The notes below the pieces were generated by a model. The model was given only the letters and a program-made list of their open reading frames with translations, was not told the DNA's origin and did no database searches. From Zopfochytrium polystomum (lineage: Eukaryota > Chytridiomycota > Chytridiomycetes > Chytridiales > Chytridiaceae), in the NCBI GenBank assembly GCA_025765615.1, contig JAIVFJ010000134.1, positions 1 to 64,000 of the forward strand: a stretch of 64,000 bases of DNA, given 5' to 3'. This document shows positions 1 through 64,000 of the stretch, in pieces; position 1 is the stretch's first letter; the number at the start of each line of letters is the position of its first letter. Position numbers and translations under genes: made by a program.

Positions 1-723
1 ACAACGTGGTGCAAGCCCGAATGGGCCATCTTCGTTGGCCAACTGCAGCATCTGTAGATCCAGATTTGGGGGTCGTGGAACTCTGCAGGGTTTCCGACGA
101 TCGCGATGGCCGGATACAGGGACTTTCTTTCGAGGCACCTCAAGTTGCTTTTCCTCGACCACGCAGCGAATCTGCTCTCCCTCGACTTTGTATGCACCGA
201 ATACGGTGACGACAGTCTCGTTTTCGGTACGAAGTTTGCTTTTGGCTCGGCCAACATGCCTCGTCTACGTAGTCTGCGACTGGAAAACTGCTTCCTTGAT
301 GCCGCGCTTATCGACTTTTTGCAATCTCACGCGTCCACTCTGGAGACGATCAGCCTCATTAATTTCATAGCAATCACGGAAACGCAGCAGAGCCTCACAT
401 GGGCGGCGCTCTTTGACGGAATCGCAAGTGGAAAGCCAGATGCTTTGAGAAAATTGATTGTAAGAACGAAAAAAGTCCCAATTGAGGAGCTCGATCCATT
501 CAACGATCTCTTTGACGAGAACGGCCTCGAAACGGTCCGTGCCATCAAGCAAAAGCTGACGGAGGACGAAGCTTACCCCCTCTTCTACTATACCTTGGAT
601 GAAAAATACGGTTTTGTGGGTGTGGAAGGGCGCACATTTTTGGACAACTATACACTAGGAGAGGATATGGCTGCGTACAATCGGTTTGATGGGATTGTGA
701 GTGCGAATAAAATCAGTATCTAA
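1..723 (+). pseudogene. F-box/LRR-like family member, 5' cut by window edge, internal stop
   Basis: Reading frame 1 from base 1 to the stop at 721-723 aligns along its length with the intact relatives at 3039-4421 and 33375-34829. Shared landmarks are the TTW.xPEW block at the start, GYRDFLSRHLK, the LxSLDFV block, NMPRLRxLRLENCFLDAAL, and the C-terminal EDEAYPLFYYT.DEKYGFV. The frame is interrupted by TAG at 55-57, where relatives have TCG (Ser), a single-base nonsense change. The longest uninterrupted part starts at the in-frame ATG at 106, giving 205 residues with no F-box. The N-terminal half lies outside the window. It could be a pseudogene or a 3' remnant translated from 106. Confidence 0.7.
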
Positions 724-860
724 ATGCCCACTCTTCTCATTTGAGTGTTAGTTCACATTTTACTCCAGCGAATTGTCGGAGGTGATCAGAGGCTGAGTCC
801 TTTCTATTTTCAGGCTGTTTGTCGGGAGCAATTCAAACTTCTCGGACTGCGGCCCCCCAA

Positions 861-2293
861 ATGCCCGACAAACTTGCGATCGACATCCTCAGCGCGATCG
901 CCAACCAGTTGCCGACGGCAAGGGACCGCTGCAACCTCAGTGCGACATGCCGCGATCTGCGAGACGCTCTGGCACCGTCCGTCTTCCGCTGTGTACGCGC
1001 CACGAACCTTCGATCGGGACCGCGCCGCTATCGCAGGCCCTTGTCTCCGCGCACGGCCCTCACTTTCGGCACGTCCGCTTTCAGTGCATGCTTCACGGAA
1101 AACCCCGGTGTCGAACGACAACGAAGCAGAAGGCGCCTCTTTCCCACCGAAGGAGAACGGCTTGATGATCGGGATGACACTGGAGAATCCGACCCACGCC
1201 GCGATTGCCACGGCCGGTGGAGAGGACTTTGCCACCTCCGACGGGTCAATCTCCATCGCGACGGACATTCTTTTCGGGACGGCCTGGCGCCAAACATGGA
1301 CGCCCTCGCACTCGAGTTCATCGCCGACCACAACTTTGAGCCGGAGGCTGCAAATGGGTGGACGACGAATACGGACTAGGGGGATCTATCTATATATCTA
1401 TTGAGAGCGAGGATGAGGAGGGTGCCGCCGCTGCCGAGGAGAAGTTTGAATGGCGCCGGGTCATGGCGCACACGTGGAGGGCCGTCTCTTCAAATGCGAG
1501 AGTTCGCAGCCTCACCCTTCGATCGCTTCCGCCAAACATCACAACCACGTGGTGCAAGCCCGAATGGCCCTCCTTTTTGCGCCAACTGGAGCACTTGTCG
1601 ATACAGATGTGGGGTGGGGACAACGGTGCGGGCTGGTGCTCAATCACAACCAAGGGCTACCAATTCTTCCTGGCGATGCATCTGCCAGAGTATTTTTTCA
1701 GTCACGCAGACAGCCTTGTTTCCTTTGATTTCGTCTCTAGCGATTACGGTGTGTACGGTGGGGACAATCAGGCAAAAGGCGCGCCTTTCGCGCTCCCCGC
1801 GACAAGCATGCCTCGACTGCGAAGGCTGCGACTGCAAGACTGTTTCTTCGATGCCGCACTCCTCGATTTCCTGCAGGCACACAGTTCGACTCTGGAAGCA
1901 ATCCACCTGATCGAATTCATGGCAGCGGTGACTGTTTGGGGGAGTCAAAAAAATATCACGTGGGCGGGACTGTTTGACGGAATCGCGAAATCGGAGCCTC
2001 GGGTTCTGACAGATTTTAAGCTGACTATGCGAAATATTCAGATCGCCGACATGGCGGAGCCATATCAAAGACTTTCGTTGGAAGAGATTGAGACTCTCAC
2101 CCGCATCGAACGGAAAATAGCGGAAGACGGAACCTTCCCTCTGTTTTACTATGGGAGCTTGGACGACAAGTACGGTTTCGTGTGCAAGGCTGCGCATGAA
2201 ATCTTGGAAAGCTTTGTGAAAGGAGATGACTTGGCTTCTTACAAGCGGCTGATGGAGATAGTGCGCATCAACAGGCAACCTTTGAATATCTAA
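861..2293 (+). pseudogene. F-box/LRR-like family member broken by several frameshifts
   Basis: An ATG at 861 opens an F-box-like start (MPDKLAIDILSAIA, then RDRCNLSATCRDLRDALAPSVFR), as in the intact relatives. After 'ATNL' (about 1010) the homology jumps frame for DRAAIA, jumps again for HFRHVRFQCMLHGKP, and jumps again for ATDILFG and MDALALEFIADHNFEPE. Near 1345 the codons for 'DGCKWVDDE' have lost one base. From 1358 to 2293 the frame stays open for 311 residues and matches the C-terminal two thirds of the family (EFEWRRVM-like, LPPNITTTW, MPRLRRLRLQDCFFDAALLDFLQ, PLFYYGSLDDKYGFV). Four or more frame changes over continuous homology indicate decay rather than introns. Confidence 0.75.
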
Positions 2294-3038
2294 TAATGAT
2301 TGAATTCGCACGTGTATTGTTTTTGTGCTGCACGGACTAGCGCGAGGGAAACAGAGAGTGAAAGAAATAATAGCCTCAGTGAGTGCGTCAGTGTCGTAAT
2401 CAGCCACCCTCCGCTAATCAGTGCAATCCGCCATATTGATTTGACCGTTACTTCGAACATCCGACGTTCATGAATTCGTTCCAATTGGATTGCCTCAGCC
2501 AATCAAATTGAATTCTTCAAATTGGAATGCCTCGTAGCCTCTCGGCCCAAAGTCACACTCCACGGTAAAATCCGCGCGAGTCTCTTCCATGTTCCTATAG
2601 TCTATGTAGAATGAGACGGCGATTCCTCGTGTAAGCTCTATGTTGGTGGTCAAAAGAACGGAGCTAGTCTGGAAGAAATTCATATGAGCACAAGCCGCAG
2701 ATTCACCAGGACCGGCTCACTGATTCAAATTTGTCCTCTTCGGCACTGAGCTCATGCCGATACGGCATGGAATCATTGGATAAGGTAACAAGCCTTAAAC
2801 GTGCTCGCACGGGAGGAGTGGGAAGCGATGGGCAATGAGCCCGTGTTGTCCCAGTCAAAACGAACCGTTCACGGACTTGAAGCATCCATGCCCACACACC
2901 CTTCTTAACTCGATATCTCGTCAGGAGCTTCCCTTCCGGCATACAGCATTTACGACTCTGCGCAAAGGGGCGTTTTTTTTTTTTTTTTTTTTTAGATTCT
3001 TGCGAAGGTTCAAGCACTTCAGGCTAAGCCACCCAAAC
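2294..3038. other. Intergenic, no gene seen
   Basis: About 745 bases between two F-box/LRR family members. It holds short direct echoes of 'AATTGGATTGCCTC..AATCAAATTG' around 2480-2530 and a T-run at about 2972-2992, just before the gene at 3039. I see no coding or RNA gene. Confidence 0.6.
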
Positions 3039-4421
3039 ATGCTCGACACAATTGCGGTCGACATCGTCTTCGCGATCGCCGATTTCTTGCCGGCTGCGGG
3101 CGATTGCTGCAACCTCAGGGCGGCATGCCGCCATCTGCGAGACGCACTGGCCCCGCTCGTCTTCCGCTCTGTCCGCGCAACAAACCTCGACCAAGACCGC
3201 GCCGCCATCGCGGCGCTCGTTGCCGCACAGGGCCACCATTTTCAGCACGTCCGTTTTCAGTGCATGCTCCACGGAGAGCGATACGACGACGACTGCAGTG
3301 ACGCATCATCAGAAGGCGGAGACGATATTGTCAACTCGGAGGGGCCGACTTTTGTCCCGACGGACATACTCTTGGGACTGCTGGCGACAAACATGCATGC
3401 CCTCACACTCGAGTTCATCGCAGACGACAACTTCGAGCCAAAAGACTACTACTGGGTGGTAGTCGAAAACAGATTCATGGGATCTGCCTACATATCCTAT
3501 GAAACGGAATCTGCGAAAGATGTTGCCGCTGCCGAAAGGAGGTGGGAATGGCGCCGAGTCATGGCGGACACGTGGAGGGCGGTCGCTTTAAACACAAGAA
3601 TCCGCAGCCTCACCATTCGATCGCTTCCGCCAATCATCACCACCACGTGGCACAGACCGGAATGGGCCTCATTTGTCGACCAGCTTGAGCACTTGTCCAT
3701 CGGAATGTGGGGTGCTTGTTACAATCCCACGCAGCGGTACTCCATAGAAACCGACGGCTACCAAGACTTCCTGACGGTGGGGCTTCAGAATTCATTTTTT
3801 AATCATGCGGAGGGCCTTGTTTCCTTTGACTTCGTCTCCAGCCCGTGCGGTACATATGGTGGCGACAACCAGGTGTCAGGCACGCCCTTCACTCTTCTCC
3901 CATCCGATATGCCTCGACTGCGTAGATTGCGCCTCCAAAACTGTTTCTTCGATGCTGCTCTTCTGGACTTTCTCCAGGCTCACACTCCAACTCTTGAATC
4001 AATCCACCTGATAGACTTCATGGCGGCATCGAACGCTCTGAATTGGGCTCGGGGTACTACCGATGAAAATCTCACATGGGCAGGGTTTTTTGATGGAATC
4101 GCGAGCGCGAAGCCACTCCTGCTGACAGATTTTAGACTCACGATGAGAAAAGTTTCGATGGATGAGGTTGCGACGACATTTCAAGATTCTTCAGACGGGC
4201 TCCAAATACTCCATGCAATGGAACAAAAATTGGCAGAAGACGAAGCCTTTCCGTTGTTTTACTATGGTTACTTGTCCAACCAGAACGGATGCATAATCAG
4301 GCAGGCTGCAGATAAAATAGTGCGAAGCTTTACGAACGGAGAGGATCTAGCTTCCTACGAGCGGCTGATGGCGATCGTGCGAGCAAACAAAGACGGTTCA
4401 ATTTTATGTCGTAATAAATGA
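3039..4421 (+). CDS. F-box/LRR-like protein (intact family member)
   Basis: A single-exon gene of 460 residues. The ATG at 3039 is chosen because every relative starts here with M-x-D-x-L/I-x-VDI. Residues 1-40 look like an F-box (VDIVFAIADFLPA..CCNLRAACRHLRDALAPLVFRSV). The rest carries irregular leucine-rich stretches (LTLEFIADDNFEP, IRSLTIRSLPP, LEHLSIGMW, MPRLRRLRLQNCFFDAALLDFLQ), then a conserved C-terminus (EDEAFPLFYYGYL). F-box proteins usually recruit substrates to SCF ubiquitin ligases, and the LRR-like part would bind the substrate; that role is inferred. Two broken siblings lie directly upstream on the same strand and related copies occur at 26.4, 33.4 and 49.6 kb, so this family duplicates and decays locally. 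Confidence 0.75.
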   Translation: MLDTIAVDIVFAIADFLPAAGDCCNLRAACRHLRDALAPLVFRSVRATNLDQDRAAIAALVAAQGHHFQHVRFQCMLHGERYDDDCSDASSEGGDDIVNSEGPTFVPTDILLGLLATNMHALTLEFIADDNFEPKDYYWVVVENRFMGSAYISYETESAKDVAAAERRWEWRRVMADTWRAVALNTRIRSLTIRSLPPIITTTWHRPEWASFVDQLEHLSIGMWGACYNPTQRYSIETDGYQDFLTVGLQNSFFNHAEGLVSFDFVSSPCGTYGGDNQVSGTPFTLLPSDMPRLRRLRLQNCFFDAALLDFLQAHTPTLESIHLIDFMAASNALNWARGTTDENLTWAGFFDGIASAKPLLLTDFRLTMRKVSMDEVATTFQDSSDGLQILHAMEQKLAEDEAFPLFYYGYLSNQNGCIIRQAADKIVRSFTNGEDLASYERLMAIVRANKDGSILCRNK

Positions 4422-6061
4422 ACAATCTCTTACATAAATTTGTGCTGCAGGGGTGGGTGAGAGATACATGGATACAAATGCACGGTGAGAGCACCTCGGT
4501 GGGCATAGCCCACCAGGCGTTCACACGGTTTGGATCAAACAGTTGGGTTGCCCCGAAATCCGACTGAGCGTGCGTGACCCAGCACGTTCGAAAATGAGTC
4601 ACCAAATCGATTCCCGAGCATTGCAAGTAGAGTGGTCGTGGCTCGGCAGAATTTTTGCTGCCGGGTATTCTCAGTCGCAAGCAACGTCCATCGTGGAGCT
4701 CCAAGCAAATTGCAAGTCGATCTGCCACGTGGTTTTTGCCAAGAAAGAGGACCATATACTGGCTAGGAGAAAGAGAAGAATAGGCACATTCCTCATCAGA
4801 AAGAAATGAAGGCTTTCGTCTTCAAGGCGAGACCCTTCAAAAGTAAAACCCTCCTAGCTGCACAAAGAGACAGAACATACCAACACGCATCTCAATCCAG
4901 CACGAGAGAGTCGATTGATTGAAATTGGAGTTGGACAGGGGATGTTGCGAGCGAGTCACCTCGCATAGTCCTGTAAAGCTTTGGAACTCGAAGCCGTCTG
5001 CATTAGTGCGATTGTACAGGCTGCTTGGACTTGCAGCGGAAGCGAACCACGGCGTGGGTGCCGAGGCTCTCGTCCTAGTTTACAAACGAGCGGTTGAACT
5101 GAACTTCCCAGTTCGCGATGACAGCGATGACAAAGTGCAATTCATTGCACTGCACTCCGACGTGGGACGACGGCGCCGGAGGAAGTCGACGTCGGCAACC
5201 GCGACGAACGAGGCTGCATCGATAATTGCATTCTACCCAACGCCTTCCCAAGCTTTCTGACTGTGTGCAGGACCCTCTCTTCCTCTCCTGCTCTCTCCCA
5301 CAAGCAACAGTTCATTTTGGACAAACGTTTGCTTTCTTTCGGCGCACTTCTCGTTTCCCTGCAGTGAAAGCAGCTAGGGTGGCCTGTGTGTGCAACGCAC
5401 TTGGTTCTCTCAAGGTCCTGGCTTCCTGCCATACCTGCGTGGCATAACCTCCAATCGCATTGGTTACGAGCACTGACATGGTCAGTCGGTTGATTTCTTA
5501 GGTTGTTTCGCGGCCAGACAGTCTTTCAAACTCCGCCAACCGAAGGTTGATCAACTCCAGCGATACACCAAACTATGGAGCAATAAAATATCTGCGCGAT
5601 AGCTGTTGGGACAATCGTTTATTTGACTCCAAGCATGTCATAGCCACATAAGTGAAAGAGTTTAAAGAAAATGAATTACCACGATCCAGAAATCGTGGTC
5701 CCACTTCTATCAATTCCCCCACCCGCCCCGAAAGTGCTCATCTGGTGCGCCCGTCCTCCAGACCCCCTTTCCCCCAAGAATCCCGGTTGAGGCGGTTGTC
5801 TCTGCAGGGCAAGGACAAGTTTTCGGATCCGATCCGCATCGGTCATGAGAACAACGAAAAGAATGACGGGGGACGTCGAGGAAAAGCACCTGTGACGAAG
5901 GCGGGAGGGGTGAGTTTTTGAGGCACAGGGGAGTTAGGGGGAAAACTTACACTCCTAAATATTGAAACGGTCCGAAACAACGATTTTAGAAATTGTTGCA
6001 GGGATCTTGGAAACACAAAGTAGAATCTTCAAACCTTCTTCTGCACTGAAGAACATACTGT
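4422..6061. other. Long gene-poor stretch
   Basis: I find no convincing gene in about 1.6 kb. It contains a 73-bp segment (5373-5445) that recurs at 59811-59885 and is listed separately. Short open frames here have no recognisable features. Confidence 0.5.
5373..5445 (+). repeat. Dispersed repeat, copy 1
   Basis: The stretch from GCTAGGGTGGCC to CTGCGTGGCAT matches 59811-59885 with about 85% identity by eye, including the cores ACTTGGTTCT, TCAAGG and TGGCTTCCTGCCAT. The other copy lies beside the inverted-repeat element at 58 kb, so both may derive from a mobile element. Confidence 0.6.
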
Positions 6062-7083
6062 CTATAACGGGGACAATGAATTCAGCAGAGTCGCGATAAC
6101 GATCCAGTTGGACTCACTCAGCGAAATAAAATACAGGAAGGTTGCCCCCGAGAAGCACAAACCACGGAATAGCGCGTCTGAGTAGCGGCCCCACGGTATC
6201 CTGGCTTTGTAGAAGTCCTTCATCACCGAGATGATCCGCCACTGAGTCAGGACAAAGCAAAATGTGTCCACAGTGCTGACGTAGGTGATGAGGACAACTG
6301 TGAGCACTTGCGTTGGTGTGTCTCGGATCACAGTAAAATGTTTCTGTTGGAATGGTGTGAGAGGGTTGCTGAGATGGAATGGTTGTGACTAACGAGGACG
6401 TTTATCTGCGTGACGACGATCGCTATCAAAGAGGGAACTGGTGAGTTAATAAAGTTACGATGGCGAAGGGCAGGGCAAACTTACAGGCACTGGCGACAAG
6501 GACGGAGGGAAAGAAATGGTCTAAGCTGCTAAAGTCGTAAACATTCAAACTTACACGTGGAGGGTCATCTCTACGATTGAAAGGACTCCGGCGAGCATCC
6601 ACAGATTCCGCTGTCGGTCGGGCCAAACGAGGATCATGGCGCGGTAGGAATTATGATAACTGAGAGCGCAGAACTTGGTGAATGTATAGATTTAGTCGCA
6701 AGGGTTTTGATTTTTGAGTCTCGCGACAAACCATGAGGCTGTCGAAGGCTAGGTTGGAGAGAAAGGCAGAATATTTTTGAGCATAAGGTTTCTAGCTCAA
6801 GGGCATCTTACTTGACGGTACAATCCATGCGTTGAGATAAGAAGTGAACTGGTCTATCGGAACAACTATTCTAGCAAGAATGGTCTTCATTATGCAGCTC
6901 GAGAACATGAGCGTCATCGCGATCACAAGCGAAAAGAAGAGATGGCGGTTCTGAATGCGGGCTAGTTGCTCCCTGAAGCAAACGGCCTGGGGCAGGTCAC
7001 GGGAACGATGGAGTGAGTCGATTACGATTTGGAATCGGGACAAACGGTGGACCATACGATCGCAAAGGTAAGTAGCGATCCGA
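6062..7083 (-). CDS. Spliced multi-pass membrane protein (N-terminus unresolved)
   Basis: Minus-strand exons joined by GT-AG introns give one frame: 7083-7046, 6986-6812, 6748-6732 (17 nt), 6673-6555, 6528-6485, 6422-6394 and 6343-6062 with stop TAG. All phases agree at every junction. The product (about 234 residues visible) has about six hydrophobic segments: GSLLTFAIVWS, FFSLVIAMTLMFSSCIMK, LWMLAGVLSIVEMTLHV, FFPSVLVASASIVVTQI, VLTVVLITYVSTVDTFCFVL and LFRGLCFSGATFLYFISL. A loop after segment 1 reads VCFREQLARIQNRH. I do not recognise the family; a seven-helix receptor-like or transporter-like fold is possible. The start codon lies upstream of 7083 and was not resolved, with a (GT)n tract at about 7215 in the way. 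Two donors are GTTTGT. Confidence 0.6.
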
Positions 7084-8148
7084 CTAGGTACTGATTGCTG
7101 TGACGACAGGCCGGGTGAGGAACAGTTGATAACGAGCGAACAGGACGGACCTGGTAGCAGCCGGCAGGTTGGGCGAGGTGGCAGCAGACATTCCAAGGCA
7201 GGTGTGCTGTGCGCGAGCGCGCCTGTTTGTGTGTGTGTATGTGTGTGTGTGTGGGCAGTGTGAGGTGAAGTGGTCGGCGACTTCTGTAATCGAGAGCCAC
7301 TACTCCGCACCACTTCTTTCACCCATTCTCCCGCCTCCAGCAACACAACTAATCCCCCCAGGCCGCAAGCAAGCGCGCACCGCTCGCAGTTTAAAAACCA
7401 CGCACTGGGACCCACCAATCGCAAACTCACCGTGATTCGAGCAAACGGCCGGCCCTTCATCCTCCCCACAATCCCGGACATCAAAATGCTCGTCTTCCTC
7501 CTCGTCCGCCACCTCCGCCGTCGCCAACGCCACGGCTGCTCTCAACGCCCCAGCTGCTGTGTCCACCGACGCAGCTCAACGCCGGTTGACCTTACGGCGC
7601 AAGATGCGGGACGCCGCGGTTGCTGCCGCCGCTGCAAGCGAAGCCGGGCTCCGGACGCCGAAGAGCCGATCAAGAAGGACGACGACGCGCAGACGACGGT
7701 CAAGCGTGCCGACGAGACGGTAGATGAAAGCAAGGCTGTCGAAGGCAACCTTGTGGATTCCCAGCCGATGGAAAAGCTGCCGGCGTACGCTGAGCAGTCT
7801 CGGGTCGTTCACCGCGTTTCTATTTGCTTGGTTTGTTATTTTTTTTGTTTGTTGCGCATCCACGTATTCCGGCTAAACCGAAAAGCAAAGTGATTCTGGC
7901 TGCAATTCGTCCAAAGGCCCCATATTTCTTCCTCCTTCTTCTCAATGGGGTTTCTCAGTCCGATTGTTTCAGTGCCACATTTACTGCGTTACTGCATTTA
8001 ACAAAATATAAGAAACGATCAAACAAATTTGAAATGAACTCTGTCAATCCATTCTTGCTACAAAAAAGTGCATCAACACTCTGGATGAGGAGCACGGATT
8101 TTCCCTCTAAACAACTCGGTCAGAAAGTTCAGAAAAGGAATCCAAAGA
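7084..8148. other. Gap with GT microsatellite and a possible coding patch
   Basis: A (GT)n tract lies at about 7226-7254. Plus-strand bases 7657-7830 read as an acidic, codon-biased segment (EEPIKKDDDAQTTVKR..ETVDESKAVEGN) that looks coding. It has no clear start, partner exon or homology, and another frame is also open just upstream. I cannot assign a gene. No feature seen from about 7900 to 8148. Confidence 0.3.
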
Positions 8149-9858
8149 TCAATCTTCGACACTCTGCAACATTCTCTTCCCAGGAATTGTCACAATGAGC
8201 GCCGCTGTCGCGTAAATGTCCACGAGCGTGGCTTCATTGCCGTAAGCCGCAAACGAGCTTGCGCGGATGGTAAACGCCTTTGGCCTCCTCACCCACACTA
8301 GGTCCTTCAACACTTCGCAGTTGGCGTCGCGAGTCAGAATATCGTACAGTTCCCGCTTCTGGCCGCCCATCCATTCGCACCTCGCCGCAAAGTTCGGTCC
8401 CACCAGAAGCACGGCGCCATCGCCGCAGCAGTTGATTCGCACGCTGCTGCCAAAGTTGTAACCGTTCGGCTCAATAGAGTAGGGTCCGTATCCCTGCTGC
8501 TTTTCCTCTCCGTCGTCCTCCCAGTCCGCTTCGTAGATCGCGGCGACTTCGAACTCGAGGCCCGCGGACTTGACGGCGGACGTGAGGAGGTAGTCTTCAC
8601 CCTTGAGGTCGGCGAGTTTCAGGTGCAGGCCACCGCCTACGGCTTTCGAGTACTCGTGCGCCAGCGCAAAACCCAGTTCCCCGCCGTCAGGCATGAACAG
8701 CGGGTCGGACAGTAGCTGCTTCAGGAACGACTCCACAGATGATCCTGGCATGTCCACGGACGGCGCAGGTACGTCGTTAGCAGCGTCTTCCTCGGCTTCG
8801 GTAACGCGGTGCAAGTTGAAAGTAAGGGTCACGCGGAGCCCGTCGACGACTGGGAGAATCTCGTGCTCGCAGTCCGAAAAAAACGCGGCCCACTGCAGGA
8901 CCGTGCCGCCCACCTTATTTCCAGACCGCTCGGCCCAGTCGTGCACCACCTCTCGCCCGGCGTGTCGCACAACAAGCTGGCCACCGGTGAAGGCAACGGG
9001 AAGGCACACAACCAGCGACCCAAACATGGTCGCGCCGCGCGGGGTGTCTCGGTGCGGCCTGAAAAACCCGCCCGGCCCGTACGCGTTGATCTTGTACAGC
9101 TCCGCGCGGACGGGCACGTCGAACTCGCAGTCACGTCTCGACCGCCAGCCCGACGTTGCGTGCGCCGTCCCGGTGCAGGCGTGCAGGTCATCTTTGCGAT
9201 CCGAGCGGCGGTTGCGCGGCGGAAGAGCGTGTGTCGCCGCTTTTACGATTTCGGCGCAGGCGTCTCGCAACGCTCCGCCGAGCTCAAAGTCGGCGCGGTC
9301 GACCTTGCGGGCGTCCCTGTAGGTCTTGTCGAGCACCGTCTCGGCGCCGCGGCCGAACAAGGCCGGGGAGGAGACCGAGTCGAGGACGGAAGCCCAGTCG
9401 GCGGCGCTGGCCGTGGCAATGTCAAGCACGCGCGCCGTCGTCGAGGGTTTGACGGCGTCAGGAAAAAAGACGAGCGGCCGGTCGGGGCAGGGGGCAGCTC
9501 CGCCGGCGGTGAAGACGGCGGTGGAGGCGACGGCGGCGACGGCCTCGTCCAGCTGGAGGAACCGGCTGATGTTGTACAGCCGTGGGTGTGCGGGGAGGGC
9601 TGCAGCCGCGGCGCGGAAGCAGGAGCGCAGCTTGCGAGCGCTTTTGCTGTTTTCATCGTCGTTCAGCTTGGGTCCGTCGAGCGCGGGCGTGGTGAGGTTG
9701 AAAAAGTCGAAGCCGGACAGGAAGGCGAGGCAGGGGGCCGGGTGCATGCCCGCTGAGCGGAGGGCTTTGCAGGTGCTCGTCAGGCGACCGTCTGCCTCGA
9801 GGTCGTTGAGCAGCCGCTGGATGCGGCGAAGGACCTCGGCCGGAAGGCGATCGAGCAT
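8149..9858 (-). CDS. F-box protein with 2-oxoglutarate/Fe(II) oxygenase domain
   Basis: A single exon of 569 residues from the ATG at 9858. It opens with an F-box-like helix bundle (MLDRLPAEVLRRIQRLLNDLEADGRL, residues 1-35). Residues about 252-350 form a prolyl-4-hydroxylase-type double-stranded beta-helix: AELYKINAYGPGGFFRPHRD supplies the HxD iron ligands (H269, D271), CEHEILPVVDG the distal His (H332), and GLRVTLTFNL the Arg (R342) that binds 2-oxoglutarate. All catalytic positions are present, so it is probably an active hydroxylase or demethylase of unknown substrate. The F-box suggests coupling to an SCF ubiquitin ligase (inference). The frame stays open upstream of 9858 for 28 codons without an ATG. 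Confidence 0.8.
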   Translation of the reverse strand: MLDRLPAEVLRRIQRLLNDLEADGRLTSTCKALRSAGMHPAPCLAFLSGFDFFNLTTPALDGPKLNDDENSKSARKLRSCFRAAAAALPAHPRLYNISRFLQLDEAVAAVASTAVFTAGGAAPCPDRPLVFFPDAVKPSTTARVLDIATASAADWASVLDSVSSPALFGRGAETVLDKTYRDARKVDRADFELGGALRDACAEIVKAATHALPPRNRRSDRKDDLHACTGTAHATSGWRSRRDCEFDVPVRAELYKINAYGPGGFFRPHRDTPRGATMFGSLVVCLPVAFTGGQLVVRHAGREVVHDWAERSGNKVGGTVLQWAAFFSDCEHEILPVVDGLRVTLTFNLHRVTEAEEDAANDVPAPSVDMPGSSVESFLKQLLSDPLFMPDGGELGFALAHEYSKAVGGGLHLKLADLKGEDYLLTSAVKSAGLEFEVAAIYEADWEDDGEEKQQGYGPYSIEPNGYNFGSSVRINCCGDGAVLLVGPNFAARCEWMGGQKRELYDILTRDANCEVLKDLVWVRRPKAFTIRASSFAAYGNEATLVDIYATAALIVTIPGKRMLQSVED

Positions 9859-10258
9859 TGGGAACTGTTGACTGACCGACGGCGATCGATGAAGGGAAGG
9901 AAGTGCCGCGGAGTCGGGTGGCGGATCCGCTGTTGTTGGCAAAGTCGTGAGTCAAAAATCTTTTTTCGTTTTGTTGGTTTTTTTTTTCTTTTTTTTTTCT
10001 CGCGTCGTTTCTTCGTCAGAAGCTTGCTTGGCTGTCGCAGTCAAACCCGTCATCAAAGGCGTTTGGGGGTGAGCTCGAAGAATGCGCAGAGGGAGTGTGG
10101 CGTTTCTTGGTGTACGCGGGGGGTTTCTTACTCTGATCAACTTGGTCAAGCGTTTACTTAGGGGGTGGGGGAAGGTACGATACTCGAACAGAGACCTTGA
10201 TGATATTCAGCACAGGTGAAAATTTCATACTATCATTCTCTAGAGCATGCTTCTGCGG
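9859..10258. other. Intergenic with T-rich runs
   Basis: Divergent/convergent gap with T-rich runs (9961-10000). No gene or RNA seen. Confidence 0.5.
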
Positions 10259-11008
10259 TCAAACCACCATTGAGCCACCAGCCCCTGGGGCAACGCCTTT
10301 AAACATCTTTCTAATCGCCTCTCGTGCACCAGAGTTGCTTTTCAGCCACCGCTGGAACTTGCCTGAACCTTCCCACCACTCGAGGACTTTCACATCTGTT
10401 GCATCCTTGAATGGTAGCGAGTCCCAGTCGATTTCAAGGCCGCTGTCCATCCACCACTGCAAGCTTTCAGGCGAATTCCACTCAATTGCGAGGGAAATGG
10501 AATCTCTGCTGTATCTGAGTTCGTACCCACTGTCCATCCACCACTGAAGCACTTGGGTGTGGCCGTTCCTGCTGGCTAGGTCCATTGCTCTTGCGCTGTA
10601 CTTGAATTCGAGGCCGCTGTTCTTCCACCACTGCAGCACTTGGGTCTTTCCTGTCTGCGACGCGCCGCAAACCGCATCTTCATCGTACTTCATGGGCAGC
10701 CCGCTGTTCTTCCACCACTGCAGCACAGGAACTTGCCCAAAGCGACTTGCTGCCGCGATCGCCTCGTCGTACGCGAACTCGAGTCCACTGTCCTTCCACC
10801 ACTGCAACACACCGACCCGACCGTTGACACAGGCGCCCTCAATGGCCCTTGCGTCGTACAGAAGTGGGAGTCCGCTTCCCTTCCACCACTGCAGGAGATC
10901 CAGACGCCCCCGTCGGCTTGCAGATTCAATGGCAGACTCCGTGTACACGAGCTCCAGCCCGCTGCGCCTCCACCACTCGAGGACCTCGATGGAATCGGCG
11001 CAGTCCAT
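10259..11008 (-). CDS. 'LQWW' ankyrin-like repeat protein, probably N-terminally truncated
   Basis: From the ATG at 11008 the frame encodes 249 residues made of about seven repeats of roughly 33 residues, each like VLQWWKDSGLEFAYDEAI..AS..G. The regular A..AS..G turn followed by a hydrophobic-WW helix fits an ankyrin-like solenoid for protein binding. The ancestral start is visible at 11138-11136 (MTTQPSRRRPRQLPSNLE..SSQDRFAAATLFRL). It runs into a different frame because about 160 bases present in the neighbouring copy (between FRL/LRL and DDDIAMDS) are missing here. The gene therefore either starts at 11008 or is a pseudogene. The paralogue at 11320-12261 is clearly broken. Confidence 0.6.
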   Translation of the reverse strand: MDCADSIEVLEWWRRSGLELVYTESAIESASRRGRLDLLQWWKGSGLPLLYDARAIEGACVNGRVGVLQWWKDSGLEFAYDEAIAAASRFGQVPVLQWWKNSGLPMKYDEDAVCGASQTGKTQVLQWWKNSGLEFKYSARAMDLASRNGHTQVLQWWMDSGYELRYSRDSISLAIEWNSPESLQWWMDSGLEIDWDSLPFKDATDVKVLEWWEGSGKFQRWLKSNSGAREAIRKMFKGVAPGAGGSMVV

Positions 11009-11319
11009 AGCGATGCTGGAGGCGGAAGAGGGTGGCAGCGGCAAAGCGGTCCTGCGACGATTTGCTGTAGCTGCAGATCAGGACCTCGAGGTTGGAGGGC
11101 AGTTGGCGGGGACGACGGCGTGAAGGCTGTGTGGTCATCGTGCGGGAACTGAACCAGACAAGGTTTGGTTGGTTCAAACACTGATGATGATCATAAGCGA
11201 CCTGCTTCTGCGGCACAAGCGCGACGCGCTCTCCTGGAGCAGCCGCCTTCAAGGCATTATTGAGGGGAGGAAACACAACAAATAACAACTGCATAGGTTA
11301 AGTTTGATGCGATTACTGC

Positions 11320-12261
11320 CTAAAGCATGGTTCTGCGGTCGAGCCACCACTGTGCCACTGTTGCCAGGGGTGCCGCGCCGCGCTCGAGGATGCATTTAAA
11401 CACCTCTTCCGCACCAGAGTTGCCTTTCCGCCACAGCTGGAACAGACCCGAATCCTCCCACCACTCGAGGACTTCCACATGTGTAGTATCCTTGAAAGGT
11501 AACGAGTCCCAATCGATCTCAAGGGCGCTGTCCAACCACCACTGCAAGCAGGCAGGCAGATTCATAAAAATGGCGATGGAGATGGCGGTACTGCTGTTCT
11601 TGAGTTCAAATCCACAATCCATCCACCACTAAGGCACTTTGGTGTGGCCGCACGCGCTGGCGAGGGCCATCGCCCTCGCGCTGTAATTGAATTCGAGGCC
11701 ACTGTCCTTCCACCACTGCAACACTTGGATGTGTCCTGTCTGCGACGCGACGCAAACTGGTTCATCAAAGTACTGCAGGGGCAGCCACTGTCCTTCCACC
11801 ACTGCAGCACATCTACTTGCCCTCTGCTGCAGGCGACCTTGATCGCTCCGACATCGTACAGAAGCGTGAGTCCGCTCTCCTTCCACCGCTGCAGGAGATC
11901 CAAGCGACCCCGTCCGCTCGCGGCTTCAACGGCACGCTTGGTGTATCGGAGCTCCAACCCGCTGCGCCTCGACCAATCAAGGATCTCGACAGATTCCGCC
12001 GAGTCCATCGCGATGTCGTCGTCCTCCAGCTTGTCGAGCCGCTCGCGCGGTAGGTTGCGGAGCAAATGGTCCAGGGCTTCGACGGGGCCGACAGAGCCGA
12101 GCGAGTGACGAAGCACGAGCAAGCAGACGGCCTGGATCCGCGGGAGGCGGAGGAGGGTGGCTGCGGCGAAGCGGTCCTGCGGCGGGATGCTGTAGTCGCA
12201 TCAGGTCCTGGACGTTGGAGGGCAGTCGGCCGGGGAGTCGGCGTGTGGGCTGTACGGTCAT
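11320..12261 (-). pseudogene. 'LQWW' ankyrin-like repeat gene with three lesions
   Basis: The ATG at 12261 starts MTVQPTRRLPGRLPSNVQDLM, like the upstream part of the neighbour. Two bases are missing near 12190, so homology continues in another frame (DRFAAATLLRLPRIQ, LDKLEDDDIAMDSAESVEILDW, then WW repeats). A single base is missing in the codons for KDSGLPLQY (about 11785). A CAG-to-TAG change at 11629-11631 stops the repeat that reads LQWW in the neighbour. After it, repeats continue in frame to the terminal stop (WWMDCGFELK, CLQWWLDSALEIDWDSLPF, VLEWWEDSG). It is a pseudogene unless the assembly has errors. Confidence 0.75.
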
Positions 12262-12964
12262 GGTTGGACTGAGCCAGACAAGAGACAGGTTCGACTGGGT
12301 CATTCGGTGAACTTTGCCAAAGTGGAAGCAACTGTCCAAGTTGCCCGCTGCAGGACCTGAGGGAACACACACACACACACATTCTTTCTTCTCTACCCCT
12401 TCTCTCTTAAAATCTTGTGCCACTACTCACCGCGGAAATTAACTGCAGTCTCCAGCGACGCGTGCGACGGCAAGACGGCGCCACTTCCGCGGCGGCCATG
12501 GCGATAACATTTCGTTGTAAATACAGTAAATGCTGTTACAAGGTTAAAAACTGGGAAACTTTTCCCGAGTGCTGGAAATCTTGGCACTTGCACTCGACTT
12601 GCACTCTGGCGAGCCCCCGGGTATGTTTTGCTATTGCAGCCTGGGCGAGGAGAAGAATGAAAGAATCGGTCAGCGGGCCGTTGGAATCCCGCCCGACAGA
12701 CTGGTGTGGAGCCCACCTAACCCATGAAGTCCTCACATCACTTCCTTTGCCATGTGTATGATAAAGTGGTGAGACTGTGTAGCTAGATGTTTATTTCGAC
12801 GAGGAGTACTGGTGGAAAACTGGTGGTTGGTTGTAAGGTTGAAAAGATCAAGAAGAAATGAATTTTTTGAAAGAAAGGCCCCCTCTCGAAGAACCTTCTG
12901 CTTTAAATCGCAGAAGGAAAGACTGGGGCCCTCATCTAAAGAGTGTTTATGCCATCATGTCCAA
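12262..12964. other. Intergenic
   Basis: Contains an (AC)n run at about 12366-12380. No coding or RNA gene supported in about 700 bases. Confidence 0.5.
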
Positions 12965-14932
12965 CTACATGACAGTCGGCAGCGTCAAGCTTCTAATCAG
13001 CGCCGCGTCGCGTTCCCTCCTCCTTTCCCGCTCCTCCCTTTCCAAATTCAGCTTCACTTGCTCGGCCACAGTCGGCGCGACGCGCCCACCGCCGCTTCCG
13101 GTCCAGAACTTTGACAGTTTCTTCTTCCCGCCGCCGTGGAGCGCGTCGAAGTGTACCGGCTCGCACGGCTTGGAGGGACGGCCGGCGGAGATGGCGGCGA
13201 AGATGTTATCGTGGGTGGGCGGCGAGTGGGTGGAGGGAGGATGCTGCTGTGGGGCAGATGGCGGGGAGTGGGCGCGCCGCCTTGAGCGGGCGAGTTCGGC
13301 GGCGGAGGTGGGGACGGCGTCGTCGTTGTCGTCGTCGGAGAAGGAGAAGGAGGAGGAAGGGGAGGAGGACGAAGCGGCGAATGGAGCAGCCCTCGGCTGG
13401 CTCCGCGTTGACCCCGCGACAATAGACCCGGCCTCGACAACCGCCGAATCAAACGACACCGCGTGGCGCACCGCGCGGCGGACGTGAGCACCGCGCGAGG
13501 GCCTCAGCGCCGGTCTTGGCGTCGCGTTTCCCGCCGTCTTCGTCTTCTCAGCCAGGCTGGCAGGAACCCGGGTCGGCGAGGCCGGATGCGGCGGCGCCGC
13601 GACCCCCAGCTGGTCGTCGTCTGGGATCCTGAGCGCGAGGTGCTGACTCCTGCGCAGCTGTTTCTGCGCGAGCAGCGTGGCGAAAGTGGCGTCGGCGGCC
13701 ATGGCGGCCGCCACGGCAAACTGCGCCATGTAGTCCGGCTGCGGCTCTTCCTTCGCCTCCATCGTCTGCGGCTCCATCGTGACCGTCTCCGTCGGTGATC
13801 GAAGCAGCGAGCTCCGCCTCACTGGAACCACGGGCGGCGGCCTCCTCTTCCCCTTCCCGCGGTCCTCATCCGAAGGCGACTTTACCACCATCCCATACCC
13901 CCTTTCCCTCACAACGCGAAACATCTCACCCGTAAGCACCAACGGAAATGCATAATCGCACTCCAGCGGGTCAAGCCCATCGCCCTGCGGCGGCGGACGG
14001 AGCGCGACGGGTTGCGCGGCCGGGTTCCACAGAATCAGCGAATCGTCGGCTGTAGCGGCTGCGGGCCTACCGACGTTGACGGGCGGGCTGATGAGCGCGA
14101 ACGACGCCGCGGGGAGGTCGTCAGGTCGCGGCGGGAGGTATTGAGTTGTAGCGGCAGAAGACGGGTGGGCGGAGGGGATCTGCGGGAACAGGTGGAGGGC
14201 GGGGTGGTGGTTGGTTGGCGTTGTTGTCGGTGATTTGTCGACTGGCAGTTCGAGGACGGCGATGCAGCGGATCCAGCCGCCGACAACCGGAGCGGCGGAC
14301 TTTGGCAGGTAGGAGGCGGCGCCTCGGGGGTCCTCCGAGTCATCGGTGCTTTCTGAGGAGAAGGACGGCCGTCGGGCCGACGAGAGCGAGGGTCTCGCTT
14401 CACCGGCGGCGATGGCTCCGGAGGGGGCAAAGAGGCTCGCGAAGAGAGTAGGCGCGGTCTTGCTGCGGCGTAGAAGGGCCTGAAAGGCGGACTTGCTCGA
14501 GGGCGGGAGAACCTTGACGGGCTGGTAGCAGCCTTGCTGGAACGCCGACGAGTCTGTCACGATTCGGAGGCTGGCAGCCGCGGCGGCGGCGGTGGCGGCT
14601 TTCCCCGCTTTCTGGGTGATTTCGCTGCTGGCGTGCGATTGCGGGGCGCTGTTGCTCCTGTTCTTCGTGTAGGGTGCTTGCGGAACGTTGGTAGCTGTGG
14701 CGGTGGGCAGCGTCTGCGCTCTCTGCTTGGACGGAATGCTGGGCGTAGCGAGGAGAGGCGGTCGCGGAGATTTTGGGGGGCGCCCAGTCAGCTCGAGCAG
14801 GTCGGTCATCACCGACTCGAGCGCCACGATGGACGGACGCTTCTTCAAGCCGATCTCGGCACGACTGGGTAAGGCAGCGCGGTCGTGGGATTGCGACTGG
14901 GACCGGGAGCGGGTGTGCGATATAGTCGACAT
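12965..14932 (-). CDS. Large disordered protein of unknown function
   Basis: A single exon of 655 residues from the ATG at 14932 (MSTISHTRSRSQSQSH). It is rich in Ser, Pro, Ala and Arg. Three more ordered stretches are visible: SIVALESVMTDLLELTG near the start, SAFQQGCYQPVKVLPPSSK and GGWIRCIAVLELPVDK in the middle, and a charged C-terminal helix (VAEQVKLNLEREERERRRE). There is an acidic SFSDDDNDDA tract. No signal peptide, membrane segment or known catalytic motif is seen. Codon use is strongly GC-biased like its neighbours, which supports it as a real gene. The frame is open for 11 more codons upstream without an ATG. Confidence 0.6.
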   Translation of the reverse strand: MSTISHTRSRSQSQSHDRAALPSRAEIGLKKRPSIVALESVMTDLLELTGRPPKSPRPPLLATPSIPSKQRAQTLPTATATNVPQAPYTKNRSNSAPQSHASSEITQKAGKAATAAAAAASLRIVTDSSAFQQGCYQPVKVLPPSSKSAFQALLRRSKTAPTLFASLFAPSGAIAAGEARPSLSSARRPSFSSESTDDSEDPRGAASYLPKSAAPVVGGWIRCIAVLELPVDKSPTTTPTNHHPALHLFPQIPSAHPSSAATTQYLPPRPDDLPAASFALISPPVNVGRPAAATADDSLILWNPAAQPVALRPPPQGDGLDPLECDYAFPLVLTGEMFRVVRERGYGMVVKSPSDEDRGKGKRRPPPVVPVRRSSLLRSPTETVTMEPQTMEAKEEPQPDYMAQFAVAAAMAADATFATLLAQKQLRRSQHLALRIPDDDQLGVAAPPHPASPTRVPASLAEKTKTAGNATPRPALRPSRGAHVRRAVRHAVSFDSAVVEAGSIVAGSTRSQPRAAPFAASSSSPSSSFSFSDDDNDDAVPTSAAELARSRRRAHSPPSAPQQHPPSTHSPPTHDNIFAAISAGRPSKPCEPVHFDALHGGGKKKLSKFWTGSGGGRVAPTVAEQVKLNLEREERERRRERDAALIRSLTLPTVM

Positions 14933-15639
14933 ATCGCCGGTGCAAAGTCGTGAAGAGTCGAACAAGAGAGAGAGGTCGAAGAGTCACAAGAAAGAAGAGG
15001 ACAAGAAAGGAAGGCGGCGGCGGGTGGGCTGTCAACGCAGAGCGGCCCCCGTCCGCGGGTGTATGAGGCTCGAAATACGCAAGGAAATCTGCGGTCGAGG
15101 GCGGCTGAGCGTGAAATGCGCGTTGGGTGCACGCTGCTGGGCACAAAAAACGAATGCGCGTGATCGTCAGTCAATCGTGCGTCGCCTCTGTCGGATCCCC
15201 TTTGATTGTGCCACCCACTTAGTCGTGGAGCAGGTGGTTAGTTTCTTACCTGGCCGCACCCTCACGTGGCAAACGAAGAGCAGAAAGCGTGGGCTGCTGA
15301 CCGTGGAGGCGCGTCCACGAAGCGGATCCCATCCTTTGTCCAGAATCAGACGTTGATGAGAACTACTATATCAGATTCACAAGACACAACAGGCTCTGCG
15401 CCAAGACTGCCCATTCCCATTACGATGATCTCGCTCCACGCGCTTAACAAGCGAAATCCGTCGACAACCGGCAAGGCGGGGGTCTGCGTTGGTGCGAACC
15501 GCTGCGCAGCGTTTGCGGAAAGCTCTGGTGGGAAAGGCGTTCCATCCCCTTCCAATCCTCCTGCCCCCTACTGACAAGCAAGCGGCCCAAGCACCGCCCA
15601 CTCGGAAAAGTCCTTCCTTCAAAAAGTCCACTGACCACC

Positions 15640-15830
15640 CCCACAATCCAGACCAGACACTGTCGAGAAACAAAACACTCGGCCTCTTTGTTTTTGGATC
15701 CTGTCCTCCACCTGCACCTCATGTTAATAAAAAGCCCACAACGGCGTGCGACCCATGAAAAAAAAACCCAAACATATAGCGATAAAGAGGCAACACGGCA
15801 CAATGAAGTTCGAGCGCTGGAAGGCTGTCT
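15640..15830. repeat. Duplicated segment, copy 1
   Basis: Similar to 18985-19200. Shared anchors are CCCACAACG, TTCGACC/TGCGACC, AATGAAAAAAA, TAGCGAT, GAGGCAACA and ATGAAGTTCGAGCGC. The second copy lies just 3' of the kinase-like gene at 17.4-18.9 kb. Confidence 0.6.
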
Positions 15831-16219
15831 CCGCTGCAGCTGAACGCGCGGTGCTGGCGCGGTTGTCGAGGTCGGGGTCGACGCCGAGGACGACGACGGA
15901 GGACGCTGGGTGTGGGCGCGCGGGAGCACACGCTGGCGAAGCTGCTGCTGGTCCTGTTGCTGCTGCTGCCGCTGCCACCACCGCCATCGTCATTCAAGCT
16001 GTCATGGTCGTTGTGGTCGTCATTTTGGTCATTGTCGTCGAAGCTTGTTGTCTCTGGGTCCTGGACGGCCATTAGCAGTTGCGCGTGCACGCGCTGGATT
16101 CTTGAAACGACGGCTGCTGCGGCGGCCTGTCGTCGGGCGTGGTGAGTAGCAGGGTGATCATATTTTTTGTTTTTTTTCCGAAGCGAGACAGCCGTGGGTC
16201 TCATCGGCGCCACTCCCAT
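15719..16219 (-). CDS. Possible small unknown protein
   Basis: ATG at 16219; 166 residues. The middle is Asp/Asn-rich (FDDNDQNDDHNDHD), followed by Gly/Ser and Arg-rich stretches. The C-terminal 30 residues fall in a repeat shared with 18985-19200, which argues that at least the end is not conserved coding sequence. Weak call. Confidence 0.2.
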   Translation of the reverse strand: MGVAPMRPTAVSLRKKNKKYDHPATHHARRQAAAAAVVSRIQRVHAQLLMAVQDPETTSFDDNDQNDDHNDHDSLNDDGGGGSGSSSNRTSSSFASVCSRAPTPSVLRRRPRRRPRPRQPRQHRAFSCSGDSLPALELHCAVLPLYRYMFGFFFHGSHAVVGFLLT

Positions 16220-16677
16220 TTTTGTCGTTTTTTAAATAGGGACTGTCATTTAATAAACGAATAACAACGTTAACCTCGCCCCGTTATACCCTACATATAA
16301 CAACCTCCCTGCTAGTAAATAGAATAGCAATGCAAATCGTTTCCTCAACAAGGCGGGCTGAGCCAACACACATACCTGTTGGAGAGGGAATCCAATCCCG
16401 TGCGGGACCGAAGGCGGGTCGGACTGACCGGCGAACCGCAGCCGGCCGAGCCCACACACACACACACACACACACCAAAAGTCCCTTAAGAGTTGGCCAC
16501 CGCCGAAGCTGCATTCGTACACACCGCATCACGCATCAAACATCCACATTCATCCACCACATCCACTAGTTTCTCCCTCTCCGTGCCTCCCACCCATTAC
16601 CGTTTTCGGGTCAACCCCTCAGTTCCGCGAGCTAGGCTGTGTCTCTCGGTCACAGTCCGGCGGGATTCGGCCCTGGC

Positions 16678-16690
16678 AGAGAGAGAGAGA

Positions 16691-16747
<57 letters not shown>

Positions 16748-16768
16748 TGTGTGTGTGTGTGTGTGTGA
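16678..16768. repeat. (GA)n followed by (GT)n microsatellite
   Basis: An almost pure AG run from about 16678 to 16744, followed by GT repeats to about 16767. A shorter (AC)n tract sits at 16454-16474. Confidence 0.9.
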
Positions 16769-17364
16769 AATTACGACGGCGCCCACATCGAAAAATGACT
16801 ACGCCCGTAACAGTCGTGCTTCCCAGCCGGACCGTCACGGGCTGCCACGACCAGCGCCGCCGCCGCCGCCCTCACCCAAACGTCACGGTCGCCACCGCCA
16901 CCGCCCACATCTTGCTCCTCCTCGTCGCGCTCCCAGCTCTGCTCGACTTCGTCCCCGCCGCCCTGACGGCTACGACTGCCCTCGCCGCCTCCTCGGGATC
17001 CTCCGATGGGTCCTTTGGCCTAACTTGGGGCTCGTCTGACTAGGAAACCAGCAGCCCGAAGCCGTCAAAGGTTTGTGCAGTATGTGTGTGTGTGTGAGGT
17101 AAAGAGAGCGAGAGAGAGAGGTGGGAGGAGTGGAGTGACCGAAGGTCCGCAGCGCATGTACGAGATTGCTGAAGCATCGGTTCCCTCGTGGCACAGAGCG
17201 GGACCTCCGAAACTGTCGGCGGCGTAACTGTTAAGGTGAGCGACCAACGCTTTTTCCGAGTGGCCCTCCCACAGCCCCGCCTGTTTTCAGGCAAGCATCT
17301 ACTCCACCACGCGGGGTACGCGAGCCGGCGGCTTCAACGTCGTTCTCTTTAACTGTTTTCCCAG

Positions 17365-18934
17365 CTTGGCGACAAGCCAAGAACCCAGGGCAGGAACTCG
17401 GTAGTCTACAGCGCCAAGCAAGGAAGCAAAGACGTCATCTACAAGGAGGCCAACCCAAACAGGGAGTTTGGGCCGAACGAGGTGGCCGCCACCAGAGCAG
17501 GTGAAAAGACTGAGCACCGTGACGTTTTCCCTTACTGTCGTTCCCGTCTCTGACATTTTCCTCTTACCGGCACAAACAAAACACAACAAGCCGGCCAGCT
17601 CATCTCTGCCGAAGGCAGCAAGATGGTCCAGCACAAAGTCGGCACTGCCGGCCTCAAGGACTGGCTGCAGACGCAGAAAAAGAGCCCCGAGATGAAGCAA
17701 AACTTTCTAGCACGCAACGAAAAGCCCGAGGACGACCCCAACAAGGCCAAGCTCAGCGAAAAAATCTACGACCAGCTCGAGCAGAGGCAGAAGGACGTGG
17801 GTTACGTTCACGACGATATTCACTCTGGGAACATCAGGGTGCACGCAAGTCCGAGCGATCGTCCGGTTTGTAGCCTTAAGCTTTCTTTCCTTCTCTTTTT
17901 TTTGTTCAATTTTTTTTTTATTGCACTTCGGATTCCTACCACTCATCTCCACTTCTCGCTCTCCCCTTTCAATCCCACTAACCTCTCGCAGGGAACGGTC
18001 CCCAAGATGGACCTGATCGATTGGGGCAATTGTTCGTTTTTAAGCACGTCAACAGCGCAACCCGTAGTAACTCGCTCTACCACCTTCCTTTTCCCAACCT
18101 TGCGTGAACAGCCAAAAAGATATCGCCCGAAAACACCGTCGCAAGCACAAAAAGGGACGACCTCACCACCATCGGCGTTTCCTGCCGCGCCGCCGGCTTC
18201 CAGTTTCGAAGCAACGGCCGAACCCTCTACCGCCGCACCAGCGGCTGCGGCGGCGGCGTCGCGGACAAGGAGGGAGGGAAGAGGGGCGCCGCAGGTGGAA
18301 AGCAAGGTACCGGGGTCGCTCCGGCCAAGTCTGGCGGTACTAAACCTGCCACTGCCGCTGGTGGTGCGGCGCGCGGTGGTGGTGGCGGAGCCGCGAGGGC
18401 AGGAGGCGAAGCGACGAGTAAGACGACGGGACGCGCTCGCTCCGGCGGTGCTGCCGGAGGCGGAACGGTTGGTGGTAAGCAAGGTGCCACTTGGGCCAAG
18501 GCGGGCGGGACGAATGCCGGCACTGCAGATGGTGGTGCGTCGCGCGGTGTTGGTGGAGCTGCGAAGGCAGGATCCGAGCATCGAGTAAGACAACTGGACG
18601 TGTCTCGGGCGGCGCCGCAGCAGCGGGCAAGGCAATCGGAAAGCAAGTCTTCGCTGGGAGCGGTGGGACAAAGGCTCCGGCGCAAAGCGGCGGTGAGCGA
18701 GGTGGGACAACAAAGGCTGGTGCTGCAATACCCAGCCGAGGCGGGGCTTCTGGTGGTGGCAGTGGGGCGAAACAGTACACCGCGAGACCTCCGGCGAAGC
18801 CCGCACCATCCCAGAAGGCGGTGGCTCAGCCAAAGCAGGAGACAGGTGCGCCCCAGAAGAAGAAGGAGCTAGCCGCACCAAAGGCAGCTGCAGCCACCGT
18901 AAAGGCCGGTGGTGGCGGTGGAAAGAAGAAATGA
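17365..18934 (+). CDS. Kinase-like protein with Gly/Ala/Lys-rich tail, one frameshift
   Basis: Core exons 17365-17500, 17591-17865, 17992-18031 and 18112 onward join in phase. They encode an N-lobe-like strand pair (GRNSVVYSAKQGSKDVIYKE) and, after a helix-rich middle, YVHDDIHSGNIRV and PKMDLIDWG. This is the HxDxxxxN...DWG arrangement of aminoglycoside/choline-kinase-like and fungal kinase-like folds; function beyond that is unknown. The tail is low complexity, ending VKAGGGGGKKK at 18934. Near 18577 the composition switches frame, consistent with a one-base deletion; without correction the frame ends at 18872. Upstream exons are likely (for example around 16796-17235, with a hydrophobic LLLLVALPALLDFV stretch) but I could not join them reliably. 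Confidence 0.5.
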
Positions 18935-18984
18935 GACTTCGGCACGGGCTGTCTTAAGAAAATAAAACCCGTTTTTGCTTACGT

Positions 18985-19200
18985 ACCATCTCCCCCCTAC
19001 CCGCCCCCCACTACAGACTGGGCACTGTAGAAAGCAAGTCCGGGCAGTTCTCCTTTTTTGCATCCTTTGCTCGACCTCCGTTTATGCATTCCAAATTGCA
19101 ATCCCCACAACGATGTTCGACCAATGAAAAAAATAAACCAAATATTTAGCGATGGAGAGGCAACAGCAACAACACTATGAAGTTCGAGCGCAGGACGAAT
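18985..19200. repeat. Duplicated segment, copy 2
   Basis: Partner of 15640-15830 (same orientation). It covers the presumed 3' flank of the kinase-like gene. The following 19200-19620 shows no gene I can support. Confidence 0.6.
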
Positions 19201-19626
19201 TGGACGCAATCACGCGGAGCTCAGCAAGGATGACTGGAAAAAGATATGGAACGGAAGTGCGGGAAACAACGGTTGTGGCGCAAAGGGCTCCAAACAAAAT
19301 GAGCACAGAAAGCAACAACAACTTGACAAAAACAGCTGGCAAACAACGGTAATGCAAACTTGGGCACGCGAGGCCCTTACAACGAAAGAAAACCAAATTG
19401 AGCACGCAAGGCTCGGAGGACGGACACAACCAAAAACGACGAAGAATAAAGATAGTGTAGGGAGTCACGCGCGGCGGGGGGTTTGCCGAAGAGACGAAGG
19501 GCACAAATTAAGAATATCAGGCGCGGCAAAACGGGCTTGAGAGTAGATCGGGAAAGATGAAAAAAGAATGGCGGGGGTCGAGGTTCGACAAAACCCCCAA
19601 AACCCCCGGAGGTAGCCTCAAAAAAC

Positions 19627-21937
19627 TCACACCACCAACGGCGTCCAATCGCTCTTCCATCCCCACGCCCCGGTTCTCTCCAACCACCTCACCACCGCGT
19701 GCACCCCGTTCGCCCCGCTCGCCCTCCCGGCCCTGCACCGCCGCCACCGCGCCTGCACTTTCCCCCCCGCGGCCTCGAGCACGACCACCGCGACCGAGCC
19801 GTCGCGCCAGGTCTGCGCGTCGACGACCGCGAACCAGTCTTGCGATGGGAGAGGCGGGGTGGATGAGGAGGGGAGGAGCTGCGGGGCGGCGGCGGGGGAG
19901 CCGGCGCGGTGCATAACGGGCCCGGCGAGGGAGGACGGGTGCGGGTGCGGGTTCGCGGCGCGGAGTTCAAAGAGGGTTTCCAGCGCGTGCGTTCCTGCAA
20001 GGGCTGCCAGCGAGTCACCGCTCGTGGCTGCGGCTGCAACGCCGGCCGGGGTGTTGACGATGTTGAAATCGCCGTGGTGGTCCGCGTGCTCCGTCGCGGA
20101 GTCAGCGAGGAGGAGCTGTCGGATGAGACGTTTTGCTAGCGAGTCCTTGTTGCGCGGGGGGCCGTCGAGGCGGTAGACGGGTGTTGACCCGGCGGGGGCG
20201 AGGTGTCGGGCGAGGAGGAAACTTTTCGCAAAGGCGGCGGGGACGCGGCGGGTGGTCGGCTGTCCCCCTTCGATGGTGGAGACGTGAAGGACTTTGGTAG
20301 TGTGAACTGCGGTTTCGTCGATGACATAGAACTGGCAGGGGAGGAGAGTTGACGCGCCGTGGTAGACGCGTTCGCGGACGAGGGTCGTGTAGGATTCTGG
20401 CGAGTGGGGCGTGGAAGCAGCGGCGAGAGCGCGCAGGACCAAGAGGTTCGGGCGAAACCCGTACGCAGGGATCTGCTGCCGGAGCAAGCCCAGGACCTGT
20501 TCCGCGCCTCCGTTATCGCGGTCTTGAACGTCCAGCACGACGACGGCGTGGTAGGTATCCCCCAGCACCCTCCACCCGGCAATCTCAACCCGCTGCACCG
20601 CGCCAGCGTGGTCGAGATACGTGTACACATCTCCGTCCGTCCGCGGTACGCCCAGCGACCGGAGGCCGGCTTGCGCCATGGCCGCGTCTTCGGCTTTTAC
20701 GGCCATCGCCAGTAGCTTCATCGCGGCCCTGTCCTTGACCATGGACCACAACGGCTCCACACCAACGGCCTCGACGACAATCTCGACGCCTTCCCAGTCG
20801 TCGCAGCCTGCGACGACCTCGTCCACGATGCCCTCAGCCAGCACCGCGGCGCCGTCGGTGCCGACGAGGTCGAACAGAGTCTTGAGCGCGGCCCGCCTGC
20901 CCAACGCGACGGCCCGCCTAGCGGCGGACAGGAGGAAGCACCAGTCTGGCAGCCTTGCGTACGCGCCTGCAGCATGTAGGGCGAGCTTGAGGCAGTCGAG
21001 GTCACCGCCCTCGGCGGCGGCGGGGATCAGCGTGGGCGCCAGGACGCGCGGGACGGCTTTTGCGCCGCGTGGGGTCGCGAGGATGTGGCCGAGGACGCGC
21101 GGGCGGGCGAAGCAGGCTGCGGCGGCGGCGAGGCGGAGGAGCTCTTCGTCGACGTCGGGTTGGGGGTTGCTGGTGGTGGTGGTGGTGGTGGTGGAGGTGG
21201 AGGTGGAGGAGAGGAGGGTGAGGTCGAGGAGCCAGAGTGCGGCGTCGTCGTTTGCGGCGCGGAGGGCGGCACGGACGGGGTCCAGGGGGCGAAGCTGGGC
21301 GGCGAGGATGGACGGAGTGGCGGCGGCGTCGCGGAGGCGTGTGAGGACGAGGAGGGCGTCGGGGAAGCGGAGGAAGGTGAGGTGCGTGGGGATCGGCGTG
21401 TACGAAGGGACGTCTGGGGAATGGGGCAAAAAGTGAGCAAACACGGGAAACTGTCGGGTAAACTCACTCCACGGACTTACGTTTCCATCCGCCGACGTCG
21501 CCAACGGACGTACAGCGGCTGCCCAGCTCACCGGCTCCACCCGAAGCAGCAAGCGCCGCACCGACGACGGCCGCCTTCATGAACGGCGTGAACAGGCACG
21601 ACCGAGCGGCCGCGCACACGGCCGAGAGCTGTGCGAGTTCGTCGAGGGAGTCGCAACCGAATCTGGCGATGGACTGGAAGATCTCTGGCGGCAGTCGGTG
21701 GATCGGGTGATGCCGCCGTGCGCGGCGCGGCTGCTGCTCCTTCTGTTGGTGGTGCTGGGGCTGCTGCTGTGGCGGCGGCGGTAGTGGTTGGGTGATGGAG
21801 ATGTGCCGTGAAGGGAGGAGGGAGGACTTTGGTGTGAGCTTTGGGTGCCGCGGTGGTTGCGACGCGGCGGGGCGCACGACGACTGCGGCGTTGGCGTTGG
21901 CGTTGGTGGTTGACGGGGCGCTGCTGTGGCGGGCCAT
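19627..21937 (-). CDS. F-box protein, two exons, unknown substrate domain
   Basis: Exon 1 is 21937-21481 and exon 2 is 21413-19627. The 67-nt intron is GTAAGT...CCCCAG, and the joined frame reads VGGWK-H-VPSYTPIPTHL, for 747 residues. Residues about 78-115 form an F-box (HPIHRLPPEIFQSIARFG..LDELAQLSAVC), preceded by a Gln/Pro/His-rich disordered leader. The remainder is helical and Ala/Leu-rich with possible ankyrin-like turns (DAALWLLDLTLL, VLGHILATPRG, LDCLKLALHAAG), then a C-terminal region with QDWFAVVDAQTWRDGS. A role in SCF-type ubiquitination is inferred from the F-box only. A CCT/CCA-rich low-complexity stretch (about 21130-21230) encodes a Ser/Thr run. Confidence 0.7.
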
Positions 21938-23029
21938 TGTGCACCGATGGTGATACCAGGTAGAAGGTGGGCAATGAGGTGGGCTTGTGTGGGAGGCAGA
22001 GAGAGAGAGCGAGAAGAGAGAGGTAGAGAGAGAGGTAGAGAGGGGTGTGGGTTGATTCCACTGGGGCGAGCTCGTTGAGGAGCGCCGAGAGAGAGGAAGA
22101 ACGACAGAGAGAAAGAGTGAGAGTGAGAAGAGTGAAGGAAAGGGCGGATCGGAGTTCAACCGAGTTGTAGCTCAAGGGGTTTTTATAGAGTAAAGCGGCA
22201 ACGATAACGACAACGCCGCCGATTTGGTTGGGTTGGGTTGGGTTGGTGGCTTGCCAGGCCTGTGTGTCGGTCTGTCTGCCAGTCTGCTGCCTCTTCTGCA
22301 ATTTGTCTGCCTGTCTGCCCGTCTGCTTGCCTGCACTAGTGATTCGACAGACAGAGAGGAGAAGCCCGAGCGTATGTTTCCATTTCAATCTCCGATCGAT
22401 AATTATAATGGAAGCATATTATCGATGACCGCATTGTATTATCAGTTAAATGGAGCGATTACGCCACCACTTGGCGCGTGCAACTACGTAACTGCGCTGG
22501 TTGACGTCTCCATGCTCGCACGCAACGCACCCATGCACGCACCGCGTGGTGATCGATCAATCGATCGATCGATTGCAACAAGCACTACTACCACTGCATG
22601 GGGCCTGGCGGAGGGGCTGCTGCGGCGGCTGCGGCGGCGGCTGCGGCGGTGGCTGAGGACAACTTTTGTTGCTTGCTCGCATCATTATTCTTATTCTTAT
22701 TATCATTATTATGGCTATGACGGCAATCCTTTCACATGCCAACTGACCTTGGCTACGGCTGGCGGTGGGGGGCGGTCTTTCCAGGATAATGTCTTGATTG
22801 CGTTGGTACAAGAAAAGAAGCTTGCCGAAACACGGCGCCTCCCGTCGCTGTGCGATCACTGTGCTATCCAATCGATTCGTCGTCGTCGGAATCGGCTGGC
22901 TAATCACACTCTTGGATTTTTCTCGCTCATGCGCGACTCATGTACGAGCGTTCGTTCCTTCGTTGAAAGAGACGTTCCCTACTTGGGATTGTTGGTCAAC
23001 GAAGTGGCAGTGCAACAACAACAACTACA
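21938..23029. other. Divergent promoter region between F-box gene and UBFD1
   Basis: About 1.1 kb. It holds short tandem tracts: GGTTG repeats near 22225-22245, GTCTGCC-type repeats at 22268-22335, ATCGATCG at 22555-22572 and CGGCGGCTG at 22625-22655. A long plus-strand open frame crosses it but has low-complexity composition and runs across the start of the real gene at 23030, so I do not call it. Confidence 0.5.
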
Positions 23030-24330
23030 ATGTCTTCCCACCCAACCCTCGCCACACCGCCCGCCCCCGCCGAGCCCACTGTCGCCGACGCCGACGCCGC
23101 GCCGACTACAAAGGGCAGCGATCCGCACGCCGACTCGCCAATGGCAGAGCCAGATCCACCCGCCACCGACGCTGCCGGCCCCCGCGTCAAGTTCAAAGTC
23201 GCGTTCAAGTCGACCGTGTACGACATGGACCTGCCGGCAACTTCCCCCGTCGCCATTTTGAAGCAGGAGCTGGAGAAAAATACTGGCATCGACTCTAATC
23301 TGCAAAAGGTTGGTCTGGGCGGGCGGTGGATCTGAGATCGCGATGATGCGATCTCCCCCGATGTGGACCGAAACTCGTTTGACTGACCTTGCACACACAC
23401 TCGCGCAGTTGCTCTTCAAAGGCGTCCTCAAAGACGATCAATCCCTCTCAGTAAGTACAGACCGCCTCTTCCCCTCCAACGACACCCGATCCACACCAAA
23501 GCTCACAACCTCTCCACGCGCAGGATGCCAAAGTCACCGACGGCTGCAAAATCATCTTAATGGCCTCCGCCGCAAAGGACATCATCAACGTCGTCGCAAC
23601 CCCCACAACCTCCACCTCGTCGATCGCGTCGTCATCGTCCTCTAACGTAGCCCCAACGTACATCCTGGACGCCCCAGAGCACAAACGGATCATTGAGCGC
23701 GGACCGCCGGAGAGCGTCGAGAAGGGGCTCGTCGGGGTGAAGGTATTATTTTTACGTCGAAGCGCCTCGCGAACTAACCCCCGGCTGTTCTTCCGCAGTC
23801 GTCGATCCCCGCGCTCGGGATCCCGAACCTGGTGAACGTCCGGCGCATCAAGACGCGGCTGTCGTTCCTGGCGACGGACGAGCTGCAGATCGCGACGGGC
23901 GAGCTGACCCAAAAGATTCCGTACAGCAGCATTTCAAAGGTGATCTCGGAGCCGATCAAAGGTGCGTTGCGTGCGTGCGTGCGTGCGCGCTAGTAAGGAG
24001 TTCGTTTTTATTGCTGCGCTTTTTGGCCCTGCCACTCGTGGCGGCATTGAACAGCGCCTGTCCGCTGATGATTCGGCGTACATGTTTATTGAAAAGGCCA
24101 CGACGGATACCACGCGGTGGGGATCCAGATCGGTCCGACGGAAAAGTCGCTGGCGTGGTTTTACTGGGTTCCGTCGCAGGTTCGGTCGAACGTCGGTCAT
24201 TAATGCCCTGTACATCATGCCCGCTGACTGTTTTTTGTTCGCTTATTTTGTGTCCAACCCTCAGTACGTCGACGCCATCAAGGAGAAGATATTAGGGCCG
24301 CTAGCTCAGTACGGGTTCTTTGGACTATAG
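23030..24330 (+). CDS. UBFD1: UBFD1-like ubiquitin-domain protein
   Basis: Six exons: 23030-23308, 23409-23450, 23524-23742, 23799-23961, 24097-24179 and 24265-24330. All introns are GT-AG and all phases agree, giving 283 residues. Residues about 52-117 form a ubiquitin-like fold (VKFKVAFKSTVYDMDLP..ILKQELEKNTGI, LLFKGVLKDDQSL, VTDGCKIILM). The C-terminal half matches the family signature of human UBFD1: a strand-rich domain ending IQIGPTEKSLAWFYWVPSQ and YVDAIKEKILGPLAQYGFF. UBFD1 homologues are linked to polyubiquitin binding and NF-kB regulation in animals; the fungal role is unknown. Confidence 0.9.
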
Positions 24331-24533
24331 CATCAATATCCGAGAGGGTGTTGCTCACACGAAAGGGGCTGGGGGGAAATATTGCATGAGAGATTTAGTA
24401 GCGCGAGAACTCGTGCGTGTTTGAGCAGCTAGATATAAAGAAGTCGAGTTTGTCAGTTATGCAGTTCCTTATCTCGATCGAAGGGAAAAAACGGATGGGC
24501 GCAAGACGCGGTGCTCGTCGAAAACATCAACGT

Positions 24534-24633
24534 CGGTATCGCTCTGTACGCGTCAGGAACCTTGAGCAGGACAGCGCTACCATTGCAGCGCTGTCGGCCG
24601 CGCACAGCCATCATTTGGAACAATGCCTCGTGG
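24534..24633 (+). pseudogene. Fragment of F-box/LRR-like family
   Basis: About 33 codons read YRSVRVRNLEQDSATIAALSAAHSHHL, matching FRSVRATNLDQDRAAIAALVAAQGHHF in the intact gene at 3039. Homology ends on both sides. Confidence 0.6.
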
Positions 24634-24937
24634 ATACGGCCCTGTTTCGAAATCTGGGCGGTGGGAGGGGTAGGGTTGGAACTGGGACTGATGGAACAAA
24701 TTAGGGCCAGATTCGCAAACTTGCCTTCAGCATCCTCCTCGCCATAGTCGGCATTCTGTTGACGGCTGGTACCGATTTTGCGCAGGTTGCTCGAGTATGG
24801 GTGAACGAGCTCTACATCGAGGAGCCTATCAACATACACTGTGAGGTTGAGGACGGCGGTGGGCGAGGTCACGGCGTATGTGGGGAATCTCGCCTTTTTA
24901 AAACTTATCACAGGACTTTATTGGGTGACTGCCTGCT

Positions 24938-25845
24938 CTACTTCGACTGGCTCACAAACCCCACCACGCTGTCCCCATCATTATTATCATCCGCCGCAAC
25001 AACAAAGCCATCGAACCGCACGTCCTCGACGTGGCTCTGCCATTCGTGCTGAAACGCGCGCGCGGACAGTGCCTCGCCCACGCATTCAAACAAGACCAAA
25101 TTCGCGACAGTCCTAACAAACTCCCGCTTCCCGCGACCGGACCGCGGCGTCCCGTCTGCGCGCAGCCTCGGCGTCTCAAGAACGGTTGACTCGTGCGCGC
25201 AGAGCGCCACAATCCTCCCGTCGTCAGAGGCGTGGAGTGTGAAAGTCGCCCCTGAGGACCCGCCACTCGCGGAGCCGGGCGGGAACAAAGCCCGCACATC
25301 AAGGGACCCTAGCAGTCGCGGCGACTCGTCGCCGCGGCCGAGATCGTACGCGGTCAGGTGCAGCGGCGCATCGCCGTCCGCGTCCGGGCCGTGAAGGACA
25401 AGAAGGTGGTTGGCGTCGGTCAACGCCATCTCACGGACGCGGCCAAACTCTGGGAGGGCGTCGGGCGCGTCGGTCGGGATGTCTCCGACGGGCGAGCCGT
25501 CGGCGGCGCGGACGACGGTGAATCGCGGCGGTCCTGTGGTGGATGCGGGCAGGTGGAACACGGCGACGGTCTCGCTCAGTGCGCTCGGCACCTCGGCGGC
25601 GGCTGGCAACTGCATCGTCCAGGTGGAATGAGCGTCGCTCGGTCCGCCGGATTCTGGCACCTACCAGCGGGTGGCTTTGGTGCCGTCTTCGCCGGAGTGG
25701 ACCACGACAAGGGATCGGCCGCACCACGCGCCGCCGATCGCAGGCCCCTGGAGAACCGGAAGCTGCGCGGCGAGGCGGAGGGTGGTTCCACGCTCTTCTG
25801 GCGTCTCAATCGCGTAGAAGTCGTATTGGATCGGGTCAACGGTCG
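24938..25845 (-). CDS. Unknown spliced protein
   Basis: Exon A 25845-25665 (…DPIQYDFYAIETPEERGTTL…LVVVHSGEDGTKATR) ends at a GTAGGT donor. An in-frame TAG immediately follows, so the intron must be removed. A likely acceptor 81 nt on gives exon B 25583-24938 in the same frame (ALSETVAVFHLPAST…, DGRIVALCAHESTVLET…, stop at 24938). Strand-like repeats and phrases such as HLTAYDLGRGD and FTLHASDDGRIVALC hint at a beta-propeller, but I do not recognise a family. A CTGCAG acceptor bounds exon A at 25846, so more 5' exons exist upstream and were not found. Confidence 0.45.
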
Positions 25846-26431
25846 CTGCAGAGAGGGAAAGTGAGTCGAGGGAGACCGGACAATTAAGGCAAGTGCCGGA
25901 ATAACAACTTCAATCCGTACAGGCCTGGGTAAAACTTCCTTGCATCTCTTCTGGCTTTTGGTTGTCCGAGTTGCTTGATCAATCCTCTTTATCCCTTTCG
26001 TCCCTTTTCCTCGCATTTCTTCGCTTTAATAGCTTCCGCAAAGCACGGAAATGGATCGAGTGAGCAGAGATAAGTGGGATGCCACAGCGCCCTCGGGGCA
26101 CTCGTGGGCCTATGCTTAGCTCTCTCCACTCACAAATACGTTTGTTGTCACTTTGTCCGAGAGAAACTGTAGTAAAGTGCTTTGATAGGCTTCTCTTGGC
26201 CCCTTCGCTGCATCGTCGAAACAGAGCCAGAGGCGGCACTTGGCCACCTATGCACGGAAAAGTAACCAGGGTGCGCAGTACTTTCTTGCTCAAAGAGCCT
26301 GTTCGAATCAGCCCTGGACAAAGCCCTCCACGAGGCCTCTGTGACGTGCACGGTGGGAACACTTGATTCGACGTCCTGCTGCCTGAAGTGGAAGGTTGAA
26401 AGTCCCTTGTCAAAAAGTGGTCGGAGAACAA
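25846..26431. other. Region holding unresolved 5' exon(s) or nothing
   Basis: Should contain the promoter and first exon(s) of the minus-strand gene ending at 24938. I could not identify a confident start. Nothing else seen. Confidence 0.3.
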
Positions 26432-27714
26432 ATGATCGACAAGCTTTCAGTAGACATCTTGATCTCCGTTGCAGATCTCCTACCTGCTGCCAGCGATCGC
26501 TGCAACCTCAGTGCGACACGCCGCCATCTGCGAATCGCTCTCGCACCGTCGGTGTTCCACTCTGTCCGCGCCACGAACATCGAGCAGGACCGCGCTGCAC
26601 TGGCGGCGCTGGCCGCCGCACATGGTCTCCACTTCCGGCAGGTGCGGTTTCAGTGCATGCTGCACGGCAACCCGCTCGAAAGCTCTGAGGTGGAGGAGAA
26701 CGCTGACAGCCGTGCCCGAGACGGCCTGGAATGCGGGGGACGATGGCAGACGATCTGAAGAGCGTCGCGATCTATCAGCGAGCGGACACGGCTATGACAA
26801 CTCCCAGGGTCCGATCTTCGAATTCGTCGCGACGGACATACTATTGGGAAAATAGCTCCAAATATTCGTGCCCTCACACTGGAGTTTGTGGCCGACCAGG
26901 ACTTTAAGCCGGACGGTTGCAAAAAGGTGGACGATCACCATGGAATTGGAGGATCCATTTACATCTCCACAGAGGCTGAGAGTTTTGAGATGGCGCCGTC
27001 GCTGAAAAAACTTCGAGTGGCGCCGAGTCATGGCGAACATATGGAGGGCAGTTGCCTCAAACTTGACAATCCGCAGCCTTACCGCTGATCTTCGATCACG
27101 CGCACAACCTGCTTTCGCTCGGCTTCGTCTCCAACGAGTTCGACACGTACGGTGGCACGTTCATCGATGTGGGGGCAGAAACCGCCTTTGGGTCGTCAAA
27201 CATGCCTCGGTTACTCAAGTTCCGCGCGGAAAACTGCTTCTTCGATGCACCGCTTGTCGAATTTCTGCGATATCACGCTTCCACACTCGAAACGATTCAC
27301 CTCGTCAACTGTATGGCGGCAGTGAGCCTTTTCCACCAACTGGAGGAACCAAATCCCACATGGAAGGGGCTGTTTGAAGGGATCTTGGGCGCTGAACCGC
27401 ACAATCTGAAAGATTTGAGGGTAACCACGAGAAAAATATCGATTCACGACATAGCAAAGTGGGCCCAACAGCGCTCACTTGCGGAACAAGAAATAATCCG
27501 CCGAATCGAGCAGAAGCTGAGCGAAGACGAAACCTACCCCTTGTTTTACTACGGATGGCTGGATCCTGACTACGGATTTGTCAGTGTGGCTTGGACGTTT
27601 GTGTTGGAAAGCTTTGAGACAGGATCTGATTTGGCAACTCTCGAGCGCCTGATGGGGGTTGTTCGTAGGAATCGTGAGGCTTCAAGATTGACGCTGCAAA
27701 AAGAGCATGATTGA
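26432..27714 (+). pseudogene. F-box/LRR-like gene, broken copy of 33375-34829
   Basis: The ATG at 26432 starts MIDKLSVDILISVADLLPAA..DRCNLSATRRHLRIAL, close to the intact gene at 33375. Breaks: frame loss near 26730-26750, a frameshift plus TAG around 26848-26856 where the intact copy encodes GQTAPNIRAL, and a deletion of about 173 bp. The deletion joins the codons for IRSLT (27080) directly to LIFDHAHNLLSL; the missing bases correspond to 34027-34199 of the intact copy. Downstream, the frame is open to 27714 and nearly identical to the intact copy. The high identity dates the duplication as recent. Confidence 0.85.
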
Positions 27715-27916
27715 TAACAATCTCGAAGGCTTCCCGAGAGTCCTTCGTTATACCACGATGCGGTAACTAAATGCGGAACGTCAAAGGAAAGCAATGAAGA
27801 CGCTTCGGGTTGCACGTGTTCACGCTGATTTGACCTTGCTCTTGCGTTGATTTTTCATTCATAGCAGGCTGAACTACACGAAATCTATTCCACGGTTAAC
27901 CGCAAAAATGCACTCC

Positions 27917-28180
27917 TCAAGGCGTCGAAATCGCGGCCGAGAACGTTTTCCAGAAATCGCACATCTCAGTCCGAACATCGTCGACCTCCACGACATAGCC
28001 CCGTCGATCCTCATCCTCAACCCGCCGCCCGCCGAGTGCCACCACCGCCTCGTATTTTAGCCTCTCCACCGTCCACCCTTTCTTGCCGTTCACCCCGCCA
28101 CGCCCCGCCGACCGCGTGAAACAAGTCCAAATCCCCACCATCTCCCGCAAGAGCGCGTTCTCGCCCACCGAGTCTTTCAT
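27917..28180 (-). CDS. Possible small protein or gene remnant beside motif array
   Basis: ATG at 28180; 87 residues (MKDSVGENALLREMVGIW…GKKGWTVERLKYEAVVALGG…YVVEVDDVRTEMCDFW). Composition looks like a folded protein and codon use is GC-biased, but no family is recognised. It abuts the repeat array at 28.2 kb, so it may be the 3' end of a gene cut by the duplication. Confidence 0.3.
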   Translation of the reverse strand: MKDSVGENALLREMVGIWTCFTRSAGRGGVNGKKGWTVERLKYEAVVALGGRRVEDEDRRGYVVEVDDVRTEMCDFWKTFSAAISTP

Positions 28181-28377
28181 GTCAGGATCGGTCTTTGGGC
28201 ACGATCCGATGTTCCAGTGCGGCCATGCACGGCAGCGTGGAGCGCGTCGAGGACAGACAAGTCCGAGAGATGAAGCTGGAAGGCCCTTGTCTCATATAAG
28301 TAAAAAGAACAAAATAAAATGGGGGGATCCGTGAGGCAAGGACAAATCCGAGCAGCGATAGCAGCGCGATGCAGCGG

Positions 28378-29451
28378 CTAGGACTTGTTTTCGACCTCAT
28401 AGATACGTCGAAAGTGAAGAGGAGGAGAAGAAACAGCGGATCGCAAAAGAAACCCGTGATGGAAAGAAAGCGGTGCATCAGTCCCGACCAGTCTCTTCAG
28501 CCAGTGAGCGACGGGTGGGACTTTTTTTCGACCTCATAGATAGTCGGTGACGGGAGAAGCACGCAATTCAACGAGCGAAGAATAACAAGCCCGGGCGGCG
28601 TAGCGACTCACGCACCGCGGCAAGGACTTGATTTCGACCTCATAGATGAGCTTCGGTCCCTCCCGATCATCTTCGTCGTAATTGATGCGCGGAGTGCAAC
28701 AACTTTGGGAGGAGCGTTGCGGGCCGCATGTGAGGACATGAAGCAAGCCCGAGAGGCTCAAGCATACGCTCAGCGTCTAGGACTTGTTTTCGACCTCATA
28801 CGTTGTTGTAAGAGTTGAATCGCATCCAATGAGTGAGGATCAACCAGTCCTTGTGGCACAGCATAAACGCAGCGCAACTAGGGCTTGTTTTCGACCTCAT
28901 AGAATGGTGTTTGGAAGACGGCACTGGTTTTCAATGAAAACAGGTCAACGGGTACAAATGAGAGCGTGAAACCAAGCCGAGCAGTCATGACAAACGCTCT
29001 GTCACGACGACTAGGACTTGTTTCGACCACATATGTCTGAGGCTATTCGGGATCAGGTAGGCCCATCCCATGGTGTCAAATGTTGGCCAGTGAGTGAAGA
29101 AAGACAAATCCGAGCAATGACGCCGCAAGGTACATGGCTAGGACTTGTTTTCGACCTCATAAGGGAGATCGTGGGCCAAGGGCAGAAGAAATGCTTAAAA
29201 GATGACACGGAAAGGTGGGCAAAGGAGGCGATCGGATCGGAGGACGTGTCCATTAGAGAGCCGCAAACGAGCCCGAGCAGCAAAAGACCAGTCGTGCGGC
29301 TGGGACTTGTTTTCGACCTCATATGGGCTGACACTGGGCAAACGGAGTGAAGCGATTATCCTAATGGCATCACCTTTGAGGAAGAAGGACAGAATCCCTG
29401 CGGCAACGTCAGCGCGTGGGCAGCTTCCGCTGGGACTTGTTCGACCTCATA
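28378..29451. repeat. Interspersed 25-bp motif array 1 (9 clear units)
   Basis: The motif GACTTGTTTTCGACCTCATA, with a leading CTAG and trailing G, occurs at 28378, 28515, 28620, 28777, 28878, 29011, 29138, 29299 and 29429, always on the same strand. A degenerate copy lies near 28285. Spacing is 101-161 bp and the spacers are unlike one another. A weaker second element (AARYCCGAGCRG) sits about 20-50 bp before most units. On the minus strand each motif contains an ATG (encoding MRSKTSPS). The array is a duplicate of 35915-37108, with spacers in the same order. Confidence 0.85.
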
Positions 29452-29520
29452 GGAACTGCGGGTGACGGGGAGTGGGAGCAAGCGAGGGGGCGATGGCCAT
29501 GGGGGAAGGAAAAGCCGCGA

Positions 29521-29700
29521 AATCGGGGAGAGCGATCGAGAGGGCAGTTGAGATGGGATGCCATATGGAATTGGGAAACGAAGGAGCCCTTTTTATAGCT
29601 GCGCGATCTTAATCGGGGAGAGCGATCGAGAGAGGCAGTTGAGATGGGATGCCATATGGAATTGGGAAACGAAGGAGCCCTTTTTATAGCTGCGCGATCG
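29521..29700. repeat. Tandem duplication of about 90 bp
   Basis: 29521-29608 and 29611-29700 are almost identical (AATCGGGGAGAGCGATCGAG to TTTTTATAGCTGCGCGATC). A related single copy follows array 2 at about 37180-37290, so the doubling occurred in this copy only. Confidence 0.85.
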
Positions 29701-29835
29701 CTCGTCTGTCATTTTCGACTGCGGAGAAGACAGCCCCCGACCCCAAAACGGCAAGTTTTAAGAGTCACGACCGGCCGTGGTTCGGATTCAAACCGAGTGT
29801 GTGCACTGTCCATTGCGGCTTTTTTTTTTACTAAC

Positions 29836-29918
29836 ATGTGGCAACGGTGCAGGGACAATGGCCTAGATTTCAAGTACGACGAAGAGGCAATGGACAGGCC
29901 ATTCGCCACTCGTCGCGG
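29836..29918 (+). pseudogene. Fragment of 'LQWW' repeat protein
   Basis: Reads MWQRCRDNGLDFKYDEEAMD, matching one repeat unit (LQWWKDSGLEFKYSARAMD) of the genes at 10.3-12.3 kb. No other repeat is attached. Confidence 0.55.
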
Positions 29919-30426
29919 GCAAGCAATAAGAAGTGAGAAATCAATTCCATTCGCACCAGACTTTATTCGAGCGACGAGTACGAAACAACAAAAGCCAACA
30001 TATGCGTGACAAAAAAGTTGAGAAGCGACCAGATCCAGTAGTGACTAATCCACGCGATGCATGCACATGTATGACATCGTCAAGCGCTGGATTTCAAACG
30101 CTCAATATCGTCCTTTCAGTAAGCATTCCATGAACAAAGAGAAAATGAAAGAAAGAAAGAGCCTCGCCATTTTACTGCCTGCCCATCCAAAGTGGTTTCA
30201 AGCCCTCCATTGGGTCAATACGGCGCCACGGCCACTGATTCCACTCGTCCGCTAGCACCCACCTGCTGTGTGGTCGCACTCGGCCGCAAACACCACGCGA
30301 ACAAAGGGAACCCTGGAACAATGAACTGGGCAAACACCTCACCACGCGTGCACTCCCAAGCGGACGGAAGTTTGCGTGTTGAAGCGTCACACGGGCGGAG
30401 GTATAATGAGTAGAGCAGTCAACAGC

Positions 30427-30741
30427 TCATTCGAAAATCGATAGCCCTGTTGTTCTACATGACTGGAGCTGCTTCACAAGCACAGAATTCGAAACAAATG
30501 GGGGTATATGTGAAGAATACCAAGTCCGTGCTAAACCGAGTTTAGATTCCTCGAGGAGTTCGCGGAATAAAGCCGAACATCGGAGAGCGGGGCGGTTCGA
30601 GGGAGGCGCAGCCGGTGCCTGGATATAGTGGTGGGAAAAGAAGTGGCCAAGCGGAGAGAGCACAAGAGGAGGTGGAGGAGGAGTAGGAGGGAGAAGTGAT
30701 CGAACTGGAGGTTCCACTGCACGCATGAGAGCGTTCTTCAT
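30427..30741 (-). CDS. Weak candidate small protein
   Basis: ATG at 30741; 104 residues, starting MKNALMRAVEPPVRSLLPP with a Pro-rich stretch, then FRELLEESKLGLARTWY. It is divergent from ACR3. Nothing recognised; it could be chance. The rest of 29919-31097 shows no gene. Confidence 0.2.
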   Translation of the reverse strand: MKNALMRAVEPPVRSLLPPTPPPPPLVLSPLGHFFSHHYIQAPAAPPSNRPALRCSALFRELLEESKLGLARTWYSSHIPPFVSNSVLVKQLQSCRTTGLSIFE

Positions 30742-31097
30742 GGCTGCGTTCCGGTCGACAGAGCCGTCGTTGACAGACGGAGGCGAAGCCAGCACAGGAA
30801 CGCGCGAAGAAGAAGAAATATTTGAGGCATGGACGAAGGAAAAGTGGATGTAAGACAATTGGTGAGTTCGGGTGGGGGCGAGAACATTCGTGCCTCTCGC
30901 TCTCGCACTCCTATTGTCTCTACCCTCGCGTGGAGGGAAATGCCTCCGTAACGTTATGCGAAGTGGTCGTCCCATTATTCCTCTTGTGGTCTGTGTCTGT
31001 GTCTGCTGTGTCCTGTCAGTTTTTCGCTCCAGATTTGTGGACACGTGTGCCCTTGTCAGCAAGACCCGTTTTGTCAGCAAGATCAATCAACCAAATC

Positions 31098-32502
31098 ATG
31101 GCGACCGCTGAGTCAGCGCACCCTCTCAACGCCCGCGTCACCGGTAGTAACGGTCCTTGCTTGACACAATCCTCAGAGCCAAAGTTGGCAGACGGCGGCA
31201 GCAGCAACGACACCGTCCACGAAGCCAACAATGATCACGCAGATGTCATCCCGCGCGGCCACCGCAGCATCCCCGACGAAAGCAACTCCGCCCCGCGCAT
31301 GAGCCTCTTTCACAAGTTCCTCTCCGTCTGGATCCTCCTCGCCATCCTCCTCGGCGTCCTGCTCGGCCGGCTCCTCCCCGCGATCCCCGATGCCCTCGAC
31401 AAGGCTACCCTCGCGCAGGTCTCGATCCCGATCGCCGTGCTGCTGTGGGGCATGATCCTCCCCATGATGCTGCAGATCGACTTTGCGAGCGTCAAGAACG
31501 TGCTGACGAGCCCGTGGCCGGTGGTCATGACGTCGGTGGTGAACTACGCCGTGCAGCCATTCACCATGTACGGCTTCGGGATTTTGTTCTTGAAGGTGGC
31601 ATTTGGTGGATACTTTGGCGAGGAAAAGGTGAGCGGGAGGGCGAAAGTAAACGCGACGCCTCCTTTTCCATAACCGCAATTCTTTTTTTTAAGGCGAAAA
31701 ACTACCTGATCGGAACCATTCTCCTCGGCGGCGCGCCCTGCACCGCCATGGTCTTTGTTTGGTCCCGCCTCATGAACGGCAACGCAGCCTACACCTTGAC
31801 GCAAGTCGCCGTCAACGATATACTCCTCCTCGTCATCTACAGCCCCGTCGTCGAGCTCCTCGCCGGCACCTCCAACATCAGCATCCCCTGGGACACGCTC
31901 TTCCTCTCCGTCGGCTTCTTCATCGTCGTCCCCCTCCTCGTCGCCATCGCCCTCCGCGCGTCCCTCATCGCCGCCTGCGGCCGCGCCCGCGGCCTCTCCC
32001 TCCTCACAGGCACACTCATCCCATTGCTCGACACGCTGTCCATGTTCTTTCTGGTCCTCACCGTCGCTCTGCTCTTCATCTCGCAGGCCCCAACCATCGC
32101 CTCCAACTGGCTCGACATGCTCGCCATTGCCGTGCCGCTGACCGTCCAGACCTTTGCCATCTGGGCCCTCACGTACCTGCTCGCGCTGCTGGTCTTTCGC
32201 CTGCCGTACGAGATCGCCGGGCCTGCGACACTGATCGCGTGCTCGAATTTTTTCGAATGGCGGTGGCACTGGCTGTCGCGCTGTACGGATCTGGCTCGCA
32301 GGCTGCTTTGGCGACAGTCGTGGGTGTGCTCATCGAGGTGCCCGTCATGCTCGTGCTCGTGTGGATCAACAATCAGACGAAGCATGTGTTTCCAAAGGCA
32401 GAGAGAGAAAGCGAAGTTGTTCTCGACAGAAATGAAGTGAGTGAGATTGTCGAAGACGTGGAGAAGGTTGCAGAGGAGGATGTGTACTTGCAAAGTCGAT
32501 GA
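31098..32502 (+). CDS. ACR3: ACR3-family arsenite permease with a one-base frame break
   Basis: Exon 1 31098-31628; intron 31629-31693 (GTGAGC…TTTAAG); exon 2 from 31694. The product has about ten membrane spans and ACR3 hallmarks: [20 protein letters not shown], a conserved Cys in [25 protein letters not shown], and the ASNFFE-type motif (ACSNFFE). ACR3 exports arsenite from the cytosol across the plasma membrane. Directly after FFE (about 32262) one base is missing relative to the family (expected xTG GCG): the frame must shift by one to read [32 protein letters not shown] and end at 32502. Unshifted, the protein ends at 32440 with 60 foreign residues and lacks the last two spans. Real lesion or sequencing error cannot be told apart here. 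Confidence 0.85.
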
Positions 32503-32728
32503 TGGTGTGGGTGCCAAAAGGGAGTGTATTTCTGGAACCATCGCTTGTGGTCGTTCGAGACCAAACTGCAATAGATATTGATATTTGGTAATGTCAACTC
32601 TCGCGTGCAAACTTCGTCCGAAAACAGAATGGATTTCGCATTTTTTCCATGGGATATTTTGACACCGAATTAAATAATCATGCTTGGGGGTAATCGTTGA
32701 TAGCATAAATGCGGTTACTGAAACTACC

Positions 32729-32800
32729 AGCAGCGTAGTGTAGCGGAAGCACGTTGGGCTCATAACCCAAAGGTCGAACGATCGAAACGTTCCGCTGCTA
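32729..32800 (+). tRNA. tRNA-iMet-CAU: Initiator tRNA-Met (CAU)
   Basis: 72 nt beginning AGCAGCG and ending CGCTGCTA, so the acceptor stem pairs. The anticodon arm TTGGG-CTCATAA-CCCAA carries CAU. The T loop reads ATCGAAA in place of TTCGA, a eukaryotic initiator feature, and the A1-U72 pair is also initiator-type. Confidence 0.95.
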
Positions 32801-33079
32801 AAAAACATATATCAGCTATCTCTGATTCTTTAAACCCCGATTGTCCCGCCGCTGTGGTCTTCGTCAGCCACCACCCGTTGCCGGCCGTCCCGTCCGCGTG
32901 GGAGCTCCTTTCCGTGTCTTCCGCCTTCCTGCTTCCTGGCTGCGCGCGACTTTGTCCCTCCCTCCACCCCTCCGCCTCGGCGGTACTCCTTCCCCTCGGG
33001 ACGCCGATCCACTCGCAGCGGGTTATTGAATTGACGGGCGTTTGGGGTCGTTTCGCGTGAAATGTGGTCTGTACAAGAC

Positions 33080-33376
33080 TCGATTACAACCTGCGGTTAC
33101 CAAGACTTCCTGTCGAAGCAACTCAAGCAGTTCTTCTTTGATCACGCGTGCACGAATTGCAGGAACTTCTATGCCGATGCAGAAATCGTATTCCTCAATT
33201 ACTTCAGCTCCGCTTAGAGAACTGCTTTTTCGATGCGCCGTTTCTCGCTTATTTGCGCTTACTTTCTGGACTTCAATATTTTTTGGGTTATAGCAAAGCT
33301 GTGCCACTTGCACGAAATTTTGACGACACACCAGGTGCGATCGCGATCGCTGACCGCTGCAACCTTACTGCGGCAT
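33080..33376 (+). pseudogene. Decayed fragments of F-box/LRR-like gene
   Basis: 33082-33175 matches the family segment GYQDFLSxQLKxxxFDHA. 33180-33260 matches the MPRLLKFRAENCFFDxP segment with frame breaks. 33338-33370 matches the F-box phrase ADRCNLTAACR. The pieces sit immediately before the intact gene at 33375 and supply its 5' sequence. Confidence 0.65.
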
Positions 33377-34829
33377 GCCGATCGACACGCTTTCCGTCGA
33401 CATATTGATAGCGATCGCCGACCTTTTACCGGCTGCCGAAGACCGCTGCAACCTCAGCGCCACATGCCGCCGTCTGCGAGCCGCTCTGGAGGTGTCGGTC
33501 TTCCGCTCTGTCCGCGTCACGAACGTCGAGCAGGACCGCGCCGCAATTGGGGCGCTGGCCGCCGCACATGGTCTCCACTTCCGGCAGGTGCGGTTTCAGT
33601 GCATCATGCATGGGAATCCAGTCGAAGACTTTGCCGAGGAGGAGGCCGCTGACAGCGCTGCCCAAGACGACCTGGAAGGTGACGACGACGGCCGACAACC
33701 TGAAGAGCGTCGCGATCCATCGGCGGGCGTACTCGGCTTTTCAAACTCCGAGGAGCCGATCTTCATTGCGGCGGAGATACTATCTGGGCAAACAGCTCCA
33801 AATATTCGTGCCCTCACACTGGAGTTTGTAGCCGACCAGGAATTTGAGCCGGACGGCTGCAAATGGGTGGACGATCACCAAGGAATTGGGGGTTCCATTT
33901 ACATCTCTGCAGAGGCTGAGAGTTTGGAAGATGCCGCCATCGCTGAAGAAAACTTCGAGTGGCGCCGAGTCATGGCGAAAATATGGAGGGCAGTTGCATC
34001 AAACTTGACAATCCGCAGCCTTACCGTTCGATCACTCCCGCCAAACATCACAACAACATGGCACAGACCGGAATGGGCTGTCTTTGTGGGTCAACTGGAG
34101 CACTTGGCACTTGAAATGTGGGGTGGAAAAAGCGACAGCGATTTCTGCTCAATTACAACCAACGGTTACCAAGACTTTTTGTCGAGGCAACTCAAGACGC
34201 TGATCTTCGATCACGCGCACAGCCTGCTTTCGCTCGGCTTCGTCTCCAACGAGTTCGGCACGTACGGTGGCACCTTCATCGATGTGGGGGCAGAAACCGC
34301 CTTTGGGTCGTCAAACATGCCTCGATTACTCAAGTTCCGCGCGGAAAACTGCTTTTTCGACACACCGCTGCTCGAATTTCTGCGATCTCACACTTCCACA
34401 CTCGAAACGATTCACCTCGTCAACTGTATGGCGGCAGTCAGCCTTTTCCCCGAAATGGAGGAACCAAATCCCACATGGAAGGGGCTGTTTGGAGGGATCT
34501 TGGGCGCTGAACCGCACATTCTGAAAGATTTGAGGGCAACTACGAGAAAAATATCGATTCACGACATAGCAAAGTGGGCCCAAAATCGCTCACTTGCACG
34601 ACAAGAAATAATTCGCCGAATCGAGCAGAAACTGAGCGAAGACGAAACCTACCCCTTGTTTTACTACGGATGGCTGGATCCTGACTACGGATTTGTCAGC
34701 GTGGCTAGGTCGTATGTGTTGGAAAGCTTTGAGACAGGATCTGATTTGGCAAGCCTCGAGCGCCTGATGGGGGTTGTTCGGAGCAATCGTGAGGCTTCAA
34801 GATTGACGCTGCAAAAAGAGCATAATTGA
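33375..34829 (+). CDS. F-box/LRR-like protein (intact family member)
   Basis: Single exon, 484 residues, ATG at 33375 (MPIDTLSVDILIAIADLLPAA). Residues 1-45 are F-box-like. An acidic linker follows (EDFAEEEAADSAAQDDLEGDDD). The body has leucine-rich segments (IRALTLEFVADQEFEP, IRSLTVRSLPPNITTTW, LEHLALEMWGG, MPRLLKFRAENCFFDTPLLEFLR) and ends with EDETYPLFYYGWLDPDYGFV and a basic tail. It is the functional partner of the pseudogene at 26432-27714, about 90% identical over the last 550 bp by eye. Likely an SCF adaptor with an LRR-type substrate domain (inference). Its start codon lies at the junction with an older F-box fragment. Confidence 0.8.
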   Translation: MPIDTLSVDILIAIADLLPAAEDRCNLSATCRRLRAALEVSVFRSVRVTNVEQDRAAIGALAAAHGLHFRQVRFQCIMHGNPVEDFAEEEAADSAAQDDLEGDDDGRQPEERRDPSAGVLGFSNSEEPIFIAAEILSGQTAPNIRALTLEFVADQEFEPDGCKWVDDHQGIGGSIYISAEAESLEDAAIAEENFEWRRVMAKIWRAVASNLTIRSLTVRSLPPNITTTWHRPEWAVFVGQLEHLALEMWGGKSDSDFCSITTNGYQDFLSRQLKTLIFDHAHSLLSLGFVSNEFGTYGGTFIDVGAETAFGSSNMPRLLKFRAENCFFDTPLLEFLRSHTSTLETIHLVNCMAAVSLFPEMEEPNPTWKGLFGGILGAEPHILKDLRATTRKISIHDIAKWAQNRSLARQEIIRRIEQKLSEDETYPLFYYGWLDPDYGFVSVARSYVLESFETGSDLASLERLMGVVRSNREASRLTLQKEHN

Positions 34830-35511
34830 TAACAATCTCGAAGGCTTCACAAGAGTCCTTCGTTGCACCGCGGTGCGGTTAGACAATGCGCAACGGTAAC
34901 GGAAAGCAACATAGACACTTCGGATTGGTGCCTTGATTTTTGCACGAGCTCAGACTGATTTGACCTTGCTTCACTGCGTTTACTCCCAGTTTGGTGTGAA
35001 ACAGCCATGTCCTCCGTTAGGCCGGAGGATTGGAAGCGGAAGGTCCATATCGAATGGACTGTTACTGTAAACCTTTTGAGAGGCGCACCTGCCGTTCAAT
35101 GGGAATACCGACGTAAGTCAAACAAACTTCTTGTTGCAGTCCTTTTGCCCCTTCACAGGCGAGATCGAGGCAACGCTGGGGGAGGTTGCGGCAGGGGGTG
35201 GCGGTGGTGACAATTGATTGCATCGCGCTCGCTGTTCGTCGTCCTCGTCTCGATTGCTGACTGTCACGGCCCTCTCTCTCTCTCTCTCTCTGTTTCTTTT
35301 TCCATGACAGCGGTCTTCTCTTTTTCCGTGCAATCTAGGTCACACGTCACTTTCTGTTCTTCCTCAAAACAATTTGGTCCGGAAAGGCGAGGCGTCGGAT
35401 GCCTTTCGGATCACCGAGGAGGGTCGGTCGGATAAAAGTGGCGAGCGGACGCGGACTCGGCGTGGACTCCAGTGCGACAGCACGGGGCATGGAAGATTGA
35501 CTGTTTCGCTG
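34830..35511. other. Intergenic before array 2
   Basis: Holds a (TC)n run at 35273-35292. The first 120 bases after the gene match 27715-27840 (same duplication). No gene seen. Confidence 0.5.
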
Positions 35512-37108
35512 GTTAGGACTTGTTTTCAACCTCTACGCGTTGGAGCAGGAAAGGTGCAATGAGACTAGTCACCATGAATTTTGGGCAAACCGAATCATAT
35601 CCAATGAGAGAAGATCAACCAGTCCTTGCGGCACAGCAGAAGCGCAGCGCAACTAGGACTTGTTTTCGACCTCATAGAATGGTGTGTGGCGACACCCGGT
35701 TGCCCAACAAAAGAGAGGTGCACAAGCTTAAGATCAAATGAGAAACGAACACCAAGCCGTGCAGTCGCGACCAATTTGCTGTCACGACGGCTGGGACTTG
35801 TTTTCGACCTCATATGTTTGAAAGATATTTGAAATGCGATGCACGAAAAGTGTCTGATGTCGCCACGTGAGTGCAGGTAGACAAGTCCGAGAGATGAAGC
35901 TGCATGGCCCATGGCTAGGACTTGTTTTTCGACCTCATATGAGTAAAAGAACAAAAGAAAATGGGGGGATCCGTGAGGCAAGAACAAATCCGAGCAGCGA
36001 TAGCAGCGCGATGCAGCGGCTAGGACTTGTATTCGACCTCATAGATTACGTCGAAAGTGAAGAGGAGGAGAAAAAACAGCGGATCGCAAAAGAAACCCGT
36101 GATAGAAAGAAAGCGGTGCATCAGTGAGAACGGAAAAATAAGCCCGACCAGTCGCTTCAGCCAGTCAGCGACGGGTAGGACTTGTTTTCGACCTCATAGA
36201 TAGTCGGTCACGGGAGAAGCACGCACTTCAACGAGCGAAGAATAACAAGCCCGAGCGGCGGAGCAAATAACGCACCGCGGCAAGGACTTGATTTCGACCT
36301 CATAGATGAGCTTCGGTCCCTCCCGATCATCTTCGTCGGAATTGATGCGCGTTGTGCAACAACTTTGGGAGAAGCGTTGCGGGCCGCATGAGGACATGAA
36401 GCAAGCCCGAGAGGCTCAAGCATACGCTCAGCGTCTAGGACTTGTTTTCGACCTCATACGTTGTTGTAAGAGTTGAATCGCATCCAATGAGTGAGGATCA
36501 ACCAGCCCTTGTGGCACAGCATAAACGCAGCGCAACTAGGGCTTGTTTTCGACCTCATAGAATGGTGTTTGGAAGACGGCACTGGTTTTCAATGAAAACA
36601 GGTCAACGAGTACAAATGAGAGCGTGAAACCAAGTCGAGCAGTCATGACAAACGCTCTGTCACGACGACTAGGACTTGTTTTCGACCTCATATGTCTGAG
36701 GCTCTTCGGGATCAGATAGGCCCATGGTGTCAAATGTTGGCCAGTGAGTGAAGAAAGACAAATCTGAGCAATGAAGCCGCAAAGTACATGGCTAGGACTT
36801 GTTTTCGACCTCATAAGGGGGATCGTGGGCCAAGGGGAGAAGAAATGCTTAAAAGATGACACGGAAAGGTGGGAAAAGGAGGCGATCGGATCGGTGGACG
36901 TGTCCATTTGAGAGCCGCAAACGAGCCCGAGCAGCAAAAGACCAGTCGTGCGGCTGGGACTTGTTTTCGACCTCATATGGCTGTCACTGGGCAAACGGAG
37001 TGAAGGGATTATCCTAATGGCATTACCGGTGAGGAAGAAGGACAGAATCCCTGCGGCAACGTCAGCGAGTGGGCAGTTTCGGCTGGGACTTGTTTTTCGA
37101 CCTCATAG
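35512..37108. repeat. Interspersed 25-bp motif array 2 (13 units)
   Basis: The same motif as in array 1 occurs at 35512, 35653, 35791, 35915, 36020, 36175, 36280, 36435, 36536, 36669, 36792, 36954 and 37083, all on the plus strand, with spacing of 101-162 bp. Spacers from 35915 on correspond one to one with those of array 1. Units 35653 and 35791 resemble units at 36536 and 36669, so the array also grew internally. A further degenerate copy (CTAGGACTTCTGTCGACCTCAT) lies at about 37741, outside the array. Confidence 0.85.
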
Positions 37109-37596
37109 GAACTGGGTGTGCCGGGGAGTGGGAACAAGCAAGGAAGTGGCCGATTGGCACGGAGGAAGGAAAGGCCGCGAGATCGGGGAGCGCGATGGAG
37201 CGATTGTGTGGGCAGTTGGCGATTTGGCGATTTGGGAAGATGGGATGCAGTGATAGCAGGGAAACGAAGGAGCTCTTTTATAGCTGTGCCTGGTCTGTCT
37301 TTTCGACTGCGGAAAAGACAACACCCCCAAAACGGCAGGTTTTAAGAGCAACGACCGGCCTCAAGCCGAGTGGCGCCTGTCCAAGGTCCATTAGAGCTTT
37401 TCCATCCCGCCCGAAAGACATGAGCCTGGACAAAAGGGAACAATTCACTTTTGCGGTAAGGGGAGTAAGGGAATACGGCACGCGCGATACTTGGAGAACT
37501 GGAACATCTTGACATCCGCTAACTGAACTAAGCTGATTACGAGTAACGCGGTAGAATAACCTTTGTTCGAACTGAGGCGCGGAGAAGGGGGGGAAG

Positions 37597-37670
37597 TGGT
37601 CGCATCCGGGATCGAACCGGAGACCGTCTGTGTGTAAGACAGACGTGATAACCAACTACACCATGCGGCC
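37597..37670 (-). tRNA. tRNA-Val-UAC: tRNA-Val (UAC)
   Basis: Minus strand GGCCGCATGGTGTAGTTGGT… to …GATGCGACCA, 74 nt without intron. The anticodon arm TCTGT-CTTACAC-ACAGA gives UAC. The T arm GGTTCGATCC is standard. The acceptor stem has one C-A mismatch (position 3:70), so it may be slightly degenerate. Confidence 0.9.
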
Positions 37671-37689
37671 GTGATTATGTTACGAAAAC

Positions 37690-38154
37690 AATCCAAATAT
37701 TATTTCAGGTCGACAGTTTAGGCCTCGAAACGAGTTGCGACTAGGACTTCTGTCGACCTCATTAGCCCGAAAATTTAGGCTGTATTCGGTAATCACCAAC
37801 AGATAGCTTGTCCTAGAAGAAATGACCCACCGAAAATGAGAATGGCAGGCACACAAGCGTCTCCAGTATTTCTCTTTGGAAGTGGAGAGCATCAACGAGG
37901 AAAAACCAGTCAGCTCAAGCGGTCCCAACGACTGCCACGGAGTTGTCTCGACCGATACCCAGTGCGCGGCTTACAACTAGTCTGACGGCATGGGTTGCCT
38001 AGGCGCCAATGGAGGAGATGTGATCATCGCGTTTGCCGTGCATCCATCTCCACTTGCACCGTCTCCACTCGTGATCAAACAATTTAGGCAAAGCTTTAAG
38101 AGGAAGAAGGGAGGGAGATGTTTTCGTCGACTATGATGCAGAGAGTTTAGGCCT
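37690..38154. other. U2 3' flank with repeated TTTAGGC
   Basis: TTTAGGC occurs at about 37708, 37791, 38083 and 38146; two copies are in the longer context AGTTTAGGCCTC. One lies directly 3' of the U2 gene. No coding gene seen. Confidence 0.4.
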
Positions 38155-38342
38155 CAGCCGGCGGTAGTGCTAGGCCGGCGAGACCAGTGCCCGGGCAGCG
38201 ACAGCAAGCTGACGGCGGCGACCGAGCGAGGTTTCAAAAATAACTGTGATAATAGATACGCCGGCGATGCCGGCGGTTAAAGTTATCACACTTTAAAGAA
38301 CAGATACTACACTTGATCTTAGCCAATAGGCCAGAGAGGATT
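38155..38342 (-). ncRNA. U2: U2 spliceosomal snRNA
   Basis: On the minus strand, the 5' end reads AATCCTCTCTGGCCTATTGG, then CTAAGATCAAGTGTAGTATC with the branch-site-recognition GUAGUA, and CTGTTCTTTAAAGTGTGATA. A GC-rich stem-loop follows (CCGCCGGCATCGCCGGCG), then an Sm site (TTATTTTTGA) and a 3' hairpin (GCCGG…CCGGC). Length about 188 nt, as expected for U2. U2 pairs with the intron branch point in the major spliceosome. The 3' end is estimated. Confidence 0.95.
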
Positions 38343-40051
38343 GTGGGGAACGAGAGGAGGGGAAACGGCGGTATTTATGCGATTTGGCTTTGAATGGGCT
38401 GCGGACTGCGGGTCAGAGAAATTGCAGAAGCCTGAACCAAAGCAGGTGCGCAACGGTGCGATGCGCGTTAGCGAGATGTTGTGCGTCGAAAAAGGAGAGG
38501 TAAGTTCGTTCGCGGGCCCCCGCAGGGAAAGAAAGTAGAAGTTCAGACGGTCTACGAATCAGACCGGTACCCCCATTCCGACGGAGGTCAAGCGACTTGA
38601 AATAATGAGTAGCTCGGCCTGTTGCGTTCTCTTTTGCGTGAGGCGGATCTGCGGGAATACTGCACCAGCACGGCTGTCACATCATGGTCTTGCGACATCG
38701 CTGTCTTGCCCAAACCTATGCGTTCTTTGGACGTCTTGACGGAAAAATTGTTCCTGTTGCCACAGTTTCGCCTACAGTCAGGCAAGGATCATTCTACATC
38801 GACTGCGACCGCCCACAAAGCGGAACTTGCCGCAGTTTGACGCGTCGAGGGTCATCGATGGCGCGTTATGGTCATTCCACGCGGGCTGCGGTGCGTCGAC
38901 TCGTAGTGGCGGCGGTCTGCGCTGTTTTGGACGGAAGTGGAGAAAGACGAGTAAGCGATGGCGAGGAGATGCGCTTTTCGCCGGATTGTGGCGCGTTTCG
39001 GTGGTGCAAGGTTGATGTGTGCGAGTGGTCTGTTCACCGCGCCCTACTTAACCGCAGCTTGGCCTCCCCAACAGTAACTACCGCACTGTGACGATGAATT
39101 TTCGCAGACCCAGACCCAGAGCCAGGTCACCCAGGTGTCTTCTTTCAATATGGGGGTCTTCGTTGCGATGCTCGACTATCTCCCAGCGGCTGTCTTGGAC
39201 GACCTTGCCGATCGTCGGCATCGCACCGCGCAACACCTTGGCTCGATCGAGGTAACGCGGCGGCCCCGGTGGCGCCGCTAACGGTGGTCGTGCGGGCGCT
39301 CCTTCGTGCTCCTGCTGCGGGGTCGAGGGTTTCCTCCGAGTGGGGGTGGAGAAGGGGTGTCGGTATGTCTCGACTCGCCAAATAACACCATTTTGCCTCA
39401 AATACTACACGAAATGTCGATCATCTCACATTAGTTCCGCGAAACGATTTCCCCGAAACGCGTGCCGCCTATCCGCACGCGGCTCGAGTGTCGGAAGATG
39501 CAGATGAATATGCCGCGGCGAGCGACACGGCTTCACTAGGCATTGCGGCGATGGAACGAAAGATCAAGATGTGGCGGACGGTCCAAGCAAGTGCCGACCG
39601 ACCACGCCACCGCCCGCACTGGGGGGGCTGCCCCTTAACCTCCCGTAGAAGTCCTAGAGCTATTCAAGGGGCGCCTCCCGCTCGCGCACCTCTCTGCGCT
39701 CATCTGCGAAGATGAAATCAACCTGTGGAGGCTCTGCAGTGGTGGAAGGACATTGGACTGGAGCTGTCGGGGTAAGCAGCCTTTACGTTGACTGGAACAT
39801 GGTCCATTTCTGTGAAGCGAATTATGTCGTGGCACGCAACGGGTGGAAAGAACGTCGATTGGAGTGGGAAGGCTCGCCCGCTGAACAGTGAGTTATGACA
39901 CGAAAAGAAATCCAACACTTTAACACCGCCGCTATGCGGCAGTACGGTTTACTACAAATTTTCAAGTTTAATTTAATCTTTGTGTTTCCCAAGCGCTGTT
40001 TCTATAGTAGGCACAAAATTCTTGATCCTCGTCATCGTCCTGTTCGTCGTC
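38343..40051. other. Gene-poor stretch with an 'LQWW' remnant
   Basis: Contains the U2 promoter side (38343 upward). A WW-family remnant lies at 39640-39775 (plus): PVEVLELFKGRLPLAHLSALICEDEINLW, then in another frame LQWWKDIGLELSG. A possible related exon lies at 39150-39253 (MGVFVAMLDYLPAAVLDDL.. before GTAACG). Nothing intact. Confidence 0.45.
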
Positions 40052-40133
40052 GTCCTGTTGGCGGAGTGGTTAACGCGGTGCCCTGCTAAGGCATTTCCCT
40101 TTGGGAGCGCAGGTTCGAATCCTGTGCAGGACG
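40052..40133 (+). tRNA. tRNA-Ser-GCU: tRNA-Ser (GCU)
   Basis: 82 nt, GTCCTGT… to …GCAGGACG with a fully paired acceptor stem. Anticodon arm GTGCC-CTGCTAA-GGCAT gives GCU. The long variable arm (TTTCCCTTTGGGAGC) is typical of tRNA-Ser. T arm AGGTTCGAATCCT. Confidence 0.95.
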
Positions 40134-40328
40134 ATACAATAGTAATTTGCAATTATCTGCAAGTTGATTCTCGATTGTCGTTGCCATACTTGGTGTGTTC
40201 AGTTCTCCCGCACATTGAGAAGTGTGTTGAGGTAAAACCAATTACATATCCACAAAGAAGAAACCATCAAGCAACCGCATTGTGCCCTCTCCCTCATCCA
40301 ATCGATACAACCCCCCAACCGACTCCTT

Positions 40329-40787
40329 TTACAACAACCACTTTGCCACCTCCTCCTCGACCCTCCCGACAAACGCGCCGACGACCGTCGCGACGGGCGC
40401 GCCGCCCCTGTACACGACAAACGTGGGCGTGTCGACGACGCCCGCGGCGCCGGCGACGTCGTCGAGCTCGTCGACGTCGACGCGGAGGAAGGAAACGGGG
40501 GCGGCGGCGCGCGCGTACTTTTCGGCAAGGGCGGCGAAGGACGGGAGCGCGGCGCGGCAGGGGCGAGCCCAGGATGTGGAGAAGCCTGTCGGAGTTTTGT
40601 GTGGTGGTGGGGGGGGAGGGGCAAGGAAAAGGGAGGTGGGTTAGTTGGAGAGGGAAAGGTTGGGGCTGCGATCGCACGTACCAACGACGACGATACCGCG
40701 GGCGTTGAGTGCCTCGCGGAACTCGCCGGCGCCAATGACCTCGGTGACGGCGGGCGACGGTGCGGGGGCGGCGACGGGCGACGCCAT
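40329..40787 (-). CDS. Thioredoxin-like protein lacking the first active-site Cys (WARPC)
   Basis: Exon 1 40787-40682 and exon 2 40585-40329 (GTACGT…CGACAG intron, phase 1) give 120 residues, the normal thioredoxin length. The fold is recognisable: EVIGAGEFREALNARGIVVVGFSTSW, then RAALPSFAALAEKYA, FLRVDVDELDDVA, the cis-Pro loop VVDTPTFVVYRGG, and a final helix VEEEVAKWLL. The redox motif WCGPC is WARPC (residues 41-45), so only the second Cys is left. Normal dithiol chemistry is lost; it could act by a monothiol route, as a binding partner, or have lost activity. The paralogue 424 bp upstream on the same strand has the same kind of change. Confidence 0.85.
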
Positions 40788-41210
40788 TGTGAGAGAGATC
40801 ACGCCAGCGTTCGCAGTTCCAAGAGGAAAGACAGGGTCGCAAAAAAAAAGTTTCAACATGCTTGACGGGAGGCGGAGTTTCGAGCTTGCGGTGTTGTTTT
40901 TGCAGCTGAAGGGACAAACTTTTGCGGCTGAAGGGACAAACACAAACAAACGACCAAGACAGCGCCAGCACGGTTTGTCTGATATTTACGTGAGGAGATG
41001 ACAATGCACGAGGGATACAAATACAAAAAACTTCAGACGATCAACAAGGTACAAAGAGAAAAATAACCCCGGATACCAAACGAGCGCAATACAATAGGCG
41101 GCTCCCATCCCCTCCCTCAATTAATACCAACACAATCCGCTAAATTAATAACCCATAAAACCCCCTCCCCTCCCCAACCCAACCCCAACCAACTCCTCCC
41201 CCCCGCCCCG

Positions 41211-41653
41211 TCACAAACACGCCCCAACAACTTCCTCCAACTTTTCCACGTCCGCGCCCACCACCGTCCCAACGACCTCCCCTGCGCGGTAGCACACGAC
41301 GGTCGGCATCGCCGCGATGCCGGCGTCCTCGGCGACGTCGGGGAGCGCGTCGACGTCGAGAGTGAAGAAGGTGGCTGGTGGTGTTGTGGCGGCGGGGGAA
41401 GTGGAGGAGGAGGAGGGGGAGGGGGTGGCTGAGGGGGGGTGGTGGAGTTTGGCGGCGAGCGCGGCGTAGTAGGGGGAGAAGGCGTGGCAGGGGGGGTTCC
41501 AGGATGCTGTGAAGTCTGGGATGAGGGAGGAGGGTGAGTGATCGTTGGGAGGGTGGCGCGGGCGTTTGTAAGGTGGGTCTCACTGATGACGACGAGGCCC
41601 GGCACCTTGAGCGCGGCGTCGTAGTCGTCGGCGGTTGTGATTTGCTTGATCAT
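41211..41653 (-). CDS. Thioredoxin-like protein lacking the first active-site Cys (WNPPC)
   Basis: Exon 1 41653-41584 (MIKQITTADDYDAALKVPGL) and exon 2 41515-41211, phase 1 intron, 124 residues. Active site FTASWNPPCHAFSPYYAALA: the motif is WNPPC (residues 29-33), first Cys replaced by Asn. The loop after helix 2 carries an inserted Ser/Thr/Pro-rich stretch (ATPSPSSSSTSPAATTP), then FFTLDVDALPDVAEDAGI, the cis-Pro loop AAMPTVVCYRAG and VEKLEEVVGACL. It is a tandem paralogue of the gene at 40329-40787. Confidence 0.8.
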
Positions 41654-42225
41654 GCTTTCTTTGCTGCTTGCTTTGCTTGCCTTGCTTCTGCGGGTGGGTG
41701 GCCCAGGTTGAAGCGAGTTTTTGTGCTTCAATGCCACCGACTGCGCAATGTTTGGACTGGGCCGATAAACCCCTGAACCAAACTGGTTGTGTGTGTGAAT
41801 GAGTGTGTGTGTGTATCCGAGGCAAAAAAAAAAAAAATCCCCACCAAGCGGAGACAAGGACGCTGCCTGCGCAACCACGCGCAGTGACCTGCACCTGGGT
41901 TGCTCCTCGGATCACCAAACTCTGTGCAACTAATACCTGCCAGCCAAATGATTCATCTTTGAATGCTCGATCCATTTTTGCCCTCGCGCACCGCCCAGTT
42001 TGGAACTGCATCTTGTTCCCGCACACCTCCCCTTGCGGCATTGAGGGTTCGGACAAACAAGGAACAGCCAAACGCGAGCTTCAACGAGCTGATTAGAGAA
42101 GAAAAACGGGAAACAGGGAAGTGAAAAAAAAGGAAAGCAAAAACCCCACCGCCCACAACCCACCCACAGCAACAGAAAAATCCATCAAATTCTCCCACCA
42201 ATTCCCAAACCCATAAAGCCCTCCA
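41654..42225. other. Intergenic between thioredoxin-like gene and SERCA
   Basis: Short GT and A runs at 41791-41837 only. No gene seen. Confidence 0.5.
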
Positions 42226-45893
<3,668 letters not shown>

Positions 45894-46197
45894 CGTTGTT
45901 GTTGGCCCTGGAGTGGGTGGGAAATCTTCCTTTCGATTCTCCCGATCGCGAATTGTTGGGGGCCGGCGGGTGGCGCTTCCTGATTGGACCAGCCACACAC
46001 CAGCCACAGACCCAGCCACGTCACCTCCCCCACACTAGATGCTATCGCCCCTTTGCGCTGCCGAACGCCTCGCCCGAGACAAGGGCACCCAGCGCCGTCG
46101 GACCTTCCACGCCATCGACGATTCCGTTAGAACAATCCGCAGAGCAGGTGCATCGCGAGTGAATAGCACCCCAGCGCCAGAGAACTTTCGAGGGTGC

Positions 46198-46305
46198 TCA
46201 GCACCGCTCCTCGGTGCGGGGACGAAGGAAGCGGAGGAGGTGCACGCATGGAGGTGTGCGTTCAGTGGGCATGTCGAGCTTCGAGAAGTCCATCAAGGCA
46301 GTCGT
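46198..46305 (-). pseudogene. Fragment related to the membrane protein at 60.4-61.1 kb
   Basis: Minus-strand codons TALMDFSKLDMPTERT…VHLLRFLRPRTEER align with TASMLFSTLYHATERS…VLRFLPPRTEER in that gene. No further homology on either side, so it is a truncated copy. Confidence 0.55.
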
Positions 46306-46604
46306 GGCAGTCGATAGCATCAGAGATCTGAGGAGGGGTGCGAAAAAGCGCGTTGCCGTAAACTTTACAGAAACTCCAGCAAGGTGTCCACCACAGCTGG
46401 TTGTTACGAATATGTATTCTGTTGAAGAATATATGATCACTGTAGAGCAGAATGAGGTTTCATTGAAGTGTGTGCGGGATAAATTGTCACCGGAACGCGA
46501 TCAACTCCACCATTGCCACTTCCTTTTCCGGCAGGGACTATCGATTCGACGGAAGCGCCGCTCGTTTTGCCATTCAGCGGCGCCAAGTCGACTGTCCGCC
46601 ACCG

Positions 46605-46685
46605 TTCAGCAAATGCCTGACCACCTGCACTCAAAGCATTGTTCATCGCCTCCCGCGAATACTTGATTTCGAGACCACTGTAAGC
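46605..46685 (-). pseudogene. Fragment of 'LQWW' repeat protein
   Basis: Minus strand reads SGLEIKYSREAMNNALSAGG, one repeat unit of the WW family, without neighbours. Confidence 0.5.
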
Positions 46686-47016
46686 TTACTACCAACTGGT
46701 GGCCATTGACGGGCTGTGGTGGGTGGGCGGCACCGGAAGAAGTTGTTGACTTGTCTGTCTTCGCACGACGTGAACTGTGGTGCAAACGCTTTGCAGAGTA
46801 CGTAACGAAGTAGGACCGTCCTATGTTGTGGAAGCCTGGCGAAAAAGCTCCCTTGGCGGAAGATGGGTGTGCGATCCCAGGGCAAAAGCAGCGCCTCACT
46901 GGGATGGGAAGGAGCAGGATGGGACGACATGGGGCGTGGGGTGTGGGACGACGGGACAACAGGGTGTGACAAGAGTGTATTGAACTTCTAGGAGGAAGCA
47001 TTATTGTTTGGTCATA

Positions 47017-47598
47017 ACAATCGTGGCCACACCGTGTCTAAATCCAATTTGATTGATTCAGCATGTCAAGGTTTTTCATCCTCCCTGTGATTAGAAATTC
47101 AGCGTTGGGGTTTCTTGGCGTAAGTCAATAATTGGAGACGTTGTGTGCTTGGAAATTCAGCGTACAACAACGTCGCCCACGTCAGAGGGAAGTCCCAAAA
47201 TGAAAGAGATAGTACAACAAAAAAAAACATTAAAAAAAGGAAAAATTGTCTCGTCGGGGCAGTCGTCGGATTCCAATCATTTCACTCTCTGTCTCTCTTG
47301 TCTCCCTCAAAAGCGGATTTCACAATCCCACCCAAACGAGAAATGAACAAATTAAGAAAGGGAGGGGATTTCACTGCACCCCAAGCGCGTCTCCTCGCAA
47401 AAGCACATTTTGCGTGTCCCTCCGCATTTCGTCATGACATTGTGCGCTCAATTTCTAATCACACACGCCAAGAAACCCCAACGCTGAATTGAATTTCTAA
47501 TCACACGGAGGATGAAAAAAACCTTGACGTGCATGGTGTTTCAGTTTGACGGAGCATCAAATCAAATTGGATTTAGACACTGTGTGGGCCACCATTGT
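47017..47598. mobile_element. MITE-like inverted-repeat element, TA flanks
   Basis: The left arm (47017-47121) and the right arm (47466-47598, reversed) match for more than 100 bp: ACAATSGTGGCC, GTGTCTAAATCCAATTTGAT, GTCAAGG, TTTTCATCCTCC, GTGATTAGAAATTCA and GCGTTGGGGTTTCTTGGCG. TA precedes the left end (47015-47016) and follows the right end (47599-47600), as in Tc1/mariner-type insertions. The internal 340 bp has no transposase, so the element is non-autonomous. It lies about 170 bp upstream of the glutathione transferase start and just before its TATA box. Confidence 0.8.
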
Positions 47599-47642
47599 TA
47601 GCAACTGGAACAATCCCACTCCGAATTTGGCGCGTAACTATT

Positions 47643-47650
47643 TATAAATA
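47643..47650 (+). promoter_or_regulatory. TATA box of glutathione transferase gene
   Basis: TATAAATA 119 bp upstream of the ATG at 47769, followed by a pyrimidine-rich leader. Confidence 0.55.
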
Positions 47651-47768
47651 CCCAGCCGGACCAACACACACACACTCTCTCTCTCTCACTCACTCACTCG
47701 CAACAACTCCCACGCCCAAGCACCAAAACACCCAGCAACAATCACCCCAAGCAGCCGCCTGTCCCATC

Positions 47769-49109
47769 ATGGCCCCCGCTGCCGTCGACTACGCCGCCGT
47801 CAGCACCGACCCTGTCTACAACAACTCCCTGCCGCATGCGCCGTTTGCCGACGACAAGCCAACCCTGTTCTCAAACAATCGTGAATATTCCATCATTCAT
47901 TCACTCGTCCACTCTTCCCTCTGTCCTCACTCGTCGTCCGTCTCTCTCGACTCTCAATCTAACCTTCCCCTCCTCCTTGCAACACACTCAACTCACACCC
48001 ACACCCCCGCAGTCTGCCCCTTTGCCCAGCGTGCCAACCTCGCCCTCCTCGAGTCCGGCATCCCCTTCCAAAAAGTGGAAATCAACCCGCAGAGCAAGCC
48101 GTCGTGGTACAACACCGAGGTCAACCCCCGCTCAAAGGTTCCGTCCATGAAGGACCCGCAGGTTGACTCGGTCCTCGTCGAGAGCGCACTCCTCACTGAG
48201 TACGTCGCTGAAAAGTACGCCCAGAGGTGAGTTTCGCGGGGTTGGGGCATGAAGAAAGGAGAGAGTGTGATTGAGCGGACGGCGGCTGCCACGACCGTTT
48301 GCTGACCTACTGCAAACTGTTTACAAACCTCGCCGACCCGGTCCAGCCTGCTGCCGCCCACCCCGCACGCCCGCTACCTCGGCCGCCTCCTTGCGGACGT
48401 GCAGTCGAACATCAATGTCTACTCCGTCACGAAGAACAAGGCCGACACGCCCGAGGCCCAGGCCGAGGACGCCACCAACAAGGCAAAGCTGGTGGCGGCA
48501 ATCAAGGAGGTGCGTTTGGGCTCGCGCAGTGTGGGGTTTGTCGCCCCATGCGCCAACGGCAACTGACACCCACTCCAACAGTTCACAGGCATCCTCGCCC
48601 AGGGCTCCGAGACCGGCCCGTTCCTCGTAGGGGACAAGCTCACTGTCCCCGATCTGATTACCATCCCCTTCCTCGCCCGCACCGTCTGGCTGTACGACTA
48701 CTTTGTCGGAGAGGACCTGGTAGAAAAAATAATCGATTCATCCACCTCCCATAATGTGCTGACCGTTCCTTCAAAACCCCGTGGGAAAAAGGTCCCCAGG
48801 ACCCCAGAGTTTGCGCGCTTTTGGGCGTGGTTCGACGCTGTCTCGTCCCGCCAAAGCTTCAAAGAGACATTCCCGGCTATCGAGGTAAACCAAAACGGCC
48901 CTCCTTACCGACGCTCGCTGACTCGCCTCCGCCCCATCTCCGCAAAACCCGCTTACACACACACGCACACACACACACACACAAAAAACTTTCCTCGTCG
49001 CCGTCCGCAGGTACTCGGAGAGGTCATGTCCGCCATCGGCTGGGGCTTTGTGCGACCTGCCGCCGAAAAGAAGCGTGCTGTCGCCGCCGCGGCGAAGGCG
49101 GTTGCGTGA
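47769..49109 (+). CDS. Omega-like glutathione S-transferase
   Basis: Exons 47769-47880, 48013-48226, 48347-48509, 48582-48884 and 49011-49109; all GT-AG and in phase; 296 residues. The N-terminal thioredoxin fold starts with LCPFAQRANLALLESGIPFQKVEIN; the Cys of CPFA (residue 39) is the Omega-class catalytic cysteine, which supports thiol transfer or dehydroascorbate reduction rather than classical conjugation. VPSMKDP carries the cis-Pro loop and LVESALLTEYVAEKY the glutathione-binding Glu-Ser. The helical C-terminal domain (FLVGDKLTVPDLITIPFLAR) has the N-capping motif. Bases 48720-48780 stay in frame but look like a possibly retained small intron (GTAGAA…AAAAAG), adding about 20 polar residues. 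The last intron contains an (AC)n run. Confidence 0.85.
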
Positions 49110-49628
49110 AAGACGCCTCTTGGCGCCCCGGGGGTTGGGGGATGGCGACTCGTTTTTCTTTCCTGTGCAGAATGAAGCATATCCGAAAAACAAAGAAAAA
49201 CGCGGGGGGTGGGGGACCGACTGCTCGCTCTGCGGTCTGGGTTCGGCGTGCATGTTTGTGGGACGGGACGCTGGCGGTTGCCGGGGGCTTTCCGGTGGGG
49301 TTGAATAGGAATGCTTCTTCAAATATTTCTATTTTTTTTTCTTTTTGGAGGAAAGTTGGCTTCTTGGGTGCGGGTCCTGCGTTGCGTGGACCTCCCTCGT
49401 ACTCGCTGACAACGTCCAAACAGTTTTTAGATTGGCGCCGACGTGAGCCACACGCAGTGGCTCACAAGATTGTGCCAATGTTTTTGCCACAATGACAGTC
49501 TCTGCTCAAACACACTCAATAATTGCAGTACAGACACGAAACTCAGCTCAGTTACTCTCACAGATCTGCACTATCAGCTGCTTAAGTGCCACAGCCATAC
49601 TGTACATATTGTCCAAGAGGCAGAGTTG

Positions 49629-50518
49629 AACGTGCGACCATCCGAGATCGCCGGTAGGCTCCGGCACGCGGACCTCCTGAGCTTCCGCCGCGCCTGCAGG
49701 CTGTTCGCCCAAGTCGCCGACCCGCTGGCATTTGCCGCCGTCGAGAAAGCGTTCCCGGTCAAAACTGGGCTGGACACAATCCTGTGCCGCTTCGGCCACC
49801 ACGTCAGGCGACTCGATCTCACGTCGACGCGCTGCGGTGCTGACGATCCCAAACCTGACGACAGGTTCGTCGCCTCCAAGGACCGTCGTCGCCAAGTAGG
49901 GTGCGGCACTTGACCACCGTCGAGTACATCCACTGCAAGTTTGACTGCTCCTTCGGTCGCGCTGGCATGGTCCTCAATGAACTTTAGCTCCGTCAATTCG
50001 AGGCAACGCGCAGCACCGCCCATGACCTTGAGATACGCACGCTGCATCTGCAGTGCAAGTTGTTCCCCAACAGCCTCAGTCCAGCGGGAGAAGAAACAGA
50101 CGGAGGCGGCTCCGCCGAGAACGACGAGGAGGAACCCGTCATCGTCAGCCACCTCAGCGCGACGGCAGTGGCTCTCCTGTCTGAGCAGCTTGCGTCAAAC
50201 GTGACTTCCGCAAGCATCGACTTTCGTGCACACCGGAACTTCGAGACACCCGAGTACGAGAGGCGCGGGCGGTCCGACGAAGGTACCATCGTGATCAAGC
50301 CCTGCGAAGGCATGGACGATGCGAGCGCCGCCGAAGCGAAATACCACTGGCGGCGGACCATGGCAGTGCTCTTGCGCGCGCTAACCGCAAACCCATCGAT
50401 CCGGAGCCTCGAGATCCGATCACCCCCTCCCAACAACTCGACCACGTGGCTCGGGGACGTTTGGTCGGTCTTCATCGGCCGCCTGGAGCGGCTGTCGATC
50501 CAGATGTGGTATGTGTGA
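49629..50518 (+). pseudogene. Diverged F-box/LRR-like gene, decayed
   Basis: VRPSEIAGRLRHADLLSFRRACRLF is F-box-like but has no ATG in front. The frame shifts near 49855 (HHVRRLDL, then VRHLTTVEYIHCKF). A TAG lies at about 49982-49984, and homology resumes with IRTLHLQCKLFPNSL. The family block YHWRRTMAVLLRALTANPSI, RSLEIRSPPPNNSTTW and LERLSIQMW follows and is cut at TGA 50516-50518, where relatives go on for about 200 residues. The end coincides with a duplicated segment (50519-50900), suggesting breakage there. Confidence 0.7.
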
Positions 50519-50900
50519 CTAAGTCAAGGCAAAGAAGAAGACGACGGACTGCAATCAGATAATTCGAGCGGGATTCACGAGCGCCGTCAGTCTTGCTGGA
50601 GGCGTGGGGCGACGACACTTCAATTGTGCGTCTGCTCAGGCCATGTGGATTTTGATGTCCGTGTGAAACGCGCAGGTACTGAATGCATTGGATCCCAAAG
50701 GGAGAGGAGACATTTCTTTGAAGGCGATGGGATGCATCTTTATTGTGCAAATAGTTGGTGCGAGGGTGTGCCCGGGTACGTGGCGTGTGTACAAAAATCG
50801 GTTCCGCTGCGGGAAACGTAACTGTAATCGCTTCATCTTCTCCTTACAACCAAAGACAGCAACACGGAAAGGCCATTGCGCCAACATTTGTTCAAGAAAT
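50519..50900. repeat. Duplicated segment, copy 1
   Basis: Matches 54660-54990: AGTCAAGGCAAAGAAGA, CGGACTGCAATC, ATTCACGAGCGC, GTGCGTCTGCTCA, GTGTGAAACGCGCAG, GGGAAAC. It lies 3' of the secreted-type gene at 51010 (minus strand). Confidence 0.75.
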
Positions 50901-51009
50901 CGAAAACAAAGAATAAAGAAAAAAGACCATAAATTGAGCGACAATGAGAAGGAAACAAAACTTTGAGTCCCACACAAAATCCAAAATCAACTCATTTCAC
51001 AAACTCAAG

Positions 51010-52468
51010 CTACATTTTGCTGGTGTCGGGATATGCTGTTCCAGTTTTTCCGGCAGTAGGTTTGACTATCATTGGGATCGATCCTTTGCCGCTCACTTTG
51101 ACGGTTGCCTCAGTTGAATCGCTCGTTCGACCGTGGACATACGACTGCACGTAGTTCAGTAAAAAGGTGGTGCCGTGAGAACGAGGATTTCGCCAGACTG
51201 GACTTCCTTTCTCCGTACAGCAGCTCCGAAACGCAGAGGGGGGGGGGGGGGGGGGGGGGGGGGGGAGGGAAAGACAGCTCACAGACTTACTTGCAGGACA
51301 GCGCTGTTGACCTGCCTTTTAGAGTACCCCTGCTTCTGGCTGACGTTAGGCAGGCGCGGATCCACCGTGCTGTGATCTCCTGGCGCCAAGAACACGGATT
51401 TTTGGGCACCAAGGGTATTTTTCCCTTTAACCCTCCAACCTTTGATATCGACGAAGGCAGTGCCGCCAGGCTTGACATCGACGGACTTGACGCTGTATGG
51501 CCTGGTGCTTACTGCTTTGAAGGAGTCTGTGTCGTAGTAGTGGCCACCCTGGACCGGTTTGGCCCCCATCTTGCGATTACATGTGGAGCGTGTGTTTGTA
51601 AAGAAGCGATGTAATGTTCGTGTGTGCAGTATGTGTATAAGTCGCGTGAGTATCAACTAACTGTGGAAAACCCGACAAGAACCTTTGTAACGTGATTCTT
51701 GAAATCTTTCCACTGCCCTTTAACGGCTGGGTCTTTTTCAATGTCCGCTTTGAGACGAGCCGCCGCTGTTTTGTGGGCATCCTTGGCGTCCAGCCGCTGG
51801 TTGTGCTCCGCCGTCCGCTGTGCTTTCGCTCCTCCTGGCGCAGCCTCCCTGTCATTTTCCTCTAGGTAAATAAAACAGAGACGACGGCGATCGCCTCTCA
51901 CCGCCCCGACCCTCCCCGTCTTCTCTCCTCCACATCAATAAAGCGTCCCACCTAGCTGCCTGTTTCTTGTCTGCCTTCTGCTGTGATCGCTCGGCACGCT
52001 GGTTCTGCAGACCCGCAGGGTCGGCCTGTGCTGCCTGCTGTTGAGCGGCACCGGCGGCCTTGTTCGCGGCAGCGTGAACACTGTCGTTTGCTTTCCGCTC
52101 GCTCGCTTTCGCTGCGGTCGCGGCTTTCTGGTTAGGAGCTTGATGAAACAGCGAAAGAGATGAAACACGTTGGGTTGTGAGTGTTTTCGGTATGTGGGAA
52201 GGAGGGGAAGGGCCGCGGGAAAGCAATACTTACTCTTCCCCCGACGAAAGATCCTTGGCACGCCTCCTCCTCGATCGCCCTGAAGATCCGCTTCGGCTGC
52301 TCTACGGCGACCGACGATCGCGGGATCGTGCAGACCCGAGTGTCCATCGTGCGATGTTGCCGAGACTCCTCGTACTCCGCACCCACCGCCGCCGCCGGCG
52401 CAGAGGAACAATGCGAGCAGGGCCTGAACAAGGACAAGAGCAAGATGCAGGCTGTGGCCGACGTGCAT
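51010..52468 (-). CDS. Spliced, probably secreted protein with Ala/Gln-rich coil
   Basis: Exons 52468-52234, 52138-51902, 51861-51683, 51569-51291 and 51210-51010; all GT-AG and phases agree; 376 residues. ATG 52468 starts a signal-peptide-like segment (HLALVLVQALLALFLCAG). After a Gly/Arg-rich stretch comes an Ala/Lys/Gln-rich predicted coil (NQKAATAAKASERKAN…QQQAAQADPAGL…QQKADKKQAA), a helix (KTAAARLKADIEKDP..WKDFKNHVTK), and a strand-rich C-terminal domain (VKSVDVKPGGTAFVDIKGWR, VFLAPGDHSTVD, EATVKVSGKGSIPMIVKPTAG). No family recognised. The sense-strand C28 run (51265-51238) forms the pyrimidine tract of the last intron. A decayed copy of exon 4 lies at 54985-55085. Confidence 0.65.
51238..51265. 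repeat. G28 homopolymer (C28 on gene strand)
   Basis: 28 consecutive G on the plus strand, inside the last intron of the minus-strand gene 51010-52468, 28 bp from its acceptor. Length is likely to vary between isolates and assemblies. Confidence 0.95.
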
Positions 52469-53197
52469 GGCGAAGTGACGACTTTTCGTGAAGGTCACTC
52501 GGCTGCTGAAAGCGCCGAGGGGGCCCGCATATTTCTGTCTCTTGGAAGAGGGAGAGCGAGAGCAGAGCAGCAGCAATTCCGCTTGGCGTGCGGTGGCGTC
52601 GGAGGTCGTAGACACGATTTCCAAAAGAGGGAAATCCGGTGCCAACCCGGCCGTCGGCCGGTCCGACAGATCGGCGGCGAAGGCATCAAGCACTTTTGGG
52701 CGGTGGCTACACGCTTCCAGGCCTTCCAGCCTTTGGATTAGGTTGCCCTTGCCGCCCCGCCAAGAGGAGGTGGACGTGGCCAAGGTGTCGCGGCTCTTCT
52801 ACCCACCCCACTTCCCTTCACCTAGTGTTTTAATCGCAGCTCGATGTGCTACCCCCCGCTCATTTCTGCAAAAGCGGCAGTGGGACCGGGACCTGGGATC
52901 CGTCTGGGATCGGGATGAGCGCACCATTCGCCGCGGTGCCATCATATGATTGTTCTCGCAGAGGCAGGAGCATGCGGTAATTCCGCAGTGGCCTGGGTGG
53001 CGTCGGAGTAATCCCCGCAGACACGAAATCTCGCTGCGAGAGGCGCAGTCCAGATGGGAGGCTGAGCGTAAATATTCCTTTTTTGGATTGGACAGTCCTT
53101 CGAATGGAAACAAGGGAAATCCGGTGGTGGAGCGGAAAACCCGGACCGGTCGGCGAAGCCAAAACACTTTAGCTTGGGCGGCGCCGCGAGGGCTGAG

Positions 53198-53199
53198 CC

Positions 53200-53262
<63 letters not shown>

Positions 53263-53263
53263 A
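53198..53263. repeat. (CA)n microsatellite upstream of micro-exon gene 1
   Basis: Nearly continuous CA repeats, about 60 bp, followed by shorter ones at 53323-53346. The sister gene has a shorter CA tract at 55674-55690 in the same position. Confidence 0.9.
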
Positions 53264-53275
53264 CTCTCTGCACCT

Positions 53276-53281
53276 TATAAA
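53276..53281 (+). promoter_or_regulatory. TATA box of micro-exon gene 1
   Basis: TATAAA in CCTTATAAAGGCAGGCC, 135 bp before the ATG at 53416. The homologous place in gene 2 (about 55708) reads CCTTAAATGCAGGCC, so the TATA is lost there. Confidence 0.55.
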
Positions 53282-53415
53282 GGCAGGCCACTGTCGCAGC
53301 CGTCACATTCGTCCGCAGACTCACACACACACACACGTACACAAACACCCACATTCACACCCCTTCACTGCTCGCAACTTCCTCGCCTCGCCCGACTCGG
53401 ACCAAGACCAAACCG

Positions 53416-54609
53416 ATGATCGCCCGCTCTTTCACGCTCGGACTCGGACTCCTCGTCCTCGTTCTTCTCCTGTCCGCATCATTCGGCAGCTTTGCACGTG
53501 AGCACCCACCGACTTTTTTTTTTTTTTTTTTTTTTCTTGTAGCAAGCCATCTGATATACCTGCTTTCGAAGCCGTCTCAAAAAACTTAATTGGCGTCAGT
53601 ACTAAGGGCATAGGGCCAGGTTAGCCTCTTTTAAAGTCCCGCGCAGACTTTCTTACACAATACTGACCCAATTTTTGTTTCCCAAATGTGCATTGGCTAG
53701 CATCTAAGCCAAACGGCAAGTTCGCTTTTAGATCCCCCTGACCACCGACCCATCATGCAAAGTGTTTTGATCGCAAGTCTTTGTACTTCCTATCCCCTCA
53801 TTGCAGTGGGTGCTAGCAAAAGTGAGCGCGTGCCAATGTATTGAAATCGTCACCTGCTGACCTGCTTTCCAAGTCCCAAGAAACTTGATGGGAGTCGGCC
53901 CAGGTAATAACCAGGAAGCCTCCCTCGATGGCTTCAAACCCTCCATCCGAATTGCAGCCCGCCTACTTTGAGTCCCAAGCAGACGTTCTGCCCCTTTCCC
54001 CCGTTTCTTTTCGCAAATCTAATGCACAATCCCCCCATTGTCGATCAGGCACTGGATTTAAGCCAGGCAAGTTGTCCTCGCTCGCTTTCGCAAAGCAATT
54101 TTTGACCGCCTTCTTCATGCGTAGTGATCGGCGTCGCGTTTCCCGCTCGTGAGTAGATCCCGATCAGATTGAAACTGTGGTTTACTTTGCTAATCGCAAC
54201 TTTCTCCCCCAAATTCGCCTTGGCTAGTGTCGAAGGCAAACGGCAAGTTCGATTTTACTTTTCCTTTCTCACATCCATGTTCTAATACTTTTGTAACAGG
54301 AGGCGGTGGTAAGTCGCTTTGCTGTACGGGATGTCTTGTCTCTTCGACAAATCTCTCACTCGTTCAAACATTCTCATCGCTTCAGGAGGGAAAAGTGGAA
54401 GGGTGAGTCTCGGTTCATTCTCATTATTACCGCAAGATTACATTCTAACTTTTTTTTGAACGAAAAGAGCCGAGTTGCCCGACGATGATGCTGACTTTGC
54501 GAATCCTGCCCGTTGTCTCAGCGCCGTCCCACTTTTTCTCTGTTTTTTCTTCCTGTTTGTGCATGCTTATTTCGTCCAGCTCTCCAAATATATTACCGAA
54601 CGTGAATGA
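53416..54609 (+). CDS. Micro-exon gene 1: secreted short peptide, 10 exons
   Basis: Exon 1 (53416-53497, 82 nt) encodes a signal peptide: MIARSFTLGLGL, then LVLVLLLSASFGSFA. Then come 53572-53598 (27), 53701-53715 (15), 53807-53821 (15), 53874-53903 (30), 54049-54066 (18), 54228-54242 (15), 54300-54308 (9), 54386-54402 (17) and the last exon 54580-54609 (30, TGA). Every internal exon to 54308 enters and leaves in phase 1, so each can be skipped without frame loss. Total 258 nt, 85 residues. Three introns use GC donors (53716, 54067, 54243; all GCAAGT). The mature part is short, basic and Gly/Ser/Lys/Pro-rich. Function unknown; a secreted variable peptide is the inference. Confidence 0.65.
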
Positions 54610-54659
54610 CGTTTTTGATCTGGGTGGTCGGGGAGTGAGATTAATGGGCGAGGAGTGCG

Positions 54660-54990
54660 CGTGATTAAGCCAAAGCAAAGAAGACGTCGGACTGCAATCC
54701 TATGATTCGAGTGCAATTCACGAGCGCTATCACCGACTATATTTTCAGTTGTGCGTCTGCTCATACCATGTTGGGGTTTTGGTGTCTGTGTGAAACGCGC
54801 AGATACCAATGTCTTAATTCCTAATGGAGAGGACACTTCTCTGAAGGCTTCGCAGTGGTACCGGCGTTTGCCCGGGTTTGTGGTGAATCTACAAAAATTC
54901 TGCAGCGGGAAACACAACTGCATCCTTGTCCTTGCAACCGAAGACGAGAAGATTTGCTCAAGTAATAGAACAGACAAAGAATACCAAAAT
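54660..54990. repeat. Duplicated segment, copy 2
   Basis: Partner of 50519-50900, same orientation, between the two micro-exon genes. Confidence 0.75.
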
Positions 54991-55085
54991 GACATCGACG
55001 GACTTGATGCTGTAAGGCCAAGCGTTGACTACTTCGATGGATTGTTTTCAACAAGCATTGTGGCCGCAGCAGTCCCGAACCGAAG
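54985..55085 (-). pseudogene. Decayed exon of the secreted-type gene at 51010-52468
   Basis: GACATCGACGGACTTGATGC and the following bases match 51475-51560 (exon 4: SFKAVSTRPYSVKSVDV). Together with 54660-54990 this shows that the 3' part of that gene was once copied between the micro-exon genes. Confidence 0.6.
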
Positions 55086-55090
55086 TACGC

Positions 55091-55833
55091 ATTTTGGCAG
55101 AATACTTTTTCTTTTATTTTCTTTCAATCAAAATATTTAAAAGGATCTGTCTGTCTGCGTGCCTGTTATCCTGCCCAAAATGCCAGCCAGATTGACAAAC
55201 AACCAGAATTACAAGGTTGAACCAATCAATCAATATGAATGTACCAGGATACATAAATTCAAGGTTGGCTTGTCATTGCACAAATTGGTAAGCATTCTCC
55301 ACCACAACGCAAGCGAAACCAACTAAAAATAAAATAATAATAATGATAAATACAAATAAATCAAAATAAAGAAGCGAAAGAAGCGATTGATTGGCAACAG
55401 CGTGAATTTCCTTTTTGGCCCGTCAAGAGAGTTACTTGGGATGTGTTAATAAATCGCGAGTCTGAATTTCCTCTGTCGGAAGCGGTCTTCTTGCTACAGC
55501 CAGCATCAAATCTGACTGTTGCGTGAAGAGACTGCCTCCGACAGAGGTGCTTGACGGATTCGCGACCCAACTGGGAACACCGCTTGTTCCTGTGGCGGCC
55601 GGACCGCCGGCGAAGCCAAGGCACTTTCTGCTCGCCGCACGAGACACAACGCCGCAGGGCGGCTGAGCCGACAGACACACACACACACACTCGCACACTC
55701 ACACACCTTAAATGCAGGCCACCGCCGCCGCCGTCGTCCGCACACACCCGCTCACACACACACGCACGTCGACACCCACATTCGAATTCACATTCGCTGC
55801 TCGCCTCGCCCGACTTGGACCAAGACCAAAACG
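55091..55833. other. Upstream region of micro-exon gene 2
   Basis: AT-rich at 55250-55380, then GC-richer. From about 55500 it is alignable with the upstream region of gene 1 (GGACCGGNCGGCGAAGCCAA, GAGCCNACA(CA)n, AGGCCACNGNCGC, CGCTCGC), so promoter and first exon were duplicated together. Confidence 0.6.
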
Positions 55834-56930
55834 ATGATCGCCCGCTCTTTCACGCTCGGACTCGGACTCCTCGTCCTCGTTCTTCTCCTGTCCGCATCAT
55901 TCGGCAGCTTTGCACGTGAGCACTCGCCGATTTTTTTTTTCTTTTCGCAAATCGTCATCTGCTAAACCTGCTTCCTAGCCGTACTTGGATATCGACCAAG
56001 TGAGTGCCCGGCAATCGCCCTAAATGGCCTCAAACCATTCGACCGAATCGCAACCTGGCAATTTTTTGAGTCCGGTGGGACGTACTAGAACAATGCTGAT
56101 TCTGCAAATCTCCTCCCAACTTCCCCTTTGTGGCCCGTTCAGCCAGCATTAAATGTGAGCGTGCGCCAAGCTTTTATTGAAATCGTCACTTTCTAACCAG
56201 CTTTCCAAGTTCCTACATTGGCAAACGGAATCGGCCCCGGTGAGTGGCTGGAAAAATCGCTGGACACCATCAAAACCGTCGAACGTAATCGCAACCCACT
56301 CTTTTTGTGTCCTGCACTGTCATTCTGCCCCTTTCACTTCGTTCATTTCCGCAAATGCCCTCTTATCGCCCCATTGCTGCTCAGCCTCTAGACCCAAGCC
56401 TAGTAAGTTGTATTGTCTTTTCTCGCTCTCGCAAAAGGTTTTTTCTGACTGGCTTGGTTTTGTGCAGTAATTGGTATTTCAACTGTTGGCGGTACGTACA
56501 TCCGCAGCAAACTGAAGGAATCCTGTACAATGCTGATCGCAATTCTTTATGTCCCAAAAATTGTCGATTTGCTGTCTGGAATGCCTCGCACTCGTTCAAA
56601 TGCTTTGGTTGCTTCAGGAGGGAGAGGTGCGAGCGTCGCTGGCACATCCGGATCCGGGGGGAAAGGAGGGAAAGGCGGAAGGGTGAGTCTCGCTTCCTTC
56701 TCATGATTGCGGCAAGTTTATGACGCTTACTGTTACGATTGAACGAAAAGAGCCGAGTCGCCCGTCGTTAATTCCTCTCCTTGAGAATTTGTTCGTTGTC
56801 CGGTTTATCATTTTTTTTTCTCTTCCTTTTCGTGCTTGTGCATTCTTCTTTCTTCGTCCAGCGCTCCCAATATTGCGCAGTACAACAATTTCATCGAGCC
56901 CTTTGGAAGTTTATTCTGTATGAGCGATAG
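55834..56930 (+). CDS. Micro-exon gene 2: secreted short peptide, 8 exons
   Basis: Exon 1 (55834-55915) is identical to that of gene 1. Next come 55979-55999 (21), 56143-56154 (12), 56210-56239 (30), 56385-56402 (18), 56468-56491 (24), 56618-56682 (65) and the terminal exon 56862-56930 (69, TAG). Introns are GT-AG, internal exons up to 56491 are phase 1 on both sides, and the sum is 321 nt, 106 residues. The 30- and 18-nt exons correspond to those of gene 1 (…NGIGP-/…MGVGP-; …RPKP-/…GFKP-), and both pairs are separated by 145-nt introns. The 65-nt exon is Gly/Lys-rich (GKGGKGG). A mature exon-shuffled secreted peptide is inferred; transcripts are needed for proof. Confidence 0.65.
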
Positions 56931-56960
56931 TCCTCACCGGACTGAACTCCATCTCCACGA

Positions 56961-57104
56961 TCACGACGGCGCACTATCCAGCACTCTCCCAACCGTCCTC
57001 CCAAATTCCGCCGCCGACGTCGGGTTGTTCTGCCCCGTCACGATTCGCCCGTCGATTACCACGTGCACGCTCCACAGCGCGTTAGCCATTTCATAAGAGG
57101 CGAG
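56961..57104 (-). pseudogene. DJ-1/PfpI-type C-terminal fragment
   Basis: Minus strand LTALASYEMANAL, then VHVVIDGRIVTGQNNPTSAAEFG and a terminal helix, stop TGA at 56961. The VIDGxIVTGQNPxSA phrase is typical of the C-terminus of DJ-1/ThiJ/PfpI proteins. I find no catalytic-Cys exon upstream, so it is probably a remnant. Confidence 0.45.
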
Positions 57105-57957
57105 TGCCGTGAGGCGTGGGGAGTGCCTTTCCCAAGATGACGAAACCAATTTTTTTTCCTGACCACTTTCAAACTTGCCCAGCAGTTGTTGTTTCCCTTT
57201 GAGTTCCCTTGCCTTTCACTTGTTTTAAACTCAGTCGAATTCAACACGACGGAATCACGTCGCTTTCCGGGAGCGTTTTTTGGCCTCAGTTTTCAGAGTT
57301 GCTTCACCCGCCTCTCCGCCAGCCTGCCTTTAACACCTCCTCCCCTTCCTTCTGGTTCCTGCTCGCCAGAATTCACTGCGGTACGCGAAGACTGCAGTGT
57401 CACCGGTTGTAGTCTCCGTCGAGGTGCACGGCCGCGAGCAGCAGTTGATATTCGTTGACATTGCGTTGTCGGCGAAAATCGCGACAGGCCGTTCATTGGA
57501 GGTCGTCCCTCACTCATTGTTTCCTCCAGCTTGGAGAATTTTCATCTCTTATGATTGCTTTTTATAGGTGTTGAAATTTGGTCTTTGGCAGATTGTTGAC
57601 AGCTGAATCTCTTCAGCTGCTTGGGCCTTATCTGAGCAGCTTTGCAGGTTTGTGCTTTTCTGCTGCCTGGCGTTGGGCATGGTAGTGGCTATGGCAGTTG
57701 AGGGCAGGGAGCAAAACGAAAGAATCAACAAAGCCTTTCAGGGAGAGGGTGGGGAGGAACCTGCGGTGGGAAGGAGGTATGGGGGGCCTGGTGGAGTGGT
57801 CAAGGGAGTCAGTGATGGCGTTCCAGTCACCAAACCAGAAGGCTTGGTGGGGTAGTTGGAGTCAGATGAGGCAGAGAGTTGCACCATTTTTGCAAGTCAC
57901 GGAGCTCCTCAGATTGGGGTCAGCAGGCTAGAAAATATTTTGCAGGAGGATGGAGCG
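57105..57957. other. No gene supported
   Basis: Short open frames only. 57640-57950 is G-rich and may be part of the adjoining element's surroundings. Confidence 0.4.
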
Positions 57958-58650
57958 TTGTCAGGAACAGGGCAGGCCAGGGCAAGGCAGACAAGGACTG
58001 AGAGGAGTGATGATTGTATTGGAAACAATAATTCACTTGAGGGATAGGACACCTGATGCGGTCAATCTCACGGATCCCAAGGGCTGGTGGCGGCCACAGG
58101 TCTGTAGCGTCATGGCGACGATGCTATCTCTGCAGTCGCTGGACGCAGTCGTGCGCGGCCCGCTGGCCTAACGAGGATGCGTTCCACCCATGCCATCCGC
58201 CACCACTCCGCAAAAAATTCATTGGCATCTTCACCGACGCATCAACAACCAAACATACTGGCGTTGGCTTTATTCTTACATATTCCTTTTACCGACACAT
58301 CACTGACACCAGCCAAAGCTTGCCCCCCATGTCGAGACTCGTAAAAAGATTGAAGACCTATGGAAACAGCTTCATCATGGTATTCCTCCCCTCCCCACGT
58401 CTTGGTGTTAGGCGGAACTGACTGGTTAGCAGCAAGAGGCACAAGACAGACCTGAACCTATAGTGACTGTCAGTTATTGTTCTCACGATGCCCATGGGAG
58501 AGCGAGCCACCGCTAATGCAGACCTGGGCACTGGCTTGCGCTGTTGACAATACTCCGAGTATTAAGTGGAACAGAAACCCAGTTTCAACAGTTTTCCTCC
58601 TCCTCTGCTCAAGCAGATAATATATGTTATGAATCACCCTCTGGAAACCT

Positions 58651-58751
58651 CTGGAACCTTCTAGAACATTCCTTCATGGAACCTTCTGGAACCTTCTGGA
58701 ACCTTCTAGAACATTCCTTCATGGAACCTTGTGGAACCTTCTGGAACCTTC
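58651..58751 (+). promoter_or_regulatory. Heat-shock element array
   Basis: Alternating GAA and TTC at exact 5-bp steps: four units at 58654-58671, eight consecutive at 58679-58716, then a further group at 58724-58751 with one imperfect unit. This is the binding pattern (nGAAnnTTCn) of HSF trimers and far exceeds the usual three to six units. Confidence 0.85.
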
Positions 58752-58862
58752 TTTGCTTTCCTGACTTGTCTTGTTGTCATTGGTATCATTGGTATCATTG
58801 TATTACTAATTGCTCTTTCTGGAACTTTCTTGGAGTCTTGACAAGGAACACTCTCAAAAAGG

Positions 58863-58870
58863 TATAAAAG
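58863..58870 (+). promoter_or_regulatory. TATA box downstream of heat-shock array
   Basis: TATAAAAG about 112 bp after the last heat-shock unit, so transcription would start around 58890-58900, at the inner edge of the right inverted repeat, heading outward. Confidence 0.6.
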
Positions 58871-58980
58871 GGGGATGGGGGACCTGTCCCCATCCCTCAA
58901 GTGAATTATTGTTTCCAATACAATCATCACTCCTCTCAGTTCCTTGTCTGCCTTGTCCTGTCCTGCCCTGTTCCTGACAA

Positions 58981-60412
58981 TATAGGAGAGGTTTTTACCC
59001 TGTACCAGTCATGCTTGCCTAGCAACTATTACAGTGTGCAATTATGTATCAATAATTCATAACAGAGTTTTTTTTTTCTTTCTCTCCAATTTGGGGAGAA
59101 GGACCACCCACAAACGCACATCTCCACTTCATTCACTCCTTCCACTCACTCACTCAGAGTAGACTGTTTACACCTTCTGACAAGCGCAGTCACCGCCCAC
59201 CACCCTCCCCCACTCCACCTCCACCTTCCAGCCCAGTTGTGACACCCACACCCTCCCCGGTTGCGAACCCCACTCCTCCTGTCACGCCCGCCCCTCCTGC
59301 TTCCTCGTGCTCTCACTCCACAACCATCTGTCAGCGCTAGTGCTTCCCTGCAACCTCCAGCACCTCCTCTTTGCCGACAACTGCCACCTCGCACCCCTCA
59401 ATGCCACACATTTGGATGCCACCACACAAATGATTGTCCTCCCAACTGGCTCCTTACGCGAAGAGGAGCCTTGGCTTGGCGTCAGCACTACCTCGGCCTT
59501 GCTCGTCCAGCTCTTGGTACTCTTCGGATTCGACGCCCAGTTCAGGTCTCCAACCCACCTCCACAGGCAGCTCCTCCTCGCCCTCCGCTTCCTGGGCCCC
59601 CAGACATACATTGAGCACTATCACCTACCCCTGCTCCATTCCTCCTCCGCGCCTCTGCCCTCTTCCTCTCTTTTCTCCGCATCTTCACCCTCTCCGCTGT
59701 CATTTGACACTTTCCGCAAGGCCTTGGCCCAATTTTGTCTCCTTATTTTCTCTCCCTTTCGTTGTCTGGTGGTGTTGCATTTCCTTTATTTCCTTCCCAG
59801 TGGGTAAGTGGCTGGGGTGGACTGTGTGCGGCAACGTACTTGGTTCTGTCAAGGATCTTGGCTTCCTGCCATTCCTGCGTGGCATTACACTCTTCCTGTC
59901 ATGCAGCTCCAGCTGCGTGGAATAATAAATAAAAAAAAGGAAAAGAAAAGAAGCCCATCCTGCTGGCAGATCCTCCTTCAACTTGCAAGGGCCCTCCGAG
60001 ATAGATCTATTTCGACAACTTTCTCCCGCTGCCGCCCAAAACCCAAAAGCAACATGAAAAACACAAAGGGAACACGCTCAGAAGGCATGGGCTGCAGCAA
60101 AGGAAGCGGCTGGCGCTTCCACAACGATGAAGAACTGATCGACCCCCGAGGAAACCTTGGCGTTCGGGCGCTAAGTTACACGCTCGGTAGATCGCGGAGG
60201 ACAGCGCAAGAACAGCGCATGGAGCGGCTCGTCGAGAACAGCGGCAAGACTGCGGTGAGAGGCCTCTGAGAGCGAGCGCTTTGTTGACGATCGATGTGCA
60301 GGAGCGGGCGGGGACTGGGATGTAGTGGCATTTGAATTTGACCCTCGTGGGCTAAGGGAATGCACCTCAATTACACAGCCCCCGTCACGAAACCAGCGCC
60401 CCCAAAAACCCA
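58981..60412. other. No intact gene
   Basis: C-rich stretch 59150-59330. An open frame at 59307-59807 (plus) is Leu/Ser/Pro-rich with no recognisable domain and may be transposon-derived. Nothing else supported. Confidence 0.35.
59811..59885 (+). repeat. Dispersed repeat, copy 2
   Basis: Partner of 5373-5445. The frame here reads GWTVCGNVLGSVKDLGFLPFLRG. The surrounding 59150-59900 is Pro/Ser-coding-like but has no intact frame that I recognise. Confidence 0.6.
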
Positions 60413-61104
60413 TCACCAAAACGCGCGCCCCCCTGGCGCGTACACCCCGTCCGCCCTCGCCCTCTCGACGCACTCCCACACCAAATGGTACACCAGCACA
60501 TGCCACACGCACCCGTGGCCCACGCTATACCCCCAAGCCCACCCGCACCCCTTCTCGTGGCCCAGCGCCTCGCCTGCGACCGCGCCCGCCAGCGCCGCGG
60601 GCGCCATCCACGCCGTCGCGGCGCTGCTCAGCACGCCCCCCATGGCGCGCGGCGTGCACGTGAACGGCAGCGCCACTACGATCGCGGCGGCGCACGCGCG
60701 GTCGAGGGTGAGGAGGAGCCGCTCCTCGGTGCGAGGGGGCAGGAAGCGGAGGACGTGCGGGCCCGCGAGGCCAGGGTGGGAGCGGTAGCTGCGTTCTGTG
60801 GCGTGGTAGAGCGTCGAGAAAAGCATGGAGGCGGTCGTGAGGGTCGTCAGGATGGGCGATCTGGAGCATGTGATTAGAATTGATTTTTTTGGGGGGGTAG
60901 CCTCACGACGCTCACACCAATTGAGCGTCGATTCATTCACCTCGCGGCGATGATGGGCCGGAGGGCGTAAAAGTTGGTGACGGCGAGGATGAAGTTGTGG
61001 ATGTTGAAGGTCGGCGATGCTTGGGGCGACCGCGCCGGGCCAGCCTGCGCCGAGGACGACGACGAGGTCGGACGTTGCGGTGGCAGTACGACCGTGTCAG
61101 CCAT
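60413..61104 (-). CDS. Small multi-pass membrane protein, CREST-like
   Basis: Exon 1 61104-60941 and exon 2 60860-60413 (GTGAAT…CTCCAG intron, phase 2), 203 residues. Hydrophobic segments: FILAVTNFYALRPIIAA, ILTTLTTASMLFSTLYH, ACAAAIVVALPFT, AAATAWMAPAALAGAVAGEAL and VWHVLVYHLVW. The S-x3-H in segment 2 (STLYH), the Asp in LTLDRACA before segment 3 and the His pair in the last segment (GHGCVWH) recall the metal-dependent hydrolases of the CREST superfamily (alkaline ceramidase, HlyIII, PGAP6/TMEM8). The last pair is spaced H-x4-H rather than H-x3-H, so the match is tentative. An upstream in-frame segment without ATG also looks hydrophobic. Confidence 0.5.
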
Positions 61105-61510
61105 TCGATCCTCGTACAGTTGCGAAAGGGTGAAGAACAGTACTCCTAAGGATTGGGCCACCGTCGCTCTCCTCAAAGCTCCTCGTTCACCTCCTTGTTC
61201 ACCTCCTCGGGCGGCGTCAAATGCGCGTTGAGTATCCTCCGGCGGCACCGGTGTTCCGTTGCTTTTCGTCAAGACTGGAGAGCTGTTCGATTGGTTCCAA
61301 CCAAAGATTGACTAAGCGGCGCACACGGGATTGGTGCGATAACCCGCCAAGGGCAAAGTTTGAACGACTCTCTCTCTCATGCCTCCACCGGCACATTGCC
61401 GCCCAGTGCGAGCGTGAACGAGAGGAAGAGAAAGAAAAAGATCTCTAGACAGATAGATATTCTTCCAGCCCCAGCCCAGCAGCCAGTACCTTGCCCATAA
61501 ATGCAGTGCT

Positions 61511-64000
61511 ATGCCGAAAAAGACCGAGAAGCAAAGCAAAACTCAGAGACAAGCGAGCAAAGCAATGACATCGACAGCCACTCGAGTCGCAACAACGTCG
61601 ACGACAACCGCCGGCACCCACGTCGTCTCCTGCCCCCACTGCCACGGCCTCGTCCCGCTGACGATGCTCCTCGCAGTCGACCAAAGCCGCGCTGCTGGAA
61701 TGGCCCCGCTCCCTGCCCGCGTCGTTCCTGCCACCTCCACTCAGCCCGCCGGAGAAGGCGGCAGCAAGATCACCCCACCCCCACCTGCATCCGTCACAAA
61801 GTTCGCCAGCGACCCAGTCCGCCCTGGCTTGGCAGCCTCAGGCACAAAGACGCCCGTCCGCACCCCGCCGGTCCGAACCGCCCTTCGAAAGTCCACTTCC
61901 AGCGTCAGCGTCCCCGCGTCGGCCACCCCGACGAGGAGGCAATCGCAGCCCTCCACGCCACCTACACCCGTCACTCCGGCTGTTGAGATGACCTCCTCCC
62001 GCCCGGCCGTTCCTGTCCCTGCGGACTCGAGTGATCATGACAAGCACCTTCAAGACGCGTACCCCCCCTCCCCGCCGTCCCCCGCGATGCCCCGCACCCC
62101 CGCAATCGCCGTCAGTGTCACGCCGCCAAGCACCCCTGGACAAGAGCCACCCACCGAGAGCGAGATACCGGTGATGCCTAACCTGGACATGGAAAGCATC
62201 CTGCGTACGGACCAGCAGCTCGGCGGCCGACGGTTCTTCCTCAGCGACGTGGTCAAGGTCAAGGGGCCTGAGCCGGCAGCTACACCGGTGGTGGATCTGC
62301 TCATGCCGGACGGGTCTGTGCGAGCGCCCGCGGCGCGTTCGGTGCCGGTGTCTCAGGCGAGGTACTGTGGACTGGGCGGCAGGTGGTCGCAGCTGGGCAA
62401 GCGGACCGTGTGGACGAGGTTGCCGACCGTGGTGCTGGAAGGCACGCTTGGTCGGAGCTTTGAGCCGCCGGAACTGTTCGATGCCCTGCGCGTCGTGGCG
62501 AACGATTTGGACAGCTTTGGAAGGTTCTTGGAAAAGCAGGTTCCATACAAGGTTCACCCTCCATTTATTTACATTTTCTTATTATGTTTGGTTTTTTCCA
62601 GTTCGCTTTGCCCACAACTCCTTACCTTGCTTGCACCTGCCAGGCCGTCATTTCATCCGGCATTTGGGATGATGCAGATAGTGCTGTTCGCGAGGTTCAG
62701 TCCGAATCGATAGAGTCTATCCGCAACGGGACTTTCGAGTCGAAGAGCACTGCCTTGATGCGCCAGATCAACGACGTGATCAAGGCCCTGGAAAATATCA
62801 TCAGTTCGGCGACGCATCTCGACGTCAACCAGTGGATTATTTGGCGAGAGGCGCAGGCGCGCGTCGTCATCCTCTCCAAGGAGCTCGAGGATGTCGTCTT
62901 GATCTGGGCAAGCTGGCGTTCATCGCTCAAGCTGCTTCACGTCGTTTACGACGCGAAGGGCAATTGGCCACTGAGAGGTCACTGCAGCTTGTGCTTGCAG
63001 CTGCTTGACGTAGTCGAACTGCTCTACACGGGCCTCGGGATATTCAAGGACGCTGCCGAGCTTTGGCTGCATCGGAAGGAGCTGATACGCTTCGTTCCCT
63101 TCCACGCAGAAGAACTGGTATGGCATTTTACTTGTACCACAGTCTGACATTACTAACGAGGAACAAAACGTAGCTATGGAAACAAGTACTCGAGAGCAAA
63201 AAGTTGCTTCTTGACGTCGTCCTTCCGCCTCACCGGCCAAAGTGGGGGCCGAAGCTAGTACCATTCAAGCTCAACTCCGACAGCAATTCCGAGTTTGCGC
63301 GAAAGCTCCGTTTCGTCTCGTCCGCCAGCGTAACCTACCGCGGCTTCGACGAGCACTACAGCACCTTGACGCTCAGTTGCAAGCGACCTATCGGCAGCGT
63401 GGCTCTGCCGATCGCAAACTGGCTTGAATTCAGCTCGGGCAGCGGCCGACGGCTTCGCGCCGCGGGGACGCTCAAGGACGACAGCAGGCGCAGGCTGCTG
63501 TCCCGATACATCCCGCACGGTCGGTTGCTGCTCAACCCGCAACTGCTTTCCGGAAGTGGTCCAAGTGATGGTGGCGGCGGCGCGAGGACGGGAGACGGCT
63601 GCTCATCTTTGCCGCCGCCTCCGCCGATCGAGACGGCGGAGGCGGTGATGCAGACCATCACGTTCGCGTTCGAGACGGCGCCCGACTTTCGTCTGCTCTG
63701 GGCCGCGACGGTCGCGGCTCTCGCCCTGGAGGAAGACGAGGCGGCGGCGCGATCGTCGCAGAGCGTGTGGCTGGGCACGACGAGGGAGGGCCACGAGGTG
63801 CTGCAGGTGGGTCTGGTCAGGACGAAACGGACCGAGGCGTGCCCCGAGGTCGCGTTTGACGGAAAGGAGCTAGTGTGGGTAGGCTGCATGTGTCCGGCGA
63901 CGTGCGAGAGCTGCTTTGGACTCGCCGGCGGAGCGTGCGAAAGGGGAAGGCAGAATTTGAACGGCCGCACTTACCAGGTTTATTTTGTCGGCTCGGTGTC
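61511..64000 (+). CDS. Large unknown protein, 3' end beyond window
   Basis: Exons 61511-62551, 62644-63117 and 63174 to the edge join in phase (GT-AG) for about 780 visible residues with no stop. The N-terminus has a CPHC pair (VSCPHCHGLVPL), then a long Ser/Thr/Pro-rich disordered part. An ordered helical region follows (RFFLSDVVKVKG; LPTVVLEGTLGRSFEPPELFDALRVVANDL; STALMRQINDVIKALENIISSATHLDVNQW), then a strand-rich section (LRFVSSASVTYRGFDEHYSTLTLSCKRP) and a Cys cluster near the edge (CMCPATCESCFGLAGGACERG). No family recognised. Pairs CPHC and CMCP/CESC may bind zinc. Confidence 0.7.

What the first reader, a model, noticed from the sequence alone, without database searches (positions are those of the whole stretch)
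53416..56930. Tandem micro-exon genes with a shared signal-peptide exon
Two adjacent genes begin with the same 82-nt signal-peptide exon and continue with exons of 9, 12, 15, 15, 15, 18, 18, 21, 24, 27, 30 and 30 nt. All of these are flanked by phase-1 introns, so any of them can be skipped without breaking the frame. My joined frames are open and sum to exact codon numbers (258 and 321 nt). The 30-nt and 18-nt exons, and the 145-nt intron between them, are conserved in both genes, although the peptides have diverged strongly. This matches the logic of the micro-exon genes (MEGs) of schistosomes: secreted, symmetric micro-exons, variable products. I know of no such system described in fungi. 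Skipping of cassette micro-exons would give many secreted peptides from one locus.
Basis: partly seen in the sequence, partly recalled or inferred. Interest (0 to 1): 0.93.

Follow-up and report, generated by a model that had tools for sequence, protein, structure and literature searches.

The report
Fungal signal-peptide genes with micro-exon arrays
In a chytrid fungus, two neighbouring genes share one identical 82-base stretch predicted to encode a secretion signal, followed by a row of tiny segments of 9 to 65 bases flanked by splice-site-like sequences and likely spliced into small, positively charged secreted peptides, a layout better known from parasitic flatworms and aphids.

Summary
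The window lies in Zopfochytrium polystomum (Chytridiomycota). Two tandem genes share an identical 82-nt predicted signal-peptide exon and continue as arrays of mostly symmetric phase-1 micro-exons. Ten such copies were found: types A, B and c on three collinear contigs, plus one on C325. Splice-site models trained only on chaperonin genes of this genome recover both arrays, scoring above all 500 shuffles each; in the window they are the two best chains, though a third comes close. Nine of ten copies keep the frame; exon indels are mostly multiples of three (4 of 5), intron indels not (2 of 21). Among B/c copies the signal exon is conserved while micro-exons differ at least as much as introns; among the three A copies they do not vary. 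The arrays contain duplicated exon-intron units. Predicted mature peptides have 60 to 70 residues, are strongly basic and glycine-rich. Splicing and exon skipping are untested: no RNA was available. The architecture resembles schistosome MEGs and aphid bicycle genes, without membership. Three protein searches found no relative in other species.

The parts
53276..53283 (+). TATA-like element upstream of gene A
   Evidence: TATAAAGG read by eye; not tested
53382..53527 (+). 5' module shared with gene B (5' leader, signal exon, start of intron 1)
   Evidence: 96% identical over 146 nt to 55800-55945
53416..53497 (+). gene A exon 1, 82 nt, predicted signal peptide MIARSFTLGLGLLVLVLLLSASFGSFA
   Evidence: identical to gene B exon 1; 10 protein-level matches in the genome
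53572..53619 (+). gene A exon 2, 48 nt (reader: 53572-53598, 27 nt)
   Evidence: 48-nt form chosen by the PWM chain; encodes KGIGP, like MGVGP of exon 5 and NGIGP of exon 4 in B/c
53701..53715 (+). gene A exon 3, 15 nt, GC donor
   Evidence: duplicate of exon 8 with flanks, 81% over 57 nt (D6)
53807..53821 (+). gene A exon 4, 15 nt
53874..53903 (+). gene A exon 5, 30 nt, aag acceptor
   Evidence: counterpart of exon 4 in B/c
54049..54066 (+). gene A exon 6, 18 nt, GC donor (gcaagt) where B has gtaagt
54125..54148 (+). gene A exon 7, 24 nt
54228..54242 (+). gene A exon 8, 15 nt, GC donor; duplicate of exon 3
   Evidence: in the PWM chain at the lower penalty only
54300..54308 (+). gene A exon 9, 9 nt
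54386..54402 (+). gene A exon 10, 17 nt, phase 1 to 0
   Evidence: the PWM chain, which allows symmetric exons only, has a 27-nt form to 54412
54468..54488 (+). gene A exon 11, 21 nt, SRVARR stop
   Evidence: counterpart in B and c copies; 9-nt in-frame deletion in C123a; acceptor score weak, 0.5
55708..55714 (+). TATA-like element upstream of gene B
   Evidence: TTAAATG read by eye; not tested
55834..55915 (+). gene B exon 1, 82 nt, predicted signal peptide
55979..55999 (+). gene B exon 2, 21 nt (33 nt in c copies and C325)
56143..56154 (+). gene B exon 3, 12 nt
56210..56239 (+). gene B exon 4, 30 nt, aag acceptor (or 56201-56239, 39 nt, cag acceptor; same frame)
   Evidence: the PWM chain takes the 39-nt form, but its cag is absent in C109b, C123c, C134c and C109c
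56385..56402 (+). gene B exon 5, 18 nt
   Evidence: same boundaries in the published model of the C325 copy
56468..56491 (+). gene B exon 6, 24 nt
56618..56682 (+). gene B exon 7, 65 nt, glycine-rich, phase 1 to 0
   Evidence: 6- and 9-nt in-frame deletions in c copies
56751..56771 (+). gene B exon 8, 21 nt, SRVARR stop
   Evidence: acceptor score weak, 1.1

Best explanation
Genes A and B share an identical 82-nt stretch predicted to encode a signal peptide, followed by rows of segments of 9 to 65 nt flanked by splice-site-like sequences, and they are likely transcribed, spliced exon by exon and secreted as basic, glycine-rich peptides of about 63 to 70 residues. The signal peptide is predicted to be cut at the join of exon 1 and exon 2 (SFA|P), so the mature peptide would come from micro-exons alone. 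The arrays likely grew by tandem duplication of exon-plus-intron units inside the gene and by gene duplication, while the 5' module was likely swapped or converted between A and B. Among B/c copies the micro-exons differ as much as introns or more, which suggests selection for new peptides or weak constraint. Because 8 internal exons in A and 5 in B are symmetric in phase 1, skipping any of them would keep the frame; whether the fungus uses this is untested (I give it about 0.3). What the peptide does outside the cell is inferred only from composition: binding to negatively charged surfaces, such as microbial envelopes or cell walls, is my first guess.
For: Ten copies in the genome: A, B and c on each of C134, C123 and C109, and one on C325; two other window segments match the same three contigs in the same order at 98 to 100%. 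Splice PWMs from 23 chaperonin introns of the same genome recover the arrays: score 41.4 in A against a shuffle maximum of 20.9, 34.3 in B against 19.7, 0 of 500 each at the lower penalty; 16.0 against 5.7 and 16.8 against 5.0 at the higher. The two best phase-consistent chains in the 64-kb window, both strands and three phases, are A (24.0) and B (22.3). Donor excess over shuffles and antisense; all GTRAGY donors of the two genes, 5 of 5 and 6 of 6, end model exons. Unusual aag acceptors are normal here: 3 of 24 chaperonin introns. Frame kept in 9 of 10 copies under copy-specific models; exon indels 4 of 5 multiples of three, intron indels 2 of 21, p = 0.0047. The C325 copy lacks the exon-7 acceptor but has another 9 nt upstream, keeping frame. 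Gene A's gcaagt donor stands where B has gtaagt. A published gene model of the C325 copy (P0001) uses, as mapped from its peptide, 7 of the 14 boundaries of my model, including the signal-exon junction and the 18-nt exon. SRVARR or SRAARR tail in 8 of 9 frame-keeping copies, SRR in C123a. A against C123c: dN 0.33, dS 0.92 in the mature part. Duplicated units: repeats D6 and D8 and intron similarity above shuffles.
Against: No RNA evidence. P0001 retains intron 2, skips exon 6 and reads past the exon-7 donor, and is only a gene model. C109b has a stop in exon 2 and a one-base insertion in exon 6. The third-position excess between A and B/c exons is not significant (4 pairs, p = 0.07 to 0.16). 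The indel test weakens to p = 0.06 if the exon-2 event is dropped and the nested exon-7 deletions are merged. The third-best window chain scores 21.2, close to B's 22.3. In gene B, 13 of 500 shuffles reach the same exon count at the lower penalty, though none the score. At the higher penalty exon 8 drops out of the A chain. The last acceptor is weak in both genes (0.5, 1.1) and some others lie at the low end of the training range. No homologue in other species.
Confidence: 0.78

Rival explanations
1. The genes are spliced as modelled but constitutively: the small exons are a by-product of internal exon-intron duplication and give one peptide each, with no programmed diversity. (This is one form of the best explanation; the odds overlap with it.)
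For: Most splice sites score within or near the range of ordinary introns; the three A copies show 0 of 182 variable micro-exon sites against 16 of 798 in introns, so the exons may all be needed; no skipped form is known.
Against: C109b carries its two lesions in exons that could be skipped without loss of frame; the published C325 model skips exon 6; both are weak hints.
Confidence: 0.5
2. The array is decaying: these are pseudogenes or non-coding transcripts whose signal exon was recently copied in, and the micro-exon chain is an accident of AG and GT sites.
For: Micro-exons vary as much as introns in B/c (39 of 182 against 105 of 634 sites); C109b is broken; signal-exon fragments also sit beside tRNA-Ser genes; third-position excess not significant.
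Against: PWM chains score above all shuffles, all GTRAGY donors end model exons, frame kept in 9 of 10 copies, conserved SRVARR end, dS above dN between A and the others.
Confidence: 0.12
3. The coding part is real but uses fewer, longer exons, as in the published model P0001 (136 aa), with several of my introns retained.
For: P0001 reads from exon 2 through intron 2 and exon 3 without a stop in C325.
Against: That reading rests on one copy, and downstream it is in another frame than the SRVARR end; the protein searches returned no annotated protein for genes A or B.
Confidence: 0.1

Closest known systems
Schistosome micro-exon genes (MEGs)
   Same: Signal peptide and a coding region made mostly of very small symmetric exons; mature part with higher dN/dS than the signal part; hard for automatic annotation (passages of PMC4350168 and PMC10526429).
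   Different: Fungus, not a flatworm; introns of 52 to 145 nt in the window instead of 100 to almost 5000; no sequence relation found; alternative splicing unproven; few copies.
Aphid bicycle genes
   Same: Many small internal exons of one phase, signal sequences, fast divergence, homology visible in gene structure (passages of PMC9168663).
   Different: Almost all bicycle internal exons are phase 2, genes average about 17 exons and carry CYC motifs; here phase 1, 5 to 8 symmetric exons, and no cysteine in the mature peptides.
Single regulated micro-exon in Trichoderma virens Xlr2
   Same: A functional micro-exon in a fungus; that paper also says micro-exons in fungi were tested before only in Schizosaccharomyces pombe (PMC11121469, abstract and passages).
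   Different: One micro-exon in a transcription factor, not an array in a secreted peptide gene.
Venom and conotoxin genes (recalled, no call)
   Same: Conserved signal exon and introns with faster-changing mature exons.
   Different: No array of micro-exons (recalled); no cysteine framework here.

Membership tests
Schistosome MEG | N-terminal signal peptide | not tested
   Hydrophobic N-terminus with small residues before the expected cut, read by eye only; no signal-peptide program was run.
Schistosome MEG | Most of the coding region in very small symmetric exons | tested here: inconclusive
   Gene A meets it: 174 of 294 nt in eight symmetric exons of 9 to 48 nt. Gene B does not quite: 105 of 273 nt in five symmetric exons, plus 65- and 21-nt exons. 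Both rest on predicted splicing.
Schistosome MEG | Isoforms by skipping of micro-exons | not testable with these tools
   No transcripts available.
Schistosome MEG | Families defined by protein sequence, apparently restricted to platyhelminths (PMC4350168, passage) | tested here: not met
   The organism is a chytrid fungus; three protein searches returned only its own protein and no Pfam family matched. MEG sequences were not compared directly.
Aphid bicycle genes | Internal exons in phase 2 | tested here: not met
   All predicted joins but the last are phase 1.
Aphid bicycle genes | CYC motifs | tested here: not met
   No cysteine in the three mature peptides counted, A, B and C123c.

The most novel reading that the evidence does not exclude
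A fungus has independently evolved a micro-exon gene family: one signal exon feeding a cassette row of symmetric phase-1 micro-exons whose programmed skipping yields tens to hundreds of secreted cationic peptides from one locus, with new cassettes added by duplication of exon-intron units and the signal exon moving between genes.
Probability: 0.28. Interest if true: 0.88.

Novelty: new variant of a known kind. Interest (0 to 1): 0.66.

Why it matters
Arrays of symmetric micro-exons in secreted proteins are known to me from two animal groups that live on hosts. An independent case in a chytrid fungus would show that the design arises outside animals, would give a system in which the birth of micro-exons by duplication of exon-intron units can be followed in ten related copies, and would warn that gene callers can miss such peptides in fungal genomes.

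Tried and rejected
Rfam over 52800-57600: one weak match near the CA repeat (SCARNA2, 25.1 bits against a gathering score of 48), taken as chance; so the idea that the conserved 145-nt intron hides a known RNA gene found no support. A PDB profile match to ribosomal protein uL2 (E 0.029) was taken as chance. Codon-position test: trend only. Accelerated evolution was tested on three pairs: nonsynonymous rate above intron rate in all three, significant in one (p = 0.042; others 0.14 and 0.31).

Choices made before counting: the strict donor motif was set after I had seen the donors. Of 11 fetched chaperonin stretches 10 entered the script and 8 gave introns; neighbouring matches more than 260 nt or 20 profile positions apart were passed over, and introns inside single matches were not dissected. 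Of the 24 introns 23 trained the splice models; the one with donor gccaaa was dropped, and for one intron the second-ranked cag acceptor replaced the top-ranked gag one. The indel table leaves out the 5' and 3' flanks; the 13-base event at exon 2 of B/c, which the script labelled intron 1, was counted by me as a 12-base exon event because the exon grows from 21 to 33 nt. In one search gene A was still modelled with the 27-nt exon 2. dN and dS were computed for 9 pairs drawn from W134a, W134b, C123b, C325, C123c and C109c. One search failed on a search pattern and was replaced.
Full report
WHERE IT IS. The window is part of contig C134 of an 80.16-Mb, 761-contig assembly. A protein search with the spliced gene A returned one protein, DFJ73DRAFT_769041 of Zopfochytrium polystomum, on a contig of 65,689 bases, which is the length of contig C325 of this assembly, where a copy of the gene lies; its peptide maps onto that copy. 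The species is a chytrid fungus of the order Chytridiales.

COPIES. The 82-nt exon with flanks matches 14 places. Ten are full gene copies: type A (C134, C123, C109), type B (same three contigs), type c (same three contigs, inverted, about 26 to 36 kb further on) and one B/c-like copy on C325. Two other window segments match the same three contigs at 98 to 100% identity (one search also lists eight weaker matches at 70 to 82% elsewhere), so these are three collinear copies of the region (haplotypes or recent duplicates; not resolved). The other four matches are fragments of the signal exon, each within about 100 bases of a tRNA-Ser(CGA) gene, without micro-exons that I could see.

GENE MODELS. 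Gene A: 82, 48 (or 27), 15, 15, 30, 18, 24, 15, 9, 17, 21 nt. Gene B: 82, 21, 12, 30, 18, 24, 65, 21 nt. Internal exons before the penultimate one are symmetric in phase 1. Joined frames are open to a stop codon: gene A 294 nt (273 with the shorter exon 2), gene B 273 nt. Three donors in A are gcaagt.

CHANCE. I trained donor and acceptor models on introns of chaperonin (PF00118) genes of the same genome and let a program chain symmetric phase-1 exons. At the lower penalty it finds A with 9 exons (41.4; shuffle maximum 20.9) and B with 6 (34.3; maximum 19.7); at the higher penalty A with 8 (16.0; maximum 5.7) and B with 5 (16.8; maximum 5.0); 0 of 500 shuffles reach the score in any of the four tests. 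It differs from my models in these places: a 39-nt form of B exon 4, a 9-nt form of B exon 7 (whose 65 nt exceed its limit; lower penalty only), a 27-nt form of A exon 10, and no A exon 8 at the higher penalty. It prefers the 48-nt A exon 2. By exon count alone, 13 of 500 B shuffles reach 6 at the lower penalty and 1 of 500 reaches 5 at the higher. Over the whole window, both strands and three phases, A (24.0) and B (22.3) rank first and second, but chains at 8227-10174 reach 21.2 and 21.1 with more, weaker exons. Strict donors (GYAAGY, GTGAGY or GTACGT, a set chosen after seeing the donors) number 10 in A and 8 in B, against shuffle means of 1.45 and 1.11, with 0 of 1000 shuffles reaching either; antisense 0 and 3. 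Of them 8 of 10 and 7 of 8 are model donors; of GTRAGY donors 5 of 5 and 6 of 6 are. A chain test with strict donors gives 5 exons for B (0 of 1000 shuffles) but none for A, because two A donors are not strict.

COMPARISON OF COPIES. Frames stay open in 9 of 10 copies under copy-specific models. C109b has a stop in exon 2 and a one-base insertion in exon 6; C123a has a 9-base deletion in the last exon that leaves SRR; C325 lacks the exon-7 acceptor but has another 9 bases upstream. Unique indels: exons 4 of 5 multiples of three, introns 2 of 21, one-sided p = 0.0047; 0.016 without the exon-2 event; 0.061 if also the nested exon-7 deletions are merged; 0.037 without intron-1 poly-T events and the exon-2 event. 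Variable sites among A copies: micro-exons 0 of 182, introns 16 of 798 (p = 0.054), exon 1 1 of 82; among B/c copies: exon 1 5 of 82, micro-exons 39 of 182, introns 105 of 634 (micro-exons against introns p = 0.15; exon 1 against micro-exons p = 0.002). Between W134b and two c copies, micro-exons differ at 15 to 16%, introns at 10 to 11%, exon 1 at 5%. In the mature part dN is 0.18 and dS 0.13 to 0.15 between W134b and c; 0.12 and 0.12 to 0.20 in the three pairs with C325 among B/c; 0.33 to 0.48 and 0.92 to 1.06 between A and the others. So recent divergence shows little constraint or mild acceleration and older divergence some constraint; single tests are weak.

HOW THE ARRAY GREW. Exons 3 and 8 of gene A with flanks are 81% identical over 57 nt; a 24-nt motif recurs in A intron 5 and B introns 2 and 4; introns 2 and 4, and introns 1 and 3, of B and of c are more alike than 30 simple shuffles each. 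The gene A peptide repeats KNLIGV, KGIGP and RNLMGVGP. This is what tandem duplication of exon-intron units would leave. The 5' module is 96% identical between A and B and exon 1 is identical, while the rest of the genes is far more divergent; gene conversion or exchange of the signal module is the likely cause (inference).

PUBLISHED MODEL. P0001, mapped from its peptide onto the C325 copy, uses the exon-1 donor, exon-2 acceptor, exon-3 donor, exon-4 donor, both sides of the 18-nt exon 5 and the shifted exon-7 acceptor: 7 of 14 boundaries of my model; its exon-4 acceptor lies 9 bases upstream of mine; it retains intron 2, skips exon 6 and reads past the exon-7 donor. I do not know whether RNA data went into it.

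PRODUCT. Mature peptides of A, B and C123c: 63, 63 and 65 residues (A with the shorter exon 2; 70 with the longer), pI 12, charge +11, 21 to 25% glycine, no cysteine. No Pfam family for 5 of 5 sequences, no convincing PDB relative, no relative in other species in three protein searches (in one search only the 7991 candidates sharing most words were scored).

KNOWN SYSTEMS. MEGs and bicycle genes share the design; see the membership table for what is and is not met. Paper searches for micro-exon genes or micro-exons with fungal terms listed no comparable fungal gene family that I recognised from titles and abstract starts; of the papers named I read passages only, and the library holds open-licence papers.

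VERDICT. A real, compact family of predicted micro-exon secreted peptide genes in a fungus; spliced structure likely, peptide diversity by skipping open.

Noticed in passing
L021:1225-1308, L022:5162-5245, L023:5415-5498, L024:5160-5243: Four fragments of the signal-exon module (about 33 bases upstream to 60 bases into the exon) each lie close to a tRNA-Ser(CGA) gene and diverge after it; the signal module seems to have been copied to an unrelated place.
   Followed up: partly
window 43000-43600, 53416-56771, 61600-62300: The region exists in three collinear copies (C134, C123, C109), while the chaperonin genes appear mostly in one or two copies; ploidy or segmental duplication not resolved.
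   Followed up: partly
window 8227-10174 (+): The third-best micro-exon chain of the window (17 weak exons, score 21.2) lies antisense to a 597-aa open reading frame; probably chance, not examined.
   Followed up: no
window 10259-12122 (-): Open reading frames with repeated LQWWKDSGL-like units, resembling degenerate ankyrin-type repeats (recalled).
   Followed up: no
window 1358-2293, 2835-4421, 27169-27714, 33375-34829 (+): Related open reading frames that share stretches (for example RSLPPNITTTW in 1358-2293 and 33375-34829), a local gene family.
   Followed up: no
window 53201-53340: Long CA repeat just upstream of gene A, with a sub-threshold SCARNA2 match on the minus strand (53055-53338).
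   Followed up: partly
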